In this document: positions 1 to 64,000 of the stretch, piece by piece
Numbering within the stretch: position 1 is the stretch's first letter
Layout: the number at the start of each line of letters is the position of its first letter
NCBI GenBank assembly: GCA_021234155.1
Contig: JAJEKV010000020.1
Span: 14,815,268-14,879,267 of the forward strand
Length of the DNA stretch: 64,000 nt
Source: Isoetes taiwanensis
Lineage: Eukaryota; Streptophyta; Lycopodiopsida; Isoetales; Isoetaceae
Direction of reading: 5' to 3'
Made by a program: the position numbers and the translations under genes
Notes under the pieces: generated by a model
What the model was told of the DNA's origin: nothing
Database searches by the model: none
Seen by the model: only the letters and a program-made list of their open reading frames with translations

Positions 1-2385
1 ACTAGTTCATAATGTTTATGAATGCAATAGCTTAAGTATCAAGCACAAATCTAGTTAAAATGCCGAATATATGATTTCATAAGGATTGCATCCGGATACT
101 TTCACATGCGTTAATGTTTTCCAAACTAAATGGAAGATCTAGTGGCATTAGCATGTTTGGCCTATTAGCAGCCTCCTGATGGGTAGTAACAGAGAAATGA
201 TAGAATTATTTTGTTAAGAAAATGATGATCCGTAAGAGTTGACCCATGACAAACTAATTTGAACTCGTATATTTCGCCTTGATAGCTAATAGCTCATTTG
301 ACCATTGATCTTCAAGTAGAAAATATAAAGGACAAGATAATTGATATTAAATGGAAGACATAGATTAATAACAAGGTAAATTTAAAAAGAAATTTTGAGC
401 ATATAGAGGTGATCGAACATGATGGCCTCTTTGGCCAAACAAGCTTATTAAAACTAGGCACGCCGATTTAATGAGTGCCGTACAACGTAATATTATGCAC
501 ACTATTTTTGGCATGTTTGAATCCATGCACCTCGGTTTTTTCAAGAGATATGTGATTCTTTACTGTTTGCATGAGATTCTCGCCATTGGGCCGGTGGATT
601 TGACATCTAGTGTTTTTACATCTTTCGCCTTTACACCGTAGACATGAGAATAGGAAAATCCATGCAGCTTAACATATTTCTAATCATGGAAAATGAATTG
701 GATATATTTAATTTTCTTTGATATTTAATGGCATTACACCGATTGCATTGCCCGAACAAATATAGGGCAATGCTTTGTTACTTTGCTTTGCCAAGTTAGA
801 TTAGCTCCAGCCCAAAGAATGTCCGCAATGTGTGCATTGATTTGCACATTCCTAACTTTTGTTCAAACAAGATCCTTATGCTAATAGCGGTTGCCCCGAT
901 AGCAACGTTTTTTCTCAGAGATGCTTAGCCATGTGATCACTATATGATCTTTTCTTAGCATTTAGCTCGTGGTTTATTCAAGTTTGATCTACCTCGCTTG
1001 TTTCCAATATTGTAGGCGCTTTGACATTCCGCCTTTGATCTCGTAAGAATAGTTGACATTCTCGCCTTGATCTTGATCTGTAAGAATAGCTTAGACTGTT
1101 ACATGTTCATGCATGGTACTGGGTCTACATGATCAAGCTTCAGATTCAGCAGTCTGCTTTGAGGTAGGTTTTGTGCTTTATACCATCGCCGATATGGTGG
1201 AGTTGTATATATCGATTCTCGCCTTACATCCAAATTGGCCCACCATAGAATGTTCTCGATATGATTTCTAAAGGAAGTAAATGAATAATAAAAGTAGTTG
1301 GACATGGTATTTGCCTTTATGAAACGTAAATAAGTTTTCGGGACAGTTTGGTAAGCATTTGCCGATGCTAGGGTTGTACGTAACCGCAATTGCTTTCTAT
1401 TTGTTTATTAGAATATGCAAGGTGAAGGGCGAAGAGCCCAAGAGATCCGTAGCTTACCCTGTGGATGGCTCATGTTGTTACCCTTTCCAAGGCTAACATT
1501 CATCCGGGTTTCATTGCAAGTTACGGGATTTCTTGCTCTATGTGTGTTTTCCATTTATTCAAGTTGGAAAAGCTACAAGACAAGACAAGATGACATCAAG
1601 ATACATTTTGACAAATTTGTTTGAGCTCTATGGTGCTGATTTGGAAGACAAGGAAAATTCTGAACTCTATGTTTGCTTGGATATTCTAATCCCAAATCCT
1701 AGAAAAAGCAGCTTTTAGACTTCAAAAGTATTTAACATTGGTAATATAAAGATTTTGGAGAACTTTTGGATTATGAATGAAATTATGTTTATAAGCTCTA
1801 GAGAACGGGGAACTTCTTGTAGATTGTAGAATATGGTAATTGCTTTTGCCTTGATAAATGCTAACCATTTTAAGGCTTAAGTCAAATGTACACCTTGATT
1901 TGGCTTAAGGCTGCATATTGACCTAAGTGGTCTTTGCAAAAGTCCATGAAAGGTAAAAAGTCCTGCTTTTAACAGTTTAAAGGGTTTTTTTCATTAACTC
2001 CGCCTCTCTAGTTATACTAGGGACCTTAAAATGGTTGGAATACAGGTGTTTATAATTTCTTATTAATACTTATTGGATATTTATAGGGATTGGCATAGGC
2101 CGGACATGGGAATTATGATTCGCCTAAGCTGATTTTTGCTCGTATTTGGCAAAGACATAAAGGAAATCCATTCAAAAATAAAGGTAACATGACATTTGTT
2201 TTTGAAATTATGTCGATTGAATTTTTACACAAATTGGATTATAGAATGAGTTCTCGCTCTTTAAACTAGTCATTTGGCATTGGCCCACTAGGGTTATTCT
2301 GCTTGCCATTTGGCTCTCTTTAAAAGAGAGAAATAAATACTTGCAATAAGAGTTAATTAGGCAATATAGGTAGGGTAGGGCTTTG

Positions 2386-2465
2386 GCAACAAGGTCCTAC
2401 TCTCCTTGTTGCTAACTCTATGTATGACTTTTGCCCACCCCGACCTACGGTGGGGGAGGCGGCTT
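2386..2465 (+). other. two adjacent hairpins followed by a T run
   Basis: GCAACAAGG at 2386-2394 pairs with CCTTGTTGC at 2404-2412. About 20 bases further on, CCCACCCC (2434-2441) pairs with GGTGGGG (2449-2455), and a TTTTTT run follows near 2464. Stem, stem and T run look like the end of a structured transcript or of a mobile element. No RNA family was recognised. Confidence 0.3.
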
Positions 2466-3256
2466 TTTTATTATGAATAATATGCATTTAACCATATGTT
2501 ACAATACAAACTTGTCAACATATTTCATGTTTTTGAAAGTATTATATCTCATGAGATAGGTCAGCAGGCACACTTGAAGGCTTAACTTTGGCATATACAA
2601 TTGCTACGTGGTTTATTTAAAATAAGAATTTGAAAGATATCTTTGAAAAAATCTGAAAAGACGGTGTTTATTTGACTTGTTACACTTGTTCTTAGATATG
2701 AAAATGTGGCTGTTGGATATTCTTAATGATTTGACGATTTTAGGGATATGAGGCATTTTGGCTTAAAACACTAAGTTTTCAATGCACGCTGCTCAAACAA
2801 AGGTATTTTATGACCATGGTTTTCCATTAGATGGATGATGTATACAACTAGTAAAGGTCGAAAACATTTTGAGGGATGATGCCTAAAGTCAAGGTAAGAA
2901 TTAGTTATGAAGTTTAGTGCACATTTAATGGCTCTAGGAAGCGTAAAGCAATCGCTAAGATATGGAACGAACATGGTTAAAAAAGTTCCAAGGCATCTTT
3001 TGATTGCAATCGACTTTTGTTAGATGGTGGTAATGTGAAATTGCTTATATCAAAATGAAATGACCATATTGTCGAACAAATTGATAAGGCAAAGAAATAA
3101 CAAGGTTTTTAGACGAATTTGTCTTAACTATTTTATTTTAGGGTTTCGACCATGGCATTTGATGGGCAAGGAATTATGATATTGTATAATCGACGTGAGA
3201 GAACTCCAGACATCCGCACGATCGGAAAAGGTGAAACATAACCCGAATACCATGCC

Positions 3257-3340
3257 TATATATAATCGCTTTCTAACCCTAAAGTAGCGTAAATAGATCG
3301 TGAAAGGCAGCGTAATGCGATCTATATATAAAAAACCCTA
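3257..3340 (+). promoter_or_regulatory. duplicated TATA plus telo-box promoter-like segment
   Basis: A TATATATAA stretch at about 3258 is followed by AACCCTAAA at about 3275. The same pairing recurs 60 bases on: TATATATAA at 3323-3331, then AAACCCTA at 3333-3340. Telo-boxes close to a TATA box are known from plant promoters of translation genes. No downstream ORF beginning with a convincing coding sequence was found, so this may be a relic or a chance arrangement. Confidence 0.3.
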
Positions 3341-5402
3341 GAAATAGGGATATAGCATTTCGTTTTTGTCTGCCGGTTCAATCCGCCCACTTCATTTCTC
3401 GGTCGTGTTTCTGCTTTGTTTTGGTTTAGCATAACATGAAAGAGAGGAGATCCGGAATGTGGCAACCAAATTGGTGGCAAAGATATGCATGCACCTTGCA
3501 TTACACCGTGTCATTTTCATAGAAAATTGCTATAGACTCGATTGGAATCGTTGAGCAATCTGAAGTGCTATCTAGGAAGGCACAAGGAGATGCTGAAAAT
3601 TCAAATCTATGGAGAACCAAGGAAAAAAGGCAAATAAATATTCTCTTACCAAAATGGATGGTGATGTTTGCACAAGAATCGACAAATATAATTCAAGCGA
3701 ATGCAAATGGAAAATCCAAAGACAAGCAAATCAGGGTTGGAAGCATTTTGAATACATTTGGTCTGTTGATCTAGCTTGCTTAGATTTACTAGTTCATAAT
3801 GTTTATGAATGCAATAGCTTAAGTATCAAGCACAAATCTAGTTAAAATGCTTTGGAATATATGATTTCATAAGGATTGCATCCGGATACTTTCACATGCG
3901 CAATGTTTTCCAAACTAAATGGAAGATCTAGTGGCATTAGCATGTTTGGCCTATTAGCAGCCTCTCGGATGGGTAGTAACAGAGAAATGATAGAATTATT
4001 TTGTTAAGAAAAATGATGATCCGTAAGAGTTGACCCATGACAAACTAATTTGAACTGTATATTTCCATCTTGATAGCTAATAGCTCATTTGACCATTGAT
4101 CTTCAAGTAGAAAATATAAAGGACAAGATACTGATATTAAATGGAAGACATAGATTAATAACAAGGTAAATTTAAAAGAAATTTTGAGCATATAGAGGTG
4201 ATCAACATGATGGCCTCTTTGGCCAAACAAGCTTATTAAAACTAGGCACGCGATCAGCATGAGTCTTTGTGCAACAGAATATTATGCACACTATTTTTGG
4301 CATGTTTGAATCCATGCACCTCGGGTTTTCAAGAGATATGTGATTCTTTACGGTGTTTGCATGAGATTCTCGCCATTGGGCCGGTGGATTTGACATCTAG
4401 TGTTTTTTACATCTTTTCGCCTTACAATCGTAGACATGAGAATAGGAAAAATCCATGCAGCTTAACATATTTCTAATCATGGAAAATGAATTGGATATAT
4501 TTAATTTTCTTTGATATTTAATGGCATTACACCGATTGCATTGCCTCGAATAGGTCATAGGGCAATGCTTTGTTACTTTGCTTTGCCAAGTTAGATTAGC
4601 TCCAGTTCCAAAAAATGTCCGCAATGTGTGCATTGATTTGCACATTCCTAACTTTTTGTTCAAACAAGATCCTTATGCTAATAGCGGTTTGCCCGATAGC
4701 AACGTTTTTTTTTACGCATGCTTAGCCATGTGATCACTATATGATCTTTTCTTAGCATTTAGCTCGTGTTTATTCAAGTTTGATCTACCCGCTTGTTTCC
4801 AATATTGTAGGCGGTTTTGACATTCTCGCCCTTGATCTGTAAGAATAGTTGACATTCTCGCCCTTGATCTTGATCCAGAAGAATAGCTTAGACCGTTACA
4901 TGTTCATGCATGGTACCGGCTCTACATAGTTTTTTCAGTTAGTCGCTTGAGGTAGGTTTTGTGCTTTATACTCACCGCCGATATGGTGGAGTTGTATATA
5001 TCGATTCTTACGCCCTTACATCCAATTTGGCCCGCACCATAGAATGTTCCGATATGATTTCTAAAGGAAGTAAATGAATAATAAAAGTAGTTGGACATGG
5101 TATTTGCCTTTATGAAACGTAACAAGTTTTCGTGGACGGGTTTGGTAAGCATTTGGCCGATGCTAGGGTTGTACTGTAACCGCAATTGCTTTCTATTTGT
5201 TTATTAGAATATGCAAGGTGAAGGGCTTAAGAGCCCAAGAGATCCGTAAGCTTACCCGATGGCTCATGTTGTTACCCTTTCCAAGGCTAACATTCATCCG
5301 GTTTCATTGCGTGTTACGGGGTTTCTTGCTCTATGTGTGTTTTCCATTTATTCAAGTTGGAAAAGCTACAAGACAAGACAAGATGACATCGAAGATACAT
5401 TT

Positions 5403-5570
5403 TTGACAAATTTGTTTGAGCTCTATGGTGCTGATTTGGAAGACAAGGAAAAATTAAACTCTATGTTTGTCGGATATTCTAATCCCAGCCTAGAAAAGCA
5501 GCTTTTTAGACTTCAAAAAGTATTTAACATTGGTAATATAAAGATTTTTGGAGAACTTTTTGGATTATGA
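5403..5570 (+). pseudogene. short coding relic, possibly MIF4G-like
   Basis: This is an open frame of 55 codons at the end of the second tandem copy. The last residues read GNIKIFGELFGL, which resembles the GNI+FIGELFKL core motif of MIF4G domains (eIF4G family). After a one-base shift the following residues read IMNEIMF, where eIF4G has IMH/IM-E. The equivalent region of the first copy (about 1615-1720) is frame-broken. The match rests on one short motif, so the identity is weak. It could equally be non-coding sequence open by chance. No start codon or splice sites were identified with confidence. Confidence 0.2.
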
Positions 5571-5776
5571 ATGAAATTATGTTTATAAGCTCTAGAGAAC
5601 GGGGAACTTCTTGTAGATTGTAGAATATGGTAATTGCTTTTGCCTTGATAAATGCTAACCATTTTAAGGCTTAAGTCAAATGTACACCTGATTTGGCTTA
5701 AGGCTGCATATTGACCGGAAGTGGTCTTTGCAAAAGTCCATGAAAGGTAAAAGTCTGTTTTAACAGGTTTAAAGGG

Positions 5777-7275
5777 TTTTTTTTTTTTTTTTTTTTTTGA
5801 GAGAGAATGGGGTTTTTTTTTTTTCATTAATTATAGAAAAAGGTACATTGATGTGAGTGAGCCATGTAATTGACTACTCAACATTAAGCATATAAACAAA
5901 ATAGAGAAAATAGCCATAAATAATTGCTGTGCTAAACAAATAGCGGAAGTGTTTGAAAATATGAAGTCCTTGACTTCCTTATGGGGGTTATGAAACCTGC
6001 AGTGCTGCTACTGAATTAAACCAGTGGAGAACCAAAATTGAGCAACAATGATGTAAATCAGAGGCGCAATATGTAGACAAAAACACAGCAACTCCCCGAG
6101 ACAAAACCTCAGAACTCCCCGATAGTGCTCTTTTTGGATTCAGAATGAGAGGATGAAGTGTTGTAAATAGGATCATGAGGATGGGATGGCAAGATTGAAG
6201 TTCAGGAATTAGGATTTGGTAGGATATTGGATAGAAAATGATATGAATGAAGGTAGTCAAGTTTTGGCCGGTAATCACGGTTCTGCAGAATGAGAGTGTT
6301 ACCATTTCCCCCAGTTTAGCTCTTGAATTAGTCATTCGATTGGTTGTGGACATCAGAATGATGAGTGTACCATAAGCATCTGCCAAACATCTGTGATGGT
6401 AATATCATTGTCTGTAGTATTCAAATTGTTGGTCTGTCATCCTTCTGCTATTGATTTCTAGGAACCACCATAATTGCACCATTATGTGCCTCTGCAAAAC
6501 TCTATTGCCCAATCAATTTCCTGATCAGGGATGTCAGGAATGTCAATGTTTGTGATGCCTCGACTAGGCACCCGCCCATAATCCATCATCCGTATAATCA
6601 ATATCATGGAATAACCTCTTTTACGAAAAGTGTATGCTCACCGGCTCAACCATGTATTAAAATCTCTGCTAGGGTTCGTCATATAATCTTGCAGGAAGAG
6701 AATCATTGTCAGTAAGAGTAGCATTGCAGTTTAATTTAAACAAATTATGAAAGCCTATGTAATGACCAATACTATGCTACTTGTTATCCACAGAATCTCT
6801 ATCTACATGCATCTGATTAGTTGCAGCCATTTCAATGTCGTATATAACTTGTGTTTTTATCCAGTGAATAGATATTCTTTTTCCCCTATAATGACATCTA
6901 TTTCTATGTTTCCATACATTCCATAAAGCAATGAAGCATAAAGAGTTTGTGAAAGCATCATCATTCATCATGAAATCCAATAGAGTAGCAGGGCATAAAA
7001 TTTTGAAGGTATCTTCAAACCATAACCAGAAGGAGGTGAGCTTGACACACCCAAAGATATGCTCAAAAGTTTCCTCATTACCACAATCAAGAGGACAATT
7101 TGAATCAATAGGATGAGTAAGATGACTTGAGTGCCTAGAAATCATTTCCAAATTAGATAAACTCTTGTTTGCAATAAGCCAAACAAAGTAGGAGATCTTT
7201 GGGGGCAGATAGGAATGCCAAATGTTTGTGAAGAGTCTGGTTTCAGTTTCATCCGAGAAACCCCAATACAATCAA
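5777..7275 (-). mobile_element. 5'-truncated L1-type LINE, minus strand
   Basis: Poly-T runs at 5777-5798 and about 5814-5823 are the reverse complement of a poly-A tail and mark the 3' end. Upstream on the minus strand lie an RNase H-like remnant and a zf-RVT (reverse-transcriptase zinc-binding) ORF, the order expected at the 3' end of plant LINE ORF2. Similarity stops near 7275, so the copy is 5' truncated, as is usual for LINEs. It inserted into, and truncated, the second copy of the 3.79-kb tandem unit. I did not find a clear target-site duplication. Confidence 0.7.
6777..7271 (-). pseudogene. LINE ORF2 C-terminal zf-RVT domain
   Basis: This is a 164-codon open frame. Its N-terminal part has the zf-RVT pattern: W-x(5)-LPPKISYFVWL at about residues 18-32, then NCPLDCGNEETFEHIFGC at about 58-75 with the spaced Cys-Cys-His-Cys ligands, then SFW. 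In plant LINEs this domain follows the reverse transcriptase and precedes RNase H. The reverse transcriptase itself is missing because of 5' truncation. The downstream frame at 6386-5988 contains STTNRMTNSRAKL, which resembles the TTN-x-x-AEL core of RNase H with the usual Glu replaced by Lys. Both pieces are inactive. Confidence 0.8.
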
Positions 7276-8480
7276 GCCCAAAAATATGGTAAAGAATTTA
7301 ATCTTTATTCTTTAAAAGGGAAAAATAGAACTTATATTTATCATAGGCCCAAAGGCTACACTCGAGTAACATGGACATAATAGGTATATAATATCTAACT
7401 CCAAATATATATATTATCCATGAAGTCTCAGACTAGGAAATTCTAGATATCAACACGATTCTATTAATCCTGTCCCTTAACTGCTCGGCTACACTCAGGT
7501 TGCTCCCTCAACTCTGCTTACACCATGAAACAAAAGGGGGTTAGCCATAAGGGCTAAGTGGGGGTTGAGGCGCTGGTAATTTCCTAGGTACCTAGACATA
7601 CAACATGTAATGTACAGTCCAAAATGTTATTTAATCAAGGCTTACCATCATGCACCTATCCCTGTAATCACACTTGTTAACACATGTCTACACATATATA
7701 ATCATGGCACCTAATCTTCAAGATATCATGCACATCGCCATGTTAAATAGGACAATCATAAGGTGCAACCAATATTCCTCTGGGTATTGGAGTGGCCGAC
7801 TCGGCTGATCAGGTCAGTGGCATAGGGGCGGGGTAAGCCTCGTGTATACACACCCTTCCACGCTGCGTCCAGCATTGGAGGACCACTTAACCATGAGCTT
7901 GACATTGCACCCACATTGGGTATCAACGCTCCATGTTTCATGAATATATGCTAACAACTGTGGCGATAATATTAATAAGTTGTGTATTAGCCGTGAGACT
8001 TAGACCATAGAATCTAGTCTTCAGCCCCCAAAGGACTATATCAAAGAAACATTTTATGAGTAGACTAACTTGGGAGCATATTACATGGAATAAGAATTCA
8101 ATCCAAAGTAGCACATTAGACATCAACAACATGGCAAATACATATCAAGAAAGCGATGAATCAACTTAATAATCCTAGTGCAATACCAACAATTTAGCAA
8201 GGGAAAATAACACATGAGTAACGAGAGAAACAAGAACGTTAATGTCCTACCTTCAAGAACCGCGAGAGAAATAAGAACATTAATGTCCTACCTTCAAGAA
8301 CCAAAAGAGCTATGGGACAAAATGAGCTTATTCAGATTTGAACCCTAGATCTAAGTTTGCACCACAAGTCTTAATAATTTTCCTCAATCAACTCCCAATA
8401 GAAGTTATTGTAATAAAAAATCTAAAGTCAATTATTTAAAAGTGATAACCGTTTTATTTTTATTTACATTTAGGGCTGAT
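7276..8480. other. gene-free stretch, unrecognised repeat-like sequence
   Basis: There is no open frame above 65 codons and none resembles a known family. The segment at 7500-7945 has the moderately GC-rich look of LTR or UTR sequence of an element on the minus strand, but no LTR ends, primer-binding site or polypurine tract could be paired up. Confidence 0.4.
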
Positions 8481-8731
8481 TATAGTGCAATGGCGGAGGC
8501 AAAAGCGTGTGGCCTTTCAGCTATGCTCCAGAAGAAGCATTACAGTCCACCTAATCAATTAGGAATTTACTAGCTGATAGAGATGTTGATAGGCAGTTGT
8601 CAGTGAAAGAAGATCATTCAGCAGATTTTCTGAGATTTCTCGACTCTATCAACCACTCTTAGTATGACGAAATAGCCTTGCCAGAAGGTTTTAGAACCTC
8701 TCAGAGCTATATGTTGGATTATCATTACTAA

Positions 8732-9053
8732 CAGATGAAAAAGCAAATCGCTAGGAAAGCGTGGCCAACGGAACAGATGAAAAAGCAAATCGCTGGGAAA
8801 GCATGGCCAATGGAGTCTCTCATTGCAGTTTCTCCAAGGTGAAAACCATGGCTCTGGGGGGAAGGAAATATCTCTTCATCTATGAAATCAAATGACAACA
8901 GAAGCAAGCATGGCCATGATATCTAATCAACCATAGTAATGTAACTCCGGTGGAGAGCATCCACAAATTCTAAAGATTGAGCAGACTACAATGAAATGAT
9001 TGATTCCATGGTGCAAGGCATACTACAATGAAATGATTGAGTCCATGGTGCAA
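8732..9053. repeat. two short tandem duplications (42 bp and 37 bp)
   Basis: The 42-bp unit starting AGATGAAAAAGCAAATCGCT occurs at 8732 and again at 8774. A 37-bp unit starting CTACAATGAAATGATTGA/T occurs at 8986 and 9023. Both pairs differ at only a few bases. The stretch has no coding signal and leads directly into the TC microsatellite. Confidence 0.75.
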
Positions 9054-9081
9054 ACCATGACCACCCACCTGGGATTCGTCC

Positions 9082-9706
<625 letters not shown>

Positions 9707-9820
9707 GTACATTGTGCCCCAGGCTCGTGCTCTTGTGGCATCCTTTTGTGCTTACACAGTTAGATGAGACATGTGAATTTTGTACTTTTTATCTGATTAA
9801 TAAATTTTTTGGCTTTCGTC

Positions 9821-9853
<33 letters not shown>
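9707..9853 (+). mobile_element. LINE/retroposon 3' end with poly-A tail (copy 1)
   Basis: The segment runs from GTACATTGTGC to TAATAAATTTTTTGGCTTT and ends in a 30-base poly-A (9824-9853). Its reverse complement is present at 57010-57132 with the same order and the same TAATAAA-like signal before the A tail. Two independent insertions sharing a 3' end and a poly-A tail are the signature of a non-LTR retroposon. The 5' limit of this copy could not be defined. Confidence 0.7.
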
Positions 9854-9855
<2 letters not shown>

Positions 9856-12849
9856 TTACATTATGGTGTTGCATTACAACTTGAAAACTCTAAAGGTTAC
9901 ATTATGGTATTGGAGTTTGGTTGAAGCACACCTTAAAAAATCTAAAATATAACTATTACAATAGGTTTGGAGGGATCCATAAAACCCCCAGTTAGATCTT
10001 TTTTGTGCCAAAGAATACTAACTTATTGTACTAAAATATGAAATACATTTGAAATAAGAGGGCCGAGGGGAATGGCCCCGCCTGTTTTGTTTGGGTGCAA
10101 TGTTGGCCAAATTTTTGGCACCCGGCCAATATGACAAAAAAAAAAAAACACATTAAAGGTTGGGGAAGGAGGGAGAAGATCAATGGTCCAGATTCACTTG
10201 TGCTTGTGATTAGGATCCAAGGGCTCAGATCAAATTGTGTTAGTTGTTAAGCAAAAATAGTTGTTAAGCAAAAAAAAAAACAAATTTGGTTAAGGAGAAG
10301 TAGAAGACGAAAAACAAAGGATTGATGAGATGTCAAAAAGAAGTGCCAAGATCATGACAAATGGATGGTCGAGATTTGTGGAAACAAAATATAAATATCT
10401 TGTCTTCTCCTCTTTGGCTCTAGGACCTTCCATGAAGAAAGGGTAGTGGCAAACCATGGGAAAAAAAATTGAGAAACTTCTTTCCTCATGGCTCTAACTG
10501 AAGCTCTGCATGCCCCTCCAAGAATCTTTTATGTTTGCCCATATGTCTCAATGTGGTCGAAATATAGACCCTTGACTATAAGGAAAAGTCTTCGCCAAAA
10601 ACATATTGGCGCATCCTTTTTCCATACATCTATGACCTCTTTGCCATCATAGCTTTGTGCCTGCCTCATTTTGCACTAAAGGCTCAATCATTGTCATAGC
10701 CATATATTGCAAATAGACTTGCAAAAGCTCCCATTTTCATGCTTACATCATTCAACAAAGCATCTAAAGAGTTGATCTTCTTATCTGGTGGTCCAATTAC
10801 TTGATACTCCAAGAGTGATTGCTAACCTAGTATTAAGAACTAGATCAGAATGGAGCTAACTAGTTCTCTACTCACCATACTCACCATAATCAACATGTGT
10901 CATATGTATGTATAATGCATAACTTATGTCACATGTATTGTGCCACAAGATTCCATATGTCACATGTGTCATGCCATGAATGTATAGCATAAACATATGT
11001 GACATATGTATGTCACACATATATGGCATAAGATATGTGACATATGTATGTCACGTGTGCTACATTATGAGTCAATGGTGTCACACTTGTCATGTTTAGA
11101 ATTATGGCATAGCAAATATGCTATACATATGCCATAAATCATTCACATATCATAACACGTGACATATGATATAAGACTTATAGTTTATATCTGACATATG
11201 ATATAAAGGTTATAATTTACATCTGCATATCTAATGAAATTTGGAAATTAATCATTAACACAACTATTGACTAGATTTTACAAAATTAGTCAATCTAGTT
11301 ATAAAAGATAAGGAGAATCGCATAATTTTGTATGGTCAAAGGTTAAGGGGGCTCAATTATAAAGTCTAAATGTCGTAAAGGTCTAAGGCATCAAAAATAT
11401 TAAATGTCAAGATCTAGTTATTAAGCTTTAAAGGCTTATATTTTGAAGATTAAAGCGGTTATAATAAAGAAAAGATTGATGATATGGCCTAATGAAGGGT
11501 GGAGATTGTCATTGAATTAAAGATCGAGATATATTGTAGAAAAATACAAATATTTTGAAGAGAGAATCTCTCTTACTCTCTTCATATGATATGATTTAAG
11601 TTTAATGTCAAGTATAGAGCTCAGGGAGAGGTCCACAAGAATAAGTGATGAGGCTAAATCATGGGGAGCTAGAGATTAAAGGCCTAGAATATCTAAGATC
11701 ATAATAATTGGCAAAGAGAAAGAAAGACAATGCCATGCTTATATTTTAAAACCATATATAGAATTGAATTTCCTTAGAAAAATAGTTTTATTGTGCTGAC
11801 AGTTCGTCTGGAGAGGGTAGGTGGCTAGAAGGTCTTCTTGTAACTCTTTATTGTTCGAGGCATGGTTTTCAGAAAGTAAATGAAAAAATAACAAGCAACA
11901 GATGACGTGGAGCCGAGAAAAGCTTAGATTGCAGCTAGTTCAGCTCACCAGGTGTCAAAATATAGCTCCAATATGTGATAGAACATTTTTTGGTTTGAGT
12001 ATTAATTGGCCAAATCCTTTGAACTCTATGCATTTTTTTAACCCTTTCCTTTTGCCTTTCATATGTATATGAGGATTGCTCTAATGAACATCTACAATTA
12101 AATTGAGAAGCTTATCAGAAAGTTCGTCTAGGATAGTAGACATCTAATGAACTGGAATTACAAAAAATAAGAAAAGTGGTGGGTTTGCTTGCAAATTTTT
12201 TTCGCAAGCATGTGCTCTGGGTGGTAAATATATTTGGATCTTCTTTCATTACTTATTGCTTGAGTAAAAGTCATGTGCTAGGCACGATTGGGCAACGGGG
12301 TAGAGAGGTTAAGTTCCAACTGAGTTGGCATTGTATCGTCCAACATGGCAAGTAGGCGGATGTGCTCCCGCCCCAAAAAAAAGAACATTTTGAAAAAGAG
12401 GCGACAGCTTCTCCACAAATCGGAACTTGCAGGTATCAAATTCCAATGAGAAGAACTGCTACCATACTACATTCATGTGCTCCATCGTCTTGTAATGATT
12501 TGGGTCTATTAAAAAAATGTAAGGAAAAAAAATGTCTCTTACGACAGAAAACAAAACTAGAAACTAGATACGCTAAATCCTCATGTGAAAATCTAAGAAC
12601 TTACATATGACTTAAACTAGTTAAGACTTAAATTGAGGTTTGTTTGGATGATGTGATGTGATAGTTATGTTTTATACTTATCTTGCAAGCTTTCAAGCAT
12701 GTGGCGTACTTGCGCCTTCCCCCTTTCTAGGTTACTTTTGCTTCTTGCTAAATAAAGCTCCTCCAAATTGCACGATGGTGGCCCTACTACTAAGTTACAT
12801 AAGGTAAAAAAAACATGTCATTTTCAATGATTGTCCTTGTCAATGTAGT
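9854..12849. other. 3-kb gene-free AT-rich region
   Basis: No convincing coding frame is present. Small features: a 17-base direct repeat AAAGGTTACATTATGGT-like at about 9851 and 9892; a palindromic stretch at 10096-10127 (GGGTGC to GGCACCC); and the degenerate palindromic region listed separately. At about 12290-12370 there is a GC-richer segment that ends in an A run and looks SINE-like, but it lacks a clear Pol III B box. Confidence 0.4.
10880..11215. repeat. degenerate palindromic ACATATGTGACATA-type repeats
   Basis: Overlapping short units such as CATATGTGACATATGTATG and TGTCACATGTATTGTGCC recur about ten times, many of them self-complementary (CATATG, ACATGT, TATGTGACATA). This is cryptic simple sequence capable of cruciforms; no element ends were seen. 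Confidence 0.6.
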
Positions 12850-12987
12850 GATAAATAAATAAAAAAGGTATTTCAAGTTCATTGTTATTTATAATCATTC
12901 ACCGTCAATGTACTATTATAATATAGAATATCATTATAATCCTACTTCGTATCACTGTTATACTATAATCTTTCATTGTCATTCTAA
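12850..12987. repeat. dispersed AT-rich repeat interrupted by the Helitron (also at 53825-53930)
   Basis: GTCAATGTA, then TATAATATAGAATATCATTATAATC, broken here only by small differences, occurs both here and at about 53855-53905. The Helitron 3' end at 12988 abuts this repeat, so the repeat is the target sequence. Confidence 0.6.
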
Positions 12988-13020
12988 CTAGAAATGTGTG
13001 CCCGGCGATGCCGGGCATTA
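12988..13020 (-). other. Helitron 3' terminal hairpin and CTAG end
   Basis: On the minus strand, TGCCCGGCATCGCCGGGCA folds into a hairpin (stem about 8 bp). About 10 bases later comes CTAG at 12991-12988, and the next host base is T. Plant Helitrons end with such a hairpin and CTRR before a T. Confidence 0.85.
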
Positions 13021-13252
13021 GTCGTGGACGTATGAGGGCATTTATGTGCGTTAGTTGTGGTTGTGTCGTGAATGTGCACAATGCATCGAAGGCAATATAT
13101 GTGTAGGTGGAAATAGACACATATAGACATTGAACAAACTTCACCTTTTAAAGTGTACACATAATATGAAGTTCAAACAAAATGTTAAACAAATATACTG
13201 GTTCTATACGCAAATACAAAATATTTTTAGTGCAAAATGAGGTTATGTCCGT

Positions 13253-13600
13253 CAATCTCGATGGATCCACATCATGAAGAACCTGTCCCAGAGAACTCTA
13301 GGAACGTTCGTCGGATCGATGTGAAGCTCAGTTGCGAAGCCGATAGGTATAAAAGCTCCTCCCGTCGTGCCTATGGTGGCGAACATGAACGTGTAAACAT
13401 GCTCTGATACCATGTCCCACACGTGCGACTCAGGTGTACCAACAACAATGTTATGCTTTGTTAGGAACTCAGGAAGCTTGTAATCACCAACTGCGTCATG
13501 TGGAATCGATGCCCAAGCCTTGAACCGTCTTCCATCACAAACACCAATGTGTGTGATGCCTCCTGGCGTGAAGCAAGTTCCCCTGCATGTATGCTTGGAG
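13253..13600 (-). pseudogene. unrecognised ORF near Helitron 3' end, possible captured fragment
   Basis: About 115 codons are open on the minus strand without a start codon near the upstream end, which makes it look like an exon. Readable pieces are THIGVCDGRRFKAWASIPHD, HNIVVGTPESHVWDMVSEHV and PRVLWDRFFMMWIHRD before the stop. It lies between the helicase C-terminus and the Helitron terminal hairpin, where Helitrons often carry additional or captured coding sequence. Residue composition looks like real protein rather than chance. It does not resemble the RPA or OTU domains sometimes found in Helitrons. No function is assigned. Confidence 0.45.
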
Positions 13601-13999
13601 GGGAACTTTATTTACTCCAACACAGCAACACGCCAGCGTGTGTTATCAACTATCGTATAACTCCCTACAATAATAAGATATCATTTCAGAAAAAGATAGG
13701 AAACATGCATTGATGAACTTCTTAATAAATGATAGAATATCCTATTAAGAAGCATATAAGCAATTATTATTGTTGGAACTAACAAATCTTACACTCACCC
13801 TCCCTACGATGTACATGAACTATCGCCCTTGGCTTAGGATTTCCAAGTTCCCGATGTACAAAAGGTGTGTAGGGCTTCATGATCTGCACACATTCAGAAG
13901 ATCAATAAATATCCAAGAAGCATGAGAACCTTTGAAAAAAAATACATATACATGCAATGGACATCACAACGTTAGTCGAGGACATGACACTTACCTCCA

Positions 14000-14964
14000 T
14001 CACAAAGCATGCGTGTAAACCACGTTCCCTGAACCTTGAAACTGTATTGGTGTCTTCTTGAGGCATGGATGGTGGGTCTTTGATAGCAACTCGAATTCCT
14101 TATCGATTTTGTACCCTTGAGAATGCCACATATAATTGTCCATGCGTAAAGACAGGCTTTGGAAGATATATCCCCACCTTATGCATTGTCGGCCCCCGAC
14201 TTGTTTATGGTCATGGCAAAGGCCTACCGTAAGAAGGGAAATGCACCCTTTCAAACCGAAATGGCAAACCTGAATTGGTAGGCACAATTGGAATCGCGTG
14301 ATAGAACCGCGCGATCACCAACGTATGTCCCAATTACTATCTACGGCCTCAATGACACGCCTTCCCAAATTTTAGATAATCAATCGTGTTCCATTGCACA
14401 TGCCCTTCTTGAATGATGTAGACGTCAACAACATTACAATCATTCCCACCTTCAGGTTTAGCTCGTGGGGCGGTACACCACTTGGAGTTTGTGCATTAAG
14501 AAACTCAATGGGATATAGACCGCTGGCGGCCATCTCAGGTTCATGATTCGATCGAAGACAAGTAATCATCGTCTCTCAGGATAAGAGACACCACCTTCTT
14601 ATTGATCTCATCAACAGTTCAAAGGCGATAGTATAGCACGACGTGTCCAGAAAATCACTTATTTCCAGTTCTGTTGGATATCAGGAAATATGTCCTGAAT
14701 TAAATCATCCACATCATCTAAGCCAAGACATATATCCTGCGGGAGATGCACCATATCAACACCCTTCTCTGGAAAGGTTGGTTCTCGGCCATCTCCTATA
14801 CTTAGTAAGTAGTCAGCAAATGCTTGTTGTTCAAGCGCATCTAAACCCAATGCATTCATGACACGCATGTTGATTGTAAGTTTGTATTCTCTCACACTAT
14901 CCCAGATATACGAACGCTTTAGAGAAGCTTCTACAATTTGTGTGCGCGAACCTTTAGGAACCAC
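14000..14964 (-). pseudogene. Helitron PIF1-type helicase, C-terminal part
   Basis: This continues the helicase after the LINE insertion. VVPKGSRTQIVEASL (14964 onwards), LKRSYIWDSVREYKLTINMR and FADYLLSIGDGREPTFPEKG match the central helicase. NAQTPSGVPPHELNLKVG and KKGMCNGTRLII (14569-14372) match the C-terminal half. In another frame FTHGQLYVAFSRV (about 14160-14115) is helicase motif VI, and VAIKDPPSMPQ to NVVYTHAL is the usual tail. Directly upstream of VVPKG the frame reads F-stop-Q-I-L-P, where the family has FRQ-I/V-LP. That is a CGA to TGA change. A small indel disrupts the NKSQGQT motif region near 14190. Non-functional. Confidence 0.85.
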
Positions 14965-14971
14965 GGGTAGT

Positions 14972-15463
14972 ATTTGTCAAAAGGTCATATACTATTTGGA
15001 AGACTTTAATCCAGAAGCAAAACATGGCATTCAGTTATATCTTAGTCATAAGAACATGTACCCGGGAATGGTACAAGCAATAGCTCGAATACGCATGGGT
15101 TCAAATCGTCTTATGATTGAAACAGGGAGATGGTCAGGGCTTCCTAGGGAAGAAAGGACATGCAAATGCAAGCAGGATATTGAAACAGAATCACATGTAA
15201 TATTTCATTGCCCTTGGTTCCATTCACTTCGGGAAAAGTACTCCCAAGTGGATTGGGACCATGAGAACTTGGCAACTCTTTTCCAAAAATACTCTACAAT
15301 ATGCCAAGTGGCAAAACTCATTAGAGAACTCCTTGAGAACATTGACAATAGTGAAAAAGATACTCTTATCAGTAGAGAGTAGATGTAAAAATTGTAAGAG
15401 TTGTCCCATGGCCTACGGGTCTTTGTTGGACGTTAATAAATCTTATTATTATTAATAGCATTG
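14972..15463 (+). mobile_element. 5'-truncated non-L1-like LINE inserted in the Helitron helicase
   Basis: The plus-strand ORF from about 14978 to 15382 encodes a LINE C-terminus: MVQAIARIRMGSNRLMIETG, then a Cys/His cluster CKCKQDIETESHVIFHC, then PWFHSLREKY. It is followed by a short 3' UTR ending in TTATTATTATTAAT (15443-15457) instead of poly-A, the style of I/Jockey/RTE-like LINEs. Helitron helicase coding on the minus strand stops at one edge (...PFGG, 15464 side) and resumes at the other (FRQ-LP, 14972 side). The insertion therefore sits inside the helicase motif region between Walker B and GGDFRQ. No clean target-site duplication was resolved. Confidence 0.75.
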
Positions 15464-16787
15464 GAATCCCACCAAATGGGGTCTGCTCATTGCCCATCAC
15501 ATCTCTCAATGTTCTATCCACTGCCTCAAATATCCATTTGTGCATCATTGGTGCCTCATCCCATACAATCAACCGACATGCTCGAATGAGTCTTGCCCCT
15601 ATGGGTATCTTGAAACGCGAATGAGCCATTCGACCATCTTGCAGTAACACCGACGCAATACCAGAAGATGCAACTGCTAGAGCAATCCAACCCCTTGCAC
15701 GTACATACCCTAGGAGAGTGTTATATAGATATGTTTTCCCGGTTCCACCAGGGCCATTCACGAAGAAGACCCCACCACCAATCTTATCGATCACATGGTC
15801 GAGAACAGCATCATAAACTGACCGTTGATCAATGTTCAACTTCTCGGAATCAGATAGGACTTTATCCGTACTCACATACATCATTTCCTCTTGGAATAGT
15901 GTGGTTGTGCCTAGCACAGTTTCTGGTAAGTTGAAGCCCATTTCTGCTAGGCTTCTTCCAACCGATTGCATATGATCCTCCACATCCATTAGTGCCATGT
16001 CAATAGCATACTAACTCAGTTGACCTGTCTTGGAATAAGCATCATAAGCAACCTGGTCTAGGAAATCTTCAACCATCCTATATTCCAACTCTTTCCAAAT
16101 ATCAAGTGGATACAATGGGTTACATTCCAACAGAATTGAAGCAAATAAGTGTCGCAGTTGACGTGGCATACCCCATGATGATGCTTCTCGTAGACATTCT
16201 AGCCACTCTGAATTATCATTCACAATCATTCACTTGATGCATGCGTTCTTGAACGTCTCGCACAAATGACCGTCAACAGTTCTCAAATCTTCAAAAGACG
16301 TAGCTCCGGGTACATTGCTTAGCAACATCCGCAAATAGAATCGTTCACCCTGTGAGGGAGTCACAAAGTACATTCTACCCACAGATGGCATAACCTGAAT
16401 GCACTGACGAATTGTCCATTTGTATGTTGCCTTGCTCCAAGTAAAGGGAAAGTCATGGTACAACAAAGTTCGAGACACTGGGTATTCATTTGGAGCATTC
16501 ACCTTAAACCAACCCATGAGAGCGGTGTCATGTGCATTGTTAATCACTTCATCTAAGTCTGCATTCTCATCAAAAAGTATTGGTTGCTCATTAGGAAGGT
16601 GAACTGCTAAGCGCACGACATGAGGATTCTGTTCTTGCAACCCAAACTTGAACAACCGCCATGCGCCCTCAGAGGCAGAGTAGTACTTGGCATTAACATA
16701 CTGCTGAACTTCGTCATGCTCATCTGTTATAGCGCTCGTCGTGGTGACACTCTCTCCATAACCTTGTCCTAAGTTCACTGATATCAT
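15464..16787 (-). pseudogene. Helitron Rep C-terminal linker and helicase N-terminal part
   Basis: One reading frame spans this interval with two in-frame stops. From 16787: MISVNLGQGYGES, HLPNEQPILFDE, WFKVNAPNEYPVSRTLLYHD, RMYFVTPSQGERFYLRMLL (Helitron linker). A TGA stands at 16230 before NDNSEWLECLREASSWG. A TAG stands near 16009 before YAIDMALMDVEDHMQ. Then comes the helicase with Walker A GPGGTGKT (about 15755) and Walker B IVWDEAPM (about 15560), ending in NEQTPFGG at the LINE. Both stops fit C-to-T changes of sense codons (CGA, CAG), the pattern expected from decay of methylated DNA. Confidence 0.88.
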
Positions 16788-19015
16788 GTCTGGACCCTTA
16801 TATAAATATACTTGTATAAGTATTTAACTCCTTTAATATGAGCACATATCTCATGATAATAGCATCTAAAATAGCATGATAACCACGGATTGTAGGGTAC
16901 AACCCATCTATTATCCATGTTCATGCCATCTCGATAGATAGTTCTTCCATCATTTCTACGTCTATAGAGTGGGTACCCATTGCTAATCATGGTCTGCTCT
17001 AGAAATTGCTTTGGGTACCCTTTACTACACACCCCATCCACCATATAGGGAGCATTGGGATACGTAGGGCCACAGGGGCCATGCATCATCTGATGTATCA
17101 CCACCTCATACGACTCAGGGTTAGATTCTTTATCTAGAATCTCTGCACAAATCACTTTATCTATATCCTCGACCCTCAGTGGCTTGTCCTCCTGGTACAA
17201 TATAAGGAGATGCACATGAGGAAGGCCCCTCTTCTGGAACTCAATGACATGAATCCTGGCAGAAATGCGGCCAAATATGCCATGGTGTGACACAATCTCT
17301 AATAGCTCCTTCAACTTTAAATAGAAGACACGGGCTACTAAATCAGGCCTGTCGGATGGGTCCTGGCCATTTATGAGTTCCCTCATTATTTCTGGCCACT
17401 TTGGGTTGGCAGTCATAGTGATGAACAAATCCGGTTGCCCAAGCTCTCGAACAATTGCCATCGCATCTTGGTAGAGCTGAGTCATGTAACGTGTGCTTCC
17501 AATGAATGTTGCTGGTAGAATGACACGATGCCCAATGAAGGTCCCATCGTGCCCAGTGGAATCCACAATACCATTATACAACTCACTATGCAGTTGAGCC
17601 TGATTTAGTTGTACCCAACCCAATCTTGACTGCCACATCTTAGCAAACATGTCACAGATGTACTCATGGAATAACCTTCCTGCGATATGCAATGGTGATA
17701 ATGTGCCACTGCGTACCTGTAGATGATACTTATAGAATTGCAAGATGGTTATGCCCTTTGATCTGTTCACTTGTTGGATCCCCGTATGCCAGCCATCGGT
17801 TCCATAAGGGAAGATGAGGGCAAAGTGTAGAGCATCATATGATGAATGCAATGCATCAATATGCCTTATTCCTCCTTCTTTAGAATGTACCATAATGTCT
17901 CTGAGATTGTCTTCTGGGCCAGAGTCAACTGGCATTAATATTGCTATCTCATTTGTAGACGGAGCACTATATTGTCGTCTGCGCGAATCCTGTAGGTTTG
18001 CACTTGGAATCCGAAGACGCATATCAATAGCTAGATTTGCTCGCATTACCTCAGCAGCTGAGAGAAATATACGAACAAAAGGGTTTACATCTGCCATCAT
18101 GTGCTGAAGGCATGCCATTTTATCACGTCGCGTACCACCACTGAATGATGTACGACGCTCTAGTTGCAACTCATCCCCGTCCATGATATAAATTTGTGCA
18201 AAACACGGATATTCATCATGGCTATCAGGTAATAAAGTTCCCATCATATGACACATGCGGCCGTTGACTCTGAAAGTGTATGCACCTCCAATGGAGTTTG
18301 CCAAAGAGGCATCAAGTTCGACTGCCAATGAGGCAAATGCAAGAGCATTGTTATACTTTCTAATATCAGATCGAAAGCCCTTTCCAATGTCATCCCTTCG
18401 AGTGTATAGATCCATGAGAGCTGGAGGGGGAGACGGGAAAGGTGGCAATGAAACCTTCCCATTTGAACAGCAAAATGTACTAAGTTTGTCCTTCCACAAC
18501 AAGGCCCCACAATGCTTGCATTTTTTGCTCATCCTTCCCGCATCGCAATATTGCGGAGCTGCAGCACTCCAAGCTATTTTCCAAAATCCAATCCTTCTTC
18601 TTATTACTGCCTCAGCTTGTGGTGCATCACCATCATCACCCTGGAATGCCTCTACATGCCTTAGATTCATCCGTCTCATGCTAACATGTGCACCAATGCT
18701 ACTTGCTTCTTCATGAGGCACACTTGCAACAGGATTTAAATGCGATACCACTCCCATTGCATCACCCTCTGCAGCAATATTTGCACTTTGCATGTAAATG
18801 GTGTTCTGCACTATGTCACCCAGTCCAGAACATTCACCCAGCATTGCTGCAATGTTACCTCCATCAAACACATTCCCACCCTGGTCTGTCAAACATGAGG
18901 CCACTGCTGTGCTAACGGGCGTTAAGCTAACATTCTCAAATTCTCTTGCCAATGCTCTAGTCTTGGCCATGCGTCGTCTTGCTCGACGATTGCTTCTCTC
19001 CAAGTTAGACTCCAA
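16784..19015 (-). pseudogene. Helitron Rep (Helitron_like_N) open frame, 743 codons
   Basis: This is the largest open frame in the window. N-terminal basic segment RSNRRARRRMAKTRALARE is followed by a Cys-rich motif CKHCGALLWKDK-CC (about residues 165-185). The Helitron_like_N Rep core contains the HUH-type signature GLPHVHLL at about residue 608. The catalytic helix region ends KYLYKYIY at about 731-738. The frame ends early in IRVQT. Removing a 2-base TA excess at about 16805 joins it to the next frame as KYIYKGPDMISV, the family consensus, so this is a single frameshift. Upstream minus-strand frames (19269-19057 and about 19404 downward) read as further N-terminal sequence in shifted frames. 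Confidence 0.9.
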
Positions 19016-19056
19016 TTCCTTAGGTGTTTGATAAGATGGATTTTGCCGTACAGCAT

Positions 19057-19410
19057 CTAGGGTTTGAGCAAGGTAAAAGGAATGTTATGCATAGTGGATC
19101 GTGCTGGTGCCTCAGCACATTCATCATCAATAACCTCACTTGCACACGAACTCACAACACCCACGCTTGTTGATGCATGGATTGATATACACTCATTCAG
19201 CTCATGTTGCAAGTTTCTAACAATAGGCCCATAGGTAGTTCCATCACTCTCGCACGTGTCATCATGCACAACTGTGTCTCCCCCTATTGCCCGTGCTCGT
19301 GCTCTCCATGTTCGGGTGCCTCTTCCTAGCTGACTTTGACTTTTGTTCGGGTGTAACTAAAGATGCCTTGCCATCTTTATAAGTTCTAGGACTCATGGTT
19401 TTTGATGTCA
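19057..19410 (-). pseudogene. N-terminal extension of the Helitron Rep ORF, frame-broken
   Basis: A 70-codon frame (VRNLQHELNECISIHAST...) and an overlapping upstream frame from an ATG near 19404 (MTSKTMSPRTYKDGKASLV) precede the Rep ORF. They share its low-complexity, basic N-terminal character. Stops and shifts separate them, so they are probably the degraded start of the same gene. Confidence 0.5.
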
Positions 19411-19609
19411 TCATACCCTGAAGACGAAGATGAGGTCATGAATCCCAGAGGGGCATATAGGAAAGGAAGCCAATGGTCAATTAAGCGTGCCAATTAACAT
19501 CCATAGGACTTTTGTATCTAGAGCAACATAAATGAATAATAATATTACATGAAGACATTTAGGGTTGACAAAAGTAATCTAAATTCCTAAAATAATTAGA
19601 GACTGGTAA

Positions 19610-19830
19610 AAGACCTCGAACATACTATGTGCCCATGCAAGCACGAACTAAACTTAAACCTAGGAGAGTCACAAACATCCTATCAAAATTAATATAAATC
19701 CCTAAAAGAATCTTAGAGATTGATGAACGTAAATTCTACCGGTAGGGAAGGACCTCAAATATACTACGTGCCCATGCCACCATGAAACTAAACTTACAAC
19801 CTAGGAGTGTCATAAACGTCCTAACAAATG
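19610..19830. repeat. imperfect tandem duplication, period about 135 bp
   Basis: GACCTCGAACATACTATGTG (about 19612) through CACAAACATCCTA recurs as GACCTCAAATATACTACGTG (about 19751) through CATAAACGTCCTA, with scattered substitutions. The surrounding 19410-20290 interval has no coding signal. Confidence 0.7.
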
Positions 19831-20296
19831 ACCCTATCAAACAGGCCGTGGAATCCAAAAGGATCTTCGTTTAGTACATGGAATGTCACTCGCTCTAAAC
19901 AGAGGTGGATGTAATAGCAAAGCAAACAAATAAAAAACACAATAATTGTTTATAGAGTTCGGTTACCATTGCGGTCCATATCGAACAATAGTTTGGCACT
20001 CAAGAAGGGAAACTATTTGTTTTTACCTTCGTGAACACAATGCTATGTACTTTGAGAATCATATTCTAACAGCGTGCCAAAAAGAGGAAATCTTGAAGTT
20101 CAAGTAAAAGAAAAAAAAATATAAATGAGTATAGGATTACATCAAAAAGGTACATAAGGCATGTACCTTATAACTTTCATAAAGTACAAAAAAGAGTATT
20201 GTAAGGCAATGCTCTTCTATCATAAAAAAAGTGCTACAACAGCATTTTCAAAAGGCCTATCTACAAAAACGAAAACATGCACTGCACGATGCTCTC

Positions 20297-20522
20297 AACC
20301 CATGTTATTCTCCCAACCATCTTCCCCATTCCTCAGTACAAACAACATCTCGTCAATAACTTCTTTGACCTCCCTCACTTCCACGAAATTGCGTTGGCTA
20401 TAGAATTTCTCAAGCTTGACAATAAGTTTCTCAACGTCAACACTTATCAACTCATGTACATATTTTGGACATGGCTTCCAAGGTTGCCACTCATACCATG
20501 ACCCAAGGCTTTGACGACGAAG
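20297..20522 (-). pseudogene. unrecognised short coding-like frame
   Basis: A minus-strand frame without an initial ATG reads WYEWQPWKPCPKYVHELISV, then VEKLIVKLEKFYSQRNFVEV, REVKEVIDEMLFVLRNGEDG and WENNMG before TGA at about 20297. Composition (amphipathic, Lys/Glu-rich, aromatic N-terminus) looks coding, like a terminal exon or a gene relic. I cannot assign a family. Flanking sequence shows no convincing partner exon. Confidence 0.35.
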
Positions 20523-20812
20523 GAGATGCGACTAACATGCACCTCCTTCTGAATCAAACATTCGGCAACATGGCCGCCAAAAGCATACCATGGCACCAAA
20601 ATTTGCACCATCTACATGACAATAGAAAAATAAATTAGAGCAAGTTTAGGCAAGGACTGGCATGGACACGTGTATAGTAGAGGACAACTTAAAGGCAAGT
20701 TTAATTGGACTCTTAACATGAGAAAAAAAAACAACCTTTTGACTCAATATGGAAAGCACAACATGACATTCTACTCTAAACCCTTACAGATCTACCATTT
20801 CCAACATGAAAC

Positions 20813-20847
<35 letters not shown>

Positions 20848-23540
20848 ATGTCAATCAACCTTGCAAAAGCAATCAAATTTCCAGCTGACTATGCCTTCCT
20901 TGGTTACGACACCTAATGCAAATCAATAGATCTGATCAAGATTTGTAGGCTTGGAAACACTTTGTGAGCTATTGTAAATGATGGAAGTATGGAAATTCAA
21001 GATAAGAATGATAACTTAACACGTAACAGCATCAAGGATCACATGCCAATAGCTGGCATACTGATATGGGACATGAACTTACCTATCAGAAATATATTGC
21101 TGCAGTAGAACAATGCTTGATGCTGAGAATGGACAAAGAAATCTGGAAAAACATGAAAATAAGGGAACATGAGAATATCTTCTTTCTGATATTGCATGCT
21201 ACTGCTGTGAGCAATGACATATATGTGTGAATAGGCTGCGCATTAAAATGAGAAGGTGATCTGGACTCCAAATATGCTTTTTCACGACCTTTCTCTACCG
21301 ATGCTACAACTTTCTTGAAAAGAATGTATAACTCAATTCTAATAATGTTGCTAGAGCTGAAGCTTTTGTTTACGAAGGCTCAGTATTAGAGTGATCCGCC
21401 AACAAACATCTTTAGGATTCAGCAAAACAGAAAGCTTGCCTACGAAGCTTTTGTGACAAATTTCTATGCAGGATCCAAGAAGCCATACCCAATGCCTGAT
21501 TTCGTTTGTCATAAAATAAACATGGGCAGTATAATATGCAGTGAATAATGCTCTTGAACACTTGGGATTATCAATGGGTTCTTAAAATCCCCCAAAGAAT
21601 TTTCAAATATAATTGATGGACCAAAAACATGCATCTAAACATGGCTTCAAGAACCAGTAATAATTAAGTTTTGCCCTTCCTTGTTGCAGAGCCAGCTCTA
21701 ATTGATGTACTGCTGATCTCTCTGTCTGGCAATCCTCATTCTAAATAGACTATTTCATAAACATATAAATCTAGAGATTCAGATCCTTCTAGAATTATCT
21801 TTTACTGCATACCTCTTCTACACATTCTGTAAATCATGCTTATGAACATGTACATCATTCAATTTCAAGACGGATGGGATTGGAATGATGGAACTATCGA
21901 GAAGCTCATTATTTTGAATGCCTTAAAAGTCGGTAACCAAGGGAGCCTTCTTGTACACCTACAACTTATGAATATACGATACTACCTCAAAAGCAGCGCA
22001 GTTTGGTGCATTAGATACTGAAAGGAGGAGTTCAAAAATGACATTTTTTGCCCAATGCCCTGTGCTTAGCTTTCTACAGCATCCCAGCATCCCAGATTTC
22101 AATAAATCCAGATGTGCTCAATCCGACTTAAATAAAATGCTATCATAAACAATCAGGATCACCTCTAGTTAGGTGCATCAATATGCTGCATGCCTTCTCT
22201 TTAATATAACTGATTGAAACCAAGGTATAAAAAACGTGTCATATAGAAATGCCACATTGGTCAGAAGCGGTCCAGCGGGCCTGCAATCTCATATGATGCA
22301 GCATTTTTTTTGGAGAAGTTTGACCCTTTATTAGCAGCTATTGGTTCATAGTTTACATGAGAAGGTTCAATTTGAATGGCACTTACCTGGGTGCGAAGCT
22401 GGTAGTGAGAACAAAGCCCACTTCTAGATAAAACCTTCACAAAAATAAAGATAACTGAGGAAATGTGGATGCAAAAAAACAGTTAATGATAATGCACAAA
22501 GCTACAAAGCCATATAAATATTTATTCAACTTCTGTAATTTGCACTTTACAGAAATATAATGATGAAAGAAATCGTGAAGACTTTATAGTGATGAAAGAA
22601 ATCGTGAAGACTTTATATCTATTGAAAATAGTAAGCTGCAGGCCCAATAGTGCGGACCATTATCATCCCTGAATGTCAAACTATGATAGTCCTCTGTTAA
22701 AAAAGGTAAATGTACAGATCAAAAAGCTCACAAAGACGTCAGATTTAAAGGCAACCTAAGACTTCGTGAAGAATCTTACCGTCTAATATCCAGATTTAAG
22801 TAAAGGCAACTCCAAAGTCTACATTGCAAGGTCTTCTGCAGCAATAGCAAGTGAAGAACTCCTGAATAAAAACGTCTTCAGTAACTTGGGCAAGCATTCG
22901 ATCAAGAAATGCTATCCACTCACCTTCCAAAATCCAACTTGGGCCAGGGAAAGATTACACCAGCAGCCTTCGTCCTAACGCAAGAAAATCCTGGAATAAG
23001 AATGAAGCCTCATTAGTTTCGCAGGAAGAAGAGCATCCTAAAAAGAAGACGATTGCAGGAAGATGACACTCAACTCAGCTTACCTTTGCAAGAATGGACC
23101 TATATGTGCTAGTAAAGATCTTCCCGTTTAGCTCCAGAATCTGCAAATCTGCTCTCCTCTTTAAGCAAACAGAGGCACAATTGTGTGCTAAAGAATCGAG
23201 GCAGTGCTTTGTGCTCTGCAAGAAGCAGTATTTCGACAACAGAATCAGTTGTGCTGAACAGGACGAATACGGGCGGATATTTTTCTCTGAAAGCCGTAGT
23301 AACGATTAAGAAAAGCCCAACTCTGAGAACGTTTGCCAGAAATGAGAAGAAGGTGCCAGAAATGAGAACGAAGGCGCCAAGGATGAAACGGAGGAGGATA
23401 GAATGGAGCCGACCCAATTTCGTATACTGCACCTTCAATTTCAAATTTTGCCATTCAATTCCGGCACCTTCATTCTTCAAGATCTGCAATGTCCTCATTC
23501 AATTCGGCCAGCCTGCGTCCCGCAAGGGGGAGGCAAATTG
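20523..23540. other. 3-kb region without a recognisable gene
   Basis: Mixed AT-rich sequence with a 31-base poly-A (about 20817-20846) that could be another retroposon tail. A 29-bp tandem duplication GATGAAAGAAATCGTGAAGA occurs at about 22562 and 22591. Long open frames on both strands at 23094-23565 overlap one another and have no family resemblance. Parts may be intron or UTR of a host gene, but no exon could be supported. Confidence 0.4.
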
Positions 23541-23543
23541 GAA

Positions 23544-23579
23544 GGGAACGCCGCATCTGGCGTAATATGCGGCGTTCCC
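23544..23579. other. perfect 13-bp GC-rich inverted repeat
   Basis: GGGAACGCCGCAT (23544-23556) and ATGCGGCGTTCCC (23567-23579) are exact complements around a 10-base loop. It stands out in AT-rich surroundings. A similar hairpin with core GCCCGCCAT/ATGGCGGGC lies at about 34371-34400 near the right end of the 7.68-kb transposon. Confidence 0.8.
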
Positions 23580-23599
23580 TGGCACAAAACCCAACCACC

Positions 23600-24959
23600 T
23601 CACAAAATAAAAAAGAAGATTCTTGGAAAAGGTCCTATGCACAAAACATCAACATGAAATGAAGTGGTGTTCTATTAATGAGACTGAAATAATAAGTACA
23701 ATGACTCATAGGAATACAACAATAAACCCCAAATGAGTGAAACTAGAATCAAATGCCCTGGAACTAGATAATCCTTGAGGTCCAATAAATGGAGTATGCA
23801 ACAAGTAATCTCACAAGGAATGAGGATCCGAAGAACATTGGCGAAGGTAAAACCGTCCCGGGTCAGAAACTTATCGTCAGGATAAAAAAACCCCCGCCCT
23901 TTCAGGTTTTTGAGGAAAATCCTAACGATAAATAACCGACTCAAAGAGCAGTTACCGATGAAAAAGTTGTTGAAGGTGTATCCACACTCATGATAGTCCA
24001 CGAAGAGTGTCAACCCCAATCAAAGTGTTAAGAGTTATAAGCAATTGGCCATTACGAAGTGCCGACTTGAAGAAAAAAGCCCAAATGGAAGATCTATGAA
24101 AGACAGAATAAGATTTCAATGGCAAGCACAAAGTTGAAAAAGAAGATTGAGGAAATTAGAACATCAAAAGGAAAAAACGTCCAACAAGAAGCTCGGAACC
24201 TACAATGCTACGTCGAGAAGAGAGACTTTGGAAGTTAAAAAGACTCCAGAAGCCATAAAGCTACACCAAGAAGAAAACATAGGCACATCCAATAGAAGAG
24301 CCCCTTGGAGCCTACCCAGAAGCGACAAGTGCTATGCCGGGAGGGGGACCGGGAGCGGGAGCGGGAGCGGGAGGGGGAGGGGGGGGAAGGGGGGAGGGAG
24401 ACAAGAAGCATGACCAATGGGAAAAATTCAAAAGGATAACCAGAGAACCCCAAATGTGCTACTCGGAAGTCACAATGCTACACCGAGAAAGAATACAAGA
24501 GATGACGAACCAAACCACAATTCACGCCCCAACCTATCATGACAACAACCATCAGAACAAAGAGGATTGAGCAATCACATATACATAGATCCTCCCTATG
24601 CAAGCAACATTGACCAAAACACAAATAACCACTCAACGACCTCAAGAGAGAAAAGGGCGGGAGGGGAGGGAAGCTGATACCAAGAAACAAAGATCCAACT
24701 CAAAGAGAATGCCGATGAGAACTGAAAGAGAGGACATGGTATATATAGAGAAGAAAGGATCCAAGTGAGGCCTGAGCCAAAAAATATTTCCCTTTCCCAA
24801 GAATGATGGTCCTATTCATGCTAAATACAACCATTGCATTCTTGGAAAAGCCTATGCACAAAACATCAACATCCGACAGAAGAGGAACAATCTCAAACTC
24901 AACAAAGACCGAAGGTATGAGGGACTATAAGGTATAGAAGGGATAACCGGACTACCCTA
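23600..24959. repeat. A-rich dispersed repeat segment with GGGAGC simple repeats
   Basis: TTCTTGGAAAAG followed by CCTATGCACAAAACATCAACAT occurs at about 23619 and again at about 24839. The part 24700-24840 (AGAGAATGCCGATGAGAACT through TAAATA-AACCATTGCATT) recurs at 53683-53820. A G-rich (GGGAGC)n tract lies at 24343-24403. Strong purine bias on the plus strand makes long hydrophobic minus-strand frames that are artefacts. Class unknown; possibly LTR-element non-coding sequence. Confidence 0.6.
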
Positions 24960-26902
24960 AGAACCGAGATAAAAGGATAAAGAATAAAGTAGAAGAAGTG
25001 GAGCCAATGAGGAACATGGATTTAAGGAGATATGATAAAGACAACCAAACAAGAAATGGATGCCAACCATGAAAAAATGAAGAAACAGCATGAGGCCAAT
25101 GAACCAGTGCAAACAGAGTGCAATCAAAACTAACGCAACAAAATGGATCAGACGGACTACAAAGCAATGAGGAATCAACCAAAATAACAGATATGAGCAA
25201 TGGAACTGAAGAAGCAGAAGAACCACGTAGGTAAAAGGAAAACCTGATGACAAACATAGGCTAAACAATAGAAGGCCATAACACTAGGGTAAGGACACAG
25301 AAAGATATCTCAAGAAGGAGCTAATGATGATAAGTTTAAAAAGTGATGTTTCAGCAAAGGACAAGGGACACAAGATGACTCCCCATAGCCTAAATATAAT
25401 TGAAAACGTGAAATCCGATGAATAGAACCCACCAAACTGATGAGACAAAGGAATACTAGGGATCAATAAGATACAAGAACCGAGCGATGTGCCAAGAATT
25501 AAACAATAACATAGAAAATGATCCTAAGAAAGCAAAGTGATGAAAATAGACTCTAATGAATCGGGCAACTTGGATAAAGACAATTATAAGGATAAGAAAT
25601 CATGAACGTCTGACTCGCAAGGCTAATAGAACAAGTAAAACCGAAGGTCAAGAAGATTAACAATGAAATTATGAACAAGAAAAAATAAAACAACAAAGCC
25701 AAATAAGAATAATGAGACTAGAAGTATAAATTCAAAACAAATGAACCCAATCAACTAGCCATAGAATAGCCATGGAGAAATCGAAGCAAGATGACACAAA
25801 TATAATTAAAGGCAATAGAAACCGGTAGATAGACATGGAAGGGCGAGAGGGACAAATTTGACAATTGGAATAAACATCAACTGAAAGACTCTAATAATAG
25901 AAAATACAGATGGTCAACCTTCGAGGAATAAGGGGGACATAACATGAACTATGGAAGCAAATAGAGTACAAACAGGAGTGCAGGAGTCCATAAGAACAAT
26001 CAGGACCATTGGAATAAGAACGAATATTAGGCATACACTAAAGAGGCTTGCAGAACTGTACACGGTTAATGAAGCAATCTAAGACAACTAGAACTAAAGG
26101 AAGTGAAAAAATAGAAAAATGAGTAAGGGCAATGGAACCTTGAGATCGAAGAAATGAAGAGGCCCATTGATGATAAGGACCTGAAGTAATGGCTCTTCAA
26201 AAAACAAGGTAGAAGGCGTCTACGGAACCAAAGAGACCATCAACCATGGAACAGGCAGAGCAAAAAGAGCAAATCGGATAAAGGCAATAGAAATTTTGCC
26301 AGAAATAGAAGGGCGAGAGGAACAAATTCGATCAATCGAAATACATGAACAAAGTGCAACTGAGAAGACAATGATTCCATGAAGAAATAGGTCAGTAGGG
26401 TCAACTTGGATGAACAAAATTGGCGAAAACAAGAATTATCGAAGCAAGTGGAGCACAAGTAGGACTACAATAACCATAGGAGAAAACAGGACAAATGGAA
26501 CAAGTACGACACTAGGGCAAACACTAAAAAGACATACAAACTACGAGACAATTGAGCAATAAAGGACAACCAGAACTAAAGGACGTGACGGGCGACCCGG
26601 GGAGAAGAAAACGAATGAGGTTAAACGAGATACAACATTGATGGAAAAAGATACAAACTGACAAAGTATGCAAACCTTAGGGATCAACCCGATCCAAGGT
26701 CTAAGTAGAATGAAGGGGATCAGAGATAACATAGTAAATGAGACTAATGAAGCGGAGGGATGGAGCAAAGAGATTGCGATGAAAGGGATAACATGAACCA
26801 CAAGGCCCAAACATCATGAAAGCAAGACTAACAATGACCAATAGAACACCTTAACACAAAGGCCAAAAGAGGAGCAATTGATCATGAGTAAGGACAAAAT
26901 GA
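24960..26902. repeat. A-rich degenerate tandem array, left part
   Basis: Units of about 470 bp can be followed by recurrent landmarks. GGCAATAGAAA...GAAGGGCGAGAG-GACAAATT occurs at about 25809 and 26282. ACAACTAGAACTAAAGGA-GTGA occurs at about 26085 and 26568. GAAGCAA-TGGAG-ACAA-AGGA occurs at about 25950 and 26440. The same landmarks reappear at 34790-34975 after the transposon, so the array was split by it. The array is strongly purine-biased with no coding content. Confidence 0.65.
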
Positions 26903-26970
26903 GGGTGTAAAATCGCTAGTGGGGTACAACTTTTGGCGAAGCATTTAAGCACTTTAAGTGCTGAAACTCG
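26903..26970 (+). repeat. left terminal inverted repeat and subterminal repeat
   Basis: Terminal 21 bases at 26903-26923, then the subterminal AAGTGCTGAAACTCG at 26956-26970. Between them TTTAAGCACTTTAAGTGCT forms its own small palindrome. Confidence 0.75.
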
Positions 26971-27589
26971 CGGACGTCGAAGCCCGTCACGCCCTTCTCC
27001 CACCTTTTCCCTCGGGCGAAAACTCGTGATGTTTTTCATTTGCTGATGATGGAGGCATGGAGCTTGGATGATTTCCACAAAAGATCGAGGTCCAGGTAAT
27101 TCGGGGTGAAGCCCCGGGAGGAAGAAACTTGGTTGGAAAATAATGTCACCTGGATCGAGATTGGGATTCGCTTTGGACAAAGAAGTTGAAGAAGGGAAAG
27201 ATAAAATGGCACTGCAAAAGGAGCATCTTCGAGAAGTTGGAAACACTCTGTAGAAAAATCTACAAGAATTGTCACAACAAAGAGGTAAGAAATCAACTGC
27301 CCTTGCTTTTATGCTTGAAAATTGCACTAGATCAATAGTTGCACCCGAGGAACACAAAGTAAATGGCCGCATTTGTCGGTGGTAATGCCAAAGATACCAC
27401 AACAATAGACAAGTAAAAAACAGAGGCGTATGTTGTAGCACATGTTAGGAATCTGAAATGAAGGCAAAGCCAAAGGTGGCAAATTGGATCAAATGAGATC
27501 GGTCGCATGTGATGAAAACATAAAAACCTTAGAGAATGCAAAGACATGAGATTGGAAAATCAGTTTTACTTATCACAAAGAACTGGAAG

Positions 27590-27925
27590 CAAAGAGAAAG
27601 TGAGTTGAAAGGCAATGAGAAGGCCTCCGAATTACGTAAAATGATGTTGGAAGAGGTCGAGAACAGTTTAAGACAAAGCCACAAATGATTTGGCTACAAA
27701 ACAGAGGAGTTCAAGCTTAATCCAAACCGTGAGTTGGAGGCGTAAATTAAAGATTTGGAGCAGACTGTCCCGATGGAAACTTGGCACAGGAACAAGGTAC
27801 AAAAAAGCAATGAACCCTACATCCGTTAATGAGCAGTGTCAAATGTAAACTCAAACTTGAGGAGGAGTTAAAAGTTCTCAAGAAGAACAGAGACTTCGCA
27901 ATTCTACATAAACAATTTGTGGAAG
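27590..27925 (+). pseudogene. coiled-coil coding remnant inside the transposon
   Basis: Plus-strand frames here read ESELKGNEKASELRKMMLEE, then after stops NRELEA and IKDLEQTV, and finally LKLEEELKVLKKNRDFAILH. Heptad-like Leu with Glu/Lys indicates a coiled coil. Several stop codons interrupt it. It lies upstream of, and in the same direction as, the phosphatase-like remnant, so both may derive from one gene. No specific family can be named. Confidence 0.4.
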
Positions 27926-28994
27926 CTTAAAATGGATACTCCTGCAACATTTAGCATCTCTACTATTATACGAGATAAGTTGTTAGTGGAAGATCCATTT
28001 TATACATGTTCAAAGATGTGGTCTAGAATTCATTAAAGCTTACAGTTAAGTTTAGCAATCGAATTGCCAACATGAGTATCATATAGCTTGTTGTTCATTG
28101 TTGAGAGGAGGACAATGTATTCATGGTTGCCCCGAAAGGTGCCGAGGGTGTATTTGACGAGCTAGGTTTTGGCCATGTTGCGGGTGCTTCAAATAGTACA
28201 CCAAAAAGGATGTGTTAATCCGTCCCGCAATTGAGGTCTCACCCTTCGTGGTTCAAAGAAGGACAATGGTGCCATTTGAAGATGCACAACACCACCTGAA
28301 AAGTCCCTATAGGAGTACAGATGCAACAAAGCCAGAACCACCACCACCAGGTCAAGAAGTCATCCCAAGAAGCTATAGAGGAAGTCAGAACACAAAGACC
28401 GGGTTGTAAACACAAAGACCGCGCCAGGGAAAAACAATGCAATCCGATTGTACACACCAAGCACCTAAGGAAGTTGAGGGAGTAATTCCATCGGATGAGG
28501 GCAACTTGGGTGAATATTTGTCAAAAGGAAAAGGCGTAAGAACAAAGAGGGGTAAGTTGGAGGATAGCAAAGAAGTTGTTCAAAGCTACAAGAAAGAGAA
28601 CAAGAAGTAGCTATGCAAAAAGATGCAGGAAGCGGCCTCAATCATGACACCACACCTATCGGCGTGTGTTCGAAGAAAATGCGGGATCGGAGCCCTCAAG
28701 TTTCGTGAGCCCGATCTTCAACAAGTGATTGCTGCCCTTAATAACCCCGAGGGTCGGTGTGGGCATTCTTTGGGCAAGCCCGTAAATAGTGTTGCTTAAA
28801 ACATTGAATATTATTGATTTTCTTTTGTTGCATTCACTTTGTGGGATTACCAGTTGATTCTCGTTAGGTCGAGAATCCTCGCATTGATACGAAAGGTTTC
28901 CACATTCAACCCATTTTTCATTTTCATCTTCATCTATTTATTCATGTAGTAATTCTGTTGTGTAGGTATTCGGGATGTTCCAACGTACTAAATA

Positions 28995-29714
28995 TTGATT
29001 TGGCAAAAAAAAGATAAACTCATTGTCTTGGATTTAAATGGTGTGTTGATAAATACATTTGGTGCAAATGAACACATACGCTTGGAAGCAGGATTGACAA
29101 TGACATACACTAGTAGAAAGAAAGTGATATTCGGACGGGATGGTGTTCTTCTTGAAGACTTTGTTCTGAAGTGTTGTGTGTTGGTATATGGTCATCAATG
29201 CAACTCTCTAATGTGGAAGATGTCTTTTACCAAGTACTATGTCCGTGTTTGAGGGACGGATTTCAATTTGTATGGGGACAGGGAAAAATGTGTGCGCAGA
29301 CCGCCACCACCCTAACAAACACCGGCATCCAACATGATGAAGCCACTTGGGAAAATATATGAGTCATACCCAAGATTCAAAGGTAAGACTTTGCTTCGTG
29401 ATGATTCATTGTACAAGACTTACCTTAGCAGTCCCTGGAAATTTTTGTGGGTACCTGCATTCAAGATGGATGTCTATGATGAAGTGCTAACAGTACTCAC
29501 CCCAAAGATAGAAGAAATACTGCAGGCCAAGACTGAGGAAAAAATGAAGTTACTGGTGAAGAACACACACAGATACAAGGCCTGGCCTAAGACAGATAGA
29601 AAGATTATGAAGCTATGCTTGGAAAGACTTTCTGGAAAACAATTGCAGTTCTGCAGGTTTGTGAAGGAGGAATTGGAGAAGGTTTATGGTGATGAAGATT
29701 GTCATTCTCCATGA
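28995..29714 (+). pseudogene. FCP1/NIF-type (HAD) phosphatase-like fragment carried by the transposon
   Basis: Three successive plus-strand frames together give an NLI-interacting-factor/FCP1 homology domain. Frame one (28995) has KLIVLDLNGVLI, the HAD nucleophile motif in the D-x-N-G form common in plant members. Frame two (29171) has VGIWSSMQLSNVEDVFYQVL and FVWGQGKMCAQTATTLTNTG. Frame three (29334) has KPLGKIYESYPRFKGKTLL then RDDSLYKTYL, corresponding to the final HAD motif (DDSPYK in the family), plus a Lys-rich tail ending at 29714. Frameshifts fall near 29175 and between 29290 and 29334. Family members remove phosphate from proteins such as the RNA polymerase II C-terminal domain. This copy is broken unless introns explain the shifts. 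Confidence 0.75.
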
Positions 29715-30355
29715 TTATTGGCCTCATTGTCATTTATTTAGGCCAAGGAATCCTACACTTTTCATGTACCATCTTTATCTTAATTTAAGAATGTTTTTGC
29801 TATATTGTTTATGTTTTTGCTATATTGTTTAAAAAAAAACCCCCCAAGTGCTAGTCTGGTATGAGTCTTTATGGCAGATACTGCTTATTGTCATGTAGTG
29901 ACAGTTACTAAGTATGTAGTTGTTTAACACTAGCAGAAGTGTTAATGTCATCAAATGCTTACTGTCATGTAGTTAAGGTGCAGTGCTTACTGTTAAGCTA
30001 TATAACTGTTCACACCTAGCTGTTTATTGCATAAGTGCCCGTGTGTTCCAGTGCTTACTCACAAGCACTGCTGAAACTAATTAAAATGCTTAGTGTTTGA
30101 AACTAATTAAAGAGCTAGAGCACTGTTACATTCAAGCAGAATCTGAATGGACTGTACAAGAATTCAAACTACAAGAATGGACTGATAGACAAAAATAACA
30201 TTTGATAGAGAAACAAAAAACTTTGATAGACAGAAAAATCTTTGATAGAGACAAAAAAACTTTTTATAGAAACAAGATTTTTTACAAAAAAAAGGCCCTC
30301 AGGCCAGTGTCTTCAGGATATAAACAAAATTTTTTACAAAAAAATTGGCCCGCGG

Positions 30356-30452
30356 GCCAGTGTCTTCTTCAGGGTGTCTTCAGGGTGTCTTCTTCAGGAG
30401 GGTGTCTTCTTGAGGGGGTGTCTTCAGGGGGTGTCTTCTTCAGGGGGTGTCT
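30356..30452 (+). repeat. GTGTCTTCTTCAGGG minisatellite
   Basis: About six imperfect 12-18 bp units (GTGTCTTCTTCAGGG, GTGTCTTCAGGG, GTGTCTTCTTGAGGGG) in a row. It lies in non-coding sequence between the phosphatase and acidic ORFs. The adjoining 29715-30355 interval shows no gene, apart from short repeats of TTGCTATATTGTTTA and GATAGA. Confidence 0.75.
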
Positions 30453-30599
30453 GCTGGAGGCAAGAACAATTAAAAAAAAAAAAAACGCCGGAGGCAAGCT
30501 AAAAGCCCTTCATTCTCCATCTGCAACACCAATAACAAAAAATTGATTAAACAAATGAAAATGAAAAATTGATTAAAGAAAACAAATGAAACATGCATA

Positions 30600-31011
30600 C
30601 CATTTATGAGCGCCACGAAGTTTGCATAGTCGGCCGATTCGTCTTCAATTTCTGCTTCTTCTTCTTCTTCTTCTTCTTCTTCTTCTTCTTCTTCTTCATC
30701 GACTTCTTCATCAGACTCGTCTTCTTCTTCTGATTCCCCTATCCACCCTTGCAGAACTGCAGTGACATATTCCTACGAAGATATTTCCGATTCCTCATTT
30801 TCTGATTCCTCATAGGAATCAGAAGAATCGGAATCGGAATCGGAATCCGATGGTTCAGAAAATTGAGAGGCAGTAGAGTGGGCAGGAGAGGAGGCAGCAA
30901 AGGAGGCAAGTACTTGAGGCAAAGGTGGGAAGAGTGGAGGGAACACCTCTTCGCCGCTAGTAAGCGCCTCTTGGAGGTGACCTCCCGCCCTCGCCACGCG
31001 GCTCGCTTCAT
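30600..31011 (-). pseudogene. acidic Ser/Asp/Glu-rich ORF in the transposon
   Basis: From ATG at 30997 (minus) the frame reads EALTSGEEVFPPLFPPLPQV, then a Ser-Asp repeat (PSDSDSDSDSSDSYEESENE) and a TAG at about 30773. It continues in the same frame as EYVTAVLQGWIGESEEEDES, then about 16 consecutive Glu encoded by (TTC)n at 30655-30698, then AEIEDESADYANFVALING. One stop codon, possibly CAG to TAG, separates two halves of an otherwise continuous acidic protein. Upstream (31020-31200) is GC-rich, repetitive GGGCGGATTGG/AGGCGC sequence that may be its promoter or 5' UTR. Function unknown; acidic proteins accompany some transposases. Confidence 0.5.
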
Positions 31012-31533
31012 CCTGGAATGGGCGGATTGAGCCGGATTGGGCGTAAATTGGGAAGGAGTGCGGCCGGATTGGGAAGGAGTCGAGGAATTGGGCGGGGAAT
31101 GGGCGGAGCGTGAGCTTGTGAGAAGAGCTTATGCTTAGGCGCCTAGTGCTTAAATCCTCTGCTTAGGCGCGTCAGTGTACGAAAAACCTCACACGCGCCA
31201 GAACAATTAATTCGTAACCAGGCTTAAATATTTCGTATGACCAGTCGAATTGACACATGTCACATCGAGGAAATGCCTTGACAATATAATTTTGCCAATA
31301 ATGTTGGGATAGTGATGGTATCAAAATAAATAATTGAATCTTATTCCAATGTCACAAATCTACATTCCTAAACAACAATTCAACCTTCATTTCGAAGTAC
31401 GTGTCCATGCACACCACCCTTGTGCATCCTCACTATTATTAATATATATACAAATGTGTGCTTACGTGCTTAGGTCTTTGGAACAACAAATCACTTGAAA
31501 AGAATAACATCAATTTGGTTAAGTGTCAAAGAA

Positions 31534-34256
31534 TTACAATGTTATTGGGAGATCGCCATAATTTTTTTCATGGCTCTCCCCCGGAAATTTTGTACATGTC
31601 TCCAGGCCTTCTATTTTGTCCATATCAATTTTAGGATATCTTACCACATGGTCGGTGTGCCGCGAGGCTTCGGGTTGTTTAGTGAGCAACATGTACTTGA
31701 AATTACCCAAGAATTGATAATACAATCCACTTAAGATAACCTCATGCACTCCAAATTTTTGCCCCCATCCATCTTTGTATGAATCTTCAAGTGTGCATTT
31801 GGGTTCTGTGCACTTGAGGATGTAGAAGTCCACACCCTCTGAATTGTCTACCTCAGCATTCACTGCAAAATTGTCACCTACCTCTACCAAATTACTGATC
31901 CATTCATTGGCTTGTTCAAGAGTCTCCTTTTTCTTCTCAACTCCTGGTTTTAAGTCAGTTACCTCCCACTTTCCAAATCTACCTGTATTGATGCAGGAGT
32001 CCCAATTATGATCCATGCAAAACAAGCAGAAACATGACAGGCATCTATGAGCAAGCCTGTTTGGTCTACTCCTGCTGACAGGTCTGATACAGTGAATCTT
32101 CTTTGTGCCTTTAAGTGTTTCAATTTTATATTCTTCCATATTTGCCACAACAAAGAAGTTCAATTTCCCAAAAATATCTTTTGATCTCATCTGTTTCATC
32201 AAGTGGTAGATCAATGAAATATGTACCGCGAAAATTTTACAATATCTTTAGCATGCCTCGGTTGCACACCATTGGGTTTGAGTTGTTCCTTACTTAGCGA
32301 CCTTTTGATAACAAAGATTCTGCACCATCATGTTCATCTTTACCATGAGCAAAGGGCAAAGTAGTTCCACACTATTTCCTTGTCATTCATTGTGAAGGAC
32401 ACGCCTAAGAAAAAAAAAAAAGGTTTTCCCCGACTTGAATTGTGATGAGCGACCATCACTCCAAACCCAATGCTTCTCATACTCTATTTCCTGTTCCTTA
32501 AGCCATGCAACATGCTTTTTGTAGGCGTGTTCCACAAATAATGAGTCATGCACTTTATCATCGAAATGTAAAAGTGAGTCTCTTTTATGATCTTCCTACC
32601 ATTGTTGAGTCTATTCCCCGACCGCTCCAATCTTACGTTCTTTTTTTTTCTTCTTTGGACCGGTCTTCTTAAATGCGCCGCGAGGAACAGGAATATCAAG
32701 ACTTTTGTCATGTCTATATGTTATGTGAACAAGTATAGAAACTTGTCCGTATGCGGTTGCATTGACCGGGGCTCATTCTCGGATCTTGATGCTGTAATTT
32801 TTACGCAAAGTCAATAACAGATACAATTATATCTTCCTCGAAATGATGACACACACTATTTAAACTGCCTGCCAATGTGCTATGTAATTGTGTGGAACAA
32901 AATCTGATATTACCTTCTTCACATCCTCTTGAAACTCTTTGGGACTTCTCTCCTTCTGTACTAATCTCAAGACAGGTTTGTACCTCGAGCCTTTCTTGGA
33001 TCCCCTGAATTCTCTGTCTGGTCCACAGGTTGCTTTTCAAATGTCTTCCAAGTAACAGTACTGAACCCGTGCCATCCATTTCCTGTGGACATTTTCTAAT
33101 TCTATCCAACCCACATTTTTTACACGCCAACATCAAATAGTTATGATCAAACCACTCCTCATCATCACTTGTCTCCATAAATCACTGGTGCACTTGATTG
33201 TATGCTTCTTGGCTGCACATTCTGGGCCAGGGCCACAAATCTCCAAAGGGCGGTTGCAATTGTCATGAACTCCACCCGATTTTCTCAGGCTGTTCAATCC
33301 CTGCATGATGTATTCAAATTTCAAGTGGTAGATGCAACAACATGTATGCCTCTCATGCATCCTCCTTACAAAACTCGGTTTCAACCTCTCAAAAGTCTGC
33401 AATGCAATTTTGATACGAGGATTCTCCTCTCTAAACTGAGGGTAGAATTGCAATCTAGGGGAAATCGTGTGAATGCCAAATAAATGCTACATATAATGAA
33501 CCCTACAATATAGGATGAATACTTACTTGGTGACTTCAAGAAGGTGAATTGGATGTTCCATCTTTATTCCCCGCCTCGATACATACCTCCTCGTGTCTTT
33601 CTTGTATGGAGAAACTCTTGTATTTTCTCACATCCCGAACTTGATAACGACTTCTCTATTGTAATCTAACATGCTATCCATCCGCTTCCTCCTCCTGAAC
33701 ATTGACTAATGTCCTTCCCCTTTGTTAGCTTGCACCCTTCTTTGAAAAGCATTTGAAATTGTTTTTTTTGGGATCTTTGAGCAATCGCCCACTGTTTGAT
33801 TCAATGGCTTGACACCATTTGTACTGCTTTGCCATTATCGGGGTGGACTTCCTTGCACCTGAAGCATGTCATGATTCCTCTCATACTTATGTTCTTGCAT
33901 TGTTTCCTTCAAATTCTTCACCATTTGCTCGGCCATAGTAACCTTTGCTTAGATTTCTTTATAGAAGCAATTGGTAAATCCCTTGCCCTCCAAAGAAGAC
34001 CGGTCAAGGATCGGCCTTTGTCATTGTCATCAACATTTGTACTAATTTGGTTGAATACTTCATAAATTTCTCCTGAAATTTCTCTTATTCTGCGGTCACT
34101 CAGTCTCAATTTCTTATTCTTCTTTGAAGGCGAATCTTTAGAAGGGGAATTCTTCTTCATTGCTACCTTCTTTGCATACAATCTCTGCCTCTGATCTCTC
34201 TTCCTTGCTGCATCAATGACTCTATAAACTGAACAGGGAGAGGAATTGGGTTTCAT
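31534..34256 (-). pseudogene. transposase-like gene of the 7.68-kb element, frame-broken
   Basis: Conserved blocks follow in order on the minus strand. A basic N-terminus at 34256-33918 contains LRLSDRRIREISGEIYEVF. At 33453-33133 lies FVRRMHERHTCCCIYHLKFE, a Cys/His cluster. Next come CKKCGLDRIRKCPQEM and VSVIDFA (about 32805). About 32483-32425 reads HWVWSDGRSSQFKS, and about 32350-32317 reads HGKDEHDGAE. A long C-terminal frame (32214-31534) has CLSCFCLFCMDHNWDSC and VDFYILKCTEP. The blocks match an uncharacterised transposon protein type I know from plants and, distantly, animals (SDG...Q-K and HGKG..DG). The Asp residues of IDFA, WSDG and HDG are plausible catalytic residues (inference). 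Several frameshifts and stops make it inactive. Confidence 0.7.
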
Positions 34257-34514
34257 CTATCCCAGATTTCTGTGTATTGCAAAATTGGCGAGGGCAAATT
34301 GTTGAATTTCGGTTCAGGCAATTCTTGGAAACAATTAGTCTCTCCATTTTGCTTGAATTCAAGATGGGTTAGCCCGCCATCCACGAATATGGCGGGCTAC
34401 ACGCATTCATGTTTCCGGCACCAAACAAGCTCGTGATTCTCTCAGCCTGTCATTTGACGGGCGCGCACCCTACATGTCAATTGATCAATCACGCACGGCG
34501 TGTTTAAAACACGC

Positions 34515-34581
34515 CGATTTTAAGCACTTGTAAGCGGCGTTCGGACGGTGATTTCTGCTACCCAGTACCGATTTTGCACCC
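34515..34581 (-). repeat. right terminal inverted repeat and subterminal repeat
   Basis: Read on the minus strand, 34581-34561 gives GGGTGCAAAATCGGTACTGG as the terminus and 34529-34515 gives AAGTGCTTAAAATCG. Just inside is the palindrome GGCGTGTTTAAAACACGCC (about 34499-34517). All lie within 90 bases of the end. Confidence 0.75.
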
Positions 34582-35010
34582 ATGAAACAATAGAGCCAAA
34601 GACGAGCTAATGAGACTAAAAGAACAAAACCATAACAAATGGGCAAGCAGAACAGACTATCAAATTAACAGAAAGGAAATGTGAAGAAGGTAGAAGGTAG
34701 AAGATAGTCATAGGAATTTTAAGAACTCCTCAAAAGCAAGATGGAACATGTCCAAAGAACTAAAGAAACCAACCAACTATGGGACAAATCAGAATAGAGG
34801 CAATAGAGAAGGGATACCACGAAGACAAAGGGCAAAAGGGTAGGTAAACACTTAAAGGTGGCATATGCAAGGACTACAGAAGCGGGTGAAGCACAAGCAA
34901 GACTGCAAGGATCCATACGAAGAAAAAATGGAGCAATAATAGACAACTAAAACTAAAGTACATAATGTGTGACACAGAGAGAAGAAACAAACAAGGTGCT
35001 GCACACGGAG
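34582..35010. repeat. A-rich degenerate tandem array, right part
   Basis: The array resumes directly after the transposon with ATGAAACAATAGAGCC. The landmarks GAATAGAGGCAATAGA (about 34791) and ACAACTAAAACTAAAGTA (about 34943) match units at 25809/26282 and 26085/26568. Confidence 0.6.
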
Positions 35011-36175
35011 GATTGCCCTCCATGGCTGGAGGGTGAAGTGGGTTAAATCATAGTTCAAAGTCATGTTCTGACAATCAATTCTAATTGCTACTTCAAGACA
35101 ATAGAATACTTGATAACATACGAAACAATGTATGAAGAATCCAAATAGAGAAATAAAAAGGGGGAGGGGGGTGCAAAAGAACTTAGGAACTGTGAATTGT
35201 TTTGCATGTCGTGTTCGGATGTACTATTTGGTGTTCCTCAATTAGTCTTGAATTTTGGTGACAGCTAAAATCCACCGATTCATGAAATTGATCAGAGGAA
35301 AAATGCAAACCATGTGTTTCAACATTAGGATATCAATAAGATTGGACTTCCAGCCATGATTCTCAACATTACTTAGAATCAAGCAGAACCCAATGAATAG
35401 CATTGAAAAATTTTCTTCAATTTGAGAACTGAAATAAGGTATAAAAGATTGAGTACCTTGTTTTGGAATCTAAGAAATACCACTACTTTCAAGTTAAGTT
35501 CATTGGCTGGATTACACATTACTCTATGTTTAAGATGATTGATGATCGCATGGGCTCATGGCTCTTGTTTTATGCGAAGTGCATTATTCGAGTTGGAGTT
35601 TAGTCCTTTACAACTTAATAGCAAAGCTGGTATAATAAGCTCTGCATTTCATTATTTCAGTGTACAAAAACGTTGCTGTCAGTTTCGATTCATTTTGATA
35701 AATTTATACTTATCTTAAGCTATGAGCATTCTAATCCTTATGAATGCATAGCAAAGACTCCTGCTTGTTCATGCGTTGTTCATGCGAATGACAATGAATA
35801 GGAAAAAATTTCGTAGACGGGAATGAACGTTGACTCAATTCTGGAACGACTGTGCATGCTTGCCATGTAGCATCTGCTGCTACAACCAAAACAGTTTTTA
35901 AATTCGTTTTTAAAATAATTTTCATTTAGGATTTAACATGAGGCACCATACCAAGTCTAGTTTCTTGATTTTAAAAGAATAATTCAACTGGGTTAATATA
36001 ATAGTGCAAGGAATTTATAATATAAAATTACACCTGATCCAGCCAAGTAGAACCCAACTCATATTTGGTCACGAAAGTTAATCCACCTCCAAAAATGTCT
36101 TTTCACACCAACAGTGTGATCCGAAATAGCAAGCTCTCGTCCTTCACTCCCTGATGCTCCCACTAAAGCTGCAGT
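35011..36175. other. gene-free stretch
   Basis: No coding frame or repeat family was recognised. AT-rich sequence, perhaps 3' flank of the following pseudogene. Confidence 0.35.
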
Positions 36176-37230
36176 CTAAATTGCCTCATTTTCTTCAGTG
36201 AAAAATTCTACTGGGGCAAGTTCTTTACATGCGCCTCAACCGTATGTATTCCGTACCTAGTCAATAAACCTGGATATTAAAACGATTCACGTTCTTCTTT
36301 TTCCTTCCTATAAGAATCATGAATAATAATCACCTTGTCTGGGTGGCCCATCTGGCCAAGCTCTTCAGATATTCCCCTCAGAGATGCTTCCTTAACGTTC
36401 TCACCGAGACGCATTTTCTCAAAAAGAGGTCTGTTCCTATTTTGTATTCTTCCACCAGCCATTTCCTGGTAAGCTTCCAGCAGAGTCTGACCTAGATCAT
36501 TTTTTATGAGTACACTTGCAACATTCACCATTCTCTTTGGCGGCCTGGAAAGCGGATAACAAGGCTAGCTCCTAGACAAGCAAATATATTTAGAATTGTG
36601 CCCATTCATAGCTGCATGCAGTAAATTATGAGATAAACTATTCTCAAATGTAATCGGCTAGGATAGATGAATAGAATAGAATAGAATAGAATAGAATAGA
36701 ATAAATTTTTTAACGTCCACGGCAGATCTATGCAACATGCAATATTTAACCTGCATGGCAAATTCATTATGGATGGCAATGCATGTTTAGCAACCACCAT
36801 GAAGCAATACTACTCCTACATAACCTATAGATAACATGACGACAGGCCTAGAGGGAAAAAAAATGCAAGGCCTGCATTGCCTCCCTCATACTGGATCAAT
36901 TCGACCTAGCTTCAACTTGCTGTCTTTTTTAGGTGCCGGGTTGAGATACCTGCTTCAATTACGTCTCAATTGCGGCAGCACAGCATTGTGTAGTTCCTAA
37001 GGTTTTATTTCTGAGGTATGGAGCTCGCATTTTATGGAAATATAAAGTGAACGACTTACTTTGATCCACCATGAGAAGATTGGATCCACCCGCATTTCAC
37101 CTGTAGCAGAGTCGGCAGAATCGGCTATGAAAACAAGGTGCTGCATGCAGCCTCGAGCAAGAAGCACCGGTTCCCGGTTTCCAGAGTGCCTCTCCAGCAA
37201 CAGGGGCAACCGCCATTTTACAGGCTATGA
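36176..37230 (-). pseudogene. Nudix-like domain protein, two-exon relic
   Basis: Exon 1 (about 37230-37060) reads WRLPLLLERHSGNREPVLLA, GCMQHLVFIAD and VDPIFSWWIK and ends at a GTAAGT donor. Exon 2 begins after a TTTCCAG acceptor at 36545 and reads PPKRMVNVASVLIKNDLGQT, GGRIQNRNRPLFEKMRLGEN and VKEASLRGISEELGQ, the last resembling the E-x-x-x-R-E-x-x-E-E-L core of a Nudix box. Then SF-stop-YPGLLTRYGIHTVEAHV and, after a frameshift, VEFFTEENEAI. The pattern SYPGLLTRY-x-(L/I)H-x-V-A-V and FxTEE is familiar from plant Nudix-like hydrolases. A stop, a frameshift and a phase mismatch across the intron indicate a pseudogene. The retained intron shows it was not retroposed. Confidence 0.65.
36669..36703. 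repeat. (GAATA)n microsatellite
   Basis: Seven consecutive AGAAT/GAATA units inside the intron of the Nudix-like relic. Confidence 0.9.
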
Positions 37231-37287
37231 TGGGTTTGGAGCAGTCATTGGTATATTCTAGGTATATGCTGGCATATACTTAAAATA

Positions 37288-37330
37288 TGCCACAAACCCA
37301 CCTCAACGAGGGCTTGCCCCCTTAGGGACA
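37288..37330. repeat. dispersed repeat shared with 60222-60268
   Basis: ATATGCCACAAACCCAC followed by CGAGGGYTTGCCCCCTTAGG occurs here and at about 60222, in the same orientation, about 90% alike. It is probably the end of an unidentified repeat family. Confidence 0.7.
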
Positions 37331-37429
37331 ATACAATAAGGCAGTGGAAATAAACGAGATAACAAAGGATTGAATGCACATAGGTTTTAGGGTAACTGTA
37401 ACACCGACAAGAACCAAACCACATAAGAG

Positions 37430-38557
37430 ACACATATAAACCTTATAACTAGGGAAAACAATTCCAACATCACCACTGGTAAGCATATGGAAAAGGGTTA
37501 GATTAAACAATGAGCACTCTAGAGGAAAAACAAACTAATCGACGCAAATAATCTTCACGTGAGAGATCATGCCTAATGCCATTAATTTGGATACGTGCAA
37601 TTCAGAAAAAAAAAACAAGCGATGGCGGGGCATATAATAGTGTTAATACAATTGTAACACCGCAAGAAACACCACATAAGAAAAAACATAAAAAAAAAGG
37701 ATAGATGGACTATATATCGCAAATATCAATGCATCATGAACCAAATATATCACATACATAAAACAAATACTGATGCAACATAAAATATAAAATAGACTAA
37801 GGCCAACCATTATCCATGTCAAACATAATATATACACGTTCGATATAACACGCTTGCCAAACCATGAGAATGCTCATGCATAACCCCATGTTAGACGTCA
37901 TGCCCAATACTCATAACTTGGATATGTACATGTCCACTATAGATTATAATTTTCACGAGAAATAACCTAATTTTGGAGCTCTAAAAATATGCATCATGTG
38001 AAAATGCAAAATGCAGGAAGTTAGGATACCAAACCATATAAAACTAGGGAAAAATGTGTCCAATATCACTGCTGCTAAATTTTTGAAAAAAGGTTAGTTT
38101 AAGAAATGTGAGCACTCTAGAAGAAAAATAGACTAAACTACGAAAAACAACCTCCATACCTAATATCATGCCTAGAGCCTATAACATAGGATCCATGTAG
38201 GTCTACCACAAGATAACATTTCCAAGAGAAAAAACAAGCGATAAAAAAATTGAGGGCGCACATTGGTGTTCAAGAAAAACATGCAAAATGTCGATGGACT
38301 ATCTATAACACATATAAATGCATCATGAACTAAACATATCACACTGATATAACAAATACTGATGCAATATGAAACATGAAATAAAAAGCGGTCATCCATG
38401 TCATAATATACATGCTCGAAATAATACGGCCAATAAACCATAAAGAACGCTCATGCATAACCCCATGCTCGACATTATGCCTAAAGTGCATAACCTACAT
38501 GTCTACTATAAGTTATAGTTTCTATGACGAAACAAGCAATTTGGAGCTTTAAATATG
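37430..38557. repeat. tandem repeat, period about 580 bp, with a third partial unit at 45547-45700
   Basis: Unit landmarks ACTAGGGAAAA, GAGCACTCTAGA, AACAAGCGAT, ATGCATCATGAACTAAA, GCTCATGCATAACCCCATG and TTTGGAGCTTTAAA recur at about 37447/38045, 37511/38110, 37614/38233, 37728/38320, 37870/38452 and 37970/38540. ACTAGGGAAAA, CATCACCACTGCTAAATAGA and GAACACTCTGG return at 45597-45665. Everything between 38558 and 45546 therefore looks inserted into this array. No coding content. Confidence 0.7.
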
Positions 38558-38674
38558 TAGCATTATAACAGGGGTTTTTTTTTGTGATTTTATACGCTTT
38601 TTGGCATGGTTTTCATATGATTTCATGGGCGTATTGCATGAGGCATACTAATCAGTATATCTAGAGTGCACTCC
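38558..38674 (+). repeat. module A, copy A1
   Basis: Starts TAGCATTATAACAGGGG and ends CTAGAGTGCACTCC. It is the most divergent A copy and is preceded by AATATG. Copies A3 (43918-44032, minus), A4 (48950-49062, plus) and A5 (61321-61434, plus) share the same start, and A2 (41821-41910, minus) lacks the outer about 25 bases. Confidence 0.8.
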
Positions 38675-39014
38675 GCATTTTATTGTCTAAATTCCATATC
38701 ACCAATGGTTTACCCCCATACCCTCCACAAATAAATAAAAAACCAATAAATAAATAAAAACCAATGGCATGTAGGGCTCGAGAACCTGTACTTTAGGTTT
38801 AGGTAGGGTTGTGTTTTCGACTTCTTTTACTTCTCTGAATCTTCAAAGAGGAAGGAACAAGTCTGTCCTTTGATTTCGAAGCAGCAGAAGCTCGGAGGCG
38901 AATCCGACTTTTACTACTCCTTTGATTCTTCAGTATTTTGCCAGAAAGGTTAGCTTTAAGGGCTTTTTTTTTTCCACAGTGTTTCTCCCTTGTGCATGGC
39001 ATCAGGGCAACAAT

Positions 39015-39595
39015 ATGCAGCATTCACGGTACAAAACCGGCAACAGATGGCTGCAAAATTCGATGCCAGTTTATAAACTGGAAACCGGCGTGGCCATAGC
39101 CATCCCTCTCTGCTCACACCCTAACTTCGTTGTTTGTCCAACCTCTATTCGCCCATTGCCTTGCCTTTCAGCGAATGGCAAAATTTGCATCTTGCAAATT
39201 AGCTCCTCTCATGCCGGCGAGTTAGGACAGTTCCATGCCAGGCTTCTTTCAGTGCAGGTAGCTCCGGAGGGTTGACACCAGAATTGAAACAATCACTTGA
39301 TAAATTTGTGAGGGAGCACAAGATAGTACTCTTCATGAAGGGGACTAAGGTGTTCCCTCAATGTGGCTTCTCAAACACTGTAAATCAGATACTTAACAGC
39401 TTAAATGTGCCATATGAGACTGTAAACATTCTCGAAGATGATGGGCTGCGTCAAGGCTTGAAGGAGTACTCAAACTGGCCAACATTTCCACAACTGTACA
39501 TCGATGGGGAGTTTTATGGCAGGTGTGATATTGCATTACGAGCATATCAAAGTGGAGAGCTGAAAGAGGCAGTAGAGAAGGCTATGTGCTCCTGA
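39015..39595 (+). pseudogene. GRXS14: GRXS14-like monothiol glutaredoxin with a frameshift before the domain
   Basis: The glutaredoxin domain is intact in frame from about 39203 to the stop at 39595: LTPELKQSLDKFVREHK, VVLF-like IVLFMKGTK, then PQCGFSNTV with the CGFS active site, WPTFPQLYIDGEFYGRCD for glutathione and Fe-S binding, and the C-terminus VEKAMCS, typical of plastid GRXS14. Family members carry and transfer 2Fe-2S clusters in chloroplasts. A plausible N-terminal transit region begins at ATG 39015 but lies one base out of frame and ends at 39275, while the domain frame is closed upstream by TAG at 39200. Either one base was lost or gained, or this is an inactive copy. It sits between repeat modules A1 and B1, suggesting a mobilised gene copy. 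Confidence 0.85.
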
Positions 39596-39657
39596 GTAAG
39601 TACAGATCTACAACTATTTAAATATGCATTACCTGTAGCCAAGCATTTAGTTGGTGG

Positions 39658-40133
39658 TTTTTTAATATAACAACCAACACATAACTACCATTAACATTAA
39701 TTATCACAACCATTGGATCCAACACATTTAAATTAAAATCCCCCTTAAATCCCCTTTGGTTTGGGTGCATATTCACACGGGGGGTGACGTAGGGCAGCGA
39801 GAGCCCTTATAATTATATTTTGCACGTACAAAATCAACACCATATAGTATTTTGCTTCAAATCTTATAGTATTTTGCAAATCTTGTTATACAGTATAGCA
39901 AATTTTGTACTTGCATACCCCACAAACGAGGAATTTTACGTACGGTGTAGATTAAGGAATAAGGGGTGAATATGCTTATCCAACAGCTCTCGTTGCCTGG
40001 AGTCACCCCCCGTGTGAATATGCACCCAAACCAAAGGGGATTTAAGGGGGATTTTAATTTAAATGTGTTGGATCCAATGGTTGTGATAATTAATGTTAAT
40101 GGTAGTTATGTGTTGGTTGTTATATTAAAAAAA
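39658..40133. repeat. module B, copy B1 (palindromic, about 476 bp)
   Basis: The outer arms TTTTTTAATATAACAACC and its reverse complement are nearly perfect over about 130 bases each, reaching in to CACGGGGGGTGAC. The 200-bp centre (GTAGGGCAGCGAGAGCC ... GTACGGTGTAGATTAAGGA) is shared by all B copies in either orientation. Other copies: B2 41923-42402, B4 45151-45546, B3 about 49960-50391 (right arm cut), B5 about 62335-62640 (right part missing). This is a foldback/MITE-like structure; no target duplication was resolved. A tail with hairpin GGGCCCTTCGGGCCC and about 200 further bases follows B1, and a similar tail follows B2. Confidence 0.85.
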
Positions 40134-40330
40134 ATTTTGGGCCCTTCGGGCCCTAAAAAAACCAAACATATGTAAAAACATGTAAACATGCAAAACATGT
40201 AGCAATATGTAATATCTAATATCTAGCATTATAACAAAAATAAAAAGAAAAACTAATATGAAGCCTGAGTAACTATAATATTATAGCATAATGTAACTTA
40301 ATTACATACGCTTTAAAAGCATATTATTTA
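40134..40330. repeat. B-associated tail, duplicated at 42403-42590
   Basis: TTGGGCCCTTCGGGCCCTAA followed by CATGTAAACATGCAAAACATG, AACAAAAATAAA, AAGCCTGAGTAA and ATAATATTATAG occurs at both places about 2.27 kb apart in the same orientation. The conserved hairpin next to B also appears outside B3 (about 49898) and B5 (about 62265). Confidence 0.7.
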
Positions 40331-40951
40331 AAAATTTATTAAGCCATTGAAGACAGCAAGAGTATTATAGCAATTTTGAAGCACTCAAAATAGATAGTGG
40401 CTTAAGATACGATATACATCTTCGTTGATTTGCCTATCAAACAGTCTGCAGAGGGCAGTTAGCCTATTTACTTGCGCACGTAAACCCAACCAACCAACCA
40501 ACCAACCATAATAACAACACATCAATAGGGTCTTCGCCATGCGCAGGTGGTGGTTGCGCTGATGGTGGCAGGACTAATTGAACTTGATCTTCATTTATTG
40601 GATTCTCTAGTACAGTAATGTTGGATCAACATCATGTTGACTTCAGGCATCGAAGAAATGTCGGATTGAGAGATTCTATAGTCTGCATGAACGTAAAGGA
40701 AAGAAATTGGTTAGATTGATATTAATTTAGAAAATAGAATTTTACTAGTGAAATAAAATTGAATCAATAAAAGCTTTTGACACTGTTATGCTCTACAATA
40801 ATGTTTTATTCACAAACCTTTAGTAACAAAATAAAATTGAATCAAATAAAAGCTTCAGACATTGATATGCTTGACAATAATGTTTTATTCACAAACCATT
40901 GCATGAAAGACAACAACATCAACGTTACTCTGCAGTAACAATTGGTGAGGT
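40331..40951. other. gene-free stretch
   Basis: (CCAA)n-like run at about 40489-40508 and a degenerate tandem pair ATTGAATCAA-TAAAAGCTT...TGTTTTATTCACAAACC at about 40760 and 40835. No coding signal. Confidence 0.4.
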
Positions 40952-41224
40952 TCATAAAGAACTTAGTGACACTTTCTCACGGGTTGCCTGGCTTTGGTTT
41001 AACAAGTGAAGAGAATCGGCCAGTTTGGTGATGTGGAGTAGGTTTCCTCTAACAGTCAGTGAAGCGAGATCAAGGATAGAGGGTTTGAAGCAAGCTTGCT
41101 CTGTTAGCATTCCACGTGTTGTTACTTCAGCTACAGCTATTTCTCTTTCACAATGAAACCATTGTTTATCAATCCATATGATTTTGGATGCTCCATATGG
41201 CCATCTTTGTTTGACTGATCGCAT
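40952..41224 (-). pseudogene. unrecognised 90-codon ORF between A2 and B1
   Basis: An open frame from ATG 41224 reads WPYGASKIIWIDKQWFHCER, EIAVAEVTTRGMLTEQACFK and PSILDLASLTVRGNLLHITK, ending LLNQSQATREKVSLSSL. Composition is protein-like and the frame is uninterrupted. I cannot name a family. Its orientation matches module A2 (minus strand), the same arrangement as the glutaredoxin with A1 and RPL13a with A3, so it may be another captured fragment. Confidence 0.4.
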
Positions 41225-41615
41225 TTAACTTAGAAAGCGGCATGGAATAATCCGCTTTTTGTGTGCACAAGAATCCATTTGTTGATTGAAGCTAAAGGTC
41301 GGTTACTATGAATAATTCAAAAAGCCGTGAATATCCAAGAAGTTGGAAGCAAAAGAAGGCCTAAAACTCTAAACTCTTTTTAGAATCGCAACAAATCTTA
41401 GAGCGCATAAAGTGAAGGAAACAAAAGGCGGGTTTTGCAAAGATTGCATTGTAGAATCGAGAAAACCAATATCTTGTAAAAAATACCACTATATTAACTG
41501 AAGAAACATTAAAAAACAAATACCTTTGTAAATGTGAGCAAAAAAATCCATCTCGTGATAACCTTCCATCAGCAAACATCCACTCCCAAGCAACAAGAAT
41601 CCAAGAGGGCAAGTA

Positions 41616-41752
41616 CACATGCGCATGCACATGCACATGCACATGCACATGCACATGCACATGCACAAGCAGAATACACATGCACATGCACATGCACACA
41701 CGTGCACATGCACGTGCACATGCACATGCATACACATGCGCAGTGTTCATGC
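41616..41752. repeat. (ACATGC)n microsatellite
   Basis: A GCATGCACATGCACATG-type hexamer array with interruptions. It creates His/Ala-, Cys/Met- and Val/His-rich frames on both strands that are artefacts. Confidence 0.95.
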
Positions 41753-41820
41753 ACAAACATGCAGAGAAAGACAACAACCCTCGGATTGTTTCACCCAACA
41801 AAAATTAACGGCCCATAAAG

Positions 41821-41910
41821 GCTGCACTCTAGAAATACTATTTAGTACACCTCAATGAATACAACAACGAAATCATAGAAAAACCATGTGAAAAAACGTA
41901 TAAAAAACAA
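41821..41910 (-). repeat. module A, copy A2 (outer end missing)
   Basis: From the inner end CTAGAGTGCAGCC outward to TTTTTATACG. The outer 25 bases are replaced by the arm of module B2, so B2 is either inserted in A2 or joined to it. Confidence 0.65.
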
Positions 41911-41922
41911 AACAACCAATAC

Positions 41923-42402
41923 ATAACAACCAATACATAACTACCATTAACATTAATGAACACAACCATTGGGTTTAACATATTTAAATTAAAATCCCCC
42001 TTAAACCCCCTTTGGTTTGGGTGCTTATTCACACGGGGGGTGACTCCGGGCAACGAGTCTGTTGGATAGGCATATTCACCCCTTATTCCTTAATCTACAC
42101 CGCACGTAAAGTTCCTCGTTTGTGGGGTATGCAAGTACACAAATTGGTATACCGTATAACAACATATGCAAAATACTATAAGATTTTTAGCAAAATACTA
42201 TATGGTGTTGGTTTCATACGTGGAAAATATAATCACAAGGGCTCTCGTGGAAAATATAATCACAAGGGCTCTCACGCCCCTCGTCACCCCCGTGTGAATA
42301 AGCACCCAAACCAAAGGGGTTTAAGGGGATTTTAATTTAAATATGTTAAACCCAATGGTTGTGTTCATTAATGTTAATGGTAGTTATGTATTGGTTGTTA
42401 TA
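41923..42402. repeat. module B, copy B2 (complete, centre in opposite orientation to B1)
   Basis: Arms ATAACAACCAATACATAACT and the reverse complement ending at 42402. The centre includes a 25-base direct duplication of GGAAAATATAATCACAAGGG at 42221 and 42247. 480 bp. Confidence 0.85.
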
Positions 42403-42590
42403 CCAAAAAAAAAATTTGGGCCCTTGGGCCAAAAAAAATACGTAAAAACATGTAAAACATGCAAAACATGTAGCAAATATGTGAAATCTAGTATTTAACA
42501 TTATAACAAAAATAAAGGAAATCTATAAAGAAGCCTGAATAAGTATAATATTATAGGATAATGTAATTTAATTGCGCCTCTTCACCACAG

Positions 42591-43145
42591 CATTGTATCC
42601 TGTATATGAATAGCATAAAAGCATAATTTGTCTCTTCATCACAATGTTATGAAGAGCAACTGCAATCTTTAAAATAGTTCAGCACGTAATTCATGTACAT
42701 GAAATTCCTGGATGGAGCGATGGCTTATAGCCATAGTAAATTTGGTCTGGATGCAGTTTAAAAATCCATCATGAATATAGTGCTACATAAGATAATAGGC
42801 ATAATCAGCAAGTTTCCTAATAGATCAAACCCAGCCTACCAGCTACATACTTCCCCACAATTCCTATCAAGAAAATCACTATCTATAGTAGAAAACTTTC
42901 CTGCCCTTGTTGTGAATTCTGGTTCTTAAGAGGAATACACATCTTGGCACGAACACGATCTATTTCAGGTCAGGCCTCGAAGCCAAAAATCATAAGACAG
43001 ACATAGAACTTTGGTTTTGAGTAAAGTGACTTTTGTTGAATAGAGGAAGACTCTAGCAGCAGTATTGGAGTTCTTAACTTCCCTTTTTAAAAAGCACACC
43101 AATTTCAATTGAAGCAATTTGAACATAATATCCAGAATCTATTAT
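42591..43145. other. gene-free stretch downstream of the RPL13a exon
   Basis: On the minus strand this is probably captured 3' flank of RPL13a followed by element sequence. No coding signal was seen. Confidence 0.35.
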
Positions 43146-43289
43146 TTAGTAGCTCACAGGCTCCAAAACTGACTTCACATCCTTTAGTTGTTCATCAACA
43201 ACTTTCTCAGCTTTGTGGCAAAGCCTAAGCGATTGTTTGTTCCTTTCATAGAAAACCTTAGCTTTCACTTTCCTCTTCTCTTCCAATTC
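43146..43289 (-). pseudogene. RPL13A: last exon of ribosomal protein uL13 (RPL13a), isolated
   Basis: The exon starts after an intron end TTAATTGGACAG (43300-43290) and encodes 47 residues: ELEEKRKVKAKVFYERNKQS, LRLCHKAEKVVDEQLKDVKS, VLEPVSY, then TAA. This matches the C-terminal helix of plant RPL13a (LEEKRKEKAQ-x-YERRKQ...KAEK...AP-x-xY). The protein is a cytosolic large-subunit ribosomal component. No upstream RPL13a exon was seen within the window on the minus strand, so this is a fragment. The retained splice acceptor shows copying at DNA level. It lies between A3 and B2, in A3 orientation. Confidence 0.8.
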
Positions 43290-43354
43290 CTGTCCAATTA
43301 ACAACAGGGGTATTTGAAATCCAATTTTTATTTGCAAACAAGCTTACCAGGAAC

Positions 43355-43559
43355 CCAGGTTTCAGTTTCGATTCAAGAGAATCCGGCTCCAGAAGAACAG
43401 CAACCACAAACTGTTGCACCGACAGATAAATTAATCACATGCAACCTAAATTCAGAAACCCAGGTTTCTGTTTCGATTCAAGAGAATCCGGCTCCAGAAG
43501 AACGGCAACCACAAACTGCTGCACCGACAGATAAATTAATCACATGCAACCTAAATATA
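43355..43559 (+). repeat. tandem 104-bp duplication with coding-like frame
   Basis: Two near-identical units each encode TQVSVSIQENPAPEEQQPQT and then APTDKLITCNLN. They lie in what would be the intron upstream of the RPL13a exon. A second duplicated pair (CACCCGAACATCATAAAATA) is at about 43667 and 43789. Probably non-coding. Confidence 0.8.
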
Positions 43560-43917
43560 GCCTAAATCCGACAGTTCTTGGTTTTATGCATTCCCAAAAG
43601 CTTATTAGAGAATCCGACCTAATCCATTAACCAAGCATAACAGACAAGCCCCTTCTCCATTTATGCACCCGAACATCATAAAATAAAGGTATTACAGATG
43701 ATTCAGTGGAAGGAAACCCTGATTTTTCCAAATCCGACTCCAGGAGACCCTAACAGACAAGTCCCTTCTCAATTTCGACCAGTTATGCACCCGAACATCA
43801 TAAAATAAAGCTATTACAGATGATTTAGTGGAACCCTAAGATAAAAAAGAGGGCTTTTGTTGTGAGCCCTTGGATGTTGGACCATTGAAAAAAAAAGCTA
43901 AATCAACGACTAAGAAA

Positions 43918-44032
43918 TGGTGCACTCTAGATGTACGCATTAGTACATCCATTCGAATACGCCATGAAATCTTAGGAAAACCTTTGTGAAAAGCGTACAA
44001 AAACACAAAGAAAACCCCCTGTTATTATGCTA
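43918..44032 (-). repeat. module A, copy A3
   Basis: Full-length A on the minus strand, TAGCATAATAACAGGGGG at 44032 inward to CTAGAGTGCACC at 43918. It is preceded (outside) by AATATG. Inward it continues like A4 and A5 for about 60 bases (GGCTCACAACAAAAGCCCTC equivalent) before diverging into RPL13a-related sequence. Confidence 0.85.
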
Positions 44033-45150
44033 CATATTGAATCTGAAGGTCCCTGTAAATTTCTGTTGTAGTATTCAATCGGTATGATATAGTATAAAGC
44101 AAGAGGGCAATGGTTACAATTGGCCAGTACTTACGATCAGGTAGCCATAAACCATTAACAAAATTACTGTTCTTCCATTAGCTTGGCCAGTCTCTGAGGT
44201 ACTAAAAATGAATCCAGGTGGAATTTTATTCAGCAATTGGCCAGGCGATTAGTACTAGCATATTGTTATTTGATTGTTGTTGGATTGGGATTCACAGCTC
44301 TACAATTCCATTTATTTATTGGCAACATATGCAATTTACTAATGCTATTTCCTCTGAATTTTTTGCAGCAACAAGTTCTAAGAAACAACAAGTTCTAAAG
44401 GGGATGGTACTGCATTTTCTTCTATGCAGAGCTGAATATGTATGCTTGTGTGCTCCCATGCACTTTTAGTTAGAGCTTTTCTGCCTGCTATTTTGCAGCA
44501 TCATTAACTAGTTTTTCCTTATTTCAATGTAGGAGCAGCAGCACTGGCACTTGTAACCTAAGCTTTTGCGATGCAGGCTCCCAGTCTAGGACTTCTCTAA
44601 ATAGGGCTTTTGGGAATATATTTTCACCTATCGCCCTTCTATAGCTGGCCCTTCTATCTTCACAAAGGAGAAGCCATTTGCCCATTTTTGGCGTCAGAAC
44701 CTTTATACAGACCGTTTATAAGTGTCATTGCATGTTGTACTGTATCTTTATACGGTTTCATAGTAGCTTTAATAAAAGAGTGTTCTATAGACAAAGTTTG
44801 TTGGCTTTACTTTTAGAGGATATGGGCGGGTTGATGTTGTATGATTTGCTTGAGGATATCTGCTCCATGATGTTTACATGCGTGTTCCTTTATGTATGTG
44901 TTTGATTCTCTTGAGCCGTGCAATGCAATCAAAACACATATGATGTTGTCTTGCTTATCAATTCATTACATGAGGCAAGAATAACCATGAGAGCCTTGAC
45001 AGAAAGGCAGCATGTCAAGACTTTATGGATAATGTATGCTTCTATAGTTTTGCACGTATGCGGCTCGAGTAGCTTCCGCCAGGCTTGTTGCTTCTAATAT
45101 CTCGAAGTATCTATTTCATTTGCTATTTTTCATTCAAAATTTTTTTTAAC
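44033..45150. other. unassigned interval between A3 and B4
   Basis: There are several pyrimidine-tract plus AG sites (for example TTTTTTGCAG at about 44362 and TTTCAATGTAG at about 44532) followed by short open stretches, suggesting intron/exon structure of a host-derived fragment on the plus strand. No exon gives a recognisable protein. Confidence 0.3.
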
Positions 45151-45546
45151 CTATAACACAAACCATTATATTACACGCCTTAAAATTAAATTCCCCCTAA
45201 AACCCCCTTTTGTTTGGGTGCATATTCACACGGGGGGTGACGTAGGGCAGCGAGAGCCCCTGTAATTATGTTTGGCACGTACAAAATCAACACCATATAG
45301 TATATTGCTTGAAATCTTATAGTATTTTGCAAATCTTGTTATACAGTATAACAAATTCTATACATCTATACCCCACAAACGAGGAACTTTGTGTACGGTG
45401 TAGATTAAGGAATAAGGGGTGAATATGCCTATCCAATAGCTCTCGGTTGCCCGGAGTCACCCCCCGTGTGAATATGCACCCAAACAAAAGGGGGTTTTAG
45501 GGGGAATTTAATTTTAAGGCGTGTAATATAATGGTTTGTGTTATAG
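45151..45546. repeat. module B, copy B4 (complete, 396 bp)
   Basis: Arms CTATAACACAAACCATTATA and its reverse complement ending at 45546. The centre is as in B1. The arms differ from B1/B2 outside the GTTTGGGTGCATATTCACAC core, so this is a subfamily. Confidence 0.8.
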
Positions 45547-46695
45547 GTCATGCCAAAACTCGAAATATAGAAAACTAGAAAACCACACCATATAGAACTA
45601 GGGAAAAAAGACAAACATCACCACTGCTAAATAGATGAAAAGGGTTAGTTCCAGCAATGAACACTCTGGCAAAAAAACAAACTAACCTAAGAAAATAACA
45701 CGAACACGAACCACTTATTGTGAGAATCTAAAATGAATAAGCAGAAGGGGGAAGGCGTCCGTCAAACTCAAACCAGTAAATCAACAAGGTGAATCAAGAA
45801 CTATACAAGCCTAAACCGACAAACCAAAAAGCAAACCACGAAAAATGCAAGCAATAAGAAAAGAAAACATATCAAACTAGCTAGATCTAGAGAAGATCAC
45901 TATAAACAACCGACTAATATCCATAAAAACAGGTGTAATCAAGCAAATAGGTTGAGGGGCCAAAGCCAAACATGGTCCTAGGGTAAAAAGAATCGACAAA
46001 GTCCGTGGGCATGGCAAAGTGGAAAAATGGGAAGAATATATCGATGGCTATATTAAAGGAAAGCAGGAAAATCAAATGAAAATAGGCAACAAACATAAAT
46101 ACATATTCATGGGAATGAGAAATAATGCATAATCATTATCTTAGCACTTTTCAAAGCTGATACAGAACATCACCCAACAGCCTACATCATGTAAAACATA
46201 AAAGATAAGTGGAGGAAAAAAGAATCTGCATCACGAAGAAAGCTGCGTCCATCTGAAAATCAAGTCATTATCAAGGTCTATCGGAATCGCACTCCTTGAA
46301 ATCTGGATCATGAAGAAAACTGCGCCCATCTGAAAATCAAGTCATTGTCAAGCTGTATCAGAATCACACTCCTTGAAATCTGCAAGAAAGAAAATGAGAG
46401 AAGCCGTTGTCTGATACTGAATATAATAATAGGTTAATCCACCAAAACCATAGCAAAAAGCAAAACATCAACGGTTAACTAATAGACCACACCATCAACG
46501 AATCAAGCATCTATAATCCATGCAATCACACCATCAACTAATCAAGCACCTATAACCCAAAAAATTACAAACTTATAAGAAAAATTACAAACTTAAAAGA
46601 ACCTGAGGAAAAAAGATAAAGAAACTAAAAATAAAAAAGCAAGAGAATAGACGATTAGAAATTACTCCCCTATTGTGCTTGCCAAAACTCTTTTG
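45547..46695. other. gene-free A-rich stretch
   Basis: Begins with the partial third unit of the 580-bp tandem repeat, then AT-rich sequence. A tandem pair occurs at about 46225 and 46305 (ATCTGAAAATCAAGTCATT...CACTCCTTGAAATCTG). Confidence 0.45.
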
Positions 46696-46699
46696 ATCA

Positions 46700-47205
46700 T
46701 ATTTTTTTGTCAAGATTATCGGATTCATGCAATTCTTGGATGGTTGAAAAGCCCGAAAGCCTATCTGGATAGCTTCTGAAAATGTAAGATTGGAGCATAT
46801 TGGACATCAAAAAGACTGTGAAAAGGGCGGACCCACGTTTAACCAAAAAGAGCTCGGCAAAATGCTTTTTCCGGTATCTCCCTCCCAAAATATTGGATTC
46901 AGGCATTTTTTTAGAGAGATAGAAAGCTTATCCAGAGAGCTTTCCAAGGATGTAGAAATTGAACAATTTGGATGGTAGAAAGGCTCTAAAAAATGCAGAT
47001 TAATGATTTCGGCCAGAAAAAGCTTGGCAGAATACTTTTTAACATATCTCCCTCTCAAAATATTGGATTCCGGTGTTTTTGGATGGATGAAAAGCTTATT
47101 GAATGAGCTTTCCAATGATATAAAATTCGACTATGGTTAGAGGAAAAGACCTGCGAAAAAATCCGATTGAAAATTTTAGCCAAAACAGATGGAGAAAAGC
47201 TTGAA
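46700..47205. repeat. three diverged tandem units of about 165 bp
   Basis: Units start near 46700, 46877 and 47046. Shared landmarks are TCTCCCTC-CAAAATATTGGATTC, GAAAGCTTAT, GAGCTTTCCAA-GAT and a GGC(C)AAAA...AGCTTGG/GAAAAGC motif. Period and style are satellite-like. Confidence 0.7.
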
Positions 47206-47694
47206 CAGGTTTGATGCTCAAAAACAAAAGGTAAGTGTTGTTTCCGTACGGGTACGGTAACTTTCATGTACTTACCGTACTCAACAATACATACGTTAAG
47301 TATGGAATAAGAAATGAACGGTTTTGGTAAAAAAAATGAATAGGTTAAAGTATGGGTACGTTACATATTGCTAGAAGCCATACAGTACGTAGCATACGTA
47401 TTTTATAAAAAAATATAAAAAACATGCAATTTCATTTTTTTTTTGCCTCGAACCTTTTTTTTCCCTCCGCTTTCCTTCTGCTCTGACCGACCGAATCGAC
47501 CCACGGGTCTGCTCTGCTCTTCCAGCCTCTGCCATGCGGCCCTTGCCTTAGGAGCAATCGTCTCAGGCCTGGTTCAAGGTATAGTGCTGTAAGAACTAGT
47601 TTTAGGAACTAGGTTTCAGGAAATCTATTAAGGGTTTATGGAGCTGGCAAATGGACGTCTCGGTGGAGCTATAGCAGAGGTAAGGGATCAATCA

Positions 47695-48420
47695 AATCCT
47701 TTAAAAGTCTTGCATTTTCAATCTTGCATTACTCATTTCTATTTTCTTGCATTTTCCAGTCTTGCATTTGAATTTTAAAGCAGTAGCAGCTCTGTGTGAA
47801 GCGAAAGCAGCATTGTAAAGTTCGTGGAGGTGAGGTGCAGCCACTATTTTTGCAGGTCCAACCACGATTTTCAGCTAAGTATGCATTCATTTTCATCATA
47901 GTTTGTTATTTTATTTGTGTTTATTATATTTGTAGTTATGCTTTTATGGATTATTTAGAGGCCGTGGATTTTATAGATTCAACAATGTTCTTTGGATTCA
48001 AATCAATCAGTTCTTGGATTATTATTTTATAGATTTAAATAATGCCGTATTTAAACGATCCATGTTTAAATGCCTTGTTTATTGCTGTAAAAATAATGCC
48101 GTGTTCATTTCTATTCTCTTGCATTTTCCAGTCTTGCAGTTGATTCTTAAAGCAAAAGCAGCTCCGTGTAAAGCAAAAGCAGCGCTGTAAAGTTTGTGGA
48201 GTGAGGTGCAGCCACTATTTTGCAGGTCCAACCATGATTATCAGCTAAGTATGCATTCATTCATCATAGTATTAATTTTAAATATCATTTCTGTTTGTTT
48301 GTAGTAATGCTTTTATAGATTTAGAGGCCTCGGATTTTATAGATTCACCAATGTTCTTGGATTATTCAAATCTGATTTGTACTAAAGATATGCTTTGCTT
48401 TGCTTGCTTGTTTCGTAGAA
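47695..48420. repeat. tandem duplication in the hAT 5' leader, period about 365 bp
   Basis: CTTGCATTTTCCAGTCTTGCA...GTGAGGTGCAGCCACTATTTT...CAGCTAAGTATGCATTCATT...TTAGAGGCCGTGGATTTTATAG occurs at about 47750-47990 and again at about 48118-48355. It duplicates a 5' leader or intron segment. Confidence 0.8.
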
Positions 48421-48443
48421 GAAGAGAATATGCCGCGTAAACC

Positions 48444-48740
48444 ATGTATTGCGATAATGTGAAGGTTCTAGCTAATGATAATAGATCATGGAATTGCAAA
48501 TTCTGTGGTCATTTTGGCACTGGAACAAAGACAAGGATGTGTGCACATCTAGCTCATGTCGCGGGGTATGGTGCCAACCCATGCCTCCAAGTACCAGGTG
48601 AAGTAAAAAAAGAATGCTTGAAAGAATTTGCTGGTGCATGCGAGGACGATACGCTAATGGATATGGATGCAACGGGAGGGATAGAGTCTTATGAATTTAA
48701 TGCAACTACAATAGGGATTTCTGCTGGTATGTTTTGCTGA
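48444..48740 (+). pseudogene. hAT transposase BED zinc-finger exon
   Basis: From ATG 48444 the frame reads SWNCKFCGHFGTGTKTRMCA then HLAHVAGYGANPC, the C-x2-C...H...C plant BED finger that binds transposon ends. An ATG 15 bases upstream (48429) opens MPRKP in a shifted frame, so the true start may be there with a one-base error. The exon reads into an intron at about 48724. The next exon begins near 48795 (GSSDATSIAFNASAAMPPPP) and is cut by the A-B element at 48942-48949. Confidence 0.75.
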
Positions 48741-48949
48741 TTTTTACATTATTTTTAGATGATCTTTACATGCTAATTTTTTTGTATTATGGTAGGCTCG
48801 TCTGATGCCACTTCCATTGCATTTAATGCTTCCGCGGCAATGCCACCTCCACCATCTCCGAATACTTCATCTATCTCTCGCAAACAGACTGAAATCCAAA
48901 CAAAACTTAAAAGGGAGAAGTGTTCTTACCATGAGGAGGATTGAATATG

Positions 48950-50391
48950 TAGCATAATAGCAGGGGGTTTTCTTTGTGTTTTTGTACGTTTTTTACTAAG
49001 GTTTTCCTATGATTTCGTGATGTATTCAAATGGATGTACTAATGCGTACATCTAGAGTGCACCATTTCTGAGCCATTGATTTTAGCCTTTTTTTTTTCCA
49101 ATAGTCAACAACCAATGGCTCACAACAAAAGCCCTTTTTTTGTGCGTGTAGTGCATAATGGTCAACAACCAATGGCTCACAACAAAAGCCCTCTTTTTGT
49201 GTGTGTGGTGCATAATGGGCAACAACCAATGGCTCACAACAAAAGCCCCTTTTGTGCGTGTGGGTGCATAATGGTCAACAACCAATGGCTCACAACAAAA
49301 GCCCTCTTTTTGTGTGTGTGGTGCATAATGGGCACATGAAAGGCTTGAAGGGCGCATGTAGTGCAGTTTCCCCGCCGGCAACACATTTCTTATCATAACT
49401 TTTGATCCAGAGCTCTGTTTGAGATGATTTTTATTGCGTTGGAAAGCTCTCTCCAAGATCTTTTTGATGATGTATGATATGGATATGTTTGGTTAAGTTA
49501 TCTATGCTAAAACAGCAATTTTTCAGCCGGGTTTGGTAGGCTTTCACAACCTACCAAATGATTAATCTGAGTGATTGCTTATTGGATATTGTTTTATGGC
49601 TCATTCCGAATGAAGCTTGCAAAACAATTACTATGCATTTTTAGATTTTGAGGCAGTTATTAAGCAAATTCCAAGGCTTCTAGATCCTTGTGCTAACAAG
49701 CAGAAAAGTTTCCCACTTTGGTTTCTCACCACAAGAATCCATGGAGGCCGAAGGCTGCTGTTAAATTCCAGTTGAAAAATGTTTGTGTATGGGTGTTGCA
49801 AACTTTATGATTACAGGTGATGAAAGCCTCAAATGAATTCTAGTTTTTTTCTGGTTTGAATTCTAAAATTTTTGTCACACGGGGGGGGGGGACGTCCTTA
49901 AGGCCCCGAAGGGGCCAAAAAAATTTTTTTGCAACACAAATCATTAACATCCAATATATAAAAAATCCCCCAACACATAACAACCATTGACATTAACAAC
50001 CAACACATAACTACCATTGACATTAATTAACACAACCATTGGGTCCAACACATTTAAATTAAAACCCCCCTTAAACCCCCTTTGGTTTGGGTGCATATTC
50101 ATACGGGGGGTGACGTAGGGCAGCGAGAGCCCTCATAATTGTATTTTGCACGTACAAAATCAACACCATATAGTATTCCGTTTGAAATCTTATAGTAATT
50201 TGCGAATCTTGTTATACAGTATAGCAAATTTTGTACTTGCATACCCCACAAACGAGGAACTTTACGTACGGTGTAGATTAAGGAATAAGGGGTAAATATG
50301 CCTATCCAACAGCTCTCGTTGACCGGAGTCACCCCGTGTGAATATGCACCCAAATCAAAGGGGGTTTAAGGGGGATTTTAATTTAAATGTG
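48950..50391 (+). mobile_element. A-B element E3 inserted in the hAT coding sequence
   Basis: Starts with module A4 (TAGCATAATAGCAGGGGG) and ends in a truncated right arm of module B3 (TTAATTTAAATGTG). TGAATATG stands at 48942-48949 and again at 50392-50399, an 8-bp direct repeat flanking the insert. The two ends are not inverted repeats of each other. The middle (49063-49880) matches 61435-62240 and contains the 59-bp minisatellite. It has no gene fragment. Confidence 0.75.
49090..49335. repeat. minisatellite, about 58-bp unit, four copies (three at 61465-61640)
   Basis: The unit GGTCAACAACCAATGGCTCA, then CAACAAAAGCCC-TTTTT and GTGCGTGTGGTGCATAAT, is repeated in tandem in both E3 and E5. 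The copy number differs between the two elements. Confidence 0.9.
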
Positions 50392-50392
50392 T

Positions 50393-51388
50393 GAATATGC
50401 AATGGAGTTGCAGGTGAGATGTTTTGTGGAAGCAAACTTGTCATTCAATTTACTGCAGCTGCCATGTTGGACAAAGATGATAGAGGCTTTTAGCGAAATT
50501 GGTGAGAAGTGCTCCGGTGTTACTTATTCTCAAATGAGAAATGCAAGGCTGAAAAAAACACTTATTGATGTCACCGCTAAATGTGATCATGTGAAGGCTA
50601 CGTGGCCAAAATATGGTTGTACTATTATGTCTGACGGATGGGTTGATATTACTGGTAGAGGGCTTATTAATATCATTGTTTCTAGTGCTTATGGATCCAT
50701 GTTCTTGAAGACTATTGACTGCAGCAAAGTTGGAACAAGGGTTGATGCCTCTTTTTTAGCTGAAAGTATGAAATCCGCTATCATAGAAGCTGGTAAACAA
50801 AATGTGGTCCAAGTTGTAACCGATAATGGTGCTCCATGTATAGCAATGGGGAGACAAATCGAAGAGGAATTCTTAACTATTGTGACAACTCCATGCGCTT
50901 CACATTGCCTTGATCTCTTACTTGAAGATATTGGCAAACTTGATTGGGTTAGGGCAGCCCACACGAGAGCCCGAAAAATATCAGTTTTCTTTTCCAAAAG
51001 AAAGTTTGCAAAGAATACATTTAGGTATTACAGTCCTAACCTCGCCATTTTGAGGCCTTGTGCAACAAGATTTGGTGTGATTTTTATTTTAGTGGAGCGC
51101 CTACTTAAGGTATGGATTCCATTACAACAAACAGTGGTTTCTGATCATTGGAACAATTGGACTGATAGTCGAAAAGAAGAGACCAAAACTGTCCAAAAAT
51201 ATGTGTTGGATCCTGCAACAAAACTTTCTTTTGAATTGGTCAGAAAAATTATGGAACCATTATATTGCGTGTTGCGATTGACTGATATGGAAGGATGCAC
51301 AATGGGCCTTTTGTATGAGTTCATGACAAGAACTGAAACTGCAATAAAGGATGGGCAAAGTTCGGATATTGACAATGCTACCAAGTAA
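50393..51388 (+). pseudogene. hAT transposase DUF659 exon
   Basis: The open frame enters from upstream as RRIEYAMELQVRCFVEANLS, with FNLLQLPCWTKMIEAF corresponding to the start of DUF659. Then WPKYGCTIMSDGWVDITGRG, the first catalytic Asp region (SDGW), VVQVVTDNGAPCIAMGRQIE with the second Asp (VTDNG) and PCASHCLDLLLEDIGK, all hAT hallmarks. It ends at a GTAAGT donor after DIDNATK (51387). Upstream it is separated from the BED exons by the E3 insertion. No stop codon within this exon. Confidence 0.88.
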
Positions 51389-51632
51389 GTCTTAAAATTC
51401 CAATTTTTTAAAATTTCAAATTCTGATTTTTGAACTCTAAATTTTGCTTAAGTTTGGCGCCTCTCTGAAATTCTGATTTTTAAAAATCTGATTTTTTCTT
51501 GCTTAAGTTCCTTAGATTTGGCACTCAAGTTTAAGTTCAAAATTCTGATTTTTGTTGCTTAAGTTCCTCAAGTTTCAGCCAATGATTTTTGACAAACATA
51601 TATTTCATATAATATTTGTCTCATCTTTTTAG

Positions 51633-52288
51633 GTACAAACAAGTGTTGGACCTGTTTGAATAACGATGGAAATGGTTTTTGAAGCTGATTCATATTGTTG
51701 CACATCTCCTCCATCCTTTGTGGAGGCGAGGAAGCTCTATTGTGCCGCCTACCTTAATGGAAGGTTTCATTAATTACATTAGTGGTGCTATAGTACTGAA
51801 GAGAATGCTATTTTTTTGCTAGAAACAGTTTTGATGCCTTCCGTAACAATGCGTCCGCTATGTTTATGGTTCCTCTTGCCCAAACCGAGAACTACCAAAC
51901 AAAGGTCCATTTTCATGGTGGGAACATTTTGGAGGCGCCACACCAGAGTTACAAGCTTTGGCGATCCGTGTCTTATCACAGGTATTAATAATGCATGCAT
52001 CTTGAATTTGTAATTTCAAACATTGTGTTTTAAGGTAGCCTATAATTACTATTTCAATTCAATTATAATATTGAGTGAAGTTGTCTTCAATGTTTAATCT
52101 AATGAAACCAAGTCTCGCAGGATTGTTCATCGGGTGCATGTGAACGAAATTGGAGTGCACATGCACTTGCACATACAAAGAAACGGAACCGGCTGAAACC
52201 TGCTCAACTAGAGCGGTTAGTATTCATAAGAGAAAACATAAGATTGATGCACAAGTTTGAGACTCGTGGGAAGTCTCCCAAGCAGGTA
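51633..52288 (+). pseudogene. hAT transposase C-terminal exons (dimerisation domain)
   Basis: After a TTTTTAG acceptor the frame reads YKQVLDLFE-stop-RWKWFL; the stop is TAA where CAA (Gln) would fit. Then LIHIVAHLLHPLWRR and, with frameshifts, GPFSWWEHFGGATPELQALA and IRVLSQ (about 51906-51981). A further exon at about 52120 reads DCSSGACERNWSAHALAHTK, KRNRLKPAQLERLVFIRENI and RLMHKFE, ending at a GTAACA donor. These are the hAT C-terminal dimerisation motifs. The nonsense and frameshifts make the protein inactive. Confidence 0.8.
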
Positions 52289-52404
52289 ACAAATTGACTT
52301 GTTATCTCTTATATTTTGTTTTAAGTGATATCCAATTCATATATTTAATTATTAGGTGATACAAAGTTTCAATATATTTCTAACTTAAGCTTGATTATGT
52401 GTAG

Positions 52405-52839
52405 GTGAATCCCTTCGAAGTAACCAAATCTGATTTGTCAGACATAACTCCTCCACCTGCTGAATTGTTAAGTGAGAGAGAACGAGAATTAGTGAAGAAG
52501 TTTTTTGAGGAAAGTACAGGTTCAAGCACTAGAAGAGTAACAAGAAGTCAGACTAGATCTGTTGCTGCTGCTGCGTCAAATGTTGCGTCCAGCTCTCATA
52601 CTAGAACATTACGCTCACGAAGACGAGGTAGAGGAAGAGGTAGGAGTGTGGCAGCCCCATTCAAAGTGGATGTCATGGCGGAGGAGGAGCAGGTTGAAGA
52701 CGAGGAGGAATGGGAAGATGAAATGGCGGGGCACTCTGATCATGAGGAAAATGATTCTGATAATAGCTCCTCAGATGATTCCGTCTATTCCACAGAGAGC
52801 CAAGAAGGTGAGAAAGAAGGTGAGAAAGAAAACAGTTAG
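52405..52839 (+). pseudogene. hAT transposase last exon, Ser/Glu-rich tail
   Basis: After a GTAG acceptor the open frame reads VNPFEVTKSDLSDITPPPAE, ERERELVKKFFEEST, a basic stretch TLRSRRRGRGRGRS that could act as nuclear localisation signal, and an acidic tail (EEEWEDEMAGHSDHEENDSD...GEKEGEKENS) before TAG. Basic then acidic C-terminal tails are common in plant DUF659 hAT proteins. No disruption in this exon. Confidence 0.75.
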
Positions 52840-53589
52840 GTTATTTTATTTCAAATTTATCCAGATCTCCACTTGTTGAGTGTGCATCATTTCATTTGTT
52901 TCAGCTGCATAATTTTCCAGGAGGAGTTGGTGATGAGTGAAGGATCATGTGATGCCATTTTGAAGTAAAAGTATGTCTTTCATATCTTTGAAACAAGTTT
53001 TATACTGGTTGGTTTGATATTGAAAACAAAAACATAGCCAAATATGTTTTTTAATTTTGGTAGTATATAACATTGCCGAGACTTTTAATCGCAACAATGT
53101 CTTACATTTGGACCTGGTAGTATAATAAGTACTAACTAAGGAATACAATCGGTTTTCTATTATATGCTTTTTTTTTCATGTATGTACAGGTACTTTGCTG
53201 AATTGTTTGCAACTTGTAAAAAGTAAAAAATAAGGCTCCTAGATTAATCTACTTTCATCTGTACACCTCCGCCTTAAAACCTCTTACCTTTTACATGTGA
53301 ATCATATTCTGAATGTGGTGTTTCTAATGCATGGAGTAAACATGTGGTCAAAAGTATTCTACAACCTAAAATTTAATTGTTTTAGTAGAAAAAGCTTGCA
53401 AATTAGGAGTGTGGTACGTACGGTACGTATTTTACGTACGTTAAGTATTGTATAGGTACAATACCTCTATACTTTTAACGTACTATTTTTTTTTTTTTGG
53501 TACGTTAAAAGCTTTGAAGTACCTTATGAGGTAAAATACGCTAAATACTTATGTACCCGTACAGGTACGGTAAGTACGGAACAACACTG

Positions 53590-53825
53590 CAAAATAGAGA
53601 GGATATAACTAGGAAAACTAAGAATAAACTAAGGGTAAGCAGAAAAGAAGCTAACACTAAGAATAAAAAATCCAGCTCAAAAGAGAATGCCGATGAGAAC
53701 TGAGAGAGAGAACACATTATATATAGGAAAGAAAGGATCCAAATGAGGCCTGAGCCAAAAAAGACGTCCCTTTCCCAAGCATGATGGTTCTATTCATGCT
53801 AAATAGAACCATTGCATTATTATAA
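53590..53825. repeat. flank and second copy of the 24700-24840 repeat
   Basis: AGAGAATGCCGATGAGAACT through GAGGCCTGAGCCAAAAAA, CCCTTTCCCAAGCATGATGG and ACCATTGCATT matches 24702-24836 in the same orientation. The similarity stops at ACCATTGCATT in both, marking a family boundary. From 53826 the sequence matches the repeat at 12850-12987. Confidence 0.75.
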
Positions 53826-53929
53826 TCTGACTGTTATATATGTAACCTTCCATTGTCAATGTAATATTACTATAATATAGAATATCATTATAATCTTTTG
53901 TACCAGTTATATTCTTTACAAGAATTTAG

Positions 53930-54125
53930 CGTTGGTGAAGCCAACACCCTGTGCATCGAGTGGAATCCCAATATATATTGTTTTGTGTGAAATTTTTGAG
54001 TCTCCATAACTCTTATTTAAGAAATTCATGTGGCACTCCTGGGATTGAACCCAGATACAACCATTAGTGCGGTGTCCACGGTGTAGGCAGAGCATCAATG
54101 CCCTATGGGTGCTCTCCCTACATCG
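53930..54125 (-). repeat. tRNA-derived SINE-like segment
   Basis: On the minus strand GGGAGAGCACCCATAGGGC (A-box-like, about 54118) is followed by TGGGTTCAATCCC at about 54052-54040, a good Pol III B box, at a spacing longer than in a tRNA. No cloverleaf could be drawn. The 3' limit near 53930 lacks a clear tail. Confidence 0.4.
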
Positions 54126-54129
54126 TGAG

Positions 54130-55689
54130 TGTGAAATGTGATGGTGTTTTTTTTTTTTTCCCTCTTTGGGTACATCTTCTCAGTGCACTAAAGGCATTTG
54201 CATCATACACCAAAAGAATGGACTCAAGTAATTTAGATGACACTTCCAAAAATAGTTTGCCATCGTTGTAGCCAAAGTCGCTCTTACTTTCAAAATGGAG
54301 TGCAATAAATATGCATCAATGGTCAATGCCATGTGAATCTAATATTTCAAATATCGTATAAATCAAACCATGCTAATGAATCTAAGGTGTAAAAAATCCT
54401 AGTGAAGTTTCAACTTATTGATGTAATCACATAGCTCCTAAATGTTGGAACTCTGTATGTAACCATCATTAGATTGTATAGAACTTCCATGTTTGGTGGT
54501 GCAAAAGCAAAAAATAAGAGGGTTGAAGTATGCTTACTAAATGTTTCATGGCCATATGAATTCAACGGAACGATGCTTGTTGGCAAAGAGCTTCCATCTT
54601 TGCTGGTGCAGAAGCTAGAAATGTCAGGCTTGAAGCATGCTTACTAGATGTCCTATGGCCATGTGAGTCAACAGATTTGCATTCACAATTAACTATTGTG
54701 CATGGTCACTGTAAAGGAATATAAATTGTACCAGAGTCAATAGTAGAACAACTCAACTATGAACCAAGGAAGGGCTAGCTATGAGGCAATGGTGACTTAG
54801 AGAAAATAGTGTGAGGTAATGCAATATAGTAGTTTTGGATTTATAAGCTCAATATCTCTTTGTCACTAGATTGAGTTGGGCTTAGAGACATGTATATTTA
54901 GATATGATGCCTTCCAAACTACTTATCTAAATTATTGCTATGAAAATCATAAAACATGCCATACACACCCTGCGATCCAATAGCAGCTCCCAAGTTGCAG
55001 CTCCCAAGTTCATTCTTCTTTCCCTTACCCATATCTTAAATTTATGTATAATCTAAGTAATTGAATCCAAATTATTGCTGGCAAATTCTATATCTGCACA
55101 ACACTTCTAGCTAAATTATTGCCACAAATATCATAAAGAACTAAAACTATCAAATCCCATATTCTCCTATGCCCTTCGCTAAATTATTGCCACAAAGTGC
55201 AGGAGAACTCCAAGACCAAGGAGTTTTGAAGCTGCTTTTTAGCTAAGCAATTGCTTTCAGAACATAGACATGACAAAGAGCAAATTTAGGCGAGGTTAAG
55301 TCAGCCAACACAAGCAACAGAATGCATCAGATTATGATCTTCAAAAGCATAAGATTTCTAGGAATTTTAGATGCTTATAGAAATGCAAAAGATTTATGAA
55401 GAGCCAAATGGCTGCATGTATTGTTGCACTTTTTATGGAGTTTATTGCCCTAGGGACGAAATGTAAATACTCTACCATATGCTATTGACATCAGCACGCG
55501 TGTCGTAAGGGACTTGGTGCCATATACTTTGTATTGGTATATGAGTTAACCCACATAAGGAAGGAGTCATCAACTAGGCAAGCTTTACTGACATAAGTTC
55601 AAAAAAGCATTACAGAATTGGCAACTGTTAACCGATATTAATCTCTTTCTTATGGTAAAGTTCACATAAAACTTCTATCTTACTGAGAC
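54130..55689. other. gene-free stretch
   Basis: A degenerate internal repeat (TTGGTGGTGCAAAAGCAAAAAA/TTTGCTGGTGCAGAAGCTAGAAA...GAAGCATGCTTACTA-ATGTC-TATGGCCAT-TGA) occurs at about 54490 and 54600. No coding frame. Confidence 0.45.
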
Positions 55690-58260
55690 TACTAATCTTG
55701 TTAGCTTATACTTCCTCACAATCATTAGCAATCTGCAGAATCACGAGTTTGGCAAAACATTGGAAAACTTTCAATCTTTCCTTTCTCTTCCACCAGATCA
55801 ATGATATTCTTGTTCACACTTTTAACAGGATTGTCGTCTTTTGTGTTGAATTCCTTTCAGATCAAGTAATTGCTTCGCGTATAAATTGTACGGGTTACCT
55901 TAGAATTCATATCTTTACCAGAATCTTGCTGGTTATGCAGAGGTTCTATGTGCATGCTCATTTCGTATTAAATCTAATGCCCTGCCTTAAAAATAATAAT
56001 TGCTGCTCATTTTCAATATGGAAACATGGAGTCCTCCCTTGAGCTCTTTGAACAAATGTAGAAAGAAGACACCATGGCAAACTGGCAAACTCTATGAACA
56101 AATGGAGCAAGAAGGCATCATGGCAAAATTGTTTAGACTGTTAATAGGATTGTCGTCTTTTACACCAACATTAGTTGCATTTTTAGTCAGATGAAATAAG
56201 ATAACTTATCTAATTGATATTTGAGCCATCGTATCGTAAATATCTAAGTGGTGAATGCAGTATGTTTAGAAACAATAATAGTTAGTGAACAAATGCAAAG
56301 AGAAGGTGTGGAACCCAACACCGTTGTGCTTCTAGGCGTTCTAGATGTTTATAGAAATGCAAAAGATTTATAAAGAGCCAAATGGCTGCAACATGTACTG
56401 CTTTTAAACCAAGTATTTGCTGCATTTATAGATTGTACGGATCACCTTGGATTTCACGTCCTTAGTGCCAGTCAAATATGGAATCTTGCTAGTTATGCAA
56501 AGGTTCTGCGGACACGTCCATTGGTAATAAATCTAATGCACTGCCTTAGAAATGTATTTGCATGGAATCCAATAATTGCTGCTCATGGTCGTAAAGGAAA
56601 TAGGAAGTCCTCCCTTGAGCTCTTTGAACAAATGCAACAAGAAGACACTATGGCAACTGTTTGAATAAATAGAGCAAGAAGGCACCATGGCAAACAAATT
56701 CTCATTTAATATCTTGCTTGCTCCATTCATTTCTACTTATACCCTGATATGGAGCCAGAAGATATTCTGATAATGGATTAGAAACTCACTTACTTTTGGG
56801 ACTCTACTACTTGAAATGTATGCAACATCTGCAAACTTGTTGGACTCCATGATTATAGCACATGTGAAGAATAGAATCAGCTATAAGACGCTGCTACTTC
56901 TTGAGCAAATATATAGAGAAAGTATCAAACCCAATACTATACACTTCTAGGCATTCTAGGTTCAGAGAATCCATTGCAATATTTAAATTAGACTTACTGA
57001 GACGACCCCTTTTTTTTTTTTAAAGGATCAAAGCCAAAAAGTTTATTAATCAGATAAAAAGTACAAAATTTACATGTCTCATCTAACTATGTAAGCACAA
57101 AAGATGCCACAGGAGCCTGAAGCACAATGTACTTACTCTAGAATAGAAGACTAATAGTTTGGTTAGCTTATATTTCCTCACAATCATTAGCAATCTGCAG
57201 AATTACTAGCTTGGCAAAACATTGCAAAACTTCCAATCTTTCCTTTCTCTTCCACCAGATCAATGATATTCTTGTTCAAACTTTTAACAGGATTGTCGTC
57301 TTTTACACCAATATGAGTTGCATTTTTAGTCAGATTGAATAAGATAACTTACCAATTCATGTTTGAGCCATCATATCGTAAACATCTAAGTGGTGAATGC
57401 AGTACATTCACAAAACACAATATTGAACAAATGCAAGTTGTGGAACCCAACATCGATGCACTTCTAGGCATTCTAGATGTTTATAGAAACGTAAAAGATT
57501 TATAGAGAGCTGCAACATATACTGCTATATCTTTCTTTTCCACTGTCATAGGACTGTGTTGAATTGCTTTTAGACCCAGTAATTGCTTCGCTTATGAATT
57601 GTATGGATTATCTTGGAATTCACGTCTTTAACGAAACCTTGCTAATTATGAAGAGGTTCCGTGGACACAAAATCTTGCTAATTATGCAGAGATTCTATGG
57701 ATATATTTGGTATTAAATCTAATGCCTTGCCCTAGAAAAGTATTTGCATAGAATTCAATAATTGATGCTCATTTTCGACATGGAAACAGGGAGTTCTCCC
57801 TTGAGCTCTTTGAACAAATGCAGCAAGAAGGCACCATGGCAAGCTCTTTGAACAAATGGAGCAAGAAGGCATCATGGCAAAATTGTTCAAACTATTAATA
57901 GGATTGTCATATTTTACACTAACATTAGTTGAATTTTTAGTCAGAAGCAATAAGATAACTTACCTAATTGATGTTTGAGCCATCGTATCATAAACATCTA
58001 AGTGGTGAATGCAGTACGTTTACAAACAACATAGCGAACAATTGCAAAGAGAAGGTATGGAATGAACTCAACGCCATTGTGCTTCTAGGCATTCTAAATG
58101 CTTATAAAAATGCAAAAGATTTGTGAAGAGCCAAATGGCTGCAACATGTATTGCTACATCTTTCTTTTTCAGTGTCATAGGAATGTGTTGAATTGCTTTT
58201 GAACCACGTAATTGCTTCACTTATAGATTGTACGGATCACCTTGGATTTCACAGTCCTGC
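55690..58260 (+). pseudogene. reiterated PPR-protein pseudogene fragments
   Basis: At least four degenerate copies of one PPR-coding segment lie head to tail (about 55690, 56210, 57160, 57960). Shared blocks are CTCACAATCATTAGCAATCT...CCACCAGATCAATGATATTC, GGATTGTCGTCTTTTACACC and GAGCCATCGTATCGTAAA, followed by coding pieces. The best copy (56287-56664) reads EQMQREGVEPNTVVLLGVLD and later CLRNVFAWNPIIAAHGRKGN then RKSSLELFEQMQQE, a typical PLS-type PPR repeat (organelle RNA processing factors). All copies carry stops and shifts. Confidence 0.75.
57010..57132 (-). mobile_element. LINE/retroposon 3' end with poly-A tail (copy 2)
   Basis: Reverse complement of the segment at 9707-9853: poly-T (57010-57021), then AGCCAAAAAGTTTATTAATC and on to GTAC at 57132. 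Inserted in the PPR pseudogene cluster, splitting copies b and c. 5'-truncated to about 120 bp. Confidence 0.75.
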
Positions 58261-60221
58261 TGCAACGTTTTGGTAGCATAGAAGAGCCATTTGCATGAAC
58301 TACATCTTTGGCAAACATTTGGTTTGACACGTGTGCATGAGCTAATCAAGCAACAGAATTGATGACATCTACCAATAAAGACTCTTAAAAGACATTTGTG
58401 ATGAAGAACCAAGGGAGAACATTGATTGGGCATCATACAAGTATGGCAAGGAAGTTGAGGTTCAAGCAAGAAGATTTGAGCCTAAATTGAAGACCCTTTG
58501 TTAGAGTTTGGAAGACCCCTCAAGATTCATTGGTATGTGGCTAGATTCAAGTCATTTTGGCATGAATTCCATTTTCCAAGGCTTCTTTCATGTTCCTACC
58601 ATCTTGATCCCATTCTTGAAACACCCCTCGTGCTTCATACTTTCTATCTCCATACTCCATTACCATTTCCCATAGCTAAAGGTTGGCAAAGTTTCTTTTT
58701 CCTAGTCATAGCACATCACATACCCATTATTCATCCACTTTCTTGAGAAAATGCGAAAGCTCCATCAAATTTGGCTGTTTCTAAGGTCTAAGACCATTTT
58801 CTCTCTCTAAAGACAAGTCTAGAGAGAGAAAGTGTACATTTTTTCCAAACAATTGTGAAAAAAGCAAATTTGCCAAGATATTGCACAAAATCCTGATGTG
58901 TATGGGCACAAGTGCCAAATATTATGCCAAATCATCCACATCATCTTCAAAATGCCAAATGTCATCCACATCATTACTCAAGTACATCCACATCACCATA
59001 CACGTCATCCACCTCACCAACACATCACAGAAAGTTTTGACTAGAAAATATTTTGCCACCTTGCTTGCCACATCATCATCTCATTGTGTCATGTCATCAT
59101 CCATTTGCCACATCACTCCATAACCTTGCCACCTCACCAAAATTAGCCTCATTTTGAGCCAAAAATTAAGATGCTCTTTTTTGCTAAAAGATTATCTTCT
59201 CTTGTAGAGAATAAAAAAAGATTCCAACTGAAAAAAAGAATTTTTGAAAAAGACCTTGTTAAGACCCTCATATTCCATTCCTTGAGAATTGTGCAAATTT
59301 GAAAAAATAAAAAAATTTCCTATTTACTCCCCCTGTCCTAGTCACCCATTTCCCCCAATAACCTTTTGCCACATGGCATCTCGGGCATGTGAGGTGGCAA
59401 CCACATGGAAATTGCATACGAATAAATTATAAGTTTCAAATTTTTATTCCTTATATACCATAGCTTTCAAGGCAATTTCAGCTTCTGGGATATTTCGAGT
59501 TCTTTTTCCAAGAACTTTACTTCCAAGCCAAAGATAAATTTAAAGATTTTATGTTAAATTTGCCTTAGGAATTATAAGGTGTTCCTTTTCCAAATTATAC
59601 CTTATGTCTTGCAAAAAACTTTGACTCTTAAGAATTGAAAGAATGGATTTCTATCGTCCACGGAGATCAACAAGCCTATGGGACACAATATAAAAGAGCA
59701 CATAGATTACGGTCAGGATCAAAAGCCCTGAATCTGAAGGGTTTTTGAGGGAAAAACCCTCCTATCCTCTCTTTCCGGTACTGCTGCAGACCCTCTTGCA
59801 AACCAGATAATACGATCCGGTGCTAGTGGGGTTTGCCGATGTGCCAAAAGATTTTTTTCTTCAAAGAAATTGCTGATTTGATTCTGGAGCAGCTTCAAGG
59901 CGGTCTTGTGGATTTGGCCTGAGTCTATAAGGTGGAGCAGAATTGAAGCCGAATTCATAAAGAGAGCAGTTTTGGGTCTGTTTAACAGTCTTTTTAGTTG
60001 GATCTTCTATCCATTTGGTTTTTTCCCCTCCTCTTGCTCTTTCTTGCTAGCGGAAAGATCTAGGGATGTTTTCTTGAAAGGAGCAGAGTAAATTCTTGAT
60101 CTTAAATTTACAGTTTTAAAACAGGATGTTAGATTATTTGAGATCGCCGAGCTAGGGATTTGAGTGTGTCCAGGAAGACGCTTCCATATCAAGACCAGAT
60201 ATCATGAGCCAGAATACCTCT
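58261..60221. other. gene-free stretch
   Basis: Contains a CATCCACATCATC-type cryptic simple repeat at about 58920-59110 and AT-rich sequence. Frames of up to 80 codons at 58498, 58881 and 59719-60091 have no family resemblance and overlap one another on opposite strands. Confidence 0.4.
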
Positions 60222-60268
60222 AATATGCCACAAACCCACATGAACGAGGGTTTGCCCCCTTAGGGGCA
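60222..60268. repeat. dispersed repeat shared with 37288-37330
   Basis: ATATGCCACAAACCCACATG, then CGAGGGTTTGCCCCCTTAGG. Same orientation as the first copy. Confidence 0.7.
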
Positions 60269-60433
60269 ACCCAAAAATTGATGGCCGCCAATGGACGGGC
60301 GCCGCGAATGGCGACCCTCCCCTATGCAATGTTTTTTAATCATCTAATCAAATGATCAATATTTCCAACATTAGGCACAGAAAGTGATAAGAACAACAAT
60401 GCATGTCTCCATAGACATCTCATCATGGTATGT

Positions 60434-60559
60434 AATCTTTATCCTTATCCTTTATGAGGGCATGCTTTTGAAAATCCAGCTTGCATTCCTGAGTTGCTTG
60501 CCATTGTTTCATCATATTCCAATCAATGTAGGAGTCATTCAACCTCCAGGTGCCCTCCT
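60434..60559 (-). other. possible terminal exon, unrecognised
   Basis: On the minus strand a TGATTACAG acceptor is followed by 41 open codons: EGTWRLNDSYIDWNMMKQWQ, ATQECKLDFQKHALIKDKDK, DYIP-like end, then TGA. Composition looks coding. No neighbouring exon or family was recognised. Confidence 0.3.
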
Positions 60560-61121
60560 GTAATCACAAAAGCATATGTTGCATTAACAAATAAATTTTC
60601 CTTTCACCAAACTTGTTGCACATCAAGCTTGTAAGTGTATAATTTTTCATAACTCAGTATAGGTGAGTCTTGCTCAAGCCACAAGCTTGGTGTAAACTCT
60701 AAACACAAACATGACCATACTGGTCGCTCTTCATTCAACTCAATTCAATTCATTGTATGAGAAGATCAAGTAGCACCCCCTTCCATCGCAAGATCACCAT
60801 GCTCTAATTAGCATAGCTCAATTTAGTTGGAGCAAAATATGAAATGATTTGCCCCCGTTCTATTTTAAATAATCCTTGATTTCTTTTTTCTTGATCTCCC
60901 ATTTTAAATGCACTATAAACAATACGTAAAAAATAGGTACACAACATTCTGCCCTTACGTCCAATGGGACTTCGCCACGTGGCAGTCTTTCAGAACCAGG
61001 ATATCCATTTACTTATATTCTTGTTTTTTTACTAAACATTCTGTTTTTTTTGGACGACGTTATTGGCTTTAACGAATTGCAGCATGACACGTGACGCAAA
61101 ATGTTGTGTTCCTGTCTTTCA

Positions 61122-61241
61122 CATTGCAACAATGTTTCTTTACCTTGCATTCTTTATGCCGGCCACCTCCGTGACCGGCCAAGATCTCCGGTGCTTCCAC
61201 AGCAGAATGCAAGGTAAAGAAACATTCTTGTATACGCAATG
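61122..61241. ncRNA. long hairpin, 23-bp perfect arms with a nested hairpin in the loop
   Basis: AATGTTTCTTTACCTTGCAT (61131, 23-base arm to 61153) is the exact reverse complement of 61204-61226. CATTGC (61122-61127) and GCAATG (61236-61241) extend the stem across an internal loop. The 50-base loop itself contains GCCGG/CCGGC complements (GCCGGCCACC...GACCGGCC). The size and single-hairpin shape fit a young MIR-type precursor or an inverted gene duplication. It begins 80 bases upstream of element E5. Expression is unknown. Confidence 0.4.
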
Positions 61242-61320
61242 CATGGTTGGTTCATTGGATGACATTTTCTACCATTATTATGAGAATTGACAAGATTGTA
61301 GAAAGACAAGCACAAATATG

Positions 61321-62640
61321 TAGCATAATAACAGGGGGTTTTCTTTGTGTTTTTGTACGCTTTTCACTAAAGTTTTCCTATGATTTCGTGATGTATTCAA
61401 ATGGATGTACTAATGCGTACATCTAGAGTGCACCATTTCTGAGCCATTGATTTTAGCCTTTTTTTTTTCCAATGGTCAACAATCAATGGCTCCTGGCAAA
61501 AGCCCTTTTTGTGCGTGTGGTGCATAATGGTCAACAACCAATGGCTCACAACAAAGCCATTTTTTTGTGCGTGTGGTGCATAATGGTCAACAACCAATGG
61601 CTCACAACAAAAGCCCTCTTTTTGTGTGTGTGGTGCATAATGGGCACATGAAGGGCTTGAAGGGCGCATGTAGTGCAGTTTCCCCGCCGGCAACACATTT
61701 CTTATCATAACTTTTGATCCAGAGTTCTGTTTGAGATGATTTTTATTGCCTTGGAAAGCTCTCTCTGAGATCTTTTTGATAGTGTATGATATGAATACGT
61801 TTGGTTAAGTTATCTATGCTAAAACAGCAATTTTCCGGCTGGGTTTGGTAGGCTTTCACATCCTACCAGCTGATTAATACAGGATTGCGCTATTGGATAT
61901 TGTTTTATGGCTTATCCCGAATGAAGCTTGCAAAAAATTACCATGCATTTTTAGATTTTGAGGCTTCTAGATCCTTGTGCTAACAAGCAGAAAAGTTTCC
62001 CACTTTGGTTTCTCACCACAAGAATCCATGGAGGCCAAAGGCTGCTGTTAAATTCCAGTTGAAAAATGTTTGTGTATGGGTGTTGCAAACTTTATGACTT
62101 TCAGAATAATGGGATCAATCTGCTCTATATTTATGGTAACTTTTACTTTTTATTGTGATGAAATTCAAAAGCTTCACAGTGATGACAAACCTCAAATGAA
62201 TTCTAGTTTTTTTCGGTTTGAATTCTAAAATTTTTGTCACATTGGGGGTGTGTAGCGTCCTAAGGCCCCAAAGGGGCCAAAAAAAAATTTTTGCAACACA
62301 AACCATTAACATCCAACATATAAAAATTAAATCCCCCAACACATAACAACCAACACATAACAATCATTGACATTATCAACCAACACATAACTACCATTGA
62401 CATTAATTAACACAACCATTGGGTCCAACACATTTAAATTAAAATCCCCCTTAAACCCCCTTTGGTTTGGGTGCATATTCACACGGGGGGTGACTCCGGG
62501 CAGCGAGAGCTGTTGGATAGGCATATTCACCGCTTATTCCTTAATCTACACCGTACGTAAAGTTCCTCATTTGTGGGGTATGCAAGTACAAAATTTGCTA
62601 TACTGTATAACAAGATTCGCAAAATACTATAAGATTTCAT
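61321..62640 (+). mobile_element. A-B element E5 (right end truncated)
   Basis: Module A5 (61321-61434, preceded by AATATG), then three minisatellite units, the same middle sequence as E3, the GGCCCC-AAAGGGGCC hairpin (about 62263), and module B5 whose centre runs in the opposite orientation to B3 and stops at about 62640. About 90% similar to E3 across 1.1 kb. Confidence 0.8.
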
Positions 62641-64000
62641 AATAGGAAGAATTACATCAACGATCCCACATGGATCTTATAGGAAGTATTTCTGCACATA
62701 TATGAAAAGTACAAAGTATAATGTTTCAACTTTCATAGAGGACTACTACAGGAGAAGCCTCAACATCTTCATCCTCCATGAACTGAAACTTATTGGATTG
62801 AGCAGCAATAAAACCAAAGAGATATCAAATAGAGGTCACAGAACCAGACTTTCAGTATCCTCTGAATCAAAACGAAAGGGTCACCCTGTAGAGGGCGTCT
62901 TCCACTTCCATTATCCATCAAGGAGCCCATACATCCGCGACTGTATAGATCAAGGAGCCCATACATCCTCGACCATATGCAGAAGACACCGTGAAACAGC
63001 CTCCATCACTTCTACCTGTATCTTTGGAAGTGGGATAGGTGGACAAGCCCTATCACCAAGCTGCATTACTCTTACCATGACACTAAAAATATGATAAAGA
63101 AAAGTATAGATCAATGTTAGGAGAGCAGCCTGCCACTCGACAAGCGCAATATGAGCCAAAACATGGCATTACGCTTGGTAATTTTTGTGTGGAGGGGCTT
63201 AAAGTCTTGGCGGCACTACCAAACTTGGGCAAGACTTGGGCATCACTAGAAGATAGATAGATAGGAAGGGGAAACTTTCGGGAGCAGGGGGTTTCGAATA
63301 CTGGCAAGCCCGGCCGAGAGCGGCGGCAAAGCCAGCGCCGCCGCCAAAGCCAGCCCCCGTTCACCCCACTTGACCGGGGTTTCCGCCCGTAAACCTTAGG
63401 GGACCTAGAAATTTCCTTTAACCCACGGCTCTGTAGAAATCACGGCTCTGTAGAACGACCATCGCACAAGCTCTTGCGAATCAATCAGTGGTGGCCTGTT
63501 CTAAATCCTTGCTGCCCTCTTTCGCCATAGCTACTTCCGGCGATTCTTGAACTCGAGATTTTGGGGAAAAGGAACGGATATGCTTGTCTGAAGGCTCGAT
63601 CTGCGATTTAAATATTGCGTAGATGAAGGAGCTTGCAAATGGGGCCCATGGAAGGGATCCAAATAAGGATTGAACGCTTTGCTCCCTCTCGCTACAAAAC
63701 CGCCTAGTGTCGAGATAAAAAGGAGAAAAAAAATGACCAAACCGCCCAAGGCAAACTGCGGGAAGAGATTTGCAAACCGAGGCCCCCGTCCCGGCAAAAA
63801 GCTCCGTAGTTCAATGGCGATGGTAAAAAAACAGACTGAGCCACTAGAAACTGTAGAGCTTGGCGGCGCCACCAGATCGCCACCAAAAAATGTAGACCCA
63901 AAAGTTACAAAAAAAAACCGACACTGAAATTGACGGAAATTTCCAGGTCCCTGAGGTTACGATAGATAGATTTTTAACGTTCACGGGCTTTACATTCTAA
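62641..64000. other. terminal 1.36 kb without a recognisable gene
   Basis: A 31-bp tandem duplication of TCAAGGAGCCCATACATCC lies at 62919 and 62950. GC-rich sequence at 63300-63365 (GGCGGCAAAGCCAGCGCCGC) looks like a 5' UTR or exon on the minus strand, and open frames of 60-110 codons exist on both strands. None resembles a known family. Confidence 0.35.

Follow-up and report, generated by a model that had tools for sequence, protein, structure and literature searches.

A probable Sola2-like DNA transposon with a second, accessory-protein gene in Isoetes taiwanensis

The window analysed here is a stretch of 64,000 nucleotides of Isoetes taiwanensis DNA (contig JAJEKV010000020.1). It contains a DNA transposon, a member of family 1, with a transposase gene on the minus strand and a second gene convergent to it on the plus strand. 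Its features, with positions counted from the first letter of the window, are as follows.

26903..34581, no strand: transposon of family 1, 7,679 bp (basis: terminal inverted repeats, target duplication and genome copies)
26899..26902, no strand: left target duplication, ATGA
34582..34585, no strand: right target duplication, ATGA
26903..26923, plus strand: left terminal inverted repeat, 18/21; 319 genome matches of the left-end pattern
34561..34581, minus strand: right terminal inverted repeat, 18/21; 252 exact genome matches
26956..26970, plus strand: subterminal inverted repeat, left arm, 13/15
34515..34529, minus strand: subterminal inverted repeat, right arm, 13/15
25433..25743 (about), plus strand: uninterrupted paralogous repeat, equivalent to the empty site
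33527..34256, minus strand: exon 1 of the transposase, about 243 aa up to its donor site, with a helix-turn-helix-like stretch; frame broken here
33455..33526, minus strand: predicted transposase intron, GTAAGT...AG, read by eye from copy comparison
31534..33454, minus strand: transposase exon 2, about 635-640 aa; frameshifts in the window copy
32810..32812, minus strand: candidate catalytic Asp 1 (VIDFA), conserved in the relatives L023, L057 and L069
32455..32457, minus strand: candidate catalytic Asp 2 (WSDG), conserved in the same three
32327..32329, minus strand: candidate catalytic Asp 3 (HGKxxHDG), conserved in the same three
26958..28740 (limits approximate), plus strand: second gene, 5' part, with an N-terminal conserved region, coiled coil and RING-like finger; broken here
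28000..28150 (about), plus strand: RING-like finger of the second gene
28992..29714, plus strand: second gene, 3' part, a NIF (FCP1-like) HAD phosphatase domain; broken here
29028..29045, plus strand: NIF motif I, LDLNGV

The original prediction of a transposon at 26903-34581 was built on the two pairs of inverted repeats, the flanking ATGA and a tandem array interrupted by the element, all of which were borne out, and the element is confirmed as a real transposon. None of 300,000 random pairs of 21-mers drawn from the window reached the 18 matches of the terminal repeats, and, these apart, the subterminal arms are the sole pair with at least 13 matches when the outermost 200 bp at each end are compared. 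When the flanks were joined with a single ATGA, they aligned straight through the intact repeat (65% over 318 columns, E 7e-28), and the insertion point is therefore exact. The interrupted array is old and divergent, with repeat offsets of, for example, 474 and 1221 bp, and was not reported by Tandem Repeats Finder.

Family 1 is represented in the genome by 61 matching pieces, some of them full-length. Neither end pattern had a match in the control, and a few of the 319 left-end matches read as right-end variants. Other copies share the end bases of the window copy, rather than ending elsewhere, and are likewise flanked by 4-bp duplications, from which mobility of the element follows: among the 13 copies with both ends the duplication is exact in 11 and has one mismatch in two, while exact flank identity at lengths 2, 3 and 5-9 occurs in 0-2 of the 13 (in none at lengths 5-9). 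In the listed contigs C6-C954, a right end lies within 25 kb for 47 of 97 left ends, and 29 of these 47 paired-end elements span 7,456-7,899 bp, a marked uniformity at full length. Copies L018-L022 do not differ in their left halves, as at first appeared; the left part is missing from them within the fetched stretches. An open frame of 4,572 aa at C964 consists of N throughout.

The transposase is specified by two exons and has about 880 aa. Exon 1 is open for 250 aa in three copies (L011, L014 and L020; limits read by eye) and has a GTAAGT donor. Exon 2 comprises a Cys-rich part, a DDD core and a C-terminal domain, and is conserved in the copies and in the relatives L023 and L069 (52% and 47% identity over the main core piece), the core also being found in a far more distant homologue, L057. 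The predicted protein blocks are present on the minus strand (CCCIYH at 33325-33342, VIDFA at 32804-32818, WSDG...QFK at 32434-32463 and HGK..HDG at 32324-32347), falling in two different frames in the window copy, and the three that contain Asp may form the catalytic core. Two AlphaFold runs on L057, whole and core alone, gave mean pLDDT values of 36 and 39, too poor to use; the core model has an RNase H-like order of strands and helices, but with pLDDT below 60 in the blocks this is no evidence. Assignment of the 31534-34256 gene to an unrelated family, which would have spoken against a transposase, did not occur: searches of Pfam, NCBIfam and PDB sequences gave nothing credible, and the one NCBIfam model that the core matched, a macrolide phosphotransferase at E 1.9e-4, scored 20.8 bits where the cut-off is 615 and was regarded as a chance match. 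One transposase relative, L023/L072, has within the fetched stretch neither a second gene nor a paired terminal repeat and target duplication, so the pairing of the transposase with a second gene is not universal.

The second gene had gone unnoticed in the original prediction. Its 5' part forms an open frame of 593 aa in L016 and of 619 aa in L066, and its NIF domain (PF03031) was recognised in the open copy L006 (E 2.1e-13, 50.7 bits) and in L069 of family 2 (E 3.8e-21, 75.9 bits), both above the Pfam cut-off of 21.8 bits; the window copy's own broken frames gave no NIF match over this cut-off. No convincing splice choice was found to join the RING and NIF parts, which may be exons of a single gene or two separate genes. 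The protein has the RING pattern of Cys and His, and in family 2 RING models were the best matches (at best 20.6 bits against a cut-off of 27.3; zf-RING_2 at 5.6e-4), while family 1 scored 12.3 bits against 27.4 (E 0.14), below a chance-like Dit_N match at 0.028. NIF phosphatases have the catalytic motif DxD. The second gene shares its C-terminal domain with these NLI interacting factor-like phosphatases, the nearest solved chain being UBLCP1 (E 0.0014), and keeps the motif III Lys and motif IV DD. It differs from them in being borne by a transposon, in its position next to, or its fusion with, a RING-like finger and coiled coil, and in motif I, which is DxN, the second catalytic Asp being replaced by Asn (LDLNGV in families 1 and 2), from which little or no phosphatase activity would be predicted; 19 further NIF matches that were fetched divide into 11 with DxD and 8 with DxN. 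Pooled dN/dS against L066 in family 1 was 0.67 in frame and 0.68 and 0.67 in the wrong frames for the RING part (17 copies), and 0.60 against 0.64 and 0.72 for the NIF part (16 copies), values that are uninformative because the wrong frames give nearly equal ratios. Constraint on the gene is suggested only by the sequence comparison between families.

The family 2 element is 7,384 bp long, with GGG-ended terminal repeats and an ATCA/ATCA duplication. The two genes are again present and convergent, their proteins 28-56% identical to those of family 1, and its second gene aligns over most of its length (33-48% by piece). Because the arrangement is the same in both, the pair has probably been inherited together since before the two families split. 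Short derivatives of family 2, of 0.2 and 0.9 kb, retain only the ends; all 18 have an exact 4-bp duplication, representing 17 independent insertions (L081 and L082 are copies of one), and none shows exact identity at lengths 5-8. Among the matches listed (101 weaker NIF matches and 150 of the family-2 transposase), 14 of the 101 lie within 4 kb of a transposase match and 87 do not; the 14 pairs are all convergent, with none in another arrangement, and one is L069, leaving 13 further places.

Altogether, the element is probably a Sola-type (most likely Sola2-like) cut-and-paste transposon with a co-inherited gene for an accessory protein. Sola elements reportedly have a DDD transposase, and it is the combination of 4-bp duplications with a transposase foreign to Pfam and putatively of DDD type that suggests this placement; the name rests on target duplications, terminal repeats, protein size and general background on Sola. 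Target duplications of 8-11 bp are typical of hAT, P, MuDR, Merlin and Zisupton, and do not agree with the 0/13 and 0/18 counts at lengths 5-9 and 5-8. PiggyBac and Sola3 target TTAA, as does Kolobok, and no TTAA is present in the 31 duplications examined. For Kolobok, the TTAA target is given in PMC9587614. The 4-bp duplications of both families are rich in A+T, counted by eye as 34/44 letters in the 11 exact family-1 copies and 56/72 in the 18 derivatives. These traits and the 18/21 terminal repeats agree with PMC3627910, where Sola2 elements, in the Dictyostelium fasciculatum DFa and Polysphondylium PPa families, are several kb long, with an 888-aa transposase (here about 880 aa), AT-rich 4-bp target duplications and short, imperfect terminal repeats of 12-21 bp. 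Some of those elements carry a second protein in their other half, namely Fanzor1; the present element has RING-NIF in place of Fanzor, and its host is a plant. The want of a credible Pfam or NCBIfam family for the transposase, and of a Pfam family for L057, would suit a DDD superfamily without a name whose members likewise produce 4-bp duplications, but the agreement in protein size, target duplications and terminal repeats with Sola2 makes this an unlikely reading.

It is similarly improbable that the second gene was captured from the host and travels as a functionless passenger. The genome is rich in NIF domains, and the family-1 copies give no clear in-frame constraint, but both families retain this gene, with matching domains, order and orientation, at their present divergence, the convergent layout recurs beyond L069 among the matches listed, and a neutral gene would hardly be expected to stay open and recognisable over such a distance. 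As to the frame damage in the window copy, much of it is probably an assembly artefact, a point that the original prediction had also missed, and its concentration at CAG/CTG is consistent with miscalling of methylated bases in nanopore reads. Among the 120 seven-base windows with CAG/CTG at their centre in the left 2,900 bp, 96 (80%) are changed, against 31-54% for five control motifs, whereas in the clean copy L013 the values are 17% and 16-25%. Substitutions per base are 0.147 inside and 0.035 outside CWG+/-2, and indels 0.097 and 0.025; the corresponding values at the control motifs are 0.079/0.065 and 0.085/0.040 for GAC/GTC, and 0.058/0.070 and 0.071/0.035 for TCA/TGA. Altered sites often gain CpG (24.8 against 9.7 per kb), contrary to the C-to-T changes expected if methylated DNA had decayed. 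True decay is thus a doubtful explanation, although old copies do decay, L066 and the other copies compared are different loci, the window copy differs from L066 beyond CAG/CTG (3.5% substitutions), and even the control 7-mers are changed to the extent given above. The pattern is a warning that plant assemblies built on nanopore reads can make methylated transposons appear falsely dead.

It is proposed that the DDD transposase uses the helix-turn-helix-like region at its N-terminus to bind the ends (about 20-50 bp), cuts the element out and inserts it where AT-rich DNA has received a 4-bp staggered cut. The accessory protein encoded on the plus strand would combine an N-terminal domain and a coiled coil with a RING-like finger and a NIF-type HAD domain in which Asn replaces the second catalytic Asp, and would have been inherited with the transposase since before the families split. 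Most likely it would act as a RING ubiquitin ligase, its NIF module recognising a phosphorylated host protein, and would help the element to counter silencing by the host or to be transcribed. More tentatively, this may be a plant transposon lineage with RING-NIF as a true second component, for example an anti-silencing ubiquitin ligase directed at phosphorylated Pol II or at a silencing factor. Its phosphatase fold would have turned into a binding module, and the protein would have been kept across families whose proteins are now about half identical or less, with NIF relatives in other repeats of the same genome. To our knowledge, few DNA transposons retain a second, non-transposase gene over long times. 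Plant examples are MuDR with mudrB and VANDAL with VANC, and some such genes counteract host methylation; both likewise carry a second protein, and the transposase and accessory protein described here look unrelated to theirs. Since a DDD-type transposase and RING-NIF occur together in two diverged, multi-copy families, with some second genes open, the role is directly testable, and the element offers a test case for the effect of a transposon accessory protein on its plant host.

No relatives were found among viral contigs by protein searches or DNA patterns, and the five viral-contig loci picked up by the patterns were rejected because none of them, when read, looked like a relative. In contigs of bacterial and archaeal genomes the patterns gave 37 loci, at 36 of which tblastn matched no transposase piece at better than E 0.1. 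The remaining one is L057 (690 aa, JAAEPJ010000558.1), the most distant homologue found, at 23-30% identity (tblastn E 2e-16, 23% over 389 columns; profile probability 98.8, 30% over 290 columns), which matched no Pfam family credibly. Its core is homologous, with the like blocks DFxEN, SDGxSSQFK and HGKGxxDG, and its candidate terminal repeat begins with GGG; it differs in that its 4-kb contig has no RING or NIF match and its candidate ends, read by eye, have no 4-bp duplication. The contig is labelled as a bacterial MAG, and our guess is that it is a eukaryotic contaminant.

The element at 26903 to 34581 (7,679 bp) belongs to a transposon type, family 1, that carries a transposase on the minus strand and a second gene on the plus strand, encoding an N-terminal region, a coiled coil, a RING-like finger and a NIF (FCP1-type HAD) domain as two genes or as exons of one. 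The new point of this analysis is that the RING–NIF gene is common to two diverged transposon families. The family-1 features below draw on 18 copies for the two transposase exons and the intron, whose limits were read by eye.

26903 to 34581, family-1 transposon, recognised by matching ends, flanking ATGA and a subterminal inverted repeat
Minus strand, transposase exon 1, about 243 aa, containing a stretch that resembles a helix-turn-helix
Minus strand, transposase intron, with a GTAAGT donor
Minus strand, transposase exon 2, about 635–640 aa

The original prediction, a DNA transposon that had interrupted a tandem array, is real, and the interpretation given to it was correct within its scope. 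The terminal inverted repeats (TIRs) are identical at 18 of 21 positions and the subterminal inverted repeats at 13 of 15, ATGA flanks the element at either end, and the flanks, joined with a single ATGA, align through an intact paralogous repeat (65%, E 7e-28), which thus provides the empty site. The genome searched comprised 1,658,258,908 bases in 1,110 contigs, the published account of the assembly giving 1658.30 Mb in 204 scaffolds plus 909 contigs (PMC8566536). The left-end pattern matched at 319 places, a few of them right-end variants, and the right end had 252 exact matches; reversed-pattern controls gave 0 for each. In contigs C6–C954, 47 of 97 left ends had a right-end partner within 25 kb, spaced at 7,456–7,899 bp in 29 cases, less in 5 and more in 13, and in this sample the pairs are mostly near-full-length elements. 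Family-1 copies show a 4-bp target site duplication (TSD): among the 13 of 22 fetched loci (L001–L022) with both ends recognised it was exact in 11 and had one mismatch in 2, the chance of 4-base flank identity being 0.0051, and exact flank identity at lengths 2, 3 and 5–9 occurred in only 0–2 of the 13.

The plus-strand half of family 1 contains a frame of 593–619 aa (open in copies L016 and L066) that encodes a coiled coil and shows the pattern C-x2-C ... C-x-H-x2-H-x2-C. Downstream of it, another frame carries a NIF phosphatase domain, matched to PF03031 at E 2.1e-13 in copy L006. The RING of family 1 was without Pfam support (E 0.14), and the window element's own broken frames gave no NIF match. 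Across the genome the RING part scored at no fewer than 74 candidate places, and the NIF part at no fewer than 149.

Family 2 was reached through a PF03031 search of the genome, and its example L069 is 7,384 bp long with TIRs that begin with GGG and match at 16 of 18 positions, and the TSD ATCA/ATCA. Its minus-strand transposase is 44–48% identical to that of family 1 in core pieces, 28 and 42% in exon 1 pieces, and 39 and 56% in C-terminal pieces. On the plus strand the N-terminal region (33% identity), RING finger (48%) and NIF domain (34%) follow in the family-1 order, and most of the second gene can be aligned from one family to the other. The family-2 transposase scored at no fewer than 150 places in the genome, many of them stop-free. 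Among the matches listed, 14 of 101 weaker NIF matches (L069 included) have one of 150 family-2 transposase matches within 4 kb; all 14 pairs are convergent, 12 with 1.68–1.93 kb between match starts, and the other 87 NIF matches listed are not within 4 kb of those 150.

Motif I of the NIF domain is D-x-N in both families and in L068, and among 19 other fetched NIF matches it is D-x-D in 11 and D-x-N in 8. Since D-x-N NIF genes occur among ordinary plant genes, the D-x-N change may be older than the capture of the NIF gene. By eye, two of the eight (L107, L108) resemble family 2 and two (L103, L106, at C179 and C941) resemble L068. The other four of the eight, L101, L104, L105 and L109 (C1051, C935, C1086 and C1007), make up a third D-x-N group that, again by eye, looks most like family 1 and could represent a further, third family of this transposon. 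In L068 (G000:C1027:14499000-14507500) the NIF gene, at 3382–4308 on the minus strand, sits beside several unknown open frames; this stretch had no match to the transposase, and it is possibly another repeat type with NIF.

Further transposase relatives were also found, the core query being copy L004, chosen for its long open frame, which is without six residues around the first Asp. L023, a divergent relative from the same genome, is 52% identical across the main core piece and appears to keep the intron position of family 1. L023/L072 (G000:C919:1429000-1442500) has extra intron-like gaps and few stops in coding stretches; neither a recognised TIR–TSD pair nor a second gene was found inside the fetched stretch, and the locus is perhaps immobile or domesticated. 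A 690-aa transposase-like protein, L057, aligns over the core at E 2e-16 (23% over 389 columns; profile probability 98.8). The blocks D-F-x-E-N, S-D-G-x-S-S-Q-F-K and H-G-K-G-x-x-D-G, and likewise S-D-D, are common to L023, L057 and L069, and their Asp residues are candidates for the catalytic ones. The open L057 frame lies on JAAEPJ010000558.1, a contig from a bacterial collection; the contig is labelled as bacterial MAG Cli_8. It also carries several GGTGTYGGACRTACA-like motifs and what may be GGGCAATTCCAT ends, and is perhaps eukaryotic contamination of the MAG.

Family-2 ends number 895 in the genome (controls 0), and 18 inverted pairs of less than 1 kb were picked from 100 listed places. 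All 18 have an exact 4-bp TSD, representing 17 independent insertions, as L081 and L082 have identical flanks and are copies of one. Their lengths are 190–251 or 903–935 bp, and they have in common with the 7.4-kb element only about 35–57 bp per end plus one 18-bp match, so ends of that size seem sufficient for mobilisation in trans. L081 and L082 (G000:C222:136800-137050 and 145305-145545) have these flanks in opposite orientation, so the insertion came first and an inverted duplication of the host segment followed.

In its 4-bp AT-rich TSDs, short TIRs and transposase size, family 1 fits the description of Sola2 in PMC3627910. The observed duplications rule out TTAA-specific superfamilies and those with 8–11-bp TSDs. 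A limited literature search returned no related work linking NLI interacting factor with a transposon or transposase and, for plant Sola2 with a captured phosphatase, nothing relevant beyond PMC3627910, which is weak evidence of novelty.

The apparent damage in the window copy is concentrated at CAG/CTG (CWG) sites. Its left 2,900 bp, compared with L066, contain 120 seven-base windows with CAG/CTG at the centre; 96 of these are altered (80%), against 31–54% for five control motifs; in the clean copy L013 the figure is 17% against 16–25%. Within two bases of CWG, substitutions and indels are each in fourfold excess, while at the GAC/GTC and TCA/TGA controls substitutions are near flat and indels about twofold. 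The CWG substitution excess is more than twofold in 11 of 17 copies, with none in L013. The window element is depleted in CAG/CTG relative to clean copies, with 16.9 sites per kb instead of 41.4, and enriched in CpG, with 24.8 instead of 9.7. Among 18 copies, the transposase side also tends to have fewer CAG/CTG sites where CpG is denser. The simplest cause would be miscalling of methylated CHG sites; the assembly was built from R9.4.1 nanopore reads with Guppy 3.1, racon and pilon, according to PMC8566536.

Elsewhere in the window, the CAG/CTG to GAC/GTC ratio is low (0.40–0.85) in bins 1–6000, 10001–12000 and 24001–26000, and 1.6–2.3 in 2-kb bins at 36–50 kb. One further feature is a pair of tandem repeats that resemble the coding sequence of a pentatricopeptide-repeat protein:

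56623–56693 and 57804–57880, pentatricopeptide-like tandem repeats, from their coding-like reading
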